Assembly (NCBI GenBank): GCA_009842245.1
Contig: VYFT01000009.1
Span: 1 to 55,257, forward strand
DNA from: Gammaproteobacteria bacterium
GTDB taxonomy: Bacteria; Pseudomonadota; Gammaproteobacteria; Pseudomonadales; Azotimanducaceae
Direction: 5' to 3'
Length of the DNA: 55,257 nt
The position numbers were made by a program, and so were the translations under genes. This document shows, piece by piece, positions 1-55,257 of the stretch (positions are counted from its first letter, which is position 1; each line of letters opens with the position of its first letter). The notes beneath the pieces were generated by a model. The model did no database searches. It saw only the letters and a list, made by a program, of their open reading frames with translations, and had not been told where the DNA came from.

Positions 1-546
1 CCGAGCGGGGCAGGGAAAACAACGCTGCTGAATTTGATCGCTGGATTACTCCGCACAGATCAGGGAGAAATTGAGCTAAGCACAAAAGATTCGAACATGC
101 CAACTTCATTACACGAACTCAATGCCAACCAACTGCTCAGATTTCGAAGAGACCATATAGGTTTTGTGTACCAGTTTTTCAACCTCGTACCGACATTGAC
201 CGTCCAAGAAAATGTCTTATTACCGTTGGCGCTAACAAAACGAGAGCACTTGCGTGAACAAGCACTCGAGCGACTCCACAATCTTGGGTTAGGGTCTCAC
301 TTGAATGCGTTCCCGGAACAATTGTCAGGTGGCGAACAGCAACGCGCCGCGATCGCGAGAGCAGTCGCGCATGAACCCCAATTCCTGCTTGCGGATGAAC
401 CCACGGGAAACCTAGATGCAGAGAATTCTGCCGAGGTCGTCAAATTGCTATGGCATGAGCACGAACGACTCGGTACTAATCTCGTCGTGGCAACCCACAG
501 CGAGGACATATGTGCGCACGCTGATCAAGCGATTCAATTGGCTTGA
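1..546 (+). CDS. ABC transporter ATP-binding subunit, AttE/LolD/MacB-like (5' end outside window)
   Basis: ATPase that would drive the FtsX-type permease encoded next to it, at the inner face of the cytoplasmic membrane. The frame is open from base 1, which falls inside the Walker A motif (PSGAGKTT at visible residues 1-8), so only about 30-40 N-terminal residues are missing. Visible motifs in order: Q-loop in VYQFFNLVPTLTV near residue 58, signature LSGGEQQR near 108, Walker B LLADEPTGNLD near 130, and the H-loop histidine in ATHSED near 166. This set, with the phrase NLVPTLTVQENV, is typical of the LolD/MacB group of exporters. It ends in TTGA, where the last bases of its stop overlap a TTG start of the permease, implying translational coupling. 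With the permease and the AttH-like lipoprotein it matches the AttEFGH-type arrangement. Confidence 0.9.
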   Translation, partial: PSGAGKTTLLNLIAGLLRTDQGEIELSTKDSNMPTSLHELNANQLLRFRRDHIGFVYQFFNLVPTLTVQENVLLPLALTKREHLREQALERLHNLGLGSHLNAFPEQLSGGEQQRAAIARAVAHEPQFLLADEPTGNLDAENSAEVVKLLWHEHERLGTNLVVATHSEDICAHADQAIQLA

Positions 547-2855
547 GATATCTCTTAATTAGTCAGTGGCGCGATCTAATATCGAGACCGGTAGCGACGT
601 TCGCGCTACTTCTAAATCTGATACTGGCATTATTCGCGATCACAGTCGTACATGTGGCGAGCCATACTCTCGTTCACGAGATTGCACGAGTACATCCCTA
701 TTCTGCGTATCACTACGTCGTTCCATTTTCCGATAGTCGCGAAAGTTCATACTTTACACTTCGAGCAAGATGGCGAGCCGGAGAACTTCCAGAAATTACC
801 GGGATGGTACCAGCAATTGAGGGAAACCTTCTCGTAAACGGTCGTGCGATACCGTTAATAGGTATTGATCCGGTAAGCGATTTGCCCACCTCCGGCGAAG
901 GAGGCACTACTCGAGCAGAAGCAAAATTCTTGACCCAGGACACGGTTATCGTGTTTGGAGATGACTTAGCAACTACCGTATTTCCGACTCCCATCAAAGT
1001 ATTGGAGTACCGCTCTGGAGAACAGTCGTTCTTACTTGCGGATATCGCTACTGCTCAAAATCTTCTCCAGCGAACCGGTGAAATCGACGCAGCGTGGCTT
1101 CGGTACGACCAATCACCGGCATGGGACTGGCTGGAACATCTCTCACCTGGGATAACCACGGGTTTCGGTTTCAATCCACCGGACATCGTTGTGCCAAACC
1201 TAGGTATTCGAACGATGCAAAACTGGCAACCGACGTCAGCGTTTGCGGGATCAATCGCGTTTAATATGGGATTGTTGGGGATGTTGGCTGTATTAGTATC
1301 TGGTTTCATCGTCTATGAAACTACGATACGCAGTATCAGGCGTAGATCTCGCGAGTTTGATCGCCTGAAAACGATTGGAGTAAGCACAGTACAGATTCGA
1401 TTTAGCTTGACTGTTGAGACGATCGTACTAGTGTTCTTGGCAGTGATTGTCGCGGCGGTCTTTGCATATTTGTTTATTGAGCAGAACACTCTCTTTAGAA
1501 ATGCAAATAAGGCTACTATGCTTGTCGCTACGACCAAAGGTGCGCTACTAGGCCTGTCGACCGCGCTCGTTGGAGTGGCACTTGCTCTCGCGCGCGATGT
1601 CCGCAAACCTCATTGGGGCGTGCTCACATTCTTGCTGGTACTCGCCGCCGCGATGTTTTACTATGGTGTTTGGATGACGACCACACTCGTCGGCGCGTAC
1701 GTTGCCATATTCGCCCTCTGCGTCTTACACGTCCTTGTGTTGACTCCTACAGTCGTGCAATCCATCAATGCACTAGTATCTCGACTCTCGCCCGCGAGTT
1801 TGATTTCACGACTCAATCTACGCGATATGTGGCGATATTTACGACAAGCCAACATTGCCGTAATGGCGTTCTCTCTCGCAATCGCCGCTGCTATTGGTAT
1901 TTCCGTAATGATCTCAAGTCTTCGAACGGACTTTTTTCAAATGCTCGAGAATCGACTGCCGCCAGGCATTCAAATCCGAGATGCAGGCGACGTGGATCCT
2001 GCAGTAATAAAACTGTGGTCTGGGGTGGAGGATGTTCGAGAATATTACCGTGGAGAGGGAAATCTGTCGATCGGGAAGACGAATGTGGTGGCGACCAATC
2101 TTGATGAGTTTGAAGCACGTCGATACGGCCTCGCGTTCGACTCTAACATTGTCGGCATGTATGTGAACGAAAAGATTGCGAAATAGGCTAGAGTACAAAT
2201 CGGAGATTCGCTTAGTGTCACGCTGTCGGGTATTGACTCCATCAGTCTTCCAGTCGCGCACATTTTTAAGTCGTACGGAGACGCGTCGCGTAGAGTGCTA
2301 GTTCCACGAGACCAAATTCCTAACGGGTCGCTAGTACGCGATCGAATATTGCTCGTAGTGCGACCCGATTCTGTAGCATCCGTTGAACAACAACTTCAGG
2401 AGCTGTTCCCAACCGCTAGCGTTTTGAATCATCGCCTAATACGGGAACGCGCTGTAGCAATCTTCAACCGAACTTTTGCTCTCACGAACCTCATCGCACT
2501 GATCACAGTAGTTGTTGCTGTAATCGGTTTGTTCAATTCAGCCCTCGCTATGGAAAGTGCGAAAAGATCTGAGTATCGGTTATTGGATACGCTAGGATTT
2601 TCGCGTTTCATGTTGTTCAAAAATTCATTCACACAAGCTACACTGTTTGGATGTGTTTGTTGTGGACTCTCCATACCTCTAGGGATCGCTATCGCTTGGA
2701 TTTTGTGTGAACTCGTCAATCCTCGAGCGTTTCAATGGACGATAGATTTAGACCTTTCAGCGACAGCAATAGGAGTTCCGATCGTGCTCGGTCTGAGCGC
2801 GGCGGTTCTCGCATCGGTTCTGCCGAGGCTTCTCGTACGTCGTAGCTCACAATGA
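543..2855 (+). pseudogene. FtsX-like ABC permease interrupted by an in-frame TAG at 2184-2186
   Basis: Two open stretches in the same frame (543-2183 and 2187-2855) together make one two-unit FtsX/MacB-type permease of about 770 residues. The first has an N-terminal membrane segment, an extracytoplasmic domain (about residues 40-230) and a run of membrane helices, then starts a second periplasmic domain. The stop falls after MYVNEKIAK; the frame continues directly as ARVQIGDSLSVTLSG, the usual continuation of this domain, and ends with three more helices and a typical FtsX C-terminus. No bases appear lost or gained. TAG is a normal stop elsewhere here (dnaG, the thioredoxin-fold gene), so recoding is not expected. 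Explanations: nonsense mutation, sequencing error, readthrough, or two split subunits; the second half has only an internal GTG near 2295. Start is TTG overlapping the ATPase stop. Confidence 0.75.
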
Positions 2856-3946
2856 AAAACCAGTCTCAATTCTTGAAAATTCTTGTGACATTCCCACTAG
2901 TCTCTGTTTTGTTGTTGGGATGTGGTTCGCCTTCAGCGTCGAGAGACTTAAACACTTGGATCGGTGCTAACGACAACGCCGAGGGTTTTAAGCAGGTAGA
3001 TGGAACTCACAAATTGACCTTTCCCGTCGATCATGGACCACACGACGACTATCTGTTCGAGTGGTGGTATCTCACCGCGCTTTTAAACGACCAAAGTGGA
3101 CGCGAATTTGGGGTCCAATTTACAGTTTTTCGTCGTGCCCTAACGACCGACAGCGATGTATCAAACCCATGGCGCTCAGGTCAAGTATATTTAGGACATC
3201 TTGCGATGTCCGATATTCAAGAAAAGACTCATCAGGTCGAGGAACGTTTTAGTCGTGGACACCCAGAGTTAGCTGGTGCCCTAGCTGAACCGTTTCGAGT
3301 GTATGTTGAAGATTGGTCGTTAGCGTCAACGACAGTATCTTATTTTCCGTTAAAGTTAGTCGCAGGTACTCGGGATTACAGAGTCTCACTCGTAGTGAAT
3401 CGCGGTAAACCTATGATCCTACACGGTATCGACGGATATTCGCAGAAGAGCTCCGACCATGCGTCCTACTACTACACCCATTCACGTTTACCCACAAGAG
3501 GAACGCTGGAAATTGATGGGCAAGAACACACAGTCTCTGGTACGGCGTGGCTGGATCGAGAATGGAGCAGTCAGATTCTAGATGATCCCTACCGAGGATG
3601 GTATTGGTTTTCTCTTAACTTTGACGACGGTCGCGAACTCGTGCTCTTTGAACTACATAGCGATGATAGTAGTGTTAAGACTATTCCAACAGCAACTTGG
3701 ATTGAATTGGACGGGTCTTCGAGTTCGGTTGTCGCGGATACTTGGTCGATCAAGCCGAGACGATATTGGAAGTCATACCCGGTGGAATGGGTGCTAGAAA
3801 TTGACGGCACTCACTACGTGATTGAAGCGGAGTTCGATGATCAATTCATGAGCACTAGCATCAGTTATTGGGAAGGTGTCGTTGAGGTAACAGAATCCGA
3901 TAAAGTGGTCGGGCATGGATACATGGAACTCACCGGCTATGAGTGA
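2852..3946 (+). CDS. AttH / CrtC-like (lipocalin-type) lipoprotein
   Basis: Predicted lipoprotein of 364 residues. A type II signal peptide ends with the lipobox LLLGC near residue 24, so it should be lipid-anchored in the envelope. The mature part begins with the hallmark of the AttH/carotenoid 1,2-hydratase family: a DHGPH motif followed by FEWWYLTALL and a following GVQFTVFRR stretch (about residues 55-90). Later conserved-looking parts include GTAWLDREWSSQ and GWYWFSLNFDDGREL in the C-terminal half. Family members fold as two lipocalin-like barrels; some hydrate carotenoids, but those sitting with an ABC ATPase and FtsX permease (AttEFGH type) have no proven substrate. ATG overlaps the permease stop (ATGA), so all three genes form one coupled operon. 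A hydratase role is not claimed. Confidence 0.85.
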   Translation: MKNQSQFLKILVTFPLVSVLLLGCGSPSASRDLNTWIGANDNAEGFKQVDGTHKLTFPVDHGPHDDYLFEWWYLTALLNDQSGREFGVQFTVFRRALTTDSDVSNPWRSGQVYLGHLAMSDIQEKTHQVEERFSRGHPELAGALAEPFRVYVEDWSLASTTVSYFPLKLVAGTRDYRVSLVVNRGKPMILHGIDGYSQKSSDHASYYYTHSRLPTRGTLEIDGQEHTVSGTAWLDREWSSQILDDPYRGWYWFSLNFDDGRELVLFELHSDDSSVKTIPTATWIELDGSSSSVVADTWSIKPRRYWKSYPVEWVLEIDGTHYVIEAEFDDQFMSTSISYWEGVVEVTESDKVVGHGYMELTGYE

Positions 3947-4069
3947 TCGAGCACGCTGCTCAAGTATGCTATGCAAACTGCAACATTGTCGGTGAGCGGT
4001 TGTACGTACTATATTCCTTCACATTTAGAATTCTCAATAACACCAACACGCGCTCGAACTAACCCACTG

Positions 4070-4999
4070 ATGGTAGAAACTGTTCTCAATACTGACCTAA
4101 ACTTGCCGAACCGACGTCAAGGAAAAGTTCGCGATCTCTACGACGTTACTCTCTCGAACGACGAACAAGCGTTACTGATTGTTGCCACAGACCGGATCAG
4201 TGCGTTCGATGTTGTATTAGCTACGGGATTACCGGGAAAAGGCCGAGTTCTTACTCAAATTTCTAAATTTTGGTTCGAATTTGTCGCAGACATCGTCGAC
4301 CACCACCTAATCAGTACAGATCCCGCAGATGTACCGGGTTTGTCTGCATTGGAACAGGAGATGTTAAAAGATCGTATGATGCTCTGTCGTCGCACAAGTG
4401 TACTCCCAGTCGAGTGCATTGCTCGTGGCTATCTCACTGGGAGTGGTTTCAAAGAATATCGACGAACAGGAGCTGTGTGTGGGATCAATCTTCCTCCAAA
4501 TATCGAGAACAGCGATCGTCTGGCCAAACCTCTGTTTACACCGTCAACGAAAGCCGATCTAGGTGACCATGATGAGAATATCAGTTTTGATGAAGGCGTC
4601 CGTATTGTGGGAAAAGAAACCATGGAATGGCTGAAATCCAAAACTCTGGAGCTCTACACGAGAGCCAGTGACTATGCGAGAGGAAAGGGAATCATCCTAG
4701 CGGATACAAAGTTCGAGTTTGGAATTATCGAAGACCGTACGGAACCGATGTTGATCGATGAAATCTTCACGCCGGACAGTTCAAGGTTTTGGCCGGTCGA
4801 TGATTGGGAACCTGGTCGTGAACAGAGTAGTTTCGATAAGCAAATCGTGCGGAATTACTTGGAAACTGTGGTAAACGAAGGAACTTGGAACAAGAGACCA
4901 CCTGGTCCTGAGCTGCCCGAGCCCGTTGTTCAGGGTACGATGCAGCGATACTTAGAAGCTTACGAATTACTAACAGGAGCGTCGTTAGATTTAAGTTAA
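4070..4999 (+). CDS. purC: Phosphoribosylaminoimidazole-succinocarboxamide synthase (SAICAR synthetase)
   Basis: Catalyses ATP-dependent joining of aspartate to CAIR in de novo purine synthesis, in the cytoplasm. Visible motifs: GKVRDLYD near residue 20 (nucleotide site), TDRISAFDVV near 45, PVECIARGYLTGSG near 110 and LIDEIFTPDSSRFWP near 230. I chose the ATG at 4070 (MVETVLNTDLNLPNRRQGK) because the 33 codons upstream do not resemble the family; the product is then 310 residues. That is the long type known from yeast Ade1 and some bacteria, rather than the roughly 237-residue E. coli form. It stands alone, with no other pur gene beside it; purE is 50 kb away at the other end of the window. 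Confidence 0.93.
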   Translation: MVETVLNTDLNLPNRRQGKVRDLYDVTLSNDEQALLIVATDRISAFDVVLATGLPGKGRVLTQISKFWFEFVADIVDHHLISTDPADVPGLSALEQEMLKDRMMLCRRTSVLPVECIARGYLTGSGFKEYRRTGAVCGINLPPNIENSDRLAKPLFTPSTKADLGDHDENISFDEGVRIVGKETMEWLKSKTLELYTRASDYARGKGIILADTKFEFGIIEDRTEPMLIDEIFTPDSSRFWPVDDWEPGREQSSFDKQIVRNYLETVVNEGTWNKRPPGPELPEPVVQGTMQRYLEAYELLTGASLDLS

Positions 5000-5023
5000 A
5001 AACTGACAGTCGACGAATCGAAT

Positions 5024-5401
5024 ATGGAATGGGACGAGTATAAAGAAATTTGTGATCATCCCTCGGTGCTTACCCGTTGGCTGTTGGAGCAGACTCTCCG
5101 AGTATGCGATTCCGAGTGTGCGTCGTTAATCTCAAAGACGCTTGAGACCGCACCGATTACAAAACCTGAGGGACACAAAGGCGGTTCCGCGACCGACATG
5201 TTCAAGGCATCGTTTGCGCGAGAGAATATAGTTCAAATTTCTCAACAAGTTCAACAAGCCGTACAAACAGACCAGAAGACGAGTGGATCAGTAGAAAGAG
5301 ACTACTCCCACATAGAAAAGACTTGGTTGGAATATCTGAATTGGTACGATGCAAGCGCGCATTCTGAGTCCGATTCCAGCGGTAGGGACTCCGCAGAATG
5401 A
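5024..5401 (+). CDS. Hypothetical protein, 125 aa, soluble
   Basis: Not recognised. A small, acidic, probably cytoplasmic protein without signal peptide or membrane segment. The N-terminal half is helical in appearance (ITRWLLEQTLRVCDSE-like pattern, two cysteines near residues 28 and 33); the C-terminal third is polar and ends in a serine/aspartate-rich tail. It starts 24 bases after the purC stop and its TGA overlaps the ATG of the next small membrane protein by four bases, so the two are probably made together. Gene reality rests on that coupling, the same strand as purC and the lack of a competing frame. Function unknown. Confidence 0.6.
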   Translation: MEWDEYKEICDHPSVLTRWLLEQTLRVCDSECASLISKTLETAPITKPEGHKGGSATDMFKASFARENIVQISQQVQQAVQTDQKTSGSVERDYSHIEKTWLEYLNWYDASAHSESDSSGRDSAE

Positions 5402-5583
5402 TTCCTGCATTGGTGTTTTCCTTAGTGGGTGCGGTAATCCTAGGGGGATTAGTTTGGGTTGTCTTTGGTTCTAGGCTGAAACTAGCAAAAGAACCCGTTC
5501 AAAATGACATCTTTAATGTAGCGCTGTACTTAGTTTGCGCGTTTGTGCTGATGTTTCCATTTGTACTCTTTGTAGTAGCTTGA
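5398..5583 (+). CDS. Small two-helix membrane protein, 61 aa
   Basis: Two predicted membrane helices (about residues 3-23 and 39-60) joined by a short basic-to-polar loop (GSRLKLAKEPVQND). Nothing else is recognisable. The ATG lies inside the stop region of the upstream 125-residue gene (ATGA overlap), which is the best evidence that it is translated. The pair could form a small membrane-associated complex, but this is inference only. It ends 42 bases before the end of a convergent minus-strand small gene. Confidence 0.55.
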   Translation: MIPALVFSLVGAVILGGLVWVVFGSRLKLAKEPVQNDIFNVALYLVCAFVLMFPFVLFVVA

Positions 5584-5624
5584 GCTTGGAATAACACTTG
5601 AGTGCAAACCGAATGTAGTCGGAT

Positions 5625-5783
5625 TTACGAGTTCGAATCTGACGCGTTTTCAAGAATTTCTCGAATCTTGGTAAGCTCCCTATTCTGTTCCTTCATCGTC
5701 ATGATCAAATCGGGGATTTCATCCCAAATGCGGTAGATGAAAAATGCGATCAAACATACGACAACAAAAATTAAAAATGACAT
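5625..5783 (-). CDS. Small single-pass membrane peptide, 52 aa, with C-terminal helix
   Basis: Minus-strand frame starting at ATG 5781-5783 and ending with TAA at 5625-5627. The peptide has one strong N-terminal membrane helix (MSFLIFVVVCLIAFFIY), then a charged heptad-like stretch (residues 21-46, with KEQNRELTKIREIL) that could form a coiled coil. An AGGA sequence lies about eight bases upstream of the ATG. The layout resembles small membrane-anchored scaffolds, but I do not recognise a family. The gene lies between the convergent 61-residue membrane protein and the phosphatase gene on the same strand. Confidence is moderate because it is short; the clear membrane plus amphipathic pattern argues against chance. 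Confidence 0.45.
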   Translation of the reverse strand: MSFLIFVVVCLIAFFIYRIWDEIPDLIMTMKEQNRELTKIREILENASDSNS

Positions 5784-5841
5784 GTAACAAGTCCTGTATA
5801 TCAGTTAAGTGAAAATGATAGTTCTCGTGACTGATTCACAT

Positions 5842-6348
5842 TCACTTCGAATCGCCACGAAACATTCGTGGCATAAAGAATTCCTTAAATCTCGATTCAG
5901 CGAATTCGATCTGTTTCCACTTACCGCTCAATTCATAGCACACTGCTGCTAGTGTCGGAAACCCACTTTCTTCCGGCCACTCGTTAGTCGCTCTGATGCA
6001 GGATTCGATTGTCGGTAAGTGAGATACGACGGCAACGCAAGATAACCACTCACCAGTCTGTCGTAGTAGCGTTTCTACTGTATGGTGTGCTCCAGTGTAA
6101 AGGTCATGCGTTATCGTCACGGGTATCTTTAAAACTTCATTTAGCAGTTCAGTCGTTTGTCGAGTGCGTTCCGAGTCGCTGGAGTAGAACAGTTGTGGAA
6201 CATGTTCCGTGGTGGCAAGAACTTGCGCCATTGTCGCACCGTCACGCCTACCGCGCTCATTGAGTGGGCGTTCCAAATCAGGTACGCCTGAAGGCCAAGC
6301 AGACTTGCCGTGCCGTATCAGCCAAACATACTTTTCCTCATTCTTCAT
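5842..6348 (-). CDS. SixA-like histidine phosphatase (RHG family)
   Basis: Member of the histidine phosphatase (phosphoglycerate mutase-like) superfamily, closest by eye to SixA, which removes phosphate from histidine in phosphorelay domains. The catalytic LIRHGKS motif is at residues 10-16; SDSERTRQTTELL follows near 60 and the second catalytic histidine is in VVSHLPTIE near 110. About 168 residues, matching SixA size. I chose ATG 6348; a GTG 21 bases upstream is an alternative. The real substrate cannot be read from sequence: SixA-type enzymes are easily confused with other small members. No histidine kinase lies nearby. Confidence 0.8.
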   Translation of the reverse strand: MKNEEKYVWLIRHGKSAWPSGVPDLERPLNERGRRDGATMAQVLATTEHVPQLFYSSDSERTRQTTELLNEVLKIPVTITHDLYTGAHHTVETLLRQTGEWLSCVAVVSHLPTIESCIRATNEWPEESGFPTLAAVCYELSGKWKQIEFAESRFKEFFMPRMFRGDSK

Positions 6349-6450
6349 TGGGTGAGAGACCTGATTCACAAACTATGCCACAATATTGGGTTGTACGCGT
6401 CTAGGAAGAGAGTCTGCGAAAATTCTGATCAGTGCGGACGTATCCTTGCG

Positions 6451-7164
6451 CTAGCGATTCAATGTAAATTTTTGTTCTCTTTTCTTCATGAAGTTAACCA
6501 ACGCGAGACCCGCTAAGAAACCACCAATATGAGCCCAATAAGCGATGTTGTCCGCCCCGCCAAATAAACCGTACATGAGCTGAATCAGAAAGTAAGATCC
6601 TAGGATGAATACGGCCGGAGTTTCGATCGGTATAAAGAAGAATAGTAGGACCCTTATCCGCGCACGCGGATGAAGCAGGATATACGCGCCCAGGACTCCG
6701 CTTATAGCCCCCGAAGCACCAACCATTGGCACGGTTGACCCGAGATTCGTCAACATCTCAGCTCCTGCAGCGACTAAACCACAAAGCAGGTAGAAGATCA
6801 CGAATCGAACTCGACCAAGTGCGTTTTCGATGTTGTCGCCAAAAATCCACAGAAACAACATGTTGAAGAAAATGTGACCCCAACCACCGTGCAAAAACAT
6901 GTGCGTAATCAAGGTGTAATAGGCCGGTTGCCCGTCAAACACGCAGGCTATTCCACGTCCCACACCTTGCAACTGTCCATACGAAACCAGTCCTAATAAA
7001 TCACCGCTGACAAGACCGAACTGACATATGGATCGGGCGTAAAGAGACGAAACCATACCCGCTCCTTGACCAAAAATCCAAATCGCGATGTTTAAACCGA
7101 TGATGGTGTATGTGACGATCGGTTTTCGATCTACCGGATTGTGATCGTAGATTGGAATGAGCAT
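6451..7164 (-). CDS. Rhomboid family intramembrane serine protease
   Basis: Polytopic membrane protease that cuts substrates within or next to the lipid bilayer. The catalytic serine is in GASGAISGVLGAY (about residue 145) and the histidine in YWAHIGGFLAGL (about residue 215). The conserved HGGWGHIFFNMLFLWIFG segment lies near residues 95-115. At least six membrane helices are visible, starting just after the N-terminal PIYDHNPVDRKP, which is typical of bacterial rhomboids lacking an extra domain. The 237-residue length suits the family. It is transcribed in the same direction as the AI-2E transporter upstream of it, 47 bases away; substrates are unknown. Confidence 0.93.
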   Translation of the reverse strand: MLIPIYDHNPVDRKPIVTYTIIGLNIAIWIFGQGAGMVSSLYARSICQFGLVSGDLLGLVSYGQLQGVGRGIACVFDGQPAYYTLITHMFLHGGWGHIFFNMLFLWIFGDNIENALGRVRFVIFYLLCGLVAAGAEMLTNLGSTVPMVGASGAISGVLGAYILLHPRARIRVLLFFFIPIETPAVFILGSYFLIQLMYGLFGGADNIAYWAHIGGFLAGLALVNFMKKREQKFTLNR

Positions 7165-7211
7165 GTTAGGTGTTTGATGCTACCGGATATCAGCCTTGTA
7201 AACCGAGTCTC

Positions 7212-8258
7212 TCACGTTGGTGGTTCTGGCTTTGGAACTGATCGGTTAGGTTCAAGCAAATGGGCGATCCAACTCGTAGACTTATGCGATTCGAACGCAA
7301 TTTTTGCCGTCATAGTCAATGGAACCGATAAAAGCATACCCACAGGGCCGAACATCCATCCCCAAAAAATTAGAGAAAGGAAAACTACTAGCGTTGACAG
7401 ACCTAGGGTTCGCCCGAGAAACCTTGGTTCGATTCCTGCTCCTATACCCACATTGATCCCGATGTAGCCGAATAATACGATAGCAGCTGGCCAAAATCCT
7501 AGTTGCACGAGAGTAATCAATATCGCTGGAACTGCGGCGATCGCACTACCGATATTCGGTATGTAGTTCAACATGAACGCCAATAAGCCCCACAGAATCG
7601 CAAAATCGACGCCCATAATGAGTAGAAATATGGTGACACTAGCTCCTGTTAACAGACTCGTGCAAGTCTTGACCGCGATATAACGGATGAGATTCTCTCC
7701 GAACTGGTCGAGCCATTGAACATCCAATTTGCGTTCCAACAACACGTTACGCAGTTTTCGTGGTAATTGTTTTCCCTCCGCAAGAATAAACAACACCGTC
7801 AAGAAAATGAGAAACGCATTGGATAAGAGCTGACCTACACTCTGCAACGCTTGGCTTGCAATCGGGATGACACGACTAGGATCAAGGATATTGGAGAAGT
7901 CTGACTGTGCACCCGGGAAAAGTCTATCAATGATCGGGTCAATCGTGTTTTCAGTTAGTTCCTGAATTCCTGCTTGATATTCCAATTGCTCGTTTTGAAA
8001 CTCCTTGACTACTTGAAGAAACACCAAACTTAAACCGAATAGGGCAACTACCAAGACAACAAGCACGGCGGACACAGCTATCCAATGCGGACACTTGTGC
8101 CGTGTGAGCCATTGAATCGGCGTACTTGCTATCGTCGCTATAAACACGGCTAGCATGAAGGGCACGACGACTTGATGCGCGAGTTTGAGACCCGCTAGAA
8201 CTACGACGCACGCGATCAGTAGTAGCGCCGTATTTCGAACCGATACGCCTTCTGTCAT
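7212..8258 (-). CDS. AI-2E family transporter (PerM/YdiK/TqsA type)
   Basis: Inner-membrane protein of the AI-2E transporter family, whose members export autoinducer-2 or act as sodium/proton antiporters; the cargo here is not predictable. Length 348 residues. Two N-terminal helices (about residues 7-45), a third near 60-85, a soluble stretch containing QLEYQAGIQELTE (95-145), then a cluster of helices including the family-typical LLAFMLNYIPNIGSAIAAVP (near 225-245) and the GWMFGPVGMLLSVPLT motif (near 305). The ATG overlaps the stop of the upstream nitrilase-like gene (ATGA), so the two are co-translated. Confidence 0.9.
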   Translation of the reverse strand: MTEGVSVRNTALLLIACVVVLAGLKLAHQVVVPFMLAVFIATIASTPIQWLTRHKCPHWIAVSAVLVVLVVALFGLSLVFLQVVKEFQNEQLEYQAGIQELTENTIDPIIDRLFPGAQSDFSNILDPSRVIPIASQALQSVGQLLSNAFLIFLTVLFILAEGKQLPRKLRNVLLERKLDVQWLDQFGENLIRYIAVKTCTSLLTGASVTIFLLIMGVDFAILWGLLAFMLNYIPNIGSAIAAVPAILITLVQLGFWPAAIVLFGYIGINVGIGAGIEPRFLGRTLGLSTLVVFLSLIFWGWMFGPVGMLLSVPLTMTAKIAFESHKSTSWIAHLLEPNRSVPKPEPPT

Positions 8259-9076
8259 TGAAATTCCCTTTGGTTCGTGAGACTAGGGAGCTGATGTCGA
8301 ATTCGTTCAACCTCCATCGGGTCAATATCAGCGATGGCAACATCAGGTTCAGATTTCGAACACTCAGCGACAACTGTTCCCCAAGGGTCTACAACTAAAG
8401 CATGTCCAAATGAATGCCGGCCTGGATACTCATGATCACCTACCTGCGCCGGAGCAATGATATACGCTTGGCATTCGATCGCCCGCGCACGCAACAATAC
8501 ATGCCAGTGCGCTTGACCGGTGTACGCAGTGAAGGCAGAAGGGACTGCCAGAGCTATGGCACCAGCATCAACCAGAGATTGATACAGACGTGGAAATCGT
8601 AAATCGTAGCACACGCTCAAGCCCAGACGTCCGAAAGGCAACTCTGTGGTAACAATCTCATCGCCTGGAGCAGTGGTCCTAGACTCTTGAAGTTTTGTAC
8701 CGTTCGCGAGATCAACATCAAATAGGTGAATTTTTCGATACGAAGCATGTATGTCACCGTTTGGCGCGATGTGGAAGCACGTGTTATAAATCTTGTCAAC
8801 AGACGCTCTCTCGGGGAATCCTCCTGCTATTAAATGTACTTCGTGCGAGCGTGCTAGATCGACACAGGTTAAAAAAATAGGTCCTGGGTTTGCGAAGGTC
8901 TCTGCTATTGGAATCTGTCCTTCGTCAGACCCGATGTAAGCAAACGCCTCTGGTAAAAAAACGACCTCCGCGCCTTGAGCGCTGGCTTTCGCCACTAAGG
9001 AGGCCACTGTTTTCAGATTTCGCGCAACGTCACGGCGTGAACACATCTGCACGATCCCTATACGAGTGCTAGTCAC
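8255..9076 (-). CDS. Carbon-nitrogen hydrolase, Nit1/Nit2-type amidase
   Basis: Nitrilase superfamily enzyme of 273 residues. The catalytic triad is visible: Glu in VFLPEAFAYIG (about residue 44), Lys in SYRKIHLFDVDL (about residue 117) and Cys in GLSVCYDLRFPRLYQ (about residue 160). The YRKIHLFD and CYDLRFP wording places it in the Nit group, which includes omega-amidase and deaminated-glutathione amidase; members repair side products of transamination. A PLP aminotransferase lies 40 bases upstream on the same strand, which fits that idea but does not prove it. The start is GTG at 9074-9076. Confidence 0.88.
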   Translation of the reverse strand: MTSTRIGIVQMCSRRDVARNLKTVASLVAKASAQGAEVVFLPEAFAYIGSDEGQIPIAETFANPGPIFLTCVDLARSHEVHLIAGGFPERASVDKIYNTCFHIAPNGDIHASYRKIHLFDVDLANGTKLQESRTTAPGDEIVTTELPFGRLGLSVCYDLRFPRLYQSLVDAGAIALAVPSAFTAYTGQAHWHVLLRARAIECQAYIIAPAQVGDHEYPGRHSFGHALVVDPWGTVVAECSKSEPDVAIADIDPMEVERIRHQLPSLTNQREFQ

Positions 9077-9116
9077 CGGTTACATACTCTCTCAACTGCA
9101 TTCTAGCCTATCTTGA

Positions 9117-10361
9117 TTACTTCGAAGCGTGTACCAGTTTGACGCAAGTGGTGAGTAGTTCCATTGCGACTTGTACTTCTTCAATGTTCGCAAATGTTGG
9201 TGCGATACGAATGTTTGCATCGCTGGGATCTCGTCCATATGGGAAAGTTGCTCCAGCTGGGGTCAGCGCAAGACCAGCTTCCTTTGCAGTCTCGACGACT
9301 CTCTTCGCATTGCCTGGAGTCACGTCTAGCGAAATAAAGTAGCCACCCGTCGGGTGCGTCCACGAAGCGATCTGAGGATCAAAACTTCCGAGTTCTTGTG
9401 CTAGTACTTTCTGTGCGATTTCAAATTTCGGTCCCACAATAGCCGCTTGCTTTTTCATGTGCATCTTTAATCCCGTACCGTTTTGCAAAAATCGTGCCTG
9501 ACGTAGTTGATTTACCTTGTCGAAACCAACGGTACGCATTCCTAAGTGCCGCTCAAAGTCGGCTAACAGAGTTGCGGACGATCCAATGAAACCAACTCCT
9601 GCTCCAGCAAATGTGATCTTCGAAGTCGAGGCAAACTGGACAATCCAATCCTCGGTACCAAGTTCGATTGCATACTTATCGAGATTCGCTAAATTCGGCG
9701 CAGGTTCTTTGAAATCGTGGACTGCGTAAGCGTTATCCCACAACACGTAGAACGGGCTGCCCGATCGCTCGCGACGTAAGTTGGGCAGCGCGGCAATACG
9801 TCTCACCGTCTCGTCACTGTAGGTGTAGCCTGTGGGATTGGAGTGTCGTGGAACACACCACAGCAAGCAAGTATTGTGGTCGTCTCGAACCATTGCCTCG
9901 ACGGCATCCATGTCTGGGCCTTCAGCTTGCATCGCGACATTTATCATCTTAAATCCGACATAGTCGGTCAACGCAAAGTGCCGGTCGTAACCTGGGACGG
10001 GACAGATCGCAGCTGCGTTCGAATTTCGAAGGAGTGGCGGTCCTACTAAGCCGCGATGCGCTAAGAGTTCCACCACAATGTACATTAAGTGCAAGCTTGA
10101 ATTCCCTCCTGCTATTACTCGTTCTGGTGGAATATCAAGTAGACAGGCACCAAGTTCTCTCGCTTCTGGTATTCCCCTTAAACCGCCATAATTTCGCGTA
10201 TCCGATCCATCTTCTGCTAAATAATCTGCCTCTAGAACTCCGTCTAAGTCATTACTAAGCTCAATCTGGTCTGTGCTAGGCTTACCTCGGGTCAGATTGA
10301 GCGAAAGGTTGCGAGATTTGAACGATTCGTACTGACTCGACAATTCGGAAAGTTTGGTCAT
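9117..10361 (-). CDS. PLP-dependent aminotransferase, class I, MocR-like/Ic subgroup
   Basis: Fold type I aminotransferase of 414 residues. The Schiff-base lysine is in QFASTSKITFAGAG (about residue 249); the N-terminus carries LSLNLTRGKPSTDQI and the NYGGLRGIPEAREL motif of the class. CVPRHSNPTGYTYSDE near 170-185 is the cofactor-binding proline/glycine stretch. The wording resembles the Ic subgroup exemplified by Corynebacterium aspartate aminotransferase, so aspartate or another amino acid is a likely donor; specificity is not determined. It is the first gene of a minus-strand run that continues with the Nit-like amidase, AI-2E transporter and rhomboid, and is divergent from rpsU. Confidence 0.88.
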   Translation of the reverse strand: MTKLSELSSQYESFKSRNLSLNLTRGKPSTDQIELSNDLDGVLEADYLAEDGSDTRNYGGLRGIPEARELGACLLDIPPERVIAGGNSSLHLMYIVVELLAHRGLVGPPLLRNSNAAAICPVPGYDRHFALTDYVGFKMINVAMQAEGPDMDAVEAMVRDDHNTCLLWCVPRHSNPTGYTYSDETVRRIAALPNLRRERSGSPFYVLWDNAYAVHDFKEPAPNLANLDKYAIELGTEDWIVQFASTSKITFAGAGVGFIGSSATLLADFERHLGMRTVGFDKVNQLRQARFLQNGTGLKMHMKKQAAIVGPKFEIAQKVLAQELGSFDPQIASWTHPTGGYFISLDVTPGNAKRVVETAKEAGLALTPAGATFPYGRDPSDANIRIAPTFANIEEVQVAMELLTTCVKLVHASK

Positions 10362-10844
10362 TATTCGAAGGTTCCTATAAGGCCAAGCAACTCACTTTGT
10401 TGTGTTTGCAAAAAGATGAAATTTTGAATTCGTGGATTCGTTGTCGAGGTGACTGCGCCCAATTGATAACAAGCACTGTTTGATACGGGAATTACCGATC
10501 ATGCGAGCTTTTTCATGCACTGAAACTCAATTTTAGCGAGCGTGAGATTGAATTTTCGTTGAGTGACCATATCTCTTTAAGAGAGCGAAACTGCTCGAAA
10601 TATTTATTTTTTAGAGCTTGGGATGTTAAATCCATCAATTCCAACACAAAACTCAGTGAGACACTTGTTTTGAGTACAATATCAATCAGACGTTGGGGTA
10701 CAACGTCTTTAATTGTGGAGGGGAAGTAAGACTTGTTATTCCGTGCGTTGCGCTGAAGTATCAAGCTACCTCAGTGAAACGAATTGGCATGGTATGCCAC
10801 GAAATGACTTGGTCTTTAAAAGACCGAGCCAAAATCAACGACAA
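10362..10844. promoter_or_regulatory. 483-base divergent intergenic region between the aminotransferase and rpsU
   Basis: AT-rich spacer that must hold the promoters of the minus-strand aminotransferase run and the plus-strand rpsU-yqeY-dnaG-rpoD operon. A minus-strand frame of 83 codons (10513-10764, TTG start) crosses it but has no recognisable similarity or ribosome site, and I do not call it. Two inverted repeats are visible: 10689-10707 (7-bp stem) and GGTCTT/AAGACC at 10811-10825, 20 bases before rpsU. I cannot place a convincing -35/-10 pair. The tsaD gene that often lies here in other gammaproteobacteria is absent. Confidence 0.5.
10689..10707 (+). terminator. Terminator-like hairpin upstream of rpsU
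   Basis: Perfect 7-bp stem GACGTTG/CAACGTC with a five-base loop, followed on the plus strand by TTTAATT. It would end or attenuate a transcript starting in 10362-10688, since no gene precedes it on this strand. The T-run is short, so it may instead be a leader structure. Confidence 0.35.
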
Positions 10845-11060
10845 ATGCCTTCAGTAACCGTCCGAGACAATGAATCTTTTGATGTCGCGCTTCGACGCTT
10901 TAAGCGCGCCTGTGAGAAATCTGGTGTCCTGTCGGAAGCACGTCGTCGCGAGTATTACGAAAAACCCACGGCCGTTCGCAAGCGTAAAAACGCTGCCGCC
11001 GTAAAGAGGCACCTCAAAAAGCTCTATCGAGAAGCAAGAAAGTTCGAAAGACTGCATTAA
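10845..11060 (+). CDS. rpsU: 30S ribosomal protein S21
   Basis: Small basic ribosomal protein of 71 residues that helps the 30S subunit base-pair with mRNA leaders. The whole chain matches the family: [19 protein letters not shown] at the start, a central [19 protein letters not shown] and a lysine/arginine-rich tail with [15 protein letters not shown]. The ATG at 10845 gives the standard length; an open extension upstream has no S21 similarity. A hairpin (10811-10825) sits in the leader and there is no clear Shine-Dalgarno, which is usual for this gene. It heads the macromolecular synthesis operon with yqeY, dnaG and rpoD. Confidence 0.96.
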
Positions 11061-11104
11061 GCGTCTTCTCACCCTTCGTGTCAAACAAACGCCCGAGTCT
11101 GCGC

Positions 11105-11560
11105 GTGGATTCTGACCTAAAAATACGTTTAAAAGAAAGCACCCATTCAGCGATGCGCGCACAAGACAAAGCGCGACTTTCCGTGCTTCGATTAATCAAC
11201 GCCGACATTAAAACGGCTGAAATCGACTCACAAAACACTTTGACCGACCAAGAGATCTTTAAAGTTCTGGCGCGCATGCAAAAACAGCGTACTTCTTCCG
11301 CAACGCAATACCGCGAAGGGGGTCGAACTGACCTTGCTGAGCAAGAGGAATATGAAATTGACGTGATTCAAGAATTCTTACCCAAACCACTTACCGAAGC
11401 GGAAGTGAACGACATTGTTGACCAAGCATGTGTGACTTTAGCTGCAGACTCGATGCAGCACATGGGCAAAGTCATGGGATACCTAACCCATGCCATAGGT
11501 GGTCGAGCGGACATGGGACACGTAAGCAAAGTCGTATGTGCCCGTTTAAGCGCAACTTAA
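11105..11560 (+). CDS. yqeY: GatB/YqeY domain protein
   Basis: Protein of about 151 residues in the YqeY family, which resembles the tRNA-binding tail of the amidotransferase subunit GatB. Visible family features: LKESTHSAMRAQDKARLSVL at the start, RTSSATQYREGGRTDLAEQE in the middle, EFLPKPLTEAEV and a C-terminal MGKVMGYLTHAIGGRADM stretch. I chose GTG 11105 since the product then begins at the family's usual distance from AMRAQDK; GTG 11078 upstream is possible. YqeY is often found between rpsU and dnaG, as here. Its biochemical role is not established. Confidence 0.9.
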   Translation: MDSDLKIRLKESTHSAMRAQDKARLSVLRLINADIKTAEIDSQNTLTDQEIFKVLARMQKQRTSSATQYREGGRTDLAEQEEYEIDVIQEFLPKPLTEAEVNDIVDQACVTLAADSMQHMGKVMGYLTHAIGGRADMGHVSKVVCARLSAT

Positions 11561-11567
11561 TTGGAAT

Positions 11568-13262
11568 ATGCCGAATTTCACACCACAATTCATCAACGAA
11601 CTCAAGGATAGACTTGACGCTGTTAGTTTGATTGGAGACTCGGTCGAACTCACGCCGAGTGGAAAGAGCTACAAAGGGAAGTGTCCGTTTCACCAAGAGA
11701 AGACCCCTTCATTCCATGTTTATCCAGTAGATCAAACATACCATTGCTATGGTTGCGGCGCACACGGTTCGATGATTGACTTTGTGATGCGACAAAAGGC
11801 TCTGAATTTTCCGGAGGCCGTGAAAATGCTTGCCGACCTCGTCGGGCTGCAAATTCCATCGGACGGACAAAAATCTCGTTATTCCCCGAAAGAGCTACAG
11901 AAATTTCGATCTCTCTACAGCACATTAGAGGCCGCAAATGAGTACTACCAAAAAGCTCTAACAGACAGCTCGGCTGGTTTAAAGTATCTGCAAACTCGAG
12001 GAATCAAGCCAGAAATCATTGAAAAGTTTGCACTCGGTTATGCACCAAATGCGTTCGATTCAATTCAATTGGCTTTGGCACGGGTGGACGAGCAGATATT
12101 GCTAGATTGTGGACTTATCACTCAGAGCGATAAAGGTAAGCCTTACGACAAGTTTCGCGATCGAATCATGTTTCCCATTCGCGATATGCGCGGGCGAGTT
12201 ATAGCTTTTGGCGGTCGTGTTGTATCTACAGATCAGGCACCTAAGTACATGAACTCACCTCAATCGTTGATCTACAACAAGAGTAAATATCTTTACGGGA
12301 TGTATGAAGCTTGGCGTTCGCGCGCTTCTTTGGGCAGTTTGATTGTCGTCGAAGGGTATATGGATGTGATTACCTTGGCACAGCACGGCATCGAAAACGT
12401 TGTAGCCCCTCTAGGCACTGCGCTCACTCTTCAACAGACACAGCTTATGCTCAAGTATTGCTCCGAATACGCCCTTTGTTTCGACGGTGATGATGCTGGC
12501 GCGACCGCGACTTGGCGAGCCTTAGAGCATGGATATTCCCTACTGAAGAAGGGTCAACGCATCCGCGTAGTGCGGTTACCAAAAGGTGATGATCCAGATT
12601 CCTATATTCGCGCCCACGGAGTGGATCGGTTTCGCGATTTACTGGAACGTGCGCCGAACTCTTCAGCTTACTTCTTCAATGAATTGCAAGCACAGTACGA
12701 CATTGACGACCCAGAGGGAAAGGCAGCGTTCGTAGAACGTGCCCGGACGGTGATAGGGGAAATCCCCTACGAACTCTACCGCGACTTCATGTTTAGAAAA
12801 TTACAAGACATCGTTGGACACGATATTCCAAGCCTTGGACTCCCACGTAATCCTTCTGTGGGGTCGAGAACTTCAGCAGAACTGAACTCCAAAAGCGAAC
12901 GATCCCCCGATCGAATGAACGAACGTCTGCAAAAAGGGGAACGGAATACCCTGCGCGATCTCGTATACAACATGCATGTTGTGCCTCTTATTTCGGAACC
13001 AACGATGACGACAATCAACGAATTGCGAAGCGAATCGCTAATTTTTGACGTGATCTTGCGAATTCGAAAAGATCGATTGATTAACTTTGAACAGTTGCTT
13101 GCTTCGTATGAAAGTGGCTCGCCAGATCATCAACGCTTGGTAAGAATTGCGGAAAACCCACCTTCCGGTCTACAAGAGACTGGTTTGAGAGACCCGCTTC
13201 TCAACGCGATCGATACCCTCATTGTTAAATTCAAACGGGAGATTGCACGACGTGAGATTTAG
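11568..13262 (+). CDS. dnaG: DNA primase
   Basis: Makes RNA primers at the replication fork. The 564-residue chain shows the three usual parts: an N-terminal zinc ribbon with CPFHQEKTPSF and YHCYGCGAHG (residues 38-66, C-H-C-C ligands intact), a TOPRIM catalytic core (about 240-350) with VVEGYMDV and the acidic LCFDGDDAGATA motif, and a C-terminal region for helicase contact that is less conserved. It begins 7 bases after the yqeY stop and ends with TAG 70 bases before rpoD. The stop codon is useful evidence that TAG is read as termination in this genome. Confidence 0.96.
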   Translation: MPNFTPQFINELKDRLDAVSLIGDSVELTPSGKSYKGKCPFHQEKTPSFHVYPVDQTYHCYGCGAHGSMIDFVMRQKALNFPEAVKMLADLVGLQIPSDGQKSRYSPKELQKFRSLYSTLEAANEYYQKALTDSSAGLKYLQTRGIKPEIIEKFALGYAPNAFDSIQLALARVDEQILLDCGLITQSDKGKPYDKFRDRIMFPIRDMRGRVIAFGGRVVSTDQAPKYMNSPQSLIYNKSKYLYGMYEAWRSRASLGSLIVVEGYMDVITLAQHGIENVVAPLGTALTLQQTQLMLKYCSEYALCFDGDDAGATATWRALEHGYSLLKKGQRIRVVRLPKGDDPDSYIRAHGVDRFRDLLERAPNSSAYFFNELQAQYDIDDPEGKAAFVERARTVIGEIPYELYRDFMFRKLQDIVGHDIPSLGLPRNPSVGSRTSAELNSKSERSPDRMNERLQKGERNTLRDLVYNMHVVPLISEPTMTTINELRSESLIFDVILRIRKDRLINFEQLLASYESGSPDHQRLVRIAENPPSGLQETGLRDPLLNAIDTLIVKFKREIARREI

Positions 13263-13331
13263 TCTGTGTTTATGCAATGCTCGCACCGTGATCAACCGAC
13301 TTAATTTATTTTTATATTTTCAGAGGATGTA

Positions 13332-15149
13332 ATGCCCAATCCAAACACCGATACTGAACAGAGTCCAATCGAAGAGCTCATAGAACGCGGTCGAGACCAA
13401 GGATATTTGGTCATCGCGGACATTCATGATGTGTTGAGTAATGACCGTGATGAAGATGAGATCGACGACATCATCCACAACCTGATGGACCTTGGGATTA
13501 GCGTCGATGAAGCTGCTCCGGACGGCGAAAACCTATTCACTACGACCGAGAACGCATCTGACGATGTCGCCGCAGATGAAGCCGCGATCGCCCTGGCTGC
13601 GGTTACCTCTGAAGCTCGTCGTACCACAGATCCAGCTCGTATGTACTTACGCGAGATGGGCGGTGTCGAGTTGCTCACGCGAGATGATGAAATCAAGATC
13701 GCGCGGGAAATCGAAGAAGGTATGCGCGATATCCTCAAAGCTGTAGCAGAATTTCCTGGTACGGTCGATTGGCTGATCGAACAATACGACAATACAAACA
13801 AGAAGAAAAAACTGAGCGATTTACTCGTCGGATATCTCGATCCGGACGCCGAGATCCAGAATCCCGTACAAATTGACGCAACAAAGAAGCCCCCGCAGCA
13901 AACGACACCACGTACTCGGGGGCCCGATCCAGAGATCGCACAAACACGCTTCGAAGCTTTACGAAGGATCAACGAGAAACACAAAAAGGTTGTTGACCGC
14001 ATCACCAAAAACAAACGCCCCAGCCGTTTGAATAAGTCAGAGCTAGGGGAAATTGCGGCGTCGAGCGACAAACTTATTGACTGTTTCTCGAGGTTCAAAT
14101 TAACGCCTGAGGCACACGAGGAATTACTCGGTCAACCGCTCAACGCGATGGCGGAAGTACGCCGTCGCATCAAACTTCTCTTCCAAATTTGCGTAAGGGA
14201 AAGCGGAATGCCGCGAGAGACTTTCAACCAGCTGGTGCGAGTCTCGCCACCGGGTACGATAACCGAAATGCGTCGACACATTCGAGGAAACTATCCCTAC
14301 AGTAACGGCCTACTGGATAAGAAGACAGAAATTTATCGGCACCAACGTCGCGTCAATGCGATTCTGAACGATAGTGGCGTGAAGAAGTTTTCGACTCTTA
14401 AAGACATCGATACACGAATTTCGAAGGGTCAGCGAAAAATGGAACGCGCGAAGCGCCAAATGGTCAAAGCAAATCTTCGTTTGGTTATTTCGATTGCGAA
14501 GAAGTACAACAATCGAGGGCTTCATTTCCTAGATTTGATCCAAGAAGGAAATATCGGACTGATGAAAGCCGTCGACAAGTTCGAATACCGTCGTGGGTAC
14601 AAGTTTTCAACCTATGCTACTTGGTGGATTCGACAAGCAATTACGCGTTCGATTTCGGATCAATCTAGAACAATTCGCATACCGGTGCACATGTTTGATC
14701 TGGTGAACAAGCACAATCGCATACACCGTCAACTATCCCAGGAGCTTGGACGAGAGCCAACTCTTGATGAACTCGCGGCGCGAATGGAGTTGATACTCGA
14801 CAAGATTCGCCACATTCAAGGTATCAGCATCCAACCTGCTTCCACGGACGCACCAATCGGTGAAGATGACGACGCTAGCCTAGGTGATTTTCTCAAGGAT
14901 CCTTACGAGTCAACACCCATGGATCAAGCAGAATCGCGAGGATTGAGAGATGTCATTCACGAACGCTTAGGTGAACTTAGTTCGCGAGAAGCGAAAGTAC
15001 TGCGAATGCGCTTTGGGATTGGACAGAACACTGAATATACGCTTGAAGAAGTAGGTCGGGTGTTCAATATCACGCGAGAACGCATTCGTCAGATCGAAGC
15101 GAAAGCCCTGAGGCACTTGAAGTCTCGACTCACGGATTGGAACGGATAA
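13332..15149 (+). CDS. rpoD: Primary sigma factor RpoD (sigma-70)
   Basis: Directs RNA polymerase to housekeeping promoters. At 605 residues it is close to the E. coli protein (613). Regions in order: 1.1 (about 1-70, with [16 protein letters not shown]), 1.2 with the discriminator-contacting [11 protein letters not shown] (near 99), a non-conserved insert to about 330, region 2 with [16 protein letters not shown] and the -10 reading helix [11 protein letters not shown] (near 435), region 3, and region 4.2 with the -35 helix [18 protein letters not shown] (near 580). All promoter-contacting residues I can align match E. coli. GAGGATGT precedes the ATG. This is the housekeeping copy; a divergent second copy lies at 16635. 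Confidence 0.97.
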
Positions 15150-15216
15150 CCGGCCTCAACGACGTCGCCTAATTCGTCTACGATCTCGGTATTGAAGTAA
15201 CGTCTACTCGAGACGC

Positions 15217-15251
15217 GGGTAGACTAGGTTGTTTCTAAACAAACTCTACCC
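15217..15251. terminator. Bidirectional hairpin between convergent rpoD and tRNA-Ile2
   Basis: Outer stem GGGTAGA/TCTACCC (15217-15223 with 15245-15251) encloses a smaller TTGTT/AACAA stem. A competing stem GTCTAC/GTAGAC (15202-15207 with 15219-15224) lies just before it. It sits 68 bases after the rpoD stop and 12 bases past the tRNA 3' end, the right place for a shared terminator. No long T-run follows. Confidence 0.5.
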
Positions 15252-15262
15252 GGTGCTAAGTT

Positions 15263-15614
15263 TGGTGGGCCCACCAGGACTCGAACCTGGGACCTATGGA
15301 TTCACGATTTAGACAACTCTAAACACCCACTGTTTCCAGTGGCGTGGACTATCTCACCGCCCGTCAGCGTTTGCTGGAGAGGGCGCGGGACGCTCAAGCC
15401 TGTTATTAAGAACACTCGACCACGAGGATACGCGATCAGTTCTCAGGTAGTCTCTGCACCTCCCAACGATGTATCGTTGGTTTGGCTCAAGGTTGCCTTA
15501 CCGATAAATAGATCGCCTTAGGTTTCCTTGAATTCATCCCGTCCTATTCAACGCTTTCACATTGAACGCACCATTAGATGAGTCCACTGCTCTAACCAAC
15601 TGAGCTATGGGCCC
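15263..15614 (-). tRNA. ileX: tRNA-Ile2 (anticodon CAU) interrupted by a group I intron
   Basis: Read on the minus strand, the exons are 15614-15578 and 15302-15263. Joined, they give a 77-nt tRNA with encoded CCA: acceptor GGGCCCA/TGGGCCC, D arm GCTC-AGTTGGTTA-GAGC, anticodon stem GTGGA/TCCAT with loop CTCATAA, and T arm CCAGG-TTCGAGT-CCTGG. All stems pair. The CAU anticodon could mean methionine or, after TilS makes lysidine, isoleucine AUA. C4-G69, C5-G68 and the G27-U43 wobble match E. coli tRNA-Ile2 and differ from elongator tRNA-Met, so I call Ile2. It lies 58 bases downstream of the MNT antitoxin gene on the same strand, so read-through transcription is possible. The intron must splice out for function. 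Confidence 0.9.
15303..15577 (-). ncRNA. Group I self-splicing intron (275 nt) in the tRNA anticodon loop
   Basis: Inserted between U36 and A37 of the tRNA. The preceding exon base is U and the last intron base is G, as group I splicing needs. Core signatures on the minus strand: AAGGAAACCTAAGG (15529-15516, P4/P5 region), AGACTA pairing with GATAGTCC (15353-15346) to form P7, and CCACTGGAAACAGTGG, a hairpin with a GAAA tetraloop near the 3' end, as in P9 of small bacterial introns. There is no open reading frame inside, so no homing endonuclease. Introns of this kind are known in tRNA-Ile(CAU) of Azoarcus and tRNA-Arg of Agrobacterium. I could not resolve P1 with confidence. Confidence 0.88.
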
Positions 15615-15672
15615 TGACTTGCACAAATATTTTATTTGGGACTTCCGATTAATTCGTCTAACAGTTAGCGGA

Positions 15673-15999
15673 TCAAACTGCATCGTTACCGATGAGTTCC
15701 ACTCCGTCGCGAAGAATGATAGCTCGAAACTCGTCGTCAACCCTCGCCCATTCGACAACATCGACTTTGAACGGTAAAGCTGACTCAACGAACTCCTCAC
15801 GTAGAGAAGCTGTGATCCTACCTGCTAGAGGTTCCCGTCCCAGTATGGCAAGATCAAGATCAGAGTATTCTTTCGCCGTCCATGTCGCTCGTGAACCAAA
15901 TGCTACGACGTCTCGATTTGGTATGTACTTACTCAAAATCGATTTCACAAGGAACAGTTGATCCGGTTTTAGATCGACAGTTTCGCTAATTTGCTTCAC
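15673..15999 (-). CDS. MNT nucleotidyltransferase antitoxin (MntA-like)
   Basis: Minimal nucleotidyltransferase of 108 residues. It carries the exact GSX10DXD active-site pattern: GSRATWTAKEYSDLDLAIL near residues 35-53, with a third acidic residue plausibly in FKVDVVEW near 80. MntA-type proteins neutralise their partner toxin by adding AMP to a tyrosine. The ATG overlaps the stop of the upstream HEPN gene by four bases (15996-15999), the usual toxin-first arrangement of this type VII toxin-antitoxin pair. Downstream, 58 bases away, lies the intron-bearing tRNA gene on the same strand. Confidence 0.85.
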   Translation of the reverse strand: MKQISETVDLKPDQLFLVKSILSKYIPNRDVVAFGSRATWTAKEYSDLDLAILGREPLAGRITASLREEFVESALPFKVDVVEWARVDDEFRAIILRDGVELIGNDAV

Positions 16000-16466
16000 G
16001 CGAGCTGGTCCTGCAATTTGTTCCGCAAATAAATAACTTCTTCGATAAAGACGGGTATATCCTTGACGACCTGAACTGCCGTAGCTTCGTCATACGTATG
16101 GCTCGTCTTCGAACGCATGTCGCGAAAAAAGCGCCAGTCTGACCAATCTCGTAGCAACAAGCCTCGTTCGTTCGCTGTCCGAATGAGATCTTGAAACGTC
16201 ATCTCGTCAATCTCTGCGGGGTTCGGTGAAGCATACTCGAGATATCGCTTCAAAGTTCTGTGAGCAGCCTCGTACGTGAATTCGAATCTTTGTATCAGAC
16301 CATCCCTTAACTGAGTATCTTTAGTACTCGACAGGTACCGCTCCATTCCCTCTTCTAGGCGCCCGATTGCACGAATGAATGGTTCGATCGACGGTTTTTC
16401 TTCCAAGTACTCTAAATCTCTAAAAGTGGTGTTACTGTTATCCTCTAAATTGTATGGTTCCGGCAT
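15996..16466 (-). CDS. HEPN-domain toxin (HI0074/HepT-like)
   Basis: All-helical HEPN protein of 156 residues, the predicted RNase toxin of the pair. GLIQRFEFTYEAAHRTLKRY (about residues 60-80) is typical of the HI0074 nucleotidyltransferase-partner group. The catalytic RX4H motif is RSKTSHTY near residues 118-125; it includes the tyrosine two places after histidine that is AMPylated in studied HepT proteins. The residue after the arginine is serine, where asparagine is common in this group, so activity might be altered. About 40 residues at the N-terminus are extra to the domain. It is transcribed divergently from the second sigma factor with a 168-base gap. Confidence 0.82.
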   Translation of the reverse strand: MPEPYNLEDNSNTTFRDLEYLEEKPSIEPFIRAIGRLEEGMERYLSSTKDTQLRDGLIQRFEFTYEAAHRTLKRYLEYASPNPAEIDEMTFQDLIRTANERGLLLRDWSDWRFFRDMRSKTSHTYDEATAVQVVKDIPVFIEEVIYLRNKLQDQLA

Positions 16467-16634
16467 ATGTCGTTCGCAATACTACACTCGCAGTGAATGA
16501 ACTCCTGAATCTTCCAGTACTGGGTATTACTTTTCCGAAAAAAGAACTTTTTTGAAATGTTGGTGTCTTAATTTACAGTCGCATTGATTTTGTCGCTCGA
16601 CAGAACCCCTTGTGAAAATTTTCGCAACTGCAGT

Positions 16635-18455
16635 ATGCAGAGTACGAATATGGATACTTCACACACCGAGTCTAGGCAAATCCAGATCAAGGATTTGATC
16701 GACATAGGACAAGAACAAGGATATCTGACAGTCGATGAAATCAACGAATTTCTTGACGACGATTCCTCACGCGAGAACTTGCTAGATAACGTAATCAACT
16801 TGCTGTGTAATCTAGAAATTCCGATACACGGTCTACGCGATGACTTTGAAGTGTCGACAGAGCCGCCCACAACTCGAGCATCCGACTTTGAATCTGATCC
16901 GAATTCCACCGTTATTAACGTACGTGAGACGCGTAATGGTGAGAGTGCGAACCTCTCTCACACCTACCTACGTGGGCTACGAAAAAGTTCCTTACTATCA
17001 CGCAACGAAGAAATTGAGATCGCAATACGCTATGAAGAAGGTCTGCGAGAAGAATCAGCCGCGGCCGCACGGTTTCCCGGCGTCGTAGAACGGTTGCTGA
17101 CTCGACAAGGGAAGACCCGACGAGAGCAAAGAATTAAAAGCGTTGTAATCGGATTTCTCGACCCGTTGCACACAGTAATCCCTGCGAATGCACCTCGTTC
17201 GGTTTCTCCACAAGAAACAAATGGAACAAGAAATAACAACATCGATCCCAAGGTTATTCAGATTCGGTTTACGGAACTAAAAAGAGTCTATGGTAATTTC
17301 AAACGGTCGATCCGACAAAACAGTAAAGTATCGAGAAAGTACTTAGGAGCTCGAAAGAGGTTGTGCAATACATACGCGCGCTTCAAGTTAGTCCCAGAAT
17401 TGCGAAAGGAGCTGCATTCTCTGCCGGAGACATTGCAACAGAAAGTTCACCAACACGAACGCAGGATTTACCAATTGTGTCTCACTAGCGGAATGCCAAA
17501 ATCAAAATTGGTAGATCACGCAATGGCGAACGTGCAATGGATCAATCAAGAGATCAAGTCCAAACAACCCTGGAGCACTGGCTTAAAAGTAACGCGTGGC
17601 GATATCGTAAAGTCGCAAAAGTTCATTAACAACCTACTAAAACGAGCAGGAGTCACTCGATGCGAATTGAATGAAATCATCGAGCATATGCAGAGCGGCG
17701 CGAGAAAAGCAGCGAATGCGAAACAGGACATGGTGCGTTCAAATTTAAGACTCGTAATTTCTATCGCTAGAAAGCTCTCCAATCGAGGTCCGTATCTCTT
17801 GGACTTGATTCAAGAAGGAAATATTGGACTATTGAAAGCCGTCGAGAAATACGACTACCGACTAGGGTACAAGTTTGCTACATATGCGACGTGGTGGATC
17901 AGACAGGGAGTATCACGTTATATCGCTGAGAACGCACAAACCATAAGAATTCCCGCACATCTCGTAGAAACCATGAAGCGTCTGAATAGAACTCATCGTC
18001 AATTGGTACAAGAACTAGGAAGAGACCCAACGGTAGCAGAACTTAGCGATAAATCAAAAATCAGTCATAAGAAAATACACCAGATTCAGCGAGTGTGTGT
18101 GGAGGCGATCTCTATAGATGCACCTGTTCAGCAAGATAGCGAAAATTCAATCGGAGACTTTCTAGACGACCCTAACGCGATTGGTCCAGCCGAAAAGGCT
18201 ACAACTGCCAATTTACACGTCATAATCACCGAGTTGCTTAAAGAATTAAACGATGAAGAGTCGGAGATCCTAAGAATGCGCTTTGGTGTTGGCTTAGCGC
18301 GGGAATATTCCTTGGAGGAAATTAAAGAGCTACTCAACGTCACGAAAGAGCAGGTTAGAAAAGTAGAAGCTGCTGCACTGCGTAAACTACGCAATCCAAA
18401 AATGTCTGAACATCTCCGGGGATTCTTACAAGACAAGAACGGCGAGTCTATCTGA
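16635..18455 (+). CDS. Second full-length RpoD-like sigma-70 factor, divergent paralogue
   Basis: About 606 residues with the same layout as RpoD, including a region 1.1-like start ([20 protein letters not shown]), the long insert, regions 2, 3 and 4, and a tail ([10 protein letters not shown]) like that of E. coli RpoD. The core is well kept ([45 protein letters not shown]). Contact regions differ: region 1.2 reads [11 protein letters not shown] instead of [11 protein letters not shown]; the -10 helix reads [11 protein letters not shown] instead of [11 protein letters not shown]; the -35 helix reads [18 protein letters not shown] instead of [18 protein letters not shown]. It probably reads a modified promoter set. 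Start: ATG 16635 chosen to match RpoD; ATG 16650 and TTG 16584 are alternatives. It is too long and carries region 1.1, so it is not RpoS or RpoH. Confidence 0.88.
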
Positions 18456-18528
18456 TCTAAGCGGTTCACATCCTTTTGGGGATGCCACCTAAGTCAAACT
18501 AAGTAAACGTACTTGTCTTTCCTCTAGG

Positions 18529-18561
18529 TCGAAATTCTGCATTTCAAATGCACAATTTCGA
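18529..18561. terminator. Strong hairpin between convergent second sigma gene and glyQS
   Basis: Outer stem TCGAAATT/AATTTCGA (8 bp), a 2x2 internal loop, then inner stem GCATTT/AAATGC with a one-base loop. It lies 74 bases after the sigma stop and 86 bases past the glyQS stop, so it could serve both. A second repeat, CATCC/GGATG, is at 18467-18482. No long T-run is present. Confidence 0.45.
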
Positions 18562-18647
18562 CTGTTTAACACTGATACTTGCGTGAGCTTGAGCGTGTCT
18601 CAAAAAGCGGGTACAGGACACTCAACGTCGTCCTAACATTCTCATCC

Positions 18648-20015
18648 CTACGCACTGTTCCGAATCATCTCAGTCACGAACGAACCTAACTCTTGCGTAT
18701 CTATTCGCTGTTGCAACATCGTGTCTCGATCTCGCACGGTGACTGTGTTGTCTTCCAGAGTTTCAAAATCCACCGTCACGCAAAGCGGCGTACCCGCTTC
18801 ATCGTGTTTCCGATAACTCTTACCTATGTTTCCAGTGTTTTCAAAGAACATTCGACCTAGTTTAAGCTTCTGTAATTGTCGCACAATATTGCGCGCAACC
18901 TCGACAATACCATCGTGATTCTTCTTCAATGGTATCACCGCTACTTTGATCGGCGACAGGTGTGGCCGCAAGCGAAGCACGGTGCGCGCCGAGCCATTGT
19001 CTAATTGCTCAATTTCGTACGCTTCGTTGAGGACCGCCAGAATCCCTCTATCTACACCTGCGGATGGTTCAATGACGTAAGGTACAAACCAACTATTGTT
19101 ATTTCGATCGTGTAAAGCCAAACGTGTCGTAGAGTCTGGATTGTCCTCCACCTTCGCTTGTATGTTGAGCTCGCTTTGCTGTTTTGTATGAGAGCCTAAG
19201 TCAAAATCCGTTCGATTCGCAATTCCTTCGAGTTCTTCCACACCGTGCGGAAACGGGTACATAAGGTCAATCGTGGCTTTGGAGTAGTGTGACAATTCTG
19301 ATTGAGGTACTTCATAGAGCGATAGTCGCTCCCGTGCAACGCCTTGTGCCTCCCACCAGTTCAGTCTTTCCTCAACCCAACGGCGATGCCAGTCTTCGTC
19401 GGTGCCCGGTTGTACGAAGTACTCCAACTCCATGATTTCCAGCTCGCGCACGCGAAAAATGAAATTTCGTGGGGTAATTTCGTTGCGAAACGCTTTACCG
19501 ATTTGCGCGATACCGAAAGGTACGGTGCGAGCAGTAGCATCAATGATGTTCTTGAAATTTGCAAAAATGTGTTGCGCCGTTTCCGGACGAAGATATGCAA
19601 AACTACTCGAGTCTTCCACGGGTCCTACATTCGTCTTGAACATAAGGTTAAAGGGTCGCGGTTCCGTGAGTTCCGTGGACCCGCAGTGAGGACACTTGTC
19701 GGAAGACAAAGAATCGTACCGACTACGTCTTTTACACTCTCGACAATCAACCAATGGATCCGTGAACGTAGCCTCGTGGCCAGAGTATTGAAGTACTTTT
19801 TGGTGGGTCAATATTGATGCGTCGATACCTTCGACGTCATCACGCTCGTAGACCATGGTTTGCCACCATGCGGTCTTGAAATTGTTTTTTAATTCAACAC
19901 CTAGTGGGCCATAGTCATATATTCCTTGAAGGCCTCCATAGAGTTCACTTGATTGGAAAATAAACCCACGGCGTTTGCATAGACTCGTGAGCTCTTCCAT
20001 TGTCTTCGCGGTCAT
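18648..20015 (-). CDS. glyQS: Glycyl-tRNA synthetase, homodimeric (alpha2) type
   Basis: Charges tRNA-Gly. The 455-residue chain is the single-gene class II form, not the separate GlyQ and GlyS subunits of most gammaproteobacteria. Visible: an N-terminal [18 protein letters not shown], a zinc-knuckle-like [11 protein letters not shown]...CPHCGS (about residues 95-120), motif 2 [17 protein letters not shown] near 190, motif 3 [15 protein letters not shown] near 320, and a C-terminal anticodon-binding domain with [12 protein letters not shown]. No glyQ or glyS lies in the window. It is the last gene of the long minus-strand array, 124 bases after rmuC. Lateral gain is plausible but not shown. 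Confidence 0.93.
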
Positions 20016-20139
20016 TTTGTTAGCAAGAAATACTGAATGATGTGTGTATTCGAGACGTGATTGTATGTAGTCACGGTATTACCAAGTTCTTATACTGACG
20101 GTGTCGCGATTGGAAACTAGTGCTCGAAGTTGCGAGGGA

Positions 20140-21093
20140 TTAGCCTAAATCTTGTACCTTCGTTATTGAGGCTACTATTTTCTTACCCGATGTGTTCAAA
20201 TCATTCAAGTCACGTTGGGTTTGGTCAAAGTGTTGACCTAACTTCGTAAGGCGTTCGTTGAATCGATTCACGTCTTCGGCAATGACGCCCAGTCGTGTTC
20301 GAATGTCATCAGCTCGTTTGCGAATGTCCACATCCCTAAAGATTGATCGCAAGGTAACAACTGTAGCCATCATGGTTGACGGGCTCACAATATACACACG
20401 ATATTTCTGTGACTCCTGCACGATCTCAGGAAGTTCGCCATGGATCATGGAATACACCGCTTCAGAGGGTAAAAACATGAGCGCACAGTCGGCGGTCGTC
20501 CCCTCAATGATGTACTTCTCGCTTATATCCCGAAGATGCCGCCGCAGACTTGCCAGCAATTCTCTCTTTGCTTGCTTCTGACTCGCCTCGTCAGATGCCT
20601 GTCGATACGCAATGAAACTTTCCAAGGGAAACTTGGAGTCTACAGCTAGGTGCCCGGAAGGTTCTGGCATCTTCAACAAACAGTCCACCCTCGTAGTGGA
20701 GTCTTTTTTGGTGTTTTCGAGGGTCGCTTGAAAGTCATAGAACTCCGCCGGTAACGCGTCTTTGACTATATCTTTTAATTGAGTCTCTCCTACATGGCCA
20801 CGCGCTTGCTTGTTAGTCATAAGATCGTTCAACGTTTGAAGACCTTGCGACAAATCTTGAATACTACGTTGCGATTCGAGTATCTGACCGAGCGATTGTT
20901 GCACTCCTTGGAGATGAGAGACTGTTTGGTGTAGATTTCCCGAAAACCGTTCTTCCAGTGCGCGTGTCTGGGTCTGTTCGAGTTCACCTAGTCTATCTGC
21001 TAGCTGACGAGATTCCCGTTTAAGTACAACAATCACACCAAGAGAAACTAGTACCACTAGGACAATAACAGTAACACTTAGCCAGAGTTCCAT
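20140..21093 (-). CDS. rmuC: DNA recombination protein RmuC
   Basis: Membrane-anchored protein thought to limit DNA rearrangements between short inverted repeats. The 317 residues begin with one membrane helix (WLSVTVIVLVVLVSLGVIVV), then a coiled-coil region rich in Q and L (about 30-95), and a nuclease-like core with VDSKFPLESFIAYR (about 150) and IVSPSTMMATVVTLRSIFRD (about 235). The C-terminal RFNERLTKLGQHFDQ is also typical. It is shorter than E. coli RmuC (about 475 residues), mainly in the coiled coil. It lies 51 bases after the ankyrin lipoprotein gene. Confidence 0.92.
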   Translation of the reverse strand: MELWLSVTVIVLVVLVSLGVIVVLKRESRQLADRLGELEQTQTRALEERFSGNLHQTVSHLQGVQQSLGQILESQRSIQDLSQGLQTLNDLMTNKQARGHVGETQLKDIVKDALPAEFYDFQATLENTKKDSTTRVDCLLKMPEPSGHLAVDSKFPLESFIAYRQASDEASQKQAKRELLASLRRHLRDISEKYIIEGTTADCALMFLPSEAVYSMIHGELPEIVQESQKYRVYIVSPSTMMATVVTLRSIFRDVDIRKRADDIRTRLGVIAEDVNRFNERLTKLGQHFDQTQRDLNDLNTSGKKIVASITKVQDLG

Positions 21094-21144
21094 GATTACC
21101 TTCGATCAGAGCTGCGTAAGGCTACAGGTCTATTGTTGTTGCAG

Positions 21145-22143
21145 TTAGTCGACACCGTTTTGTGCATCCCGCCGAACCTTTATCAGTTCTTTGACTTTCA
21201 CCCGTGCGTTCTTGAGTTCTTCTTCCTCAAGTGCCAGTCCGATTAATGTAGCTATTCTGTTGGTAAGGTCCCAGTCTAGTTGAAGAGCCCCGTTCAGGTC
21301 TGTGCCTTGATAGTTGACAGTAGATACATCGGCGGCATTCTCTAAAAGAACTTTCGCAATCTCTTCATATCCGAACAGAGCGGCGACTAATAGTGCTGTC
21401 GAACCAATTGAATCACGCGCCTCAGTGTCAGCACCAATCTCCAAGAGATATTTCACAGTATCCACTTGCCCGAGTGCGGAGGCCGCGACAAGAATGGGAC
21501 TACCATCAGGAGTAACTATAGTTTCTATATCGTCGACTCCTTCGACATGCCTCTTGACCAAGTCTAAGCGATCCATTGCTAACGCAACCCAAATGTCTTC
21601 TTCCGCGGCTCGTTCCCGCGCGTTTAACAATATTGCTCGCACCTTTTCGCGACCAGTTTCAACCGACTCTCGGGTAACGCCTAGCTGATAAACCTCGTTT
21701 GCGTAATAGTTAGTCATTCGCCAGTTTATCGCAATAGCATCCATCACGTCTTCACCGATAACATTTCGATGAAACAAATCAGCACCACCCGCGATGAGCA
21801 CTTGAACGGTGTCCGCTGCACCAAGAAACGCGGCGGTAATCAAGCATGAGTTTCCAACGACGTCGCTTCCGTTTACGTCTGCCCCATTCTCAATCAGCAA
21901 CTCAGCAACTCTCGCTTTATCGTGCAAAACCGCGTGCATGAGCGGTAACCGATTGTCCGATTCTCGACCGGCATTGATATCGACATCTTCTCGTAAGAAC
22001 TTCTTAATCGCCTCGATATCTTCAGCCACGATCGCATCCCACACGTTCTCATACCCCACGTCGACGTATGAACAAGACAACGAACTCAGTCCCATGACAA
22101 ATACGAGAGCGCGAAAAGAGAACTTGAACAACGACGGATTCAT
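21145..22143 (-). CDS. Ankyrin-repeat lipoprotein
   Basis: Predicted envelope lipoprotein of 332 residues: a signal peptide ends in the lipobox LSSLSC (about residue 24). It contains two blocks of ankyrin repeats, about residues 35-135 (LLIENGADVNGSDVVGN and similar) and 205-300 (LLEIGADTEARDSIGST, LLENAADVSTVNYQGT), separated by a helical stretch. Each block is followed by a similar piece (AINWRMTNYYANEVYQLG and LDWDLTNRIATLIGLALEE), which suggests an internal duplication. Ankyrin repeats bind proteins; the partner is unknown. Its ATG overlaps the helicase stop by four bases, an odd pairing of an envelope protein with a nucleic-acid motor. Confidence 0.85.
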   Translation of the reverse strand: MNPSLFKFSFRALVFVMGLSSLSCSYVDVGYENVWDAIVAEDIEAIKKFLREDVDINAGRESDNRLPLMHAVLHDKARVAELLIENGADVNGSDVVGNSCLITAAFLGAADTVQVLIAGGADLFHRNVIGEDVMDAIAINWRMTNYYANEVYQLGVTRESVETGREKVRAILLNARERAAEEDIWVALAMDRLDLVKRHVEGVDDIETIVTPDGSPILVAASALGQVDTVKYLLEIGADTEARDSIGSTALLVAALFGYEEIAKVLLENAADVSTVNYQGTDLNGALQLDWDLTNRIATLIGLALEEEELKNARVKVKELIKVRRDAQNGVD

Positions 22144-25100
22144 CGAAGTTCCACAATCTCTCTAATCTCTTCGGTGGACAACTCCGTGATCGAAATTTCG
22201 CCGTCCGATACGGTCATCTCAGCTAGTGCTTTTTTATCCACAATCATTTCGTTAATTCTCTCTTCAAAAGTGTTTTCCGTTATCAAGCGATGCACGAGAA
22301 CATTCTTAGTCTGACCAATGCGGAACGCCCTATCCGTTGCTTGGTTTTCTACAGCTGGGTTCCACCAAAGGTCATAATGCACTACTTGGTTGGCCGCGGT
22401 CAAATTTACTCCGGTGCCACCGGCCTTAAGCGAAAGCACCATTGCTCGCGACTTGCTGTCGTTCTGGAAAGAGTCTATCATTTTATCGCGCATCTTGCGA
22501 GACACACCGCCATGTAAGAACGCAGGTTCGAAACCGAACTCAGATTCGACGCAAGACACAAGCTGTTCCCCCATCTTAGCGAATTGCGTGAAGACGAGGA
22601 CTTTTTCATCTGCGTCCAGAGCTTCTCCAAGAATGTCGACGAGTAGAGACAGTTTGCCGGACTCTTCGGTTGACTTGTAGTCCCGCTTAAGGAAATGACT
22701 AGGTGAATTGCAAATCTGTTTCAATCGCAACATCAGATTCAGCACACTGGCGTTCCGTTTGATCTTTGACTCTGCTTCGTCGATTTTTTGCATGGTATCA
22801 TCAACGGTTTTTTGATATAGCGCAGCTTGTTCGGAAGTTAGCGAACAGAATCTATTGGACTCGATCTTGTCCGGTAGGTCGCTGATGATCGACTTATCAC
22901 TTTTGACCCTCCTAAGTATGAACGGAGCGGTGACTTTTCGGAAGCTCTCCAGTGCTTCTTGATTCCGATCTAGCTCGATAGATCTCGCAAATGAATCAGA
23001 AAACTTCTTTCTAGATCCCAGGTATTGCGGCATCGCGAAATCAAAAATACTCCAATAGTCAAGAAGTCGATTATCGACCGGAGTCCCACTTAGCGCGATT
23101 TTGGAAGACGCGCGAATTTGCTTAATCGCTTTGGTTTGCTGCGCATCTGGATTCTTAATGTTCTGAGCTTCGTCAATAACTAAGGTTGGGAAGGAGTTCT
23201 CTTTCAACTCATCGACGTCGCTTCTAATCACGCCGTAGCTAGTAAGGATGACATCGCTCTGCAATTGGGTCGCTTCGCGCGCCGTTCCATGGTGAACCGT
23301 AACAGAGAGCGACGGCGCAAATCTCTCAATCTCTTTACGCCAGTTCGTAAGTACGGAAGTAGGTGCGACTACAAGTGCTCCGGAGTCTTTGAGATCACCG
23401 TTCGCTTTCTGATGTAAGAGAAAACTGATTACCTGAATGGTCTTACCTAAGCCCATATCATCGGCGAGCAATGAACCAAAGCCAAATGTGTTGTTTTTAA
23501 CGAGCCACTGAAAACCAACTCGTTGATAAGGTCTAAGCGTACCGCACAGTTCTTTTGGAATCTCAACCGGTTCGACCTGCATGATCGAGGTTAACAGTTC
23601 ATTAAAGGAGTCATCCACTTCAACGTCAGCCTCATCGAATTCCTCAGCTAGGCCAGCTCGAAGAATGTCCATAGACGACATCGAATTTGGCAATTCGTCC
23701 AATCTGTTCGCAAGATCGCTCGCTTCGTCCGAATCGATGAATACGTACTCACCGTTAATCTGCACGAGTCCTTGGGCTGCTTCGACCAATCGCAAAAATT
23801 CGGCTTGCGACACTTTGGTTTCACCCAAGGCAACTTGCCAATCGAACGCAACGATGTCGTTTAGTTGTAAATAGCTTTTGACTTCCTCTTTGGACTTGCG
23901 GGAGACTCGAACTGACACCTTTGGCCTCAGGAGTCGATCAAGACTCTTGGGCAGGACTAGATGCACCCCAAGAAGTCTCAGTACTGGTAACACTTGGAGC
24001 AAAATGGGTGTGAATTCAACAAACGTGTACGAACGAACGTCCTCACCACCACCTGCTGATTTCTGTAAAAGAACAGAAAGGTCCGGAAAATAAGTGCTGA
24101 GAAACGTTAGATCGCTTAGTATTCGGGGACCGTCAGGTAAGCTCGTTGCTTTTGCTCCAATTTCTGCGAGAGAGTAGACGTTCATGTCGCGTTCTACTTT
24201 GAAGGTGACACCTAGAAGAAGATCGGTCGAGATTTGTAGTCCGTCGCGCGACAGCTCGTGTGGAACTAAACTTCTATCCGGTGGAACGAGTTCCTCGATG
24301 AACATCAGCACGCGATGTTGTCGATCCCGGAAAGACAAGCAATTCAGCCACCGTTGGACGACTTGTGGAGTATCTCGATATCCGAACCACTTAAATCTGT
24401 GGCGATTGCCGGTGAAAAACCACATTTGTACGGAGTCTTCGTGGTCCTCTTGTGGCGCAAAATGGAATGCTAAGCTAATAAAGTGGGTCAACAACAGATT
24501 CAATATTCCATCAACTTGTTGCTTCGGCTCAATGAAACCGTTGTCCTCCGCCTGTTCGTTACGCAACATATCGAGGGGACAGAGCTCGTAGAGCTGTGTT
24601 ATGATTTCGGTGATCGCGCCATCAATTGTTGCTGCTTCCCAACGAACAGTAGATTCTTCATTTGGATACACGACTACCCGCGGCACGAATGCCTGCTGTG
24701 TCAATAGTTTCAACGCTACACGAAACACTACATACCAAAACACCGCATGTGAGTCGCCTTCGTTTACGGATTGCAACCCATGCGTTCGCAAGCGAAAGAG
24801 GTCTTCAATCCAGTCATGCTGCCATTTATGTACGACCTCTCCTTCAGCATCGACGGAACTAACAAACGAACCAAAAGAATCGATATAGATTGAATGCCCA
24901 GGGTAGTCCCTAACATCAACTGCGTCGTCGCGCAAACCCGGTTCTAATCGCGCGACTCGTAAGCTTGTGCGAGCATATTGATTCTTTAGTATCTCACGGA
25001 AATCGCCCTCATGAAACAGTGGTTGTTCTTGCAACAACGTAAATAACCGGTCGCCCAATTCTGGAATTGCAGAGAGATCAAGATCCAATAAAGCGAGGGG

Positions 25101-25781
25101 TGAGCTTCTTTGTCCAGCGGTTGTTTCGCTAGTAACAGGTTGTGCCAACGTGACTGATTGTTCGTGATGTTCATCATCCCGCACATGTGAACGTTTTTTT
25201 ACTTCGGCCAGCAAATCCATTCCGTGTAAGCGAAAGATTAGGAATGGGTTTTTGTCAATTTCATTCGCAAGTAAATAAATTACCGCCGCTAAATGCTTAC
25301 ACGGTACAGCCCAATCCGGACAGCTACAAGTACCTGTCAGTGAATTCCAATCCTTCGGGAGGAGATCAATGTCGTGCCTTTGCGTCAGTTTGTAGATGTG
25401 TTGTGGCAATTGGCCGTTTAGTAGTTCGCCTAAGACAAACGGATTACTACTGATAGAACGTAAGATTCGCTTCCGCTCACTTTTGGTAAATGATGGAAGT
25501 GCGACCTTGACTGTATATGGATGACGGCGTCTGCCCTTGACTGGGGCGATTACACGGTTTCCTTTGATACCTAAATCACGTACCCGGTCGGGGTTGGCAT
25601 ACAGTCGTCCGCGTGGGATTCGATTCTGGTAGTCGATTCCAATAAACGAATTGAGCCACAGCTTGCCCCACCATGTGCGTCCAAATTTGCTCTCAGGAGG
25701 TGGTGGCGGTTCTCGCCGACGAGGTCGTCTGCGATGTTTTGCGCGTCGATGCGCACGCGCTCGTTGATCTACTGCGTTCAC
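22140..25781 (-). CDS. SWIM zinc-finger / SNF2-family helicase fusion
   Basis: Large cytoplasmic protein of 1213 residues. A basic, proline-rich start leads to WWGKLWLNSF and a SWIM zinc finger, CSCPDWAVPCKHL (C152, C154, C161, H163). The middle 500 residues are poorly conserved. The C-terminal third is a SNF2 motor: Walker A LADDMGLGKTIQ near residue 775, DEAQ box LVIDEAQNIKN near 870, SGTPVDNRL soon after, and motif VI DRAFRIGQTKNV near the end. SNF2 proteins use ATP to move along double-stranded DNA and displace proteins; the bacterial HepA/RapA-like ones act on polymerase or repair. In many bacteria the SWIM protein and this helicase are separate neighbouring genes; here they are one chain. 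xthA lies 46 bases upstream. Confidence 0.9.
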   Translation of the reverse strand: MNAVDQRARAHRRAKHRRRPRRREPPPPPESKFGRTWWGKLWLNSFIGIDYQNRIPRGRLYANPDRVRDLGIKGNRVIAPVKGRRRHPYTVKVALPSFTKSERKRILRSISSNPFVLGELLNGQLPQHIYKLTQRHDIDLLPKDWNSLTGTCSCPDWAVPCKHLAAVIYLLANEIDKNPFLIFRLHGMDLLAEVKKRSHVRDDEHHEQSVTLAQPVTSETTAGQRSSPLALLDLDLSAIPELGDRLFTLLQEQPLFHEGDFREILKNQYARTSLRVARLEPGLRDDAVDVRDYPGHSIYIDSFGSFVSSVDAEGEVVHKWQHDWIEDLFRLRTHGLQSVNEGDSHAVFWYVVFRVALKLLTQQAFVPRVVVYPNEESTVRWEAATIDGAITEIITQLYELCPLDMLRNEQAEDNGFIEPKQQVDGILNLLLTHFISLAFHFAPQEDHEDSVQMWFFTGNRHRFKWFGYRDTPQVVQRWLNCLSFRDRQHRVLMFIEELVPPDRSLVPHELSRDGLQISTDLLLGVTFKVERDMNVYSLAEIGAKATSLPDGPRILSDLTFLSTYFPDLSVLLQKSAGGGEDVRSYTFVEFTPILLQVLPVLRLLGVHLVLPKSLDRLLRPKVSVRVSRKSKEEVKSYLQLNDIVAFDWQVALGETKVSQAEFLRLVEAAQGLVQINGEYVFIDSDEASDLANRLDELPNSMSSMDILRAGLAEEFDEADVEVDDSFNELLTSIMQVEPVEIPKELCGTLRPYQRVGFQWLVKNNTFGFGSLLADDMGLGKTIQVISFLLHQKANGDLKDSGALVVAPTSVLTNWRKEIERFAPSLSVTVHHGTAREATQLQSDVILTSYGVIRSDVDELKENSFPTLVIDEAQNIKNPDAQQTKAIKQIRASSKIALSGTPVDNRLLDYWSIFDFAMPQYLGSRKKFSDSFARSIELDRNQEALESFRKVTAPFILRRVKSDKSIISDLPDKIESNRFCSLTSEQAALYQKTVDDTMQKIDEAESKIKRNASVLNLMLRLKQICNSPSHFLKRDYKSTEESGKLSLLVDILGEALDADEKVLVFTQFAKMGEQLVSCVESEFGFEPAFLHGGVSRKMRDKMIDSFQNDSKSRAMVLSLKAGGTGVNLTAANQVVHYDLWWNPAVENQATDRAFRIGQTKNVLVHRLITENTFEERINEMIVDKKALAEMTVSDGEISITELSTEEIREIVELR

Positions 25782-25827
25782 TAACTACGAAAAATCTTGA
25801 TGTTTGCTAGACTCTACGATCTCAGAG

Positions 25828-26607
25828 TCAAGGACTTGTCAATTCGACATAAACCGGTACGTGATCTGATGGTGTTAAATCGTCAATTCGGTCTCGATAT
25901 TCCTTATCGATAACAACTCTCTCTGTCAATGCGCGCACTTTGGGAGTCCCGTAAATCATGTCGATCCGCAGACCCTCTCCTTTTTCCCAAGAGCCACCCC
26001 GGTAGTCCCACCAAGTGAACTCCTTGGTCCCGGCGTTTAATTCGCGATACAGATCGTGCAATTCCAGTGCTACAAACTTCCAAAGTCTCTCTCTTTCCGC
26101 AATCGTGTGAAACATCTCTCCATCACCCTCTTGCCCTCGCCAAGAATCTCTCGGACTGGGGACGATATTGAAATCACCTCCGATTACCGAAGTATCGTAA
26201 TCTTTAGTTAGCTCTTGCCAATACTTTCCCAAGGAATCGAACCATGTGAGCTTGGAAGCAAAGTCTTTATGTTCTGGATTCTTTCCGTTGGGACAATACA
26301 CAGATGTCATGGTAAAGTCATCAATCTTCGCGGTGATTAACCGCGCACCCGCGTCAGTCTCACCCGGCAGCCCGGTAGTCAGTACTTCCATTTCCTGTCG
26401 CGAAAGTAGGGCTACTCCATTCCAGGCACGTTCACCATGTTGATAGCAGTGGTATCCTAAAGCTTCAAACTGCGCTACCGGAAAAGACATATCTTCGGTC
26501 TTTGTTTCTTGCAATGCCACGACATCCGGTTTGCGTTTGTCTAACCAGTGGCAAACAAGTTCGAATCGTGCCCGAAGACCATTGATGTTCCACGTTGCAA
26601 ATTTCAT
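25828..26607 (-). CDS. xthA: Exodeoxyribonuclease III (AP endonuclease)
   Basis: Base-excision repair enzyme that cuts abasic sites and trims 3' ends. The 259-residue chain shows WNINGLRAR near residue 7, LQETKTED near 35, GGDFNIVPSPRDSW near 145 and the catalytic LTPSDHVPVYVEL at the C-terminus. These carry the metal ligands and the Asp-His pair of the family. The length is standard. It sits 21 bases after the HMG-CoA reductase/mevalonate kinase gene and before the SNF2 helicase in the same direction. Confidence 0.95.
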   Translation of the reverse strand: MKFATWNINGLRARFELVCHWLDKRKPDVVALQETKTEDMSFPVAQFEALGYHCYQHGERAWNGVALLSRQEMEVLTTGLPGETDAGARLITAKIDDFTMTSVYCPNGKNPEHKDFASKLTWFDSLGKYWQELTKDYDTSVIGGDFNIVPSPRDSWRGQEGDGEMFHTIAERERLWKFVALELHDLYRELNAGTKEFTWWDYRGGSWEKGEGLRIDMIYGTPKVRALTERVVIDKEYRDRIDDLTPSDHVPVYVELTSP

Positions 26608-26628
26608 CTAAAACTGTTGGGAGTCATA

Positions 26629-28881
26629 TTATTTCAGTAAAAAGGAAAATGCTTCGTAACCAGCATCTTTAATAGCATCAATCGCTGACTCTGGAGACTC
26701 TTCAAAAATTGCCACGATGCTTCCTCCACCACCTGAGCCGGTCAACTTCGCGCCCAACGCACCGTGCATCCGAGCTATATGCACTAGTTCTTCAAGCTCT
26801 GGAGTAGATAATTGCAAGCCGTTGAGGTACCCGTGGCACAAGTTCATGAGAGTCCCTAGTTTCTGAACATTGCCCTCCTGAAATGCGCGAACGCCGCCAT
26901 CCGTCATCTTACCGATAGCATCAAACACTCTCTCGTATTCGGCCATATTCAGATCTCTGCCCTGGCGGACTTGCGCGACCATCATAGCTGTCAGACTCTC
27001 TTTACCACTCATACCGATCAGCACGTGTATCGGTGTTCCAATTTTGAGCTCTTGAAAGGTCGCCTCTTTCGTTTCTTGATCCCGTCTAAAGAGTATTGGT
27101 TTGCCGTATGTCGCTAGAGTATTGTCCACCCCCGACGGTGAACCGTGAGCAGCACGTTCACATTCATAGGCAAGTTCATTGATCTTGTCCAGACTGAGCT
27201 CCAACCCATAGTGATCAGAAAACGCTTTGATGACGGCTACCGCGATCGCAGCCGAACCGCCCAAACCCATGGCTCTGGGCACGTTTGGGAAAATCTCTAT
27301 GCACATCGTACGCTCGCTGAGGTCTAAACGTTCGATCAGCGTGCACAACATACCCAGCAATCCTTGCGGTCTGTCCTCTTGGGACGGTATTCGTTGCTCC
27401 ACACCCCACCTTGGTACGATCAGCATGGATACTTCGGAATCTCTTATTGTTGCTTCTACGGCTACAGGTAGCGGTACCGCAAGCGCTGGTCTACCGTAGA
27501 CCACAGCATGTTCACCAAGAAAAATAGTCTTTCCGAACGCCGAACTTCTTGGTTCGGTTTGTTGTGGTTGAGGTTCGTTCGAACGCATTTGATCCACTAT
27601 CTCTTTAGCTTTCCAAACTTTAATAGTGCCGTTTTCAACTAAGGAGTCGACGACGTGATCAAAGATGTCGGCCGGCACTTGAGCTGACGTAGCTACACTT
27701 CGCGCATGTAAGGTCATATGATTCTGCTGAATCCCTGCAGTAGCTAAAGCTCGAATAGCCGCAAAGTTCTGGGCTAAACCAACGCAACCCATTATTCCTG
27801 CTAGTTCAATTGCGGTCGGATTCCCGAGCAGTCGATGACAGAGTCGAACAGTTGGATTGGTTTCGAGAGAACCGCCGACAGTGCCTACCTTAATAGGTAT
27901 CTCGAGTCGACCCACGAGATCTCCGTCTTCATTAACTTCCCAGTCGGTTAAACCGCGGTAGCGTCCATCGCGGGCAGCATAGGCGTGGGCAGCTGCTTCT
28001 AAAGCACGATAATCGTTTCCAGTTGCAACCGCAATAGCGTCGATGCCATTCATGATGCCCTTGTTGTGGGTAGCCGCTCGATATGGGTCCACTCGTGCAA
28101 GTTCGTTCGCTAACACGATACCATCACAAACTTCTTTTCCGTGAAATCCAGGAATACTTAGATCTTCCGTCGGCATGGTTACTTCCGCCCACACGATTGA
28201 ACGGTCCGTAAGGTTGGAGAGGATGCGTAAGAACACGGTCCCGCCGGTTATCGACTCAACTAGGCTAGCGATACCTTCGCACATCCCATTGACTACGTTT
28301 GCTCCCATCGCGTCTCGCGTATCGACGAGCAAGTGAAGCACAAGCATTGAGCCCCTCCGTCCCGTTTCGTACGTATGCACCTCAATGTCTTTTGCACCAC
28401 CACCTCGAGCCACCATCTTTGGATGCAACGTGTTAGCTAAATTAAGGATTTCGTCTCGATGTTCCAACAACTTTTCGCGCGCAAGTTCTACATCGTCAAC
28501 ATACACGACTTGAACTTGTCCAGTGATTATGGGTGCTGAACACGCGACAGCGAAACCACCGTTGATTCGGGCAGTCCTTGCTGCACCAGAGAGACCCGCC
28601 ACAACCGATGGTTCTTCGACCACCAAGGGGACGACATATTCCTTACCATTGATTAAGAAGTTAACCGCGATTCCAAGTGGTAAACCAAACACTCCGACCA
28701 CGTTTTCGATCATCTTGTCCGCGACGTGCCGACGCAATGTATGAGTTCCGGAATCCAAAGATAACTCGTCAGAGGCGTCGATGAAACCGTGATCGGTCAA
28801 CTTCGCAACGCGCTCTGATACATCCAACCGGAAAAAGTTTGGAATACGTGAATTACGCTGTTTTTTCGACTCTGACTCCAT
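26629..28881 (-). CDS. HMG-CoA reductase (class II) fused to mevalonate kinase
   Basis: One 750-residue chain with two mevalonate-pathway enzymes. Residues 1 to about 430 are a class II HMG-CoA reductase: PLVVEEPSVVAG (catalytic Glu), DTRDAMGANVVN, THNKGIMNGID (Lys), VATGNDYRA (Asp) and QQNHMTLHAR (His). A short polar linker with a QPQQTEPRSS stretch follows. Residues from about 445 are a GHMP-family mevalonate kinase: KTIFLGEHAVVYG, MGLGGSAAIAVA (ATP loop), HGSPSGVDNTL (catalytic Asp) and KLTGSGGGGSIVA. The chain would turn HMG-CoA into mevalonate-5-phosphate. I saw no stop or frameshift at the junction. Starts at ATG inside the last codons of the phosphomevalonate kinase gene (29-base overlap). 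Confidence 0.92.
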   Translation of the reverse strand: MESESKKQRNSRIPNFFRLDVSERVAKLTDHGFIDASDELSLDSGTHTLRRHVADKMIENVVGVFGLPLGIAVNFLINGKEYVVPLVVEEPSVVAGLSGAARTARINGGFAVACSAPIITGQVQVVYVDDVELAREKLLEHRDEILNLANTLHPKMVARGGGAKDIEVHTYETGRRGSMLVLHLLVDTRDAMGANVVNGMCEGIASLVESITGGTVFLRILSNLTDRSIVWAEVTMPTEDLSIPGFHGKEVCDGIVLANELARVDPYRAATHNKGIMNGIDAIAVATGNDYRALEAAAHAYAARDGRYRGLTDWEVNEDGDLVGRLEIPIKVGTVGGSLETNPTVRLCHRLLGNPTAIELAGIMGCVGLAQNFAAIRALATAGIQQNHMTLHARSVATSAQVPADIFDHVVDSLVENGTIKVWKAKEIVDQMRSNEPQPQQTEPRSSAFGKTIFLGEHAVVYGRPALAVPLPVAVEATIRDSEVSMLIVPRWGVEQRIPSQEDRPQGLLGMLCTLIERLDLSERTMCIEIFPNVPRAMGLGGSAAIAVAVIKAFSDHYGLELSLDKINELAYECERAAHGSPSGVDNTLATYGKPILFRRDQETKEATFQELKIGTPIHVLIGMSGKESLTAMMVAQVRQGRDLNMAEYERVFDAIGKMTDGGVRAFQEGNVQKLGTLMNLCHGYLNGLQLSTPELEELVHIARMHGALGAKLTGSGGGGSIVAIFEESPESAIDAIKDAGYEAFSFLLK

Positions 28882-29830
28882 TGGAATCCCTTTGCAAATC
28901 GAGTAAAGTCACCGGTAAATCAACGACTTTATGACGCAACGCCTTTAATCGTTGCTGTTCGGTAGCTACAGCCACGCCGATATCACCACCACCAGCTCCC
29001 GATGGTTTGTATAACACTCCTACATCTAACGCTAGTTCATGCATGGTTTCATGTTGCACGCTCCAAATCGCGAGCTTCGATTTGGAATCAACACTTCGAT
29101 ATATCTTAATAAAGTTCTGTAATGCGTTAAAGAATTCGTTTTTGTCGGTCAAAGAGTCCGCGGCCGTGTCGGCAGCGGCGATGAAACTATCTTGTAGACT
29201 TACTGGTAAATTGTCAAACCCTTTTCGAAAACGACCGATCATCGACGCCGTTTCAGTGCTGAATCCGACGGAATATATGTCTAAGTATATCCCTGCAGGA
29301 AGCTCCGCCGATGTGCATGTCTGTTCCTTTACTTGAACAAGACCTCCAGAATAAGATGTAAGGACATCAACCCCACTACCCTGCGCTTGAGTAGCAGAAT
29401 ATATCCTCAGTACATCCTCTACCTGCATCGGAAGTGCGCTTAGCGTCGCTAGCGACGCATAAAGAGTAACCAGTACGCCTGCAGATGACCCCAAACCCAA
29501 TTTTCGCTGCTTAGAAAAGAATCGCTCTGTATTCATGTGTAGGGAACAGTGTTCGGGTAATTTATCATGCTCCACAAACCATTTCAAAGTAGCACTCAAT
29601 GAGTCAGTTCTATTTTTGGAAACTAAGTCTTGTAACGATTCGGTTTCATTCCAAAAGGGAGGAGAGCTCCGCAGCTCCCAATGTCCTTCATCGCGAACTA
29701 ATAATGAACAGTGCGCGCGTCGATTGACAGCTAGCGAGAGTGCCGAAGCTCCGTATAGGACCGCGTATTCCCCGGAGACAACCAACTTTCCGGGGCTGGA
29801 GACACTAACTTGCCGATAGGGTTGGCGCAT
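28853..29830 (-). CDS. Phosphomevalonate kinase (GHMP family)
   Basis: Adds the second phosphate to mevalonate-5-phosphate. About 325 residues: the N-terminal SSPGKLVVSGEYAVLYG, the ATP loop RKLGLGSSAGVLVTL (about 115), and QGSGVDVLTSYSGG (about 155) are GHMP motifs with the wording of bacterial phosphomevalonate kinases; the C-terminal GAGGGDIGVAV is the third motif. I chose ATG 29830, which starts 11 residues before the first motif; ATG 29866 would add 12. The gene overlaps mvaD by 26 bases and the reductase-kinase gene by 29, so the three mevalonate genes are tightly packed. The other possibility, a second mevalonate kinase, is less likely given the SGEYAVL signature. Confidence 0.88.
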   Translation of the reverse strand: MRQPYRQVSVSSPGKLVVSGEYAVLYGASALSLAVNRRAHCSLLVRDEGHWELRSSPPFWNETESLQDLVSKNRTDSLSATLKWFVEHDKLPEHCSLHMNTERFFSKQRKLGLGSSAGVLVTLYASLATLSALPMQVEDVLRIYSATQAQGSGVDVLTSYSGGLVQVKEQTCTSAELPAGIYLDIYSVGFSTETASMIGRFRKGFDNLPVSLQDSFIAAADTAADSLTDKNEFFNALQNFIKIYRSVDSKSKLAIWSVQHETMHELALDVGVLYKPSGAGGGDIGVAVATEQQRLKALRHKVVDLPVTLLDLQRDSNGVRVEKTA

Positions 29831-30755
29831 TGCCGATATCACTTTCAAGGGTGGAGAGCACTCCATCGGTGTCTTCTAGCGCTCGCCTGACAGTCGGTAG
29901 CACTTCAGGAGGACAAATCGCTTTTATTTGCGGTCCTGCATCACTAGTGAAGAAAACCGGTACACGATCATGCCGCAATCGTTCAATCGTATCGATCGCG
30001 TTCATCGTACCGGCACTCCAATAGCGGAGCGGAGGATCAGTAGACATCATCAGTGCATGCATGCGGTAACAATTCGCCTCACTAATCTCAGCTAGCAAGT
30101 CAAAGTTTCGACGGTGAATTGCTTGTTTGCAGCGTTCAAAATCATCACTTGTTGAGTCAACCCATTTCTCGAAAAACGGCGATGTCGCGACCGTCCGAGC
30201 CATGCCTGACGTCGAAGATGTAGGCTTTGGCTCGGTTGAAGTCACCGCGGCAACGACGCTTAACTCCCAATATTCTGGCGCAACCAACTGGACCGGGGCA
30301 CACTCCTCAGTATCGGGATGCATAGTTACGTAGCCGCTAAGCAACGAACGCACCGCGGACGCTGACCCAAAACGAGTCACCCGCGCGAGCGAAACTAAAT
30401 TTAGATCTAACCGACACAACTCGTTTATACCAACTGCCATCGCGGCGAATCCCGATGAGGAAGAAGCGAAGCCGCAGTTAGTTGGAAAGTTATTGCTTGA
30501 ATCAATCTTTAACCGTGGAATGTCGTACTGGTGACGTACCCACCCGAGCCACTGCAGAATCTTCTGATCGGCGATAGTCTTACCGTTAATGACGACCGTA
30601 TCAGCGCTCGCTTCAGTAACTGAGGTTCTGGTCTCTAAGCCACCTAAAGTTATGGACAACGATGGGCTGGCGGGAATCTTCTCAAGTTCGTCCCGTTTAC
30701 CCCAATACTTCACGAGTGCTACATTGGGATGCGCGACTACGTCGACCTGGTTCAA
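29805..30755 (-). CDS. mvaD: Diphosphomevalonate decarboxylase
   Basis: Final step of the classical mevalonate route, giving isopentenyl diphosphate with use of ATP. The 316-residue chain has AHPNVALVKYWGKRDE at the start, NNFPTNCGFASSSSGFAA (about 90-107), FGSASAVRSLLSGYV (about 130), SSTSGMARTV (about 180) and FFTSDAGPQIKAIC (about 270). The aspartate needed for catalysis is present in TSDAGP, so this is a decarboxylase and not a mevalonate-3-kinase relative. Start is TTG, overlapping the stop of the amidase gene (TTGA), which implies coupling. The isomerase (idi) and HMG-CoA synthase genes needed to complete the pathway are not in the window. Confidence 0.92.
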   Translation of the reverse strand: MNQVDVVAHPNVALVKYWGKRDELEKIPASPSLSITLGGLETRTSVTEASADTVVINGKTIADQKILQWLGWVRHQYDIPRLKIDSSNNFPTNCGFASSSSGFAAMAVGINELCRLDLNLVSLARVTRFGSASAVRSLLSGYVTMHPDTEECAPVQLVAPEYWELSVVAAVTSTEPKPTSSTSGMARTVATSPFFEKWVDSTSDDFERCKQAIHRRNFDLLAEISEANCYRMHALMMSTDPPLRYWSAGTMNAIDTIERLRHDRVPVFFTSDAGPQIKAICPPEVLPTVRRALEDTDGVLSTLESDIGNAPTLSAS

Positions 30756-32212
30756 CTGTAATCAGGTGGCGGAGTAAACCGATACCCCTCTTGCTCCAAA
30801 ATATGCGCAAGCTCAATAGTGATCATGTCTCCGTATTCTGGCCCGATTACTTGAACTCCAATGGGTAACTGGTCAACCTCACACAGTCCAGTGGGTATTA
30901 CAGTAGACGGTAAATATGCGTTAATCGCGAGACCCGCCCAAAACAATTGTTTGAAGTACGGTTGTGGCTCACCATTGACCGTGATAGTTCGTTCATGGAA
31001 AGGACCGTGGTCATGCGGATATGCTGAAGTCGCCATGATCGGTGCCAGTAGTACGTCAAACTTGGAAAAGAATTCGTGCCAAGCCCAGCGAACCCTAGTC
31101 CGTGCTTCGTGAAATTGCACCCAGTCGCGATAACGGGCTATGGGTGACAACATCAATTTCGAATCTGGGGAGTCATCAAATTCATCTACATCGGACAAGT
31201 CGTTCACAAGCCGGCGAAACTCATCTGCTGGAATCCTACAGTGTAATGTTGCGTTCAGAAGACATTGATAGCTACGAAGGAGCTCGTCCATCGACACGTC
31301 TGGACGTGCTTCCCAATCTATGTGTGCACCAAGCGATTCCAGCGTATCCGCGACTTTACGCACTTTTTGCATAACTTTTGCATCAACCGGCGCTACACTA
31401 TCGTCTTCCCATACCGCCACGCAGAGTTCATCCGCTTTCTTGGTCAGATTTGGTAAATCGACTCGTAGCCCCCGAGATTGAATCTCATCCGGTCCCATCA
31501 TGACTTCCAATGCAAGTTTCAAATCGTGCGCGGACCTTGCAAGCGGTCCAACCGCAGACAGATCGGGTGGCGCTAGAATACCGGGTGGCGAGTGTCCTCG
31601 AGGTGGGATCAAATTCCAAGTCGGTTTATGTCCAAACAACCCACAAAAATGAGCAGGATTTCGAATGGATCCGCCTATATCGGATCCTGAATCTAGACCC
31701 GTAAAACCCATAGCCAATGCTGCCGCGGAACCACCGGAAGAGCCACCAGGTGAGCGTGCCAAGTCCCAAGGATTATTTGTACAACCATAAATATCGTTGT
31801 AACTTTGAAAGTCAGCGAGTCCAAATGGGACGTTGGTTTTTCCAAAAATGATTGCTCCAGCTTCTTTTAATCGTCGTATCGCCAAAGCGTCTTCTTGGGG
31901 AAAGTTTTGTTTCAACATCGGAATCCCCCAAGTGGTTGGGGTATCCACCACATCGTAGGACTCCTTCACGGTCATCGGTACACCGTGCAATGGTCCTAGA
32001 TTGGAATCCCCTTGACGGATTTGTTGGTCAGCTTTCTTGGCTAGTTCGAGTGCGCGCTCCCTTATCTGCCAAACAATCGCGTTAATTTCTGGGTTGTATC
32101 GATCCACTCGATCCCAGAACAGCTTCAGGAGCTCTTCACTCGAAATTTCTTGGCGTTTGATTCTCGCCGCAAGGTCGACAGCAGTCGCAAACACTAATTC
32201 TGACTTAGCCAC
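30752..32212 (-). CDS. Amidase signature family hydrolase
   Basis: Ser-cisSer-Lys amidase of 486 residues. TVKESYDV near residue 80 holds the catalytic lysine; SPGGSSGGSAAALAMGF (about 154-170) and LDSGSDIGGSIRNPAHFCG (about 173-190) hold the two serines. The chain is full length and close to stand-alone amidases, not GatA, since no GatB or GatC is nearby. The substrate is unknown. It is wedged between the beta-barrel gene (17 bases) and mvaD (overlapping stop/start), so it belongs to the same transcript as the mevalonate genes. Whether it acts on an isoprenoid or lipid amide is open. Confidence 0.88.
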   Translation of the reverse strand: MAKSELVFATAVDLAARIKRQEISSEELLKLFWDRVDRYNPEINAIVWQIRERALELAKKADQQIRQGDSNLGPLHGVPMTVKESYDVVDTPTTWGIPMLKQNFPQEDALAIRRLKEAGAIIFGKTNVPFGLADFQSYNDIYGCTNNPWDLARSPGGSSGGSAAALAMGFTGLDSGSDIGGSIRNPAHFCGLFGHKPTWNLIPPRGHSPPGILAPPDLSAVGPLARSAHDLKLALEVMMGPDEIQSRGLRVDLPNLTKKADELCVAVWEDDSVAPVDAKVMQKVRKVADTLESLGAHIDWEARPDVSMDELLRSYQCLLNATLHCRIPADEFRRLVNDLSDVDEFDDSPDSKLMLSPIARYRDWVQFHEARTRVRWAWHEFFSKFDVLLAPIMATSAYPHDHGPFHERTITVNGEPQPYFKQLFWAGLAINAYLPSTVIPTGLCEVDQLPIGVQVIGPEYGDMITIELAHILEQEGYRFTPPPDYS

Positions 32213-32229
32213 ACCAACTCTCTCTGTTA

Positions 32230-33477
32230 CTAGAAACCATAGGTTAATCCCACTTCTAAATAGCTATCATTTTTTAAAGGGAAGAGTACATCGTCCGCCG
32301 CGATCTGGTTGAGGAGAACAAGCTCCAATGCAACTGACACACTCTCCGATACTCGCCGCGAAAACTCCAACGATGCAATGGCGCTGTCGTTGTCGTTCCC
32401 GAGTAGTACGCTCGCGGTGACGGTCGTTCCTTGAAAGTCGTTGAAGCTAAATCTGCTCGCAACGAAGAGGTCATTGTCAAAGCGAGTAGTAGCACGTTCG
32501 CGACGTTCGTCGAAGCTCCATTCAGTGACCAAAGTCATATCAACCACGGTACCGAACAGGGAAAAATATGAGTATTCGAAGCCACCCACAAATGCAGAGT
32601 AGTCTTCTTCGATGCCCAGTCGATTGAGCGCACCTGTACGGCGAGACCCTTCAAATTTTAGTAACCAACCGCTGTGCTGAAGTCGCAGGTCAATTGAAGT
32701 CTGTGATATTTGAGTATAGAGGGGTGAGAACGACAAGGGGAAGTCCAATCCAAAATTTGGTACGAAAATTGGTTCTCTATTGGTACCAACAAATCCACTA
32801 ATCCCAACGTCTAAGTAACCGAAGGTGTGACTGTATCTGAACGCAACGTCGAAGTGCCGTTCCTCTTCATCATGCTCATAAAGAACACCGTCGGTATCGA
32901 TCTCAAAAGGAAAGCCTAATCGACCAGTAGGTCCAGGAAAGGTTCGTTGGCGATGGAAAGGAAGACCGAACAGTTCAAAGATTCCAGACTCTGTTGAAAG
33001 CGTTACGTGAAACATCGGTTGCCCGAGTTTGAATTCCTCATTTGGATTTTCTACTAAGTCGGTCTGATTTACGATATCAATTAGATGGTGAGACTCAGTC
33101 GCACCCCAAAAAACACGACCAAGTCCCACACGCATTTCAAGCTCTCCTAACGGAGTGGGGCGATAGTGAACTAAATAAGCTTCGCGTACATCACCCCGAG
33201 TTCTGTCTCGATCTGTTTCATCGTAGCGGTAAAAACCGACGAGCCGGACACTAGTGCTTTCGCTCAGTTTTGCGTCTACTTCAGGCATTACGAAAACGCT
33301 ATTTGATAATCCTTTATTACGAGAGTCTGAACCGAACAGGGACTGATCCCAAAACCATCGAGGTTCTAGCGCGATCGTACCAGAGAATTCAATACTATCG
33401 CTCGCGCTCACAATCCCAACACCGGCACTCAGCGACAGGTACGTGCCAAAGATCAATCGAAAGAGTTTCCGCGACAT
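32230..33477 (-). CDS. Outer-membrane beta-barrel protein of the MMPL/LolA-like locus
   Basis: Predicted outer-membrane protein of 415 residues. An N-terminal signal peptide (about 1-25, ending in VSASD) is followed by alternating polar/hydrophobic strands throughout and a C-terminal aromatic residue in VGLTYGF, as used for barrel insertion. Visible strand-like pieces include REAYLVHYRP and ELEMRVGLGRVFWGATESHH. I do not recognise a named porin family. Proteins of this sort are commonly encoded with an MMPL transporter and a LolA-like periplasmic protein, which are immediately upstream here (31-base gap). The three together look like a trans-envelope system; direction and cargo are unknown. 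Confidence 0.75.
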   Translation of the reverse strand: MSRKLFRLIFGTYLSLSAGVGIVSASDSIEFSGTIALEPRWFWDQSLFGSDSRNKGLSNSVFVMPEVDAKLSESTSVRLVGFYRYDETDRDRTRGDVREAYLVHYRPTPLGELEMRVGLGRVFWGATESHHLIDIVNQTDLVENPNEEFKLGQPMFHVTLSTESGIFELFGLPFHRQRTFPGPTGRLGFPFEIDTDGVLYEHDEEERHFDVAFRYSHTFGYLDVGISGFVGTNREPIFVPNFGLDFPLSFSPLYTQISQTSIDLRLQHSGWLLKFEGSRRTGALNRLGIEEDYSAFVGGFEYSYFSLFGTVVDMTLVTEWSFDERRERATTRFDNDLFVASRFSFNDFQGTTVTASVLLGNDNDSAIASLEFSRRVSESVSVALELVLLNQIAADDVLFPLKNDSYLEVGLTYGF

Positions 33478-33508
33478 TGAAAGATTGAATTTTCGCTATC
33501 GCGTTGAG

Positions 33509-34312
33509 CTATCGAGTCCTTCGAAGGCTGGTTTGAGTGAAGTCATCTTCGTCTAGGTCGACTTGAAACTCAAAGTCCGACCAATTCAATGTCGTGCTCT
33601 TACCATTGACGTGATTGGTCATGACCATTGTCTGCGCAAACCAATACTCATCCAAGTATTGTTCGTAGTCGTTGACAGTCAACGTCTTTAGGTGGTCTCC
33701 CCTACGGTCGTAATACTCGATCTTCCATACGCGATAAGCTTCGTCGTCGTACCAAACCACTTGACGGCTATAGTTGGATCCCTTAGTGACAGGTACTCGC
33801 TCGCTCACCGTGCAATTAAATTCGTCGCAAGGTTCGTCTCGTAGATACTTATATGTGAACTTACTAACTTCTGGTGGATTCATGTCTTCATAGGAAAATT
33901 CACTACCCATGAAAGATTTCGATTGACCCGAAGAGTTCAATCTGGTGACTCGATTTGTCGCGGGTAAAAAGAACCACTGGTCGTCCGGTTGGTTTTCATT
34001 GGAATGAATTAATAACGCGGTCCCTCGTACATCTCTCGGTTCGTCAAATAAGAATAGTAAGCGATCGCCTTGTTCTTCTAGTTCGAGTATTTGTACTCGC
34101 AGTTCGCGCTTGGATTCTCTACCTTTACGATCCTTTAGCACCATGACTTGTTTTGCGATGTAATTGCCAAATCCTTCTTTAGCGTCTTGCGCGGCTTGAG
34201 CAATTTCAAGTCCTTTAGCTGCAGCTTCTTCGTCTGATTCTGCACAAACTGATGGTGCCAAAACCATCCCTAGAGAGCAGATGACAAAAAGTGTACCGGT
34301 GAGTTTCTTCAT
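33509..34312 (-). CDS. Outer-membrane lipoprotein-sorting (LolA-like) periplasmic protein
   Basis: Periplasmic protein of 267 residues with a signal peptide ending near PSVCAESD. The body fits the LolA-like family partnered with MMPL transporters: DEPRDVRGTALLIHS, DDQWFFLPATNRVTRL, MGSEFSYEDM and the C-terminal ATTLNWSDFEFQVDLDED-like region. These proteins have a lipid-holding, unclosed barrel fold. The start overlaps the MMPL stop by four bases. It likely ferries a lipid between the transporter and the outer membrane; this follows from family and context. Confidence 0.85.
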   Translation of the reverse strand: MKKLTGTLFVICSLGMVLAPSVCAESDEEAAAKGLEIAQAAQDAKEGFGNYIAKQVMVLKDRKGRESKRELRVQILELEEQGDRLLFLFDEPRDVRGTALLIHSNENQPDDQWFFLPATNRVTRLNSSGQSKSFMGSEFSYEDMNPPEVSKFTYKYLRDEPCDEFNCTVSERVPVTKGSNYSRQVVWYDDEAYRVWKIEYYDRRGDHLKTLTVNDYEQYLDEYWFAQTMVMTNHVNGKSTTLNWSDFEFQVDLDEDDFTQTSLRRTR

Positions 34313-36606
34313 AATTTTCTCCTATCTATCGCTAACAACAGAGGCGGCAGGAAAAGAAAGTCGGCTACCAACGCAAAGATTACGGTAATTGTGAGCATCA
34401 TTCCCAGCATCCAAGTCACTGCAAAACCCGATAGGGAAAAGACAATAAATCCGCATGCTAACACGATCGTAGTGGTCCATAATGCACGACCTACGCGATT
34501 GAACGTAAAGCGAACGGCTTCTTGCGGGGACTCTCCACGGCGACGGGCGAGCTGATACTTGGTCAAGAAATGCGTAGTATCGTCGACGATGATTCCAAAA
34601 GCGATAGCCGTCATCACGGAACCGGCCAGTCCTACTGTACCAACAAAATGCCCCCACACGCCAAATGTCAGCACAGCTGGTACATAGTTGGGTAAGAGAC
34701 TGATGAATCCAATCGTCAGACTCTTGAGGAGTATGATCAATAATACCGAAATCAAGCCCATCGCGATGACGGTCGCCAGCAACATCGAGTCGATATTTCG
34801 TTCCGACAAGTGTGCGAAAACGATAGTAAAACCTGTGGTCTCGGTAGCGATTGCGGGTGAATTCGCTTGCAGCCACTCCTCGGCGCGATACGCTACTTCT
34901 TTTAGTTCATCGGCAGTCATCCCCGTTTTTGCTGTCGCAGTGACCCGAGTAGCCGACTTAGCGATGTCTATTTGGTCTGTCAAGTCTCGTCCAAACGGAA
35001 GCGAAAACTCATAAAGCAACAGATACTGTGCCGCGAGTGTCGGATCGTCAGGTAGCCGATAGAACAAGTCGTCATCATTGTTCATGTTCATATTCAGCCG
35101 CTTCATCGTGTCGGCGAAGGTTTGTACGTAGCCAACTTCCTTTTGCTCACGCAACCACGCTGAGAACGCATCTACTTGGTTCAGGAATTCCGGATCTGTT
35201 ACTCCGCCATCTTGTCCAGAATCAAGTGAAAACTCCCATGATTCCAGTCCTGTCAGGTTCTCAGCAATAAAGTCGCTGTCGGTTCGAAATTTGTAACGTT
35301 TGTCGAAGTATTGGGTCCAATTGTCAGTGAACTCCAAACGAAACACACCCGATATCGTAAGCAGAATAATCAACGTACCACCTGCTAGTAACCAATAACG
35401 TCGAGAGATCACGAAATTCGAAAATCGTTCGAACGGCGCGTGAGTCTGAGTCTTCTTGGTTGGCGCCCGCAACGGCAACACAGCCAATAACGCTGGTAAC
35501 AACGTAAAAGATAACAATAGCGCCATGATTACGCCGAAGGCTACGAAGTTCCCCAATATGTGAAATGGCGGGGAATCCGATGCGTTCAGGGTAAGAAACG
35601 CTAGGGCGGTTGTAACTGAAGTAACCGTAACAGGAAACACATTACTTTGTACAGCAGCACTGATCGCTGCTCGCTTTTCCATCCCATCGCGCATGTTTGC
35701 TAGCGTCGAAGTCACGATGTGGATGGAGTCCGCAATTGCCAGAGTCATGACAATTACCGGTATTCCAGCTGTCACTGGATTTAGAACAACGGATAACCAT
35801 CCGGCTAGTCCCATGGTAACGTTTATCGTGCACATGACCAGCAAAGTCACTACAACAGTCGCAAAAAAGGATCGGAGCAATGCAAACGTTAAGACTACGA
35901 TCACCAAAAAGACTACCGGGATTAAGGTGAACATGTCTGCCTGCGTTGCGTCGTAAAACGTTCGTTGCAGAACGACATCACCGGTCATGTACAAATCGAA
36001 TCCGGAGTATTCCTCCTGAGCTGTTTCAACAAACGTCTGTAGGTAGTCGGTAACCGCGAGAACCGCGGTGTCGCGTTCATCAGGAAAGACAAAATTTATC
36101 ACAACCGCAGCGATGGTTCCATCTTGAGAAACCAAGCGATCAACCAATTCCCGGGAGTTTTGCGCGATGTCTTGAATCCGTAGTAGTTCAGAATCACTAA
36201 GCTCGCTTGCGTATTCCACGAGCGGAGCTACAAACAAATCACCATCGATTGCTTCGCTGTGATCGAAATTCACGAGCGAATCCACGCGAGTCGCGTGTGG
36301 TACTAACCAAGCTTCCTCGGTGAGGTGCTCGATAAACGCCAACGCTTCCCGAGTGTAAATCGTGCCCTCTTTGGGGGCGACCGCCAATAACACACGATTC
36401 GTTTCAACGTATGTGTCCTCAAACTCTTCGAACGCTAGTAACTGTGGGTTGTTTTCACTAAACAACACAAAGTGGTCGCTCGTAATACCTACTCTAGGTA
36501 CTCCTAGCGAGAGCGCACCAACCACCAAAACAACGCCACCGAGAAACCACCAACGATGTGTCAGCGATGCTTCGGTGAACTTGTTGAAAATCGCGTTCGC
36601 CATCAA
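34309..36606 (-). CDS. MMPL/RND-family transporter (HpnN-like)
   Basis: Inner-membrane transporter of 765 residues with two repeats, each with one leading helix, a large periplasmic loop and five grouped helices. The proton-relay aspartates are visible in helix 4 of each half: MTLAIADSIHIVTS (near residue 290) and AFGIIVDDTTHFLTKYQ (near 680). This is the lipid-exporting type of RND protein that includes hopanoid transporter HpnN and mycobacterial MmpL proteins. It lies between the MpaB-like gene (50 bases upstream) and the LolA-like gene (four-base overlap). Cargo is not readable; an isoprenoid lipid is suggested only by the neighbours. Confidence 0.9.
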   Translation of the reverse strand: MMANAIFNKFTEASLTHRWWFLGGVVLVVGALSLGVPRVGITSDHFVLFSENNPQLLAFEEFEDTYVETNRVLLAVAPKEGTIYTREALAFIEHLTEEAWLVPHATRVDSLVNFDHSEAIDGDLFVAPLVEYASELSDSELLRIQDIAQNSRELVDRLVSQDGTIAAVVINFVFPDERDTAVLAVTDYLQTFVETAQEEYSGFDLYMTGDVVLQRTFYDATQADMFTLIPVVFLVIVVLTFALLRSFFATVVVTLLVMCTINVTMGLAGWLSVVLNPVTAGIPVIVMTLAIADSIHIVTSTLANMRDGMEKRAAISAAVQSNVFPVTVTSVTTALAFLTLNASDSPPFHILGNFVAFGVIMALLLSFTLLPALLAVLPLRAPTKKTQTHAPFERFSNFVISRRYWLLAGGTLIILLTISGVFRLEFTDNWTQYFDKRYKFRTDSDFIAENLTGLESWEFSLDSGQDGGVTDPEFLNQVDAFSAWLREQKEVGYVQTFADTMKRLNMNMNNDDDLFYRLPDDPTLAAQYLLLYEFSLPFGRDLTDQIDIAKSATRVTATAKTGMTADELKEVAYRAEEWLQANSPAIATETTGFTIVFAHLSERNIDSMLLATVIAMGLISVLLIILLKSLTIGFISLLPNYVPAVLTFGVWGHFVGTVGLAGSVMTAIAFGIIVDDTTHFLTKYQLARRRGESPQEAVRFTFNRVGRALWTTTIVLACGFIVFSLSGFAVTWMLGMMLTITVIFALVADFLFLPPLLLAIDRRKL

Positions 36607-36656
36607 GAAAACGACGCGCTACCGAACTGTGTACTTCGAAACTGAAGTAACAACGA

Positions 36657-37886
36657 TCACCAAGGTTGTGATTTGGTTGACAAATAGTGATTAGGCATGA
36701 GGTACGCTGTTTTCGGGCTGTCGTACGCAGCTACTTCCAGCATTTGACCGAAATTTATTTGTCTTGTCGCGCTGTCGGAACGAAACATCCGTTGCAATCG
36801 GACCTTGAAGCGCCATAATGGAAGGGCACCAACAGTGTTCTTTTTTGGAAAACCTAGTTGGCTGGAGAGCTCTTTGCCAATCAAAGCTCGCGAAAGCGTG
36901 TACCCAAGATTGAGAGTCTTTTCAATCTCTTTTGAATCTTCGATCCCTGCCGTCAATGGAATCGCGTGTATCAGAGCATTTGACATGCGGACTGCATCCT
37001 CATCGGGCCACGGTTCGCAACGGAGAACTGTCGACCATAGTGCGCGCGCATCCTGCTGATCGTGGAAAAGTATCGTTTCCGGTATGCCCATGACATAGCT
37101 AGCATAACGCCACAGTTCCATTAGACTTTTTTCCTCGTCGCGGGTAAAAACCGCTCCTACTTTCTTCGCATGTTCAAGCAGGCGCATCGAAAACACAGTA
37201 GCAGCGAAACCTAAATGGGCCGCACTGATTGGAGTGCCATAGAAGTCCTCATCCCAGACATCCCCTTGTTTGCGGAACAAGAAACGTACCCGTGCATGAA
37301 TGAACCGAAGTCGCATGGACAGTTTCCACCCGTCGCCATATCGCCTCAAGCCGCCAGGCATATAGGTTTCGAGCAAGTGCCGATTGTTCTGCATTAAACG
37401 ACGCTTTGCTGTATTCGCATTAAGCACCCGACCCGTCGTCGCGAACGACTTCGAAATCAACGTAGCGAACCCTTCAATCAAGACTCCAGTCACGAAGGCT
37501 ACCAAAATGTTCGTTGTATTCAGATGAAACGCACGAATTGCCGGTCGATGCGCCTCAAAGTCCAACCAATCTGGTTCACCGACGTGGTCGTCAAAAAATT
37601 CTCGAAAAACCTGTGGCGCGTCTTTAATCACATCATCTTCGAGCTCGATTCCGGCTTTTAAAAACTTATGCAAGTCTGCCGGTTGCATATCTGCTAGTTC
37701 CTCAAGAACCCGGTCCAATGCCGGATCACCAATTCTCGTGTGTTTGAGATAGTTGTCCGTTCGTGCTCGATCGTAGTCGCGAGCACCTTCGAGCCGTGGA
37801 TGGTATGCTTTGGGGATGTCGAGTTCTAAATTTTTACTCGTATCGGCTTCCAATAAACCTTGCCTCATTTCCTCGGACGAAGTCAT
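36657..37886 (-). CDS. MpaB/DUF2236-family protein, predicted heme oxygenase-like
   Basis: Predicted member of the DUF2236 family (409 residues), which includes MpaB and the rubber-cleaving Lcp oxygenases and binds heme in the studied examples. The N-terminal 100 residues are a helical leader. The core shows DWLDFEAHRPAIRAFHLNTT, GVLIEGFATLISKSFATTGR, then MRLRFIHARVRFLF with the conserved His/Arg pattern near residue 195, and GTPISAAHLGFAATVFSMRLL near 220. No signal peptide is visible. First gene of the minus-strand array, with the MMPL transporter 50 bases downstream. Oxidation of an isoprenoid is a guess from family and neighbours. Confidence 0.75.
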   Translation of the reverse strand: MTSSEEMRQGLLEADTSKNLELDIPKAYHPRLEGARDYDRARTDNYLKHTRIGDPALDRVLEELADMQPADLHKFLKAGIELEDDVIKDAPQVFREFFDDHVGEPDWLDFEAHRPAIRAFHLNTTNILVAFVTGVLIEGFATLISKSFATTGRVLNANTAKRRLMQNNRHLLETYMPGGLRRYGDGWKLSMRLRFIHARVRFLFRKQGDVWDEDFYGTPISAAHLGFAATVFSMRLLEHAKKVGAVFTRDEEKSLMELWRYASYVMGIPETILFHDQQDARALWSTVLRCEPWPDEDAVRMSNALIHAIPLTAGIEDSKEIEKTLNLGYTLSRALIGKELSSQLGFPKKNTVGALPLWRFKVRLQRMFRSDSATRQINFGQMLEVAAYDSPKTAYLMPNHYLSTKSQPW

Positions 37887-38139
37887 AACACGTGGTAGGT
37901 GCCTAGTTTAGAGACTTCGAAAACGTAAAACATTCCAATTTTAAGAATTAGCGTATAGGGTATAGAGTATTACGCAATTGCTAATGGTTTCTTGCTACGA
38001 CCTTGACTATCCATTGCGTGGTATCAAGTGAGCTGTTAACATAAAATGCACTTGGTGAAAACTAGTCTGTTGCCGTATCGTAGGCGACGGACGGGTTGAT
38101 TATCCCGTTAAAGACGAGATTTGATAGCACTTCCCGATT
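37887..38139. promoter_or_regulatory. Divergent promoter region between the MpaB-like array and the squalene/phytoene synthase
   Basis: 253 bases without a gene. It must contain the promoter for the long minus-strand isoprenoid/envelope array and that of the synthase. TTGACT (38003-38008) and TAAAAT (38042-38047) are promoter-like but badly spaced. A small hairpin ACGGG/CCCGT (about 38091-38108) is close upstream of the synthase ATG. No operator repeat was identified. Confidence 0.4.
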
Positions 38140-39150
38140 ATGGACAAAGCTAAAGCCATCGAATATCAGAACGCGATCCTACCGCATGTGTCGCGCACGT
38201 TTGCGTTGACCATCCCGCAGCTTCCGGATCCGTTGCAAGACGTAGTTGGAAATTCGTATCTGCTCTGTCGTATTGCCGACACGATCGAAGATGAACCAGC
38301 ACTAACAGCCGAACAGAAGAGTCGTTTTTTGACGATGTTCTCCGATGTAGTGGCCGCGAAGGAAACTCCACAAATTCTCGCCGAAGAATTACACCCGCTG
38401 TTGACCGATTGGACTTTGAAAGCCGAAAGAGACTTAGTACAAAACACTCCAATCATAATCGGAATTACGCATGACTGTACGCCAGAGCAACGCGACATCA
38501 TGGAGCGTTGTATTTCAACCATGTCTTCAGGAATGGCAGAATTCTGTGCGAAGAAACAATTAGCAACACTTGATGAATTGAAAAGCTATTGCTATTACGT
38601 TGCTGGTGTCGTTGGTGAGCTTCTCACAGACCTGTTCTGCGACTTTTCCGATGAGATCGCTCGCTCTCGGGACAAGTTGATCACTTTGTCTGTGTCCTTT
38701 GGCAAGGGCTTACAAATGGTCAATATTCTCAAGGATGTATGGGTAGATGCCAGCCGTGGAGTAACGTGGCTTCCCGCGGAGCTCTTCCGCGTCACCGAAA
38801 ATCCTGACGGTACTACATCGTCCGATCCTGTCTTAACGGTCGAAGGGATGCGGAAATTAATAGGAACTACGTATGACTATCTGTCGCAAGCTCTCCAATA
38901 CAGTTTGATGATTCCAACGAGAGAGGTTGGAATTCGCCGGTTCCTGCTATGGACTCTAGGTATGGCAGTTCTTACGCTGCGCCGAATAAATAAGAACCCT
39001 AATTTTCAGCGCGGGGACAATGTGAAGATATCACGCAAGCAAGTGGCTGCTACTACATTCGTAGCCAATAGCATCGTGGGTTTCAACTTCTTAATCGATT
39101 CATTGTTCCGTGCTTTAACGAAAGGGTTACCCGGCAACAACCAAAAGTAA
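38140..39150 (+). CDS. Squalene/phytoene synthase family protein
   Basis: Head-to-head prenyl synthase of 336 residues, joining two farnesyl (or geranylgeranyl) diphosphates. Two aspartate-rich motifs for magnesium-diphosphate binding are clear: LCRIADTIEDEP (about residues 46-57) and QMVNILKDVWVDASRG (about 190-205). VSRTFALTIPQLP at the start and YYVAGVVGELLTDLF in the middle are also typical. The C-terminus is hydrophobic (VAATTFVANSIVGFNFLID) and may attach it to the membrane as in squalene synthases. I lean to squalene synthase over phytoene synthase from the DTIEDE motif and anchor; there are no carotenoid genes nearby. It is divergent from the mevalonate array. Confidence 0.85.
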   Translation: MDKAKAIEYQNAILPHVSRTFALTIPQLPDPLQDVVGNSYLLCRIADTIEDEPALTAEQKSRFLTMFSDVVAAKETPQILAEELHPLLTDWTLKAERDLVQNTPIIIGITHDCTPEQRDIMERCISTMSSGMAEFCAKKQLATLDELKSYCYYVAGVVGELLTDLFCDFSDEIARSRDKLITLSVSFGKGLQMVNILKDVWVDASRGVTWLPAELFRVTENPDGTTSSDPVLTVEGMRKLIGTTYDYLSQALQYSLMIPTREVGIRRFLLWTLGMAVLTLRRINKNPNFQRGDNVKISRKQVAATTFVANSIVGFNFLIDSLFRALTKGLPGNNQK

Positions 39151-39218
39151 CTCTTCGTCGCGTACCTCGCACCTGCTGAGAGTTTGCGAGCATCCAAACT
39201 TCTCTACTCCATCGATTG

Positions 39219-39824
39219 CTATCGTTCTTCGAGAGTAGTCAACTCCTCGTCGTCGACCATATCGTGATCTAGCTCACGAACACGTTCAAGGATATGCGTT
39301 CTGAGATCGTGGGCATAGTCTTTTTCAAATCCTAAGAACACACTCTGTCCTCCGGCCGTGTACAGTTTGAGTGCGCCTAAATTGACTAAACGATCGAAGA
39401 CGTTGACAGTAGTCTCTGCATGTTGGATCCGCGCGAATGGTATCGAAAATGTGCGCACGTAGAGAATTCCCTCCTTGTAGAGAAAGTCGTGCTCTCTCAG
39501 CACAAATCCGCGTCGAGGAACCTCAAAAATCGGCCAAGTTACGCAAATAACAATGAATACGAGAGTCGCTGAGAATAGCGTTAATCCAATTGGGTTCATA
39601 AATACGATCTTTGTTGGCAACCATCCTAGAACCAACAGTCCAATGAACAACAGCACAAATATTGACCAAGTAAATGCGTTCCTTATGGAATTTCGAACGA
39701 CTAGCCGTGGCGAAACAGCTCGCCAGTTTACTTCCGAAACTCGAGGTACGTTTTCTAAGTTAATGTCAGGATTTGTAAACACGCGACTGTGCATTGGTTG
39801 ATCGACGGTCTCAATAATATCCAC
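39219..39824 (-). CDS. Bacterial PH-domain membrane protein (YdbS/DUF304-like)
   Basis: Membrane protein of 201 residues. Two adjacent helices lie at about residues 55-100 (FVLLFIGLLVLGWLPTKIV and LTLFSATLVFIVICVTWPI). The C-terminal half is a bPH2 domain with FVLREHDFLYKEGILYVRT and IPFARIQHAETTVNVFDRLVNLGALKLYTAG. Such proteins occur in pairs in many bacteria; here it is single. Function is unknown beyond a proposed envelope role. It is convergent with the synthase gene, and a stem CTCGCA/TGCGAG (39166-39190) between them may act as terminator. Confidence 0.85.
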   Translation of the reverse strand: MDIIETVDQPMHSRVFTNPDINLENVPRVSEVNWRAVSPRLVVRNSIRNAFTWSIFVLLFIGLLVLGWLPTKIVFMNPIGLTLFSATLVFIVICVTWPIFEVPRRGFVLREHDFLYKEGILYVRTFSIPFARIQHAETTVNVFDRLVNLGALKLYTAGGQSVFLGFEKDYAHDLRTHILERVRELDHDMVDDEELTTLEER

Positions 39825-39883
39825 GAGACTATCACAATGCTAAAATTGGTAATAGAATTAGGTTTCAAAAAGACCTGAGGGTC

Positions 39884-39889
39884 AGGAGG
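39884..39889 (+). promoter_or_regulatory. Strong Shine-Dalgarno of the thioredoxin-fold lipoprotein gene
   Basis: AGGAGG located six bases before ATG 39896; it fixes the start of the lipoprotein signal peptide. Confidence 0.8.
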
Positions 39890-39895
39890 AATTGA

Positions 39896-41266
39896 ATGAA
39901 GAGATGGTTGTATGGCACTTTACCACTTTTAATCCTATGTCTGAGCAGTTGTAGCCAAGTAGATCCCCCAGCCACAGCGGGTATTGAATTTTTCCACGGT
40001 ACCTTTGAAGAGGCTCTACAACAAGCTGAAGAAGAAGAAAAGCTTGTATTCGTCGATGTATACACTACTTGGTGTGGTCCCTGTAAGGTGATGTCTGAAA
40101 CGGTGTTTCCAGATCAAGACGTCGGTGAGTACTTCAACGCTAAATTTATCAGCTTCAAGCTCGACGCGGAAGACGTATCGATTGAAGGACCACGTATTTC
40201 TAACACTTATGATGTTGGAGCATATCCGACACTGCTATTTCTCAATCCGGATGGATCCGAAATTGGTCGAGGTGTCTCTGGTTACGACAAAGCAGGACTC
40301 CTCAATTTAGTCGAGGACGTTCTCAGCGAACAGTCGAAGCAGACTGAGCTGCTCGTTGAACTCGCCACACGATACGAAGGTGGTGAGCGCGACAAAGAAT
40401 TTGTTCAAGAGTATCTCTCCGTGGCAAGTTTAGTAGGCTCGAAAATAGTCGACTCGCAATCCCGCTTTGAACACTCGCAAAAATATGGCCCGGTTTTCGC
40501 GGAATACATCGAGACTCACAGTAGCGACGTCGCGATGCTCACAAACGAAAAAGACTTTCAATTGATCCGAAGCTATGCCACCAATCGCCCAAAGTCGCAC
40601 CCAGCGGTTGCACTAGTAGTAGAAAACTTTGACCGCTTCGCGGAAGAGGTGCCGGAATTCGCGTTGTGCTACTTTGTTGTTACAGCAAATTACTATACCG
40701 TTGTGAGTCTTGCGAGTGCTGGAGATCTGAGCTATTTGGAGCACATTGCGCTCCTTGATACTGAACTGGCGCACGCACATTCGGTGATGGCAGCAGAAGA
40801 TCCGAGCAATGCTATTTTAAAAGACCAGTTGCTTCCGAGAGCACGTACCGAATATCTGATCGGCACGAACGATTGGGACGGATACTATGCGGAAGTCCTC
40901 GAGAGAGTGGAAGAGGCGGAAGACCAAGCGGACAAATCGAGAATTATGAGCCGGGCGGCCAGTAGGCTAATGTACTCAGGAGAAGACCTTTACGTAGAAA
41001 AGGGAGAAGAGTTCGCGACTAAAGCTTATCAGCATGACAAGACCGAACCGATGAATGTGTTGAATTACAGCAGTGTTCTAATGAAATCTGGACAGCTCGA
41101 AGCGGCGATCGCAGTGTGTGAAGAAATGTTGGTCACTCTGGATCCAAGTAGTCCTCACTATAACTTCCGGGACGCGCTTGAAGCTAGCATCGCTCGAATA
41201 AAAGCGATGATGGACGAAAAACTAGACGAAGAAACAGATTCAGAGGAAAGCAACACAGAGACCTAG
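39896..41266 (+). CDS. Thioredoxin-fold lipoprotein with C-terminal helical repeats
   Basis: Envelope lipoprotein of 456 residues. The lipobox CLSSC is near residue 19. Residues about 30-150 are a thioredoxin domain with the active site TTWCGPCKVMSETVF (about residue 60) and the cis-proline in VGAYPTLLFLN. This resembles the periplasmic C-terminal domain of DsbD. The remaining 300 residues are helical and repeat-like, with a TPR-style pair near the end (residues 360-430), and finish in an acidic tail. Likely role: thiol exchange or reduction in the periplasm, perhaps on secreted partners held by the repeats. The stop is TAG. Two DsbA-type genes lie close by in the opposite orientation. Confidence 0.85.
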   Translation: MKRWLYGTLPLLILCLSSCSQVDPPATAGIEFFHGTFEEALQQAEEEEKLVFVDVYTTWCGPCKVMSETVFPDQDVGEYFNAKFISFKLDAEDVSIEGPRISNTYDVGAYPTLLFLNPDGSEIGRGVSGYDKAGLLNLVEDVLSEQSKQTELLVELATRYEGGERDKEFVQEYLSVASLVGSKIVDSQSRFEHSQKYGPVFAEYIETHSSDVAMLTNEKDFQLIRSYATNRPKSHPAVALVVENFDRFAEEVPEFALCYFVVTANYYTVVSLASAGDLSYLEHIALLDTELAHAHSVMAAEDPSNAILKDQLLPRARTEYLIGTNDWDGYYAEVLERVEEAEDQADKSRIMSRAASRLMYSGEDLYVEKGEEFATKAYQHDKTEPMNVLNYSSVLMKSGQLEAAIAVCEEMLVTLDPSSPHYNFRDALEASIARIKAMMDEKLDEETDSEESNTET

Positions 41267-41434
41267 TCTTTCCACCGTTGGAAAAGGCTAATTGTCTAAC
41301 GGTTTGACAAGCACTAAATCATCAGAGGAAGACGTATAAATTGTTCAACTCTGATGAGAGTGGTTAGCGTCTGATATTGTTTGTAGGTCTAGCTTGTTTC
41401 TAGCCTACTCCTAGGAAAGCTGTTTTGAAATGGC

Positions 41435-41452
41435 TTGATGCGTAAGCATCAA
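41435..41452. terminator. Perfect hairpin downstream of the first dsbA-like gene
   Basis: Stem TTGATGC/GCATCAA (7 bp) with a four-base loop, in the gap between the convergent thioredoxin-fold gene (+) and dsbA-like gene (-). A second, bulged stem with an A6/T6 loop (about 41480-41505) lies closer to the dsbA stop. Either may stop transcripts; neither has a long T-run. Confidence 0.4.
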
Positions 41453-41505
41453 AGGAGAGACCTATATCTGAGCCCCAAGAGAGCCGCTCGTTTTTTCGAA
41501 GCGGT

Positions 41506-42297
41506 TTAGTCTGTGCTGCTACCAACAGAGTTAGTTGACTGAGAGGGGTCTGCCTGAGAGGCTTCCTTCTTCTGAATTCGAACCTTGTCCACCAGATACT
41601 CAACGATCTCAAACATTCGTTCATGCCCGTCGGCAAGTTCCGTGTCGACAACGTACTTTTCATCGACAACGATCGCGGGCGTACCTTTGAGTCCAAGTAG
41701 TCTCATGCGGCTTTGTGTTGCACGTAGCGAGTTATAAACTTTTTCCGAACTGTAAGCCTTGTTAAACTCTTCAGACTCTACGCCTTTTTTCACGAACAAT
41801 TGTTCTAACAAATCCTTGCGTTGCATATTTAGGTTGTATTCAAAGATCGCTCGAAACAGCGTATCGTGAACATCAGCTGTAACGTCAAACTCTTCAGCGA
41901 TGTAAAAAGCCCTTGCTAACGGAACCCAAGCGTTTCGAAGAGGAACTGCTTCGCGCACAAATTGAACATCGTCCTCTTTTTCTTCCAACCATTCTTTGAT
42001 AATCGGTTCAAGTGAGTAGCAATGAGGGCAGGCGTAGTTAAAAAACTCAACCACTTTGATCTTATTGTTTGTATCCGCATCAGCATCGGCATCGTCGCTA
42101 GCATCGGCATCGGCTGCGGCTTTATCCTTCGCTAGCTCTTCCTGCACCTCAGTCTCGACTAAACGGTAATCTTTCCCCTCAACAAATTCTTCTTCTTCCG
42201 CACTCGCTATAAACGCGACGAGGCTTAGAAATATTCCAAGCGTCAACGCTTGCAACGAAGTTTGAATAAGCTTAGATTGTTGAATCAGTAATTGCAT
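41506..42297 (-). CDS. dsbA: DsbA-type thiol:disulfide oxidoreductase with CPHC site
   Basis: Periplasmic oxidase of cysteines in secreted proteins (263 residues). The signal peptide spans about 1-33, ending in ASAEE. Then comes an acidic stretch of alternating Ala-Asp (DADASDDADADAD) at about 62-75, absent from normal DsbA. The thioredoxin domain starts with KVVEFFNYACPHCYSLEP; CPHC is the classical DsbA site. The cis-proline loop is GLKGTPAIVVDEKYV near residue 200. The SD AGGAG lies eight bases before the ATG. It is one of two DsbA paralogues flanking the cytochrome gene, in the usual dsbA-cytochrome c4-engB-polA order. Confidence 0.9.
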   Translation of the reverse strand: MQLLIQQSKLIQTSLQALTLGIFLSLVAFIASAEEEEFVEGKDYRLVETEVQEELAKDKAAADADASDDADADADTNNKIKVVEFFNYACPHCYSLEPIIKEWLEEKEDDVQFVREAVPLRNAWVPLARAFYIAEEFDVTADVHDTLFRAIFEYNLNMQRKDLLEQLFVKKGVESEEFNKAYSSEKVYNSLRATQSRMRLLGLKGTPAIVVDEKYVVDTELADGHERMFEIVEYLVDKVRIQKKEASQADPSQSTNSVGSSTD

Positions 42298-42308
42298 TTT
42301 CGAAACTC

Positions 42309-43100
42309 CTAGGGAGCGTTGTACAACCCCGTCATGTAATTCGCCACTGCTGAGATTTCACCGTCGGTAAGTTTCTTGGCAATATCTCGCATCATGCCAC
42401 CGTACTTTTCATCAGTAGTACGTTCTTCTTCTCGATAGGCTTTCAACTGTGCCTCTAGGTATTGTACTGTTTGTCCAGAAACTCTAGGAAAGCCCGCCAG
42501 TAAATTTCCGTTACCAAATGGTCCGTGGCAAGCGCTACAGGCGGCTACTTCTTTTTCAAGAATCCCGCCCTTGTAAATCTTCTTTCCTAGTTCTATGTCC
42601 TTTCCAGGATCGGCCTGCCCAATACGTCCCGGGAGTAGGGAGTAGTAAGTTGCTAACGCTCGAAGATCATCGTCAGACATTGGATCTATAAGAATACCAT
42701 CCTCACCCATCTCGCCGAACGTTTTATCCATGAGCGATATGTATCGATCATGCGATCTAATCAACTTCATTTGCTCGTATAGATAAAGCGCATTCTGCCC
42801 CGCTAAGTTACCATAAGACGGGGAGTTTGTATTCCCGTCCAAACCATGGCACCCAGAACAAGGCTCCGCGAGGATTTCCCCTGCTTCGAAACTAGTCGGG
42901 TCGATAACCACTTCTTCTTCTTCGCTCGTCGGGTCTTCTTCGGAGGAGACATCTTCCGCAACATCTTCACTGACTTCTTCATTGACATCGTTTTCCTCTT
43001 CTTCCAGCACGTGAGAGTCGGCGATGATTAGAGCTGCGATGACAAAGAGCGCCAGCACTAGAAATATGCGTGTAAGCAGTAATCCTTTATGTTTGTGCAA
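42309..43100 (-). CDS. Di-heme cytochrome c4-like protein
   Basis: Periplasmic electron carrier with two c-type heme sites: CSGCHGLDG (about residue 85) and CSACHGPFG (about residue 180), with methionine ligands plausible in each lobe. An N-terminal signal anchor (TRIFLVLALFVIAALII) is followed by a 35-residue acidic stretch dominated by Glu, Asp and Ser. The start is decided by a strong SD: the AAGGAGG element places translation at TTG 43100 and not at TTG 43124, giving 263 residues. Cytochrome c4 passes electrons to terminal oxidases; SCO1 and SURF1 genes in this window fit a cytochrome oxidase chain. Confidence 0.9.
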   Translation of the reverse strand: MHKHKGLLLTRIFLVLALFVIAALIIADSHVLEEEENDVNEEVSEDVAEDVSSEEDPTSEEEEVVIDPTSFEAGEILAEPCSGCHGLDGNTNSPSYGNLAGQNALYLYEQMKLIRSHDRYISLMDKTFGEMGEDGILIDPMSDDDLRALATYYSLLPGRIGQADPGKDIELGKKIYKGGILEKEVAACSACHGPFGNGNLLAGFPRVSGQTVQYLEAQLKAYREEERTTDEKYGGMMRDIAKKLTDGEISAVANYMTGLYNAP

Positions 43101-43105
43101 CAATT

Positions 43106-43111
43106 CCTCCT
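43106..43111 (-). promoter_or_regulatory. Shine-Dalgarno that sets the cytochrome c4 start
   Basis: AGGAGG read on the minus strand, five bases before the TTG at 43098-43100. It lies inside a longer open frame, so it argues for the shorter protein. Confidence 0.75.
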
Positions 43112-43251
43112 TAGGCGCGCACAAAGGGAAACCTCGCTATAGCTTAAGCGAGTGACTATTGAAGAACGTACGTAATGAACGTAGCCGTCAAATTATAGCT
43201 ACATCCTAGGTAGTCGAACCTCCCCGGGGTAAACGCTGAATGCACAAACTC

Positions 43252-44004
43252 TTACCCGGTAGATTCATTGGTATCGGTAGTTTGATCGGCCTCTCTTTCG
43301 GCTTTAATCTTGTCCACCAAAAATTCGACGACATCAAATATGTAACCTAAATCTCCAGCCGTCTCCGGAGTGATTAAATAGGTCCCATTAACGACAATTG
43401 TTGGCGACGCACTAATGCCTAAGTCTCGCATCTCAATAGCTGCTTTTTGAACCATGTCTGGAATCTTGTCTGACTCCCACATCGCGTCAAATTTCTCAGC
43501 TTCAACCTCGGCAACGTTTACGAACATGCGTTTGAGCTGGCGTGGTCTATCCATCTGTTGCTTGTTTACATATATTGCTCTAAAAATGAGGTCGTGCACC
43601 TTCTCTGTGATCCCTAACGCTTCGGCCATGTAATAAGCTCTCGCATAAGGTACCCAGTCTGTTCGTGTGGGGGCGGCTACGCGAGAAAACGTTACATCTT
43701 CGTCTTTTTCTGCCATCCAAGTATCAATAAATGGTTCTAGTCGATAACAGTGATTGCATCCATACGAAAAATATTCGACTACTGAGATTCCATTAGCCGA
43801 ATCGGGATCGTCGGTATCGCTTTCGGCAGTTTCGTCGGATGTTTCGTCCTCGGCTGTTGTTTCCTCATCTGATTGAGTCTCACTCTGTTTTTCGATGATC
43901 TTGTAATGCTTCCCTTCTTCAAATTCTTCACTCGAGACGATGGCCGCGCACATCAAGACTAGTGTTCCTAGGCCCAATACCAATTTCATCGAACTTGTTT
44001 TCAC
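43252..44004 (-). CDS. Second DsbA-like thioredoxin-fold protein with CNHC site
   Basis: Periplasmic paralogue of the DsbA encoded at 41506 (about 250 residues). The signal peptide covers about 1-27. An acidic stretch follows (SDEETTAEDETSDETAESD) at about 42-60. The active site is VEYFSYGCNHCYRLEP, so the dipeptide between the cysteines is Asn-His instead of Pro-His. The cis-proline loop is GISASPTIVVNGTYLI. The AGGAG 8 bases upstream favours GTG 44004 as start; ATG 44028 would contain that site inside the gene. It probably has a redox potential different from the CPHC paralogue, from general knowledge that this dipeptide tunes DsbA. It is the upstream gene of the pair flanking cytochrome c4. 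Confidence 0.87.
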   Translation of the reverse strand: MKTSSMKLVLGLGTLVLMCAAIVSSEEFEEGKHYKIIEKQSETQSDEETTAEDETSDETAESDTDDPDSANGISVVEYFSYGCNHCYRLEPFIDTWMAEKDEDVTFSRVAAPTRTDWVPYARAYYMAEALGITEKVHDLIFRAIYVNKQQMDRPRQLKRMFVNVAEVEAEKFDAMWESDKIPDMVQKAAIEMRDLGISASPTIVVNGTYLITPETAGDLGYIFDVVEFLVDKIKAEREADQTTDTNESTG

Positions 44005-44284
44005 TCGTACAACTCCTGGGTGATTCATTGTTTGTCAAAGACTACTCTAATGTTCATGTTGACGGTACTTTGCACTCAAAGTTCCCAATGCTTTGTCCCG
44101 ATCGAACTCTGTGTAATGGAACGTGCTAATTCTCATTGGATTTTATGTGAATGTTAGATTGTTCTGGATGGTCTATATCATTTTGACAACATGGGTATGG
44201 GTAAAAAACAACCGCGGACGCGCACGCATACCGTAAACTAATCGTATTCTTCACCTACTGCAGAGATAACACTCCAATAGAGCT
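44005..44284. promoter_or_regulatory. Divergent intergenic region between the second dsbA-like gene and engB
   Basis: 280 bases with promoters for both directions expected. The minus strand has TTGTCA (about 44186-44191) with no -10 at a good distance; the plus strand has TTGACG at about 44060 and TTGACA at about 44183. No repeat or RNA gene was recognised. Confidence 0.35.
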
Positions 44285-44893
44285 ATGACCCATCCTGTAG
44301 GACTGTCGTCGAAATTTCTCACGAGTGCGTCAAGTCTTGCCGAATGCCCGCAGGATTCGATGCCCGAAGTTGCTTTCATCGGTCGCTCAAATTCGGGTAA
44401 GTCAAGTTGTTTAAATCGGATATCCGGCTCTAAATCCTTAGCAAGAGTTAGTAAGACGCCAGGACGAACACAACTGATAAATTTTTTCAACACCTCCCTG
44501 AACGGCCGTCTAGTCGATCTCCCCGGGTATGGATATGCGAGAGTCAGTAAACAGAAACAGGCCGAATGGGGACACACTGTGGACCAGTACCTTCAAGAAA
44601 GAACCAATCTAGTCGGACTGGTCTTGATCATTGATTCCAGACACGATCCTCAACCACTCGATCAAGAGATGCTCACGTGGTGCCGTTCACAACACATTCC
44701 GTTATTGGTTCTGCTTAACAAAGTCGACAAAGCGACCCAACGCGAACGAACACTGTGTTTGCGTGCCGTTCAAGAATTATTAGCAGACTATAAACAAGCC
44801 AATGTGATAATGTTCTCAGCTAAGTCGGGCAAAGGCTCTAGCGCGGTCCTGCAACAGATTCACGCGTGGTTCGGCTCTGCAGCTTCTCAGTGA
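44285..44893 (+). CDS. engB: Ribosome biogenesis GTP-binding protein EngB/YihA
   Basis: Essential small GTPase needed for late 50S assembly. The 202 residues show G1 FIGRSNSGKSSCLNRIS (about residue 33), G2/G3 KTPGRTQLINFF and LVDLPGYGYARVSK (about 80), G4 LLNKVDKATQRER (about 135) and G5 MFSAKSGKG (about 178). The N-terminal FLTSASSLAECP is also typical. Convergent with polA: the two stop codons overlap by seven bases (44887-44893). The engB-polA neighbourhood is common in gammaproteobacteria. Confidence 0.95.
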   Translation: MTHPVGLSSKFLTSASSLAECPQDSMPEVAFIGRSNSGKSSCLNRISGSKSLARVSKTPGRTQLINFFNTSLNGRLVDLPGYGYARVSKQKQAEWGHTVDQYLQERTNLVGLVLIIDSRHDPQPLDQEMLTWCRSQHIPLLVLLNKVDKATQRERTLCLRAVQELLADYKQANVIMFSAKSGKGSSAVLQQIHAWFGSAASQ

Positions 44894-47580
44894 GCTTCGC
44901 GCCAATTTGCTCCAATTCCAACATCAACAACAAGTTCGACATCTAATTCCGCGACTTCTTGCATGACCGGGACAATTGATTGTTGCAGTGCCTCCACTTG
45001 CTCTGTCGCAACTTCAAACACTATCTCATCGTGAACGTGGAGCACCATCCTAGCGTCTAAGGACGACTCAGCGAGATTCTCGTCGATTGCAACAGTAGCT
45101 AATTTGATTATGTCTGCCGCGGTACCCTGCATCGGTGCGTTAATTGCAACGCGTTCTGCGTAGGCGCGCCGTGCCGCGGTACTACTCTGAATGTCATCAA
45201 GGTAAATACGTCGACCAAAGATTGTTTCCACGAATCCGTGTTCGTGCGCGTCTTGCTTCGTTGACTCCATGTACTGCAACACACCTGGATAGTGCTCGAA
45301 GTAGTTTTCGATGAATTGCTTTGCCACACTTCGCTCAATACCAAGATGCCGAGCAAGTCCGAATACACCCATCCCGTAGATCAAGCCAAAGTTGATGCCT
45401 TTGGCTTGCCGACGCATCTCATCGGTTACCCCGTCATAGGGGACGCGAAACATTTCGCTCGCCGTAGCTCGGTGAATGTCACGTTTAGATTGGAATGCTT
45501 GTTGCAATCCTGAATCTCCCGACAGGTGCGCCATGATCCGTAACTCGATTTGTGAATAGTCGGCTGCAAGTAGCACCGAACCTTCTTTGGCTACGAATGC
45601 TTCCCGTAATCTTCGTCCGTCAGAAGTGCGAATGGGTATGTTTTGCAGATTTGGACCCGATGATGCTAGACGTCCGGTACTCGCGTTCGTTTGATCATAA
45701 GTTGTGTGCACACGGCCGGAAGCTGGGTGGATGTAGTGTCCGAGTTGATCGGTGTAGGTCGACTTCAATTTCGTGGCGGCTCGATACTCCAGAACTACTT
45801 CCGGTAGCTCGTGTTGCGAGCATAGATCACGGAGAATGTCTTCAGAGGTAGAACGCGTTCCGCTTCGAGTTTTTCGAGGTGCCGGCAGCTTCAACTCGTC
45901 GTACAACACTACTTGAAGTTGTTTCGGTGAGTTCAAGCCAAAAGAGCGACCTGCGAGCTCGTAAGCTTTTGTGGTAAGTTCCGATGCACGAGCTTCCAGC
46001 TCTTCACTCAACCGATCGATTGGTTCTTTGACAAGCAGTACGCCGTTGTTCTCAATACGTGCCAGAGCAGTTAATAATGGGCGTTCAATGTTCGAATACA
46101 CGAAAGAACACTTCGAGAGCGCTTCTAATTGCGTGCGAATCAATGGAAACACACGTAGATTTACCGCCACGATCTCCCCCATGTAAGATGCTGATTCCGG
46201 TATCGGTGCGTGTGCGAAAGGGATCTGGTTTACGCCACTTCCAACTAGCGTTTTGGGGTCCATGGTCGTGTGTTGAAGATGCCGAGAAGCAAGCGCTGAG
46301 GAATGATGGCCACCAGGAGCAGTGCTATTCAAGACATAGGACATCAGAGCGGTGTCCCAGAGCTCACACTTCAGGTCAATCCCCACTGCAAAGAAGCACT
46401 TCACAGTAGATTTCAGGTTATTACCAACGAGTGTGATCGATTCGTCTTCCAGTAATGGTTTCAGTGCAGTGATTACTGAGTGAGAGTCGAGTTGTCGAAA
46501 CTCGCTGTCTTCATGTGCAATCGGAATGTAAGCGGCGCGCTGCTCGTCCGCCGCAATTGCTATCCCAGTGAGATCCCCTGCAGCCGAAGAATCAACGTAA
46601 TGAATACGTGCCGAGAGAACAAGTTGCCGGTGCTGACGCACACGAGCAACCCAAGAATCTAATGTGTACTGATCGGTTATGATCTCGTACGAGGATCCCA
46701 AACCTTTGGATGTCACGGTCTCGTCCAATTCCTTCAATCGACGGACAAGCGTGCGAAACTCCAGTTCCTCGAACATGGTGGCGAGCGCTTCAGCATCCAA
46801 GGGTTTGCGAGCGAGGTCTTCGAGTTCTACACCTAGTTCGACGTCGCACTTGATTGTCACAAGGTCTCGAGATAAGTCGAGATGTGCAACGGCCGCACGT
46901 AGATTCTCACCTATCTTCCCTTTGATTTGATCTTTATGCTCCAGAATATTGTCGAGTGAGCCGTACTCGCCTAGCCATTTCGCTGCCGTCTTTGGACCTA
47001 CCTTGTCAACACCAGGAATGTTGTCAGAGGTATCCCCGGTTAGAGTTAAGAAATCAATGATTTGCTCTGGCGTCACTGCAAATTTTTCGAATACGCCCTT
47101 ACGATCTAGAGATCGGTCAAACATCGAGTCGAGAAGCACCACATTGTCGTTCACGAGTTGCGCTAAATCTTTGTCCGACGAAATAATCAACACTTTGTGA
47201 CCTTCGTCTTCCGCGCGACGAGCTAAGGTGCCGATAATGTCGTCGGCTTCAAATCCATCTAGCATGAGTACCGACAAGCCCAACTTACGAATCGCTTCGT
47301 ACGTTAGGTCGATTTGCTGTACCATTTCGGTTTGCATGGGTGGTCTCGTTGCTTTATATTCCTCAAACATGCCATGCCGAAAGGTAGGTTTTGCCGTGTC
47401 AAAGACTACTGCGATTGGAGCTTGGGTATACTCGTGCATAAGATTTAGCAACATATTCACCACGCCACGAATCGCTCCGGTCGGTTGACCTGTCGAAGTC
47501 TGAAGATTCGGCATTGCGTAAAAAGCTCGGTAGAGGTAATGTGAACCATCTACGAGAATTAGTGGTTGGGAACCCGACAT
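44887..47580 (-). CDS. polA: DNA polymerase I, proofreading domain lacking catalytic residues
   Basis: Repair and Okazaki-fragment polymerase of 897 residues. The 5' nuclease domain starts with LILVDGSHYLYRAFYAM and keeps its acidic residues (FEADDIIGTLA, SSDKDLAQLV, GDTSDNIPGV). The polymerase domain is intact: LLAADYSQIELRIMAHLSGD, RRQAKGINFGLIYG and VHDEIVFE. The middle 3'-5' exonuclease domain is still recognisable (AYIPIAHED, SYVLNSTA) but the four metal-binding residues of E. coli (D355, E357, D424, D501) align by eye with S, R, T and V. Proofreading is therefore probably absent, as in Taq. The start is ATG 47578-47580, divergent from the DUF2782 gene. Confidence 0.93.
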   Translation of the reverse strand: MSGSQPLILVDGSHYLYRAFYAMPNLQTSTGQPTGAIRGVVNMLLNLMHEYTQAPIAVVFDTAKPTFRHGMFEEYKATRPPMQTEMVQQIDLTYEAIRKLGLSVLMLDGFEADDIIGTLARRAEDEGHKVLIISSDKDLAQLVNDNVVLLDSMFDRSLDRKGVFEKFAVTPEQIIDFLTLTGDTSDNIPGVDKVGPKTAAKWLGEYGSLDNILEHKDQIKGKIGENLRAAVAHLDLSRDLVTIKCDVELGVELEDLARKPLDAEALATMFEELEFRTLVRRLKELDETVTSKGLGSSYEIITDQYTLDSWVARVRQHRQLVLSARIHYVDSSAAGDLTGIAIAADEQRAAYIPIAHEDSEFRQLDSHSVITALKPLLEDESITLVGNNLKSTVKCFFAVGIDLKCELWDTALMSYVLNSTAPGGHHSSALASRHLQHTTMDPKTLVGSGVNQIPFAHAPIPESASYMGEIVAVNLRVFPLIRTQLEALSKCSFVYSNIERPLLTALARIENNGVLLVKEPIDRLSEELEARASELTTKAYELAGRSFGLNSPKQLQVVLYDELKLPAPRKTRSGTRSTSEDILRDLCSQHELPEVVLEYRAATKLKSTYTDQLGHYIHPASGRVHTTYDQTNASTGRLASSGPNLQNIPIRTSDGRRLREAFVAKEGSVLLAADYSQIELRIMAHLSGDSGLQQAFQSKRDIHRATASEMFRVPYDGVTDEMRRQAKGINFGLIYGMGVFGLARHLGIERSVAKQFIENYFEHYPGVLQYMESTKQDAHEHGFVETIFGRRIYLDDIQSSTAARRAYAERVAINAPMQGTAADIIKLATVAIDENLAESSLDARMVLHVHDEIVFEVATEQVEALQQSIVPVMQEVAELDVELVVDVGIGANWREAH

Positions 47581-47620
47581 GGCTAACTATCCTTGATACA
47601 GTATGGTGTAGAGGGAATAA

Positions 47621-47923
47621 ATGAGAGCATTAATTTGTTTACTAGGTATTGGCGGTATATTACTGTTCTGTTCTGGCACACTCGTTGCTGAAGAAGAAAA
47701 AGCACCCGCGCAGAAAAAGGTCAAGGGTCCTGATGTCGTGTTAGTGGAGTCAGAAAAAAAGACTATACACGAGTTTCGGCACAATGGACGACTCGTGATG
47801 ATCAAGGTCGTGCCGAAGAAAGGTAAGCCTTACTACCTAGTACCTGACGATCCATCGAAACATTTCGGAGATTTAGAACGAGCAGAGAGACTAGTCCCAA
47901 AGTGGATTCTCAAACGTTTCTAA
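47621..47923 (+). CDS. DUF2782-family small secreted protein
   Basis: Protein of 100 residues with a signal peptide (about 1-22, ending near LVAEEE) and a conserved basic C-terminal half: EFRHNGRLVMIKVVPKKG and YYLVPDDPSKHFGD, then WILKRF. This matches the DUF2782 family, often encoded between polA and thrB in gammaproteobacteria; the role is unknown. The RBS AGAGGG lies a few bases before ATG 47621. It is only 12 bases upstream of thrB, so the two are co-transcribed. Confidence 0.85.
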   Translation: MRALICLLGIGGILLFCSGTLVAEEEKAPAQKKVKGPDVVLVESEKKTIHEFRHNGRLVMIKVVPKKGKPYYLVPDDPSKHFGDLERAERLVPKWILKRF

Positions 47924-47935
47924 CAACAATCCCAC

Positions 47936-48919
47936 GTGGCTGTAATTACCGAACTTCATCGGTCCGACATCGACCATGTGCTTGAGCAATATGGATTAGG
48001 TTCGCTAGTCAGCTTTCGTGAAACCACTCACGGAATTGAAAACTCCAACTATTTTGTAAGCGTCGAACAAGATGGTATCGCACGCGGTCCTTCTGATTAC
48101 GTTCTAACTGTTCTCGAGAGAGAAACAGATAATCGTGCACTAGTGGAAGCCGCTTTAGAGCGTTGCTCCGACCGCGGCTTGCCAGTCCCCCCACTGTTAC
48201 GAACACTCAAAGACACGACGACCGTGAATCACGGCGGTCGAAAGATTCTCCTTTGCGAACGATTAAGAGGGAATCATGTAGTCTATCCTACGACACAACA
48301 TTGTGCGGCGATCGGGCGCTTCTTGGCTCGGATGCATTTGATCCTCAAGCCACTAGCCATAGACACCCCTTACGAACGCAAACTAGATTGGATACAGAGA
48401 GTCGCTACAGAATGTCAGGACGCATTGTCTGCCGAAGAATCCAGAACGCTCCGTCGAACTATACGTTCGGTGAGTTCGTTGCTTGGACGCAATGAAATTC
48501 GGGGGATACCTAAAGGAATCATACATGGCGACATGTTTAGAGATAACGTCCTGTTCAATGAGCATGGATTGTGTGGTGTACTTGATTTTCATCACGCAGG
48601 CTATGGTTTTTGGTTGTTCGACCTAGCAATAGCTATCAATGATTGGTGTATTGAGAACGGAAGTCTGGATCGAGAGAAAACGCTTACGATGCTACGCGAA
48701 TACAACTCAATACGGAAATTTGAAAATGCGGAATATTGGTGTTTCCCACACTTTCTGTTGTACGCAGCTGTGTGCTTTTGGTTATCGAGGCTTGTGGTTA
48801 CTGTTCGAGATGACTTACCCAAAGGATTTCCACGCAAAGACCCTGAGGAATTTGCGGTAATTACTCGAGAGCATCTAATGCGTCCCTTTCAAATTCATGA
48901 ACTAGTTACCGCCGTCTGA
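47936..48919 (+). CDS. thrB: Homoserine kinase, APH-fold type
   Basis: Phosphorylates homoserine in threonine synthesis. The 327-residue chain belongs to the aminoglycoside-phosphotransferase fold used by Pseudomonas-type ThrB, not the GHMP fold of E. coli ThrB. Visible: TTHGIENSNYFVSV at the start (nucleotide loop), IIHGDMFRDNVLFNEHG (about residue 198, catalytic Asp) and GVLDFHHAGYGFWLFDLAIAINDW (about 215, metal-binding Asp). The start is GTG 47936. The gene ends 10 bases before the stop of the convergent ABC-2 permease gene. Confidence 0.92.
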   Translation: MAVITELHRSDIDHVLEQYGLGSLVSFRETTHGIENSNYFVSVEQDGIARGPSDYVLTVLERETDNRALVEAALERCSDRGLPVPPLLRTLKDTTTVNHGGRKILLCERLRGNHVVYPTTQHCAAIGRFLARMHLILKPLAIDTPYERKLDWIQRVATECQDALSAEESRTLRRTIRSVSSLLGRNEIRGIPKGIIHGDMFRDNVLFNEHGLCGVLDFHHAGYGFWLFDLAIAINDWCIENGSLDREKTLTMLREYNSIRKFENAEYWCFPHFLLYAAVCFWLSRLVVTVRDDLPKGFPRKDPEEFAVITREHLMRPFQIHELVTAV

Positions 48920-48929
48920 ACTGAGCAAA

Positions 48930-51900
48930 CTACTTTTGCACAGATTCTTCGATATCTTCCTCCCCAAGGTACGTCCAGCGAATCGCATCCGCATACACGG
49001 TTGTACCGGTGTTTTCAATCGCGGCATCCGATATTAACACTGCCACAGCATCCTCCACGATTTCGTATTCTCCGACTAGCTGCCACCCGCTATCAGCGTC
49101 AGTGAAACCGAACTCAGTTGTAGTTTGATTGATGCCGTTTTTTACGGTAATCGCGAGGTCTCCCGCAGGGTATTCTCGTTCTGTAATGATTGTGATGTCG
49201 TACCAACCGCGTACGTATCGTTCGGGCAAGTCAAATTTAAAGACGTGACATTCAAGTTGCCATAACCCAGCATTTGGCAGTTCGGCTTCAAAGCGCGCCG
49301 AAGTACTTCCACGTCCATTTTTTATTCGTACAAAGGTCGCGCGATACTTTCCAAAGCCCACTGGGGCCGCGACCCTGTGCCACTCATGAGCATTAAAGTC
49401 GTCGGGATGTTCTGGCAAGTGGTATTGAGAATTAGCTGCCAAATTCTGATAGTTTGGTTGTTTGATTACGGGTAGTCTAGGTTGTACTCGTTCACGGCTT
49501 GAGCCAATAACTATTGAGAAACCGGGGTCAGTATCGTCGACCACAACAACCGTTTGTTGGTTCACCGTTGGACGCCAATCTATGGGTTCTATCAGCGGAG
49601 GCACGTCGGACTCTGCGAGAGTTTGAGTATATTCGTTGGGAAGCTCCGGGTAAACTGCTAGAAAGGCTCTATTGAAAGAAACGTGTGGGTGCACCCGCAA
49701 GGACTGAAACGGTTGTTTGCTTCGAACAGAAATTTTTTTGGCTTGATTTCCTTCAAACCAAATTGGATGAGTAAGAACTCCACTGTCTTTGAGATCGTAC
49801 TGGGGACTCGCGCCGTCGAAGACGCGAATGAACCCTGGTGACTCCTCGTCGTTATAGAGTACGAAACTTGTCAAATATTCGTCCGTATTGTCTAATGTTT
49901 CTATCACAGATACTAAGGGTTGGGATGCAATATAGCCTGGCACTTTAGTTGTCATCAACAAGTCTCCGATGACTGAGTCCATAGACCGGTGCTGTTTTGC
50001 GGTAACTGTGGCTAAGTTTTCGAAGGAGAAATTTCCTCCTCTGTTTTGTGCAAGAATTTCGCGAAAGATGGTGCTAAGTGCTTCTGATTCGTACGAGTCT
50101 AGCAAGGTTCGAATTATGGCATAGCCTTTATGCCAAAGTACTTTACGACTCAATTCGTGATCGGACAGCCGCTTTAAATCGCTGAGGGTATTCGTTTCCG
50201 CGGAGAACCAAACAGTTGGTTCATCGAAATACTTCTCTGCAAATTCTTTTCCCCACCACAAGTCCCTCCTAACTTCAGCCAAGTCGCTAGTTAATAGATC
50301 ATGGATCGAAAAGTACATTTCATTCTCCATGACAAGCTTGGAGATCATTCGGTCTAGAACGAATTGCAACGCAACAGCACCAGCCTCTGTAGGCTTTGTT
50401 TGATTAGTCAAGAAATTTTTGCTAAACGCTGTATAAGGATTTTCACTAACTAAATCTAACCGGAGTTTGTTCAGTAAAGGAGAAAGAACATACCTGTGTC
50501 GTTGTTCGCGTTCAACCCAACGTCGATACTCTTCGCGTTCATATCGAACACTCAGGATTCCGGACTCTCGGACAAGAAACATCCCCGGCGGGCCGAGCGT
50601 AGAATCCATTTGCCAACCGCCCCCAAAAATTCGTAGAGTTGACGGAACTACGACGACAGTAAAACGCTTATAAGGGTACTCAAGTCCGAGAGACTCAGCG
50701 TGTGTGAGTCGTTCGGTCAACCATTCTTGTAAATCAATTTCGATTCCAGCGAGGTGCTCAAACTTACTCTCATGTCTATGGGAAAATAGTAGCTCAAACT
50801 CAATCCCTTCCACGGATATAGAACGACGGACAAAGCTCGAACTCACAATAGCAATGGAGGGCACAGGTACCAAAGAATGAATACGGTATGTACTTGGCGC
50901 TTTATCTGGTAGCCTTTGCCGTTGCCCGGTGGAGGCAACCAACCAATTACGCTTTGTGGAGACTTCAAGATCAAAAGTGAAAAAGTCCGTCGCGGTGTTA
51001 TCTAGATCGTCTCTTCCAGTCGCTGCGCCGGGAGTAGGATACCAATGGACTCCAGGTAGCAACGCGACAAAGTCCGAATGAAAAATGGAACTCTTTGTAC
51101 CAAGGTTTCGCAGCCTCCGAAGTTGTTTCCCATTCAAATGCACTACGTTGATTGATGCGTCCATGTATGCGAAAGACTCTTTGGGTTTCCCTCGCGCCAA
51201 CACTCGTAGCTCGACTGTAGTAGCCTTGGAATCCCAAGGCACTGTCAACAACCCATCTTGGAAATCATAATCGAAAATCTCTGTACCGTTCAACCACAAC
51301 TCCTTAATGCGAAAATCTGGATTGAACGCGAATACCCCCTCCTCAGTTTGAAGAGTGTCAAGTGTTCTCAATCGGAGAGTCAATTCGAGGGACATGAACC
51401 GACCCGGTCGCAATTCGACACTACCAGAAATGTGCTCAAGGTCAAGATTCTCAGACGCGTCAAGGTGGATGTGTGTCTGCGCCCACCGCGAGGCTTGCTC
51501 GGTGCTATGCCAAGCACGATAAGACATAGTTCCAAGAAGTGTAGTTGCGATTAAGACACAGGCAATCCCCACTATAGACCCGGTTTTCTTCGATTCTTGT
51601 GATCGTGGGAAGAACATTGCCGCGCCACATACGAGTGCAACCGCTATCAAGAGCATAGCAAATCGTTGCACGACTAGGGATCCCGACATTAACGTAGGCG
51701 CCAACTCGGACGGAAACATCGCAGCCGCGGAGAATGATTGCAGAGACTCTAAGAGCCATAGAGGAAGTACGGGCGCTGCTTGCATTAAAAGGGTCAATGT
51801 GGGGACCCTCAGCGGTTGTTCAAATACTTCCAATGGAAGTCCAAACGTTAGAACACACCAGCCAACGTATATCAAACACGTTGACATTGCACCAGCTAGG

Positions 51901-52469
51901 CGGGATCGCAATATCGCAGTTAGAAACATGGCAAACGCTCCCCAGATCGCAAGATTGGGAACGATATCCCAAACGACAAACGACAGCGCGCTCCACACCT
52001 CAGGTGAATCTCCATAACCAAGGCCAAAAAGATTGTCGATATACCCATGTAAAGACACGAAAATCAACGAAAACACTACGGGAATCGACATTAGCACCGT
52101 GAAGCTAAATAGTCTTCCAGAAGCCAGTTCCAAGTTAGAGACTGGACGACTTTCAACAACTTCATTAATCCGATTCTGGATGTGTTCTGTTCGGAGATTA
52201 GCTCCCAGATATATCGCACCAAGTGTGGTCAACACGAGATACCAAGTTAACAAAGATGGCAAAAAGTACTTTGGACCGATCGGTATATCGAACGAGTATC
52301 CAGAAGTCCAAAAGTCGTAGAACTCTTTTATTTCAACGATATACGCTAGACAGAAAACTAAGGTCACTGATGAAAAGAACACCCACGTACTTATCGAACC
52401 CCAACGAATATGAAACTCGTTCCGAGCGATGATCCGAATATGTCTTGCAGACGATAACACCCTTTGCAC
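48930..52469 (-). CDS. ABC-2 permease fused to a catalytically dead M1-peptidase-like region
   Basis: Very large membrane protein (1179 residues, GTG start). Residues about 1-320 carry ABC-2 permease helices. About 330-830 resemble the M1 aminopeptidase part of known ABC permease/M1 fusions: FGGGWQMDSTLGPPG marks the substrate region, but the zinc motif HEXXH that should follow is missing; the aligned segment reads LTNQTKPTEAGAVALQFVLD. Residues about 1000-1170 form a beta-rich domain (GKYRATFVRI, GWYDITIITEREYPAGDL, TTVYADAIRWTY) resembling golvesin/xanthan-lyase C-terminal modules. No ATPase gene is adjacent, so an ATPase encoded elsewhere is needed. It probably moves or handles a polymer outside the cell membrane; cargo unknown. 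Confidence 0.82.
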   Translation of the reverse strand: MQRVLSSARHIRIIARNEFHIRWGSISTWVFFSSVTLVFCLAYIVEIKEFYDFWTSGYSFDIPIGPKYFLPSLLTWYLVLTTLGAIYLGANLRTEHIQNRINEVVESRPVSNLELASGRLFSFTVLMSIPVVFSLIFVSLHGYIDNLFGLGYGDSPEVWSALSFVVWDIVPNLAIWGAFAMFLTAILRSRLAGAMSTCLIYVGWCVLTFGLPLEVFEQPLRVPTLTLLMQAAPVLPLWLLESLQSFSAAAMFPSELAPTLMSGSLVVQRFAMLLIAVALVCGAAMFFPRSQESKKTGSIVGIACVLIATTLLGTMSYRAWHSTEQASRWAQTHIHLDASENLDLEHISGSVELRPGRFMSLELTLRLRTLDTLQTEEGVFAFNPDFRIKELWLNGTEIFDYDFQDGLLTVPWDSKATTVELRVLARGKPKESFAYMDASINVVHLNGKQLRRLRNLGTKSSIFHSDFVALLPGVHWYPTPGAATGRDDLDNTATDFFTFDLEVSTKRNWLVASTGQRQRLPDKAPSTYRIHSLVPVPSIAIVSSSFVRRSISVEGIEFELLFSHRHESKFEHLAGIEIDLQEWLTERLTHAESLGLEYPYKRFTVVVVPSTLRIFGGGWQMDSTLGPPGMFLVRESGILSVRYEREEYRRWVEREQRHRYVLSPLLNKLRLDLVSENPYTAFSKNFLTNQTKPTEAGAVALQFVLDRMISKLVMENEMYFSIHDLLTSDLAEVRRDLWWGKEFAEKYFDEPTVWFSAETNTLSDLKRLSDHELSRKVLWHKGYAIIRTLLDSYESEALSTIFREILAQNRGGNFSFENLATVTAKQHRSMDSVIGDLLMTTKVPGYIASQPLVSVIETLDNTDEYLTSFVLYNDEESPGFIRVFDGASPQYDLKDSGVLTHPIWFEGNQAKKISVRSKQPFQSLRVHPHVSFNRAFLAVYPELPNEYTQTLAESDVPPLIEPIDWRPTVNQQTVVVVDDTDPGFSIVIGSSRERVQPRLPVIKQPNYQNLAANSQYHLPEHPDDFNAHEWHRVAAPVGFGKYRATFVRIKNGRGSTSARFEAELPNAGLWQLECHVFKFDLPERYVRGWYDITIITEREYPAGDLAITVKNGINQTTTEFGFTDADSGWQLVGEYEIVEDAVAVLISDAAIENTGTTVYADAIRWTYLGEEDIEESVQK

Positions 52470-52645
52470 CTGCCCTTATGAAGCTCTAAATGGTCGTTCG
52501 GTTGGTTACTCTTGCATTTCGAGAACAGTTAGAGCTGTCTCAAATTGAAAGACAAGAATTAGTGAAAATTGGAAAAGTTGACGTCTAACCCGAGTCGTAA
52601 ATCCTAGGCTGTTGGAGATCAACTACTCTATGCCTAAGTGGTATG
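52470..52645. other. Intergenic region upstream of the ABC-2/M1 gene
   Basis: 176 bases between the GTG start of the permease fusion and the SCO1 stop, both on the minus strand. A plus-strand frame of 32 codons begins at an ATG near 52490 (MVVRLVTLAFREQ) without a ribosome site; I do not call it. A promoter for the permease fusion is expected here but not identified. Confidence 0.4.
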
Positions 52646-53290
52646 TTAGCCGTGTTTAATAAGGTGTTGAAAGAGCCTGGTTAGCTGCACCGTGTCAAAT
52701 GGTGGTTTAATGTAGCCGTAACAGTCCCCTTGTGGATCAAAAACAACGATATTTCCTTGATGCTCGACGAGGTACTGAATTTCTGATGCGGAGGGGATGC
52801 GCCGATAGCCGACAGCGACTTGTTTCGCAAAGTCTGCAATCTTATCATCTGTGCCTGTGACTCCTAGAAACAAATCCGAATAACGTGAAACAAATTCTCG
52901 GACTTCATCGACTCCGTCTCGCGCTACATCCACTGTTACAAACATACCTTGAAACACGTCAAATTGATCGGAGTCTAGTGTCTCACGAAGGCGCTGCTCG
53001 GTGCTTTCTAAGAAGTTCATGGTCACCGGACAAATGTCTGGGCAGTTCGTGTAGCCGAAAAATGCGTAGGTCCATTTTCCCTCGAGTTGCGACCCGTCGA
53101 AGAGTTCTCCCTCTTGGGTTAGCAATTCAAGATTTTCTAAAGTACGCGGAAAGGGGAGTTGCACAAGACCGAGAGCATTAAGTTGTTCCAGATCAAGTGA
53201 TTGATCCTTTTTGGTCTGTGCGAACCAGAACAACCCACCAAGCGCGATCAGAATGGCAGAGAAGAATACTAAAAATTGGTACTTTTTCAA
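52646..53290 (-). CDS. SCO1/SenC copper chaperone for cytochrome oxidase
   Basis: Membrane-tethered periplasmic protein of 214 residues that delivers copper to the CuA site of cytochrome c oxidase. One N-terminal helix (FLVFFSAILIALGGLFWFA) is followed by a thioredoxin-like fold with the copper motif TNCPDICPVTMNFLE (CxxxC, about residue 80) and the third ligand His in VEHQGNIVVFDPQG (about residue 172). Length and motifs are standard. It starts 2 bases after the SURF1 stop and both are on the minus strand, so they form an operon for oxidase assembly. Confidence 0.92.
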   Translation of the reverse strand: MKKYQFLVFFSAILIALGGLFWFAQTKKDQSLDLEQLNALGLVQLPFPRTLENLELLTQEGELFDGSQLEGKWTYAFFGYTNCPDICPVTMNFLESTEQRLRETLDSDQFDVFQGMFVTVDVARDGVDEVREFVSRYSDLFLGVTGTDDKIADFAKQVAVGYRRIPSASEIQYLVEHQGNIVVFDPQGDCYGYIKPPFDTVQLTRLFQHLIKHG

Positions 53291-53291
53291 T

Positions 53292-54002
53292 TTACGTGGT
53301 CCCTTCTTCGCCCTTTCGAATATAAAAAAACCAATACACGCTGACTACCATACCGCCGATCAGAAGCCATTGAAATGCGTATCCCCAGTGTTGTGCTGGT
53401 TCATTCTCGACTAATAATTGTATCGGTGTAAACGCTCCAGGATTGGCTGCGAGCAGACGTATTTCGTCTTCGTGAGCTCCTGTTATTTCTGCCATTCTTT
53501 TGAGATTCAGCCGCTTCACGCGTTTGGGCCAATCCAATTCATCGTACGACCCATCCGAGGGGAAGTGCTTGTGCGTCCATATCACGCCGGTAATTTCAAC
53601 CGTTCCTTTAGGAGTCTCAAATTCAGGAGTTTCAAGAAAGTGCTGCTGTATTGGAATCCATCCGCGATTGACAAGAAATACACCAAAATTTGTTTGGAAT
53701 GGAGTCACAATCCAGTAACCTGGTAATTGATTGTGCCGTTGATAACCGACAATGAAGGACTGTTCCTCGATGTAGCTACCACGAAGGCGCATTTGTCGAT
53801 ATGTGGACTCGCCCTCCTTATAGTCCGTTATGTCAATCGGATCCTCCTGCAACCGCGCGATGTATCCTGTACGTTCTTGGTTTTTCTCAAATCCTTTGGT
53901 GAGTTGCCACACAGAGAGCGATATCGTAGCTAAAACTGCGAAACTTACTAGTGCAAGTGCCGACCAGCCGCCCGGAGGTTTCGTGACTAATAGCTTGTTC
54001 AC
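53292..54002 (-). CDS. SURF1-family cytochrome oxidase assembly protein
   Basis: Inner-membrane protein of 236 residues with a helix near each end (ALVSFAVLATISLSVWQL and WLLIGGMVVSVYWFFYIRK) and a periplasmic middle. Family wording includes YRQMRLRGSYIEEQSFIVG, YWIVTPFQTNFGVFLVNRGWIP and HWGYAFQWLLIG. SURF1 helps heme a insertion in oxidase subunit I. The start is GTG 54002. It lies 39 bases after the tsaC stop and 2 bases before SCO1; the oxidase genes themselves are not in the window. Confidence 0.9.
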   Translation of the reverse strand: MNKLLVTKPPGGWSALALVSFAVLATISLSVWQLTKGFEKNQERTGYIARLQEDPIDITDYKEGESTYRQMRLRGSYIEEQSFIVGYQRHNQLPGYWIVTPFQTNFGVFLVNRGWIPIQQHFLETPEFETPKGTVEITGVIWTHKHFPSDGSYDELDWPKRVKRLNLKRMAEITGAHEDEIRLLAANPGAFTPIQLLVENEPAQHWGYAFQWLLIGGMVVSVYWFFYIRKGEEGTT

Positions 54003-54041
54003 GACGAAGAAAGTGTTTGAGAGTTTATATTAGTCAAGAAT

Positions 54042-54590
54042 TTACCGAACTGTGTCGTCAGTGACAGCGTTGAAAATTCGACTGGGTCCAACAGCAGAAC
54101 CGATCTCACCGGGTAAGACAAAATCGACTAGATCACCAAACTCTTCACAAACTTCTTCCATCGTCAGAACAGGATCCGCGCCAGAAACATTTGCCGAAGT
54201 CGAGATGATTGGTTTTCCGAAAAGCTTCGCTACAGCCCGCGCTTGTACATGATCTGGAACCCGCGCTGCGACCGACGAGCGCTTTCCCGTAACCCAATCT
54301 GGAAATCGATTGGAAGGCAAGATCCAGGTTACATGTCCGGGCCAGCTAGCTAATACTTTCCGGCGCATTTCAGGAGCTAGAACATCCAACTCGTCTTGGA
54401 AAGCTGAAGAGTCGGTACCAATCACTATAAAACCCAGATCAATCGATCGTTTCTTGATGGTGAGTATACGGTTTACAGCAGTCTCATTCCATGGGTCGCA
54501 AGCGAGCCCCCACACTCCTTCGGTCGCATGTGCGACTACTCCACCGTGTTGTAATAACTTGACAGCTCTGTCGACTTCACTAGACGGCAC
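54042..54590 (-). CDS. tsaC: Threonylcarbamoyl-AMP synthase (TsaC/Sua5/YrdC)
   Basis: First enzyme of t6A modification of tRNAs that read ANN codons, which includes tRNA-Ile. The 182-residue chain is the short TsaC form: AHATEGVWGLACDPWN at the start, ILTIKKRSIDLGFIVI (conserved Lys/Arg near residue 47), SWPGHVTWILP and PIISTSANVSGADPV (about residue 132). No C-terminal Sua5 domain. The start is GTG 54590, three bases after the purE stop. It shares the run with purE, SURF1 and SCO1. Confidence 0.92.
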   Translation of the reverse strand: MPSSEVDRAVKLLQHGGVVAHATEGVWGLACDPWNETAVNRILTIKKRSIDLGFIVIGTDSSAFQDELDVLAPEMRRKVLASWPGHVTWILPSNRFPDWVTGKRSSVAARVPDHVQARAVAKLFGKPIISTSANVSGADPVLTMEEVCEEFGDLVDFVLPGEIGSAVGPSRIFNAVTDDTVR

Positions 54591-54593
54591 GAG

Positions 54594-55094
54594 TCATGAC
54601 TCTAGTTCGCGTTGAACCTCTTGATTATCTGCTGCGATTTTGGTTACGTTTGTAGCTCTTTCCGCTTGAAGTTTTTGCGCGAGTACTGCGTCCGTCAGTG
54701 CCAAAATTTGTACTGCTAAATAACCAGCGTTTTTTGCTCCCGCTGATCCAATAGCAACTGTAGCTACCGGGACACCGCCGGGCATTTGTACCGTTGATAA
54801 GAGTGCATCGAAACCATTCAGAGGACCACCGTCTACAGGTATCCCAATAACGGGTTTTGTCGTGTGTGCAGCGACGGCACCCGCTAGATGCGCAGCAACT
54901 CCAGCCGCGCAGATAAACACCTGACAGCCATTTTCTTCTACTGTCGCGACATACTCAGCGGTTTGCTTGGGAGTGCGGTGCGCAGAAGTGACTTTAACTT
55001 CAAAGGGAACGCCGAATTCTTGCAACACCGTAGTTGCAGCACGTATTTTCGGCCAGTCCGACCTCGATCCCATCAAAATAGCTACTAAACTCAT
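54594..55094 (-). CDS. purE: 5-(carboxyamino)imidazole ribonucleotide mutase
   Basis: Moves the carboxyl group of N5-CAIR to make CAIR, the substrate of PurC, in purine synthesis. The 166-residue class I chain has [12 protein letters not shown] at the start, [15 protein letters not shown] (catalytic His near residue 42), [17 protein letters not shown] and [14 protein letters not shown]. Length is standard. The partner purK, often next to purE, is not seen on the downstream side. First gene of the purE-tsaC-SURF1-SCO1 run; its upstream region (55095-55196) is AT-rich. Confidence 0.95.
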
Positions 55095-55196
55095 CTCTGG
55101 TTCCTCAGATGCAGAACTACAACAAAAGGAAATTATTGTAACGAGAAGAGTTTGCTCAAATTTCCCCTAAAAATGCTATAAATCATCGAGTTGAAG

Positions 55197-55257
55197 ATGC
55201 CAAAGGCACAAATTCGTTTAGCACCCATTCAGACAGATCTCCGTACTCTCTTCATTC
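55197..55257 (+). CDS. Possible gene start, truncated at window edge
   Basis: An ATG at 55197 opens a frame of 20 codons (MPKAQIRLAPIQTDLRTLFI) running off the window, divergent from purE. GAGTTGAAG precedes it, a weak ribosome site, and TATAAA (55178-55183) lies upstream without a good -35. Too short to identify; it may be chance. Confidence 0.25.
   Translation, partial: MPKAQIRLAPIQTDLRTLFI

Follow-up and report, generated by a model that had tools for sequence, protein, structure and literature searches.

A candidate oxygenase-exporter cassette for isoprenoid lipids beside the mevalonate operon of an Azotimanducaceae bacterium

In the window analysed here (the whole 55,257-nucleotide stretch of contig VYFT01000009.1, from an uncultured bacterium), genes for isoprenoid synthesis and for a putative envelope transporter lie in one array, which raises the question of whether they form a single locus that makes, modifies and exports an isoprenoid lipid, as proposed in the first-pass annotation, or separate modules that have come together. 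The nine open reading frames underlying that proposal were recovered at the same positions and are listed below together with a neighbouring gene pair.

26629..28881, minus strand: HMG-CoA reductase–mevalonate kinase (HMGR-MK) fusion (TIGR00532, 406 bits; TIGR00549, 231 bits)
28853..29866, minus strand: GHMP kinase, probable phosphomevalonate kinase, PMK (PF00288, 24.5 bits)
29805..30755, minus strand: diphosphomevalonate decarboxylase MvaD (TIGR01240, 230 bits; cut-off 171)
30752..32212, minus strand: amidase (PRK06170, 573 bits, over the curated cut-off)
32230..33477, minus strand: porin-like outer-membrane beta-barrel (predicted model, porin matches)
33509..34312, minus strand: LolA-like periplasmic carrier (PF17131, 198.5 bits, over the cut-off; DUF1329, 34 bits)
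34309..36606, minus strand: MMPL/RND inner-membrane transporter (PF03176, 119 bits, over the curated cut-off)
36657..37886, minus strand: MpaB/Lcp-type oxygenase (PF09995 MPAB_Lcp_cat, 64 bits, over the curated cut-off)
38140..39150, plus strand: squalene synthase, SQS (PF00494, 169.5 bits, over the curated cut-off)
39219..41266, strand not given: PH-like membrane protein and thioredoxin-like protein (named by eye)

The tight packing described for the eight minus-strand genes from 37886 to 26629 was confirmed, all gaps being 50 bp or less or overlaps (negative values): MpaB–MMPL, 50; MMPL–LolA, −4; LolA–barrel, 31; barrel–amidase, 17; amidase–MvaD, −4; MvaD–PMK, −62 (computed with the longest ORF starts); and PMK–HMGR/MK, −29. 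SQS is indeed divergent, 253 bp from MpaB on the opposite strand. The co-directional run extends beyond 26629 into the unrelated genes xth (gap 21), an SNF2-type helicase (46), an ankyrin protein (−4) and RmuC (51); close spacing alone thus does not define an eight-gene unit, and it was rejected as proof of one. Sequence scans revealed no excess over chance of promoter-like sites (6 against 15.9 expected) or terminator-like sites (14 against 13.3), and a clear step in GC content was not found along the cassette. The PH-like and thioredoxin-like genes are also found between dsbA and the amidase in the window's genome and are absent from the matching interval of the sister species and from cassette loci L089, L093 and L095; they are unlikely to take part in the cassette.

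Within the mevalonate block, the names HMGR–mevalonate kinase fusion and mvaD are borne out by scores above the curated cut-offs of TIGR00532, TIGR00549 and TIGR01240. The proposed phosphomevalonate kinase was upheld as a GHMP kinase but missed every NCBIfam PMK cut-off (best, 53.9 against 165.7 bits), so that its name relies on operon position; in many family loci, PMK relatives are flanked by MvaD and HMGR-MK. The amidase, which immediately precedes MvaD in several members of the family, is assigned to the mevalonate block by synteny. Full-length HMGR-MK fusions occur in 12 of 293 genomes of the order (the window's genome, G000, counted). GcpE, the single probe for the MEP pathway, had no match in G000, and a comparison of two tables for the 100 family genomes placed GcpE in 32, MvaD in 61 and both in none. 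As predicted from these matches, amidase–MvaD–PMK–HMGR/MK is the mevalonate operon of the cell and its only detected IPP source.

In relatives, the mevalonate and transporter blocks are largely separated, a pattern that the first-pass annotation named as its refutation, so an ancestry of the two as one locus is not borne out. Nine of the 100 family genomes were found to bear the MpaB cassette (neighbourhoods were retrieved for 20 family MMPL loci), and MvaD adjoins it only in the window's genome, lying on another contig in seven (drafts) and ~67 kb away in G345. The sister species has the mevalonate operon at the syntenic position without the cassette. One ancestral eight-gene biosynthesis–export operon was rejected on account of this synteny (G378) and the cassette positions in the nine genomes. 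Full separation is contradicted in turn by another genus (G375 and G343), where HMGR-MK lies directly upstream of MpaB; in G375, it is absent from the retrieved mevalonate block, so coupling of a mevalonate gene to the cassette occurred a second time. In the window's lineage, the cassette came to sit at the upstream end of the mevalonate operon, an arrangement that could link the supply of precursors to the export of the product. The best explanation, to which we give about even credence, is two modules in one transcription direction, namely (A) the mevalonate operon and (B) SQS plus an oxygenase-exporter cassette.

Regarding the second module, the squalene/phytoene synthase assignment stood at the family level (PF00494), whereas the score for TIGR01559 squal_synth was below the cut-off (107.8 bits; cut-off 286.8). 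In a tree, the window SQS falls with SQS from the sterol clusters of its genus (support 0.84) rather than with the cassette SQS of other phyla, so in this case SQS and cassette did not move together. In four congeners, SQS lies beside a sterol cluster bearing an SE-OSC fusion, and G323 has a sterol-cluster-type SQS but no close MMPL and no cyclase match. A PF13249 (cyclase) profile search found nothing in G000 (a draft with a listed completeness of 94%) or G378. A C30 carotenoid route, to which the PF01593 matches in G000 on other contigs (C18 and C75) may belong, was rejected only tentatively.

MpaB was assigned the Lcp fold, and its H197 aligns with the proximal heme histidine His198 of Lcp and is invariant in 25 of 25 sequences. 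A sequence search of the PDB gave no match with MpaB alone but did with the MpaB profile; in the VIA list, only the Lcp and anethole oxygenase families were conspicuous. MpaB differs from Lcp (PMC5522427) by the lack of an evident signal peptide (by eye) and by an invariant Gln-Asn in place of the distal Lys167-Thr168 (Gln in 25/25), the distal Lys being 59% conserved among 495 Lcps (PMC5522427).

The claimed outer-membrane barrel, which had no match in Pfam (at E up to 1) or NCBIfam, is supported by its predicted model (pLDDT 71.5; about 18–20 strands), which resembles porins: the best Foldseek matches were porins (E 2e-10 to 1e-8), with TM values of only 0.36–0.55, and thus support the fold class only. 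By eye, the barrel has a signal peptide and a C-terminal Phe, and the LolA-like protein a signal peptide. MMPL relatives (48–72% identity) are present in nine further family genomes; in a tree rooted with an HpnN-like protein, the window and G378 form a pair at an uncertain base. In Mantel tests, which retained 35 of 38 MpaB, 25 of 27 LolA and 14 of 22 barrel loci after exclusion of MMPLs under 600 aa or with the frame cut short, distances of the barrel (r = 0.94, n = 14) and LolA (r = 0.90, n = 25) tracked those of MMPL, and MpaB tracked them more weakly (r = 0.53).

The MpaB–MMPL set recurs across phyla alongside squalene- or IPP-supply genes. Isoprenoid genes are linked to 16 of 38 MpaB-positive loci compared with 1 of 60 MpaB-negative loci; 22 of the 38 have none within the flank examined, and three (L138, L150 and L091) contain steroid-type genes. 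Both of two unrelated squalene routes (SQS and HpnCDE) are linked to the cassette, as are genes from each of the two IPP routes, HMGR-MK, IspH, SQS or HpnCDE being repeatedly coupled to it in different lineages, and in some genomes where no cyclase was detected the cassette is accompanied by SQS or HpnCDE. A genome-wide search found PF00494 in 29 of 29 cassette genomes (four further MpaB-positive loci are from family genomes seen separately, and L116, L138, L143, L149 and L150 were left out; control genomes came from 29 of the 60 MpaB-negative loci), the gene being not clearly of the squalene type in G391, G393 and G394. L145 contains SQS, IspH, LolA, barrel and TPR genes with MpaB missing, the G378 cassette contig has no barrel match, and a weak partial MpaB match in L135 was removed by the coverage filter. 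Within the MMPLs, a nested clade that lacks MpaB is associated with sterol genes, so the substrate may extend beyond squalene. Given this recurrence and the PF00494 count, the proposal of a single locus survives for SQS, MpaB, MMPL, LolA and the barrel, which on sequence grounds probably make, modify and export an isoprenoid, and is not supported for the mevalonate block as a member of a single ancestral system.

In the proposed mechanism, SQS would convert two farnesyl diphosphates into squalene (its family function), and MpaB, as a cytoplasmic Lcp-fold enzyme, would oxidise or cleave a C=C bond of squalene or a related linear isoprenoid. The MMPL/RND pump would then take the apolar product out of the inner membrane, the LolA-like protein would carry it across the periplasm, and the barrel would deliver it to the outer leaflet or the exterior. 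We infer both substrate and direction for this putative lipid oxygenase-exporter cassette and consider the chances of the reading to be evenly balanced. Bacterial squalene is usually seen as feeding the synthesis of hopanoids, sterols or C30 carotenoids. A wider and distinctly tentative idea is cyclase-independent squalene use in several phyla, in which squalene from either of the two routes would be acted on by a putative cytoplasmic Lcp-type heme oxygenase and secreted through RND, LolA and porin components as an envelope lipid or a host-directed signal or defence compound; many bearers are presumably sponge-associated, as their isolate names (not the record titles) are those that we take to belong to sponge projects. 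If this is true, a cassette so widespread, in genomes of which most showed no cyclase, would make linear squalene products end products served by a dedicated transport route; RND/LolA/porin systems, which handle terpenes and alkanes, would also serve biosynthetic export, and Lcp-type oxygenases would take on a role in biosynthesis. With so few genes, the set lends itself to testing in a laboratory host.

The same components could also work inwards, the barrel, LolA-like protein and MMPL importing apolar lipids of the host or environment (sterols, squalene or alkanes) and MpaB beginning their breakdown. The presumed sponge origin of the isolates would suit such uptake, as would the steroid-modifying gene types (sterol methyltransferase, KshA-like Rieske and P450) near MMPL relatives in L139, L142, L148, L151, L154 and L171. 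The linkage to biosynthetic genes of both squalene and both IPP routes argues against it, however, PF00494 in every cassette genome searched points to an internally made product, and HpnN and MmpL proteins are exporters. TOL_3187/TOL_3188, induced on n-C28 alkane (PMC6304351), speak for uptake and AmeD, described as an exporter (PMC6394551), against it; on balance, we regard uptake as unlikely. Plain juxtaposition, with an unrelated lipid or lipoprotein function for MMPL–LolA–barrel and no relevance of the SQS and mevalonate genes, would fit the extension of the run into unrelated genes, the sister's cassette-free mevalonate operon and loci L155–L189 (MMPL–LolA–barrel, no MpaB), which have none of the sought isoprenoid genes; the 16/38 against 1/60 linkage and the repeated couplings in different lineages make it quite improbable.

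It is likewise unlikely that the cassette moves a steroid or other lipid, with the window SQS an incidental neighbour left over from the sterol pathway of the genus. The SE-OSC clusters of the four congeners, the grouping of the window SQS with theirs, the lack of a PF13249 match in G000 and G378 and the Nitrospirales MMPL relatives that adjoin a related sterol cluster all accord with this explanation; nevertheless, G000 and G378 each have an open SQS frame next to the cassette, although arranged differently, and other cassettes have SQS or HpnCDE where no cyclase was detected.

No description of this gene combination was found in the open-licence PMC literature searched. AmeABCD of Castellaniella defragrans, which comprises an HAE3-type RND pump, a DUF1329 LolA-superfamily periplasmic protein and an outer-membrane protein and is linked to apolar terpenoids (PMC6394551), resembles the window cassette in combining RND, LolA-superfamily and outer-membrane barrel proteins, a likeness drawn without sequence comparison. 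It differs in having four subunits, including AmeC and a DUF1302 outer-membrane protein, and in conferring tolerance to consumed monoterpenes, and the available part of its description includes no Lcp-type oxygenase or squalene synthesis (PMC6394551). HAE3 (TIGR00921) is the nearest NCBIfam model for the window RND, its 136.6 bits being below the cut-off of 351.9; in the window block, the barrel has no DUF1302 match and, by gene content, no further gene is left for AmeC. In Thalassolituus oleivorans, TOL_3187 combines MMPL and LolA-like domains, which are separate proteins in the window, and is followed by TOL_3188, for which a porin lacking conserved domains is predicted; in the authors' proposal, alkanes pass through this porin and TOL_3187 serves its delivery, and isoprenoid genes do not appear in the part of the description available (PMC6304351). 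BstABC of Methylococcus capsulatus, likewise a multi-part RND envelope set (RND, periplasmic and outer-membrane-associated proteins), is encoded with sterol synthesis genes, and the available description includes no Lcp-type oxygenase (PMC10942540). Several cassette relatives also encode a TPR protein, a further likeness to BstABC, and one of these matched in a PDB sequence search only TPR-repeat proteins and chimeras holding them, none named BstC; the window MMPL scored 30.4 bits against the BstA cut-off of 1400, and G000 has no PF13249 match. The description of the MMPL as HpnN-like holds at the level of the MMPL/RND superfamily but not for the HpnN models (104 bits, cut-off 752, and 43.6 bits, cut-off 1100), and a hopanoid system was rejected on these scores and the lack of a squalene-hopene cyclase match (PF13249) in G000. 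In L048, which belongs to a different family of the order, mevalonate, SHC and SQS genes adjoin an MMPL gene that is accompanied by an MlaC-type protein, without MpaB, LolA or barrel.

ORF calls bore out the positions of the nine genes in the first-pass annotation, and domain searches upheld its names for the HMG-CoA reductase-mevalonate kinase fusion (HMGR-MK), MvaD, amidase, LolA-like protein, MMPL, MpaB/Lcp-type oxygenase (MpaB) and squalene/phytoene synthase (squalene synthase, SQS). The 'phosphomevalonate kinase' (PMK) is a GHMP kinase but falls under every curated PMK cut-off, and is so named by position only. Pfam gave no match for the outer-membrane barrel, yet the protein as modelled by AlphaFold (pLDDT 71.5, approximately 18-20 strands, TM-scores of 0.36-0.55 against porins) resembles a porin, in fold class only. 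Elsewhere in the window, an ABC permease-like gene shows up as two ORFs (543-2186 and 2295-2855), perhaps reflecting a frameshift or assembly error, and two RpoD-like sigma factor genes, named from translation, lie nearly in tandem (13332-15149 and 16584-18455).

A single array joining the mevalonate and transporter genes had been proposed, but gene order in relatives resolves it into two modules. In G378, the sister species of the window's genome (G000), the order is SCO-PolA-YihA-DsbA2-cytochrome-DsbA1-amidase-MvaD-PMK-HMGR/MK-xth with an empty DsbA1-amidase interval, and MpaB-MMPL-LolA-SQS sits on a different contig, in which a barrel match is absent. The window retains this gene order, but the interval is filled:

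32230-41266, between DsbA1 and the amidase: genes for the barrel, LolA, MMPL, MpaB and SQS, a PH-like gene and a thioredoxin-like gene

Full-length MMPL with at least 48% identity was found in 10 of 100 sampled family genomes, and is adjoined by MpaB in all of these except G349. Among the nine family genomes with the cassette (at its fullest MpaB, MMPL, LolA-like protein, barrel and SQS), MvaD and the cassette are on different contigs in seven (drafts) and approximately 67 kb apart in G345; only in G000 do they adjoin. The array with the mevalonate genes is a local feature. When two tables were compared, MvaD was present in 61 and the MEP-route marker GcpE in 32 of the 100 family genomes, with both in none and neither in seven; the mevalonate route replaces the MEP route in this family. 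No GcpE match was found in G000, and its mevalonate operon therefore serves general metabolism first.

A second coupling was found in genus g149 (G375 and G343) and in two named records that closely resemble it, L116 and L149: HMGR-MK lies immediately upstream of MpaB, with IDI and SQS nearby. L093, L094 and L116 additionally carry a polyprenyl diphosphate synthase, probably one for farnesyl diphosphate. The mevalonate block fetched from G375 (L235) contains the amidase, MvaD and PMK and lacks HMGR-MK, which sits beside MpaB in L093 of the same genome; the block is complete (L234) in the congener G323, which is without a close MMPL. It seems that HMGR-MK moved to the cassette in g149, whereas in G000 the cassette sits at the operon. 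The HMGR-MK fusion (26629-28881, minus strand, in the window) is full length in 12 of 293 order genomes, 11 of the window's family and one of another; in G288 and G209, HMGR and MK are neighbours but unfused.

Named genomes were scanned with the MMPL alignment, and the best 80 of the matches listed gave 79 loci, a sample biased to close relatives. By submitters' labels, these matches include Gammaproteobacteria, Alphaproteobacteria, Latescibacterota, Gemmatimonadota, Nitrospirales, Opitutia, Bryobacterales and others. Adding the window and 20 loci from its family, and leaving out the duplicates L111 (=L090) and L123 (=L096), gave a comparison set of 98 loci. Among these best matches listed and family loci, many of which end at contig edges, MpaB occurs in 38 of 98, accompanied by LolA in 27 and the barrel in 22. 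Isoprenoid genes were found in 16/38 loci with MpaB (IspH only in L114 and L129) versus 1/60 without it (Fisher p 3e-7, with non-independent loci from close relatives; about nine lineages were counted), and steroid-type genes in 3/38 (L091, L138 and L150) versus 11/60, again among matches listed and family loci. Mantel correlations with MMPL distances were 0.94 for the barrel (n=14) and 0.90 for LolA (n=25), and weaker for MpaB (0.53, n=35). The cassette is real and recurrent, and is probably squalene-linked.

Two unrelated squalene routes accompany it. SQS occurs with the cassette in the window, G378, G340, G319, G375, G343, L128, L132 and L136. HpnC, HpnD and HpnE, all above curated cut-offs, flank the cassette in G345; they lie elsewhere than the cassette in G382 (L204; all above cut-off), G388 (L207; HpnC and HpnE above cut-off, HpnD slightly below, 272.7 versus 278.6) and G386 (L218; HpnC and HpnD above cut-off, with an HpnE-like gene by tblastn). 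PF00494, the SQS domain, is present in 29/29 cassette genomes versus 17/29 genomes whose MMPL relative is without MpaB, and within the family in 9/9 cassette genomes versus 23/91 others (MpaB status known for part of the 91); the PF00494 gene is not clearly squalene-type in G391, G393 and G394. A squalene cyclase domain was above cut-off in 7/24 cassette genomes and 1/9 family members (G340), and none was detected in 25/33 cassette genomes, which is weak evidence where these are drafts. Better cases for absence are G345 (one contig, 97% complete), G076 (100%) and G375 (100%). G323 is a counter-case, with SQS present and close MMPL and cyclase matches both absent.

As described in excerpts of the respective papers, the nearest system in working to the transport part is the monoterpene system AmeABCD, comprising an HAE3 pump, a LolA-superfamily protein and an outer-membrane protein (PMC6394551); the alkane-induced pair TOL_3187/3188 is similar in make-up, TOL_3187 delivering a porin in its authors' view (PMC6304351), and BstABC is similar in outline (PMC10942540). 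HpnN is also similar in outline. Membership of the window MMPL in HpnN or BstA was ruled out by score, and it falls under the HAE3 cut-off. The first-pass annotation knew of no described system with such a gene set, and the open-licence literature searched gave no description in which squalene synthesis and an Lcp-type oxygenase are combined with a transport module of this kind. Squalene is a candidate substrate of the cassette, and transport may run in either direction.

Four congeners of G000 have no MMPL with at least 48% identity, and their SQS adjoins a sterol cluster:

Sterol cluster of G105, G157, G260 and G362: 3beta-HSD-like, Rieske, ERG24, P450 and squalene epoxidase-oxidosqualene cyclase (SE-OSC) fusion

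The window SQS clusters with SQS of these congeners in a tree (support 0.84). In this genus, SQS is probably resident, used for sterols in some species and, in G000 and G378, placed next to the cassette. This makes the proximity of SQS to the cassette in the window a weaker argument when considered by itself, and is the main reason why our confidence is moderate.

A related sterol cluster adjoins an MMPL relative and a TPR protein in the Nitrospirales/Nitrospira records L137, L141 and L144. Sterol clusters with SE-OSC are common to Nitrospirales records and the window's relatives, at 53-82% protein identity. SE-OSC occupies a single frame in L137 (14052-17678; 1208 aa, domain-tested) and, by tblastn and an open frame of approximately 1125-1300 aa, in L141, L144, L190, L191, L192, L196, L197 and L198; the excerpt of a sponge sterol paper (PMC9531527) names ERG24, CYP51 and LSS, with the fused epoxidase unmentioned. 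A GPP34 (Golgi phosphoprotein 3-type) domain is fused to a cytochrome P450 in L139 (14383-16542), the domain-tested member of a sequence cluster from nine loci near MMPL relatives (two from one genome), several of which also carry sterol methyltransferase or KshA-like Rieske genes. In the relatives' loci L048, L050, L051 and L194, hopanoid-type clusters of SHC, SQS and HpnH-, HpnA- or HpnM-like genes are intermixed with MvaD, PMK, HMGR and MK.
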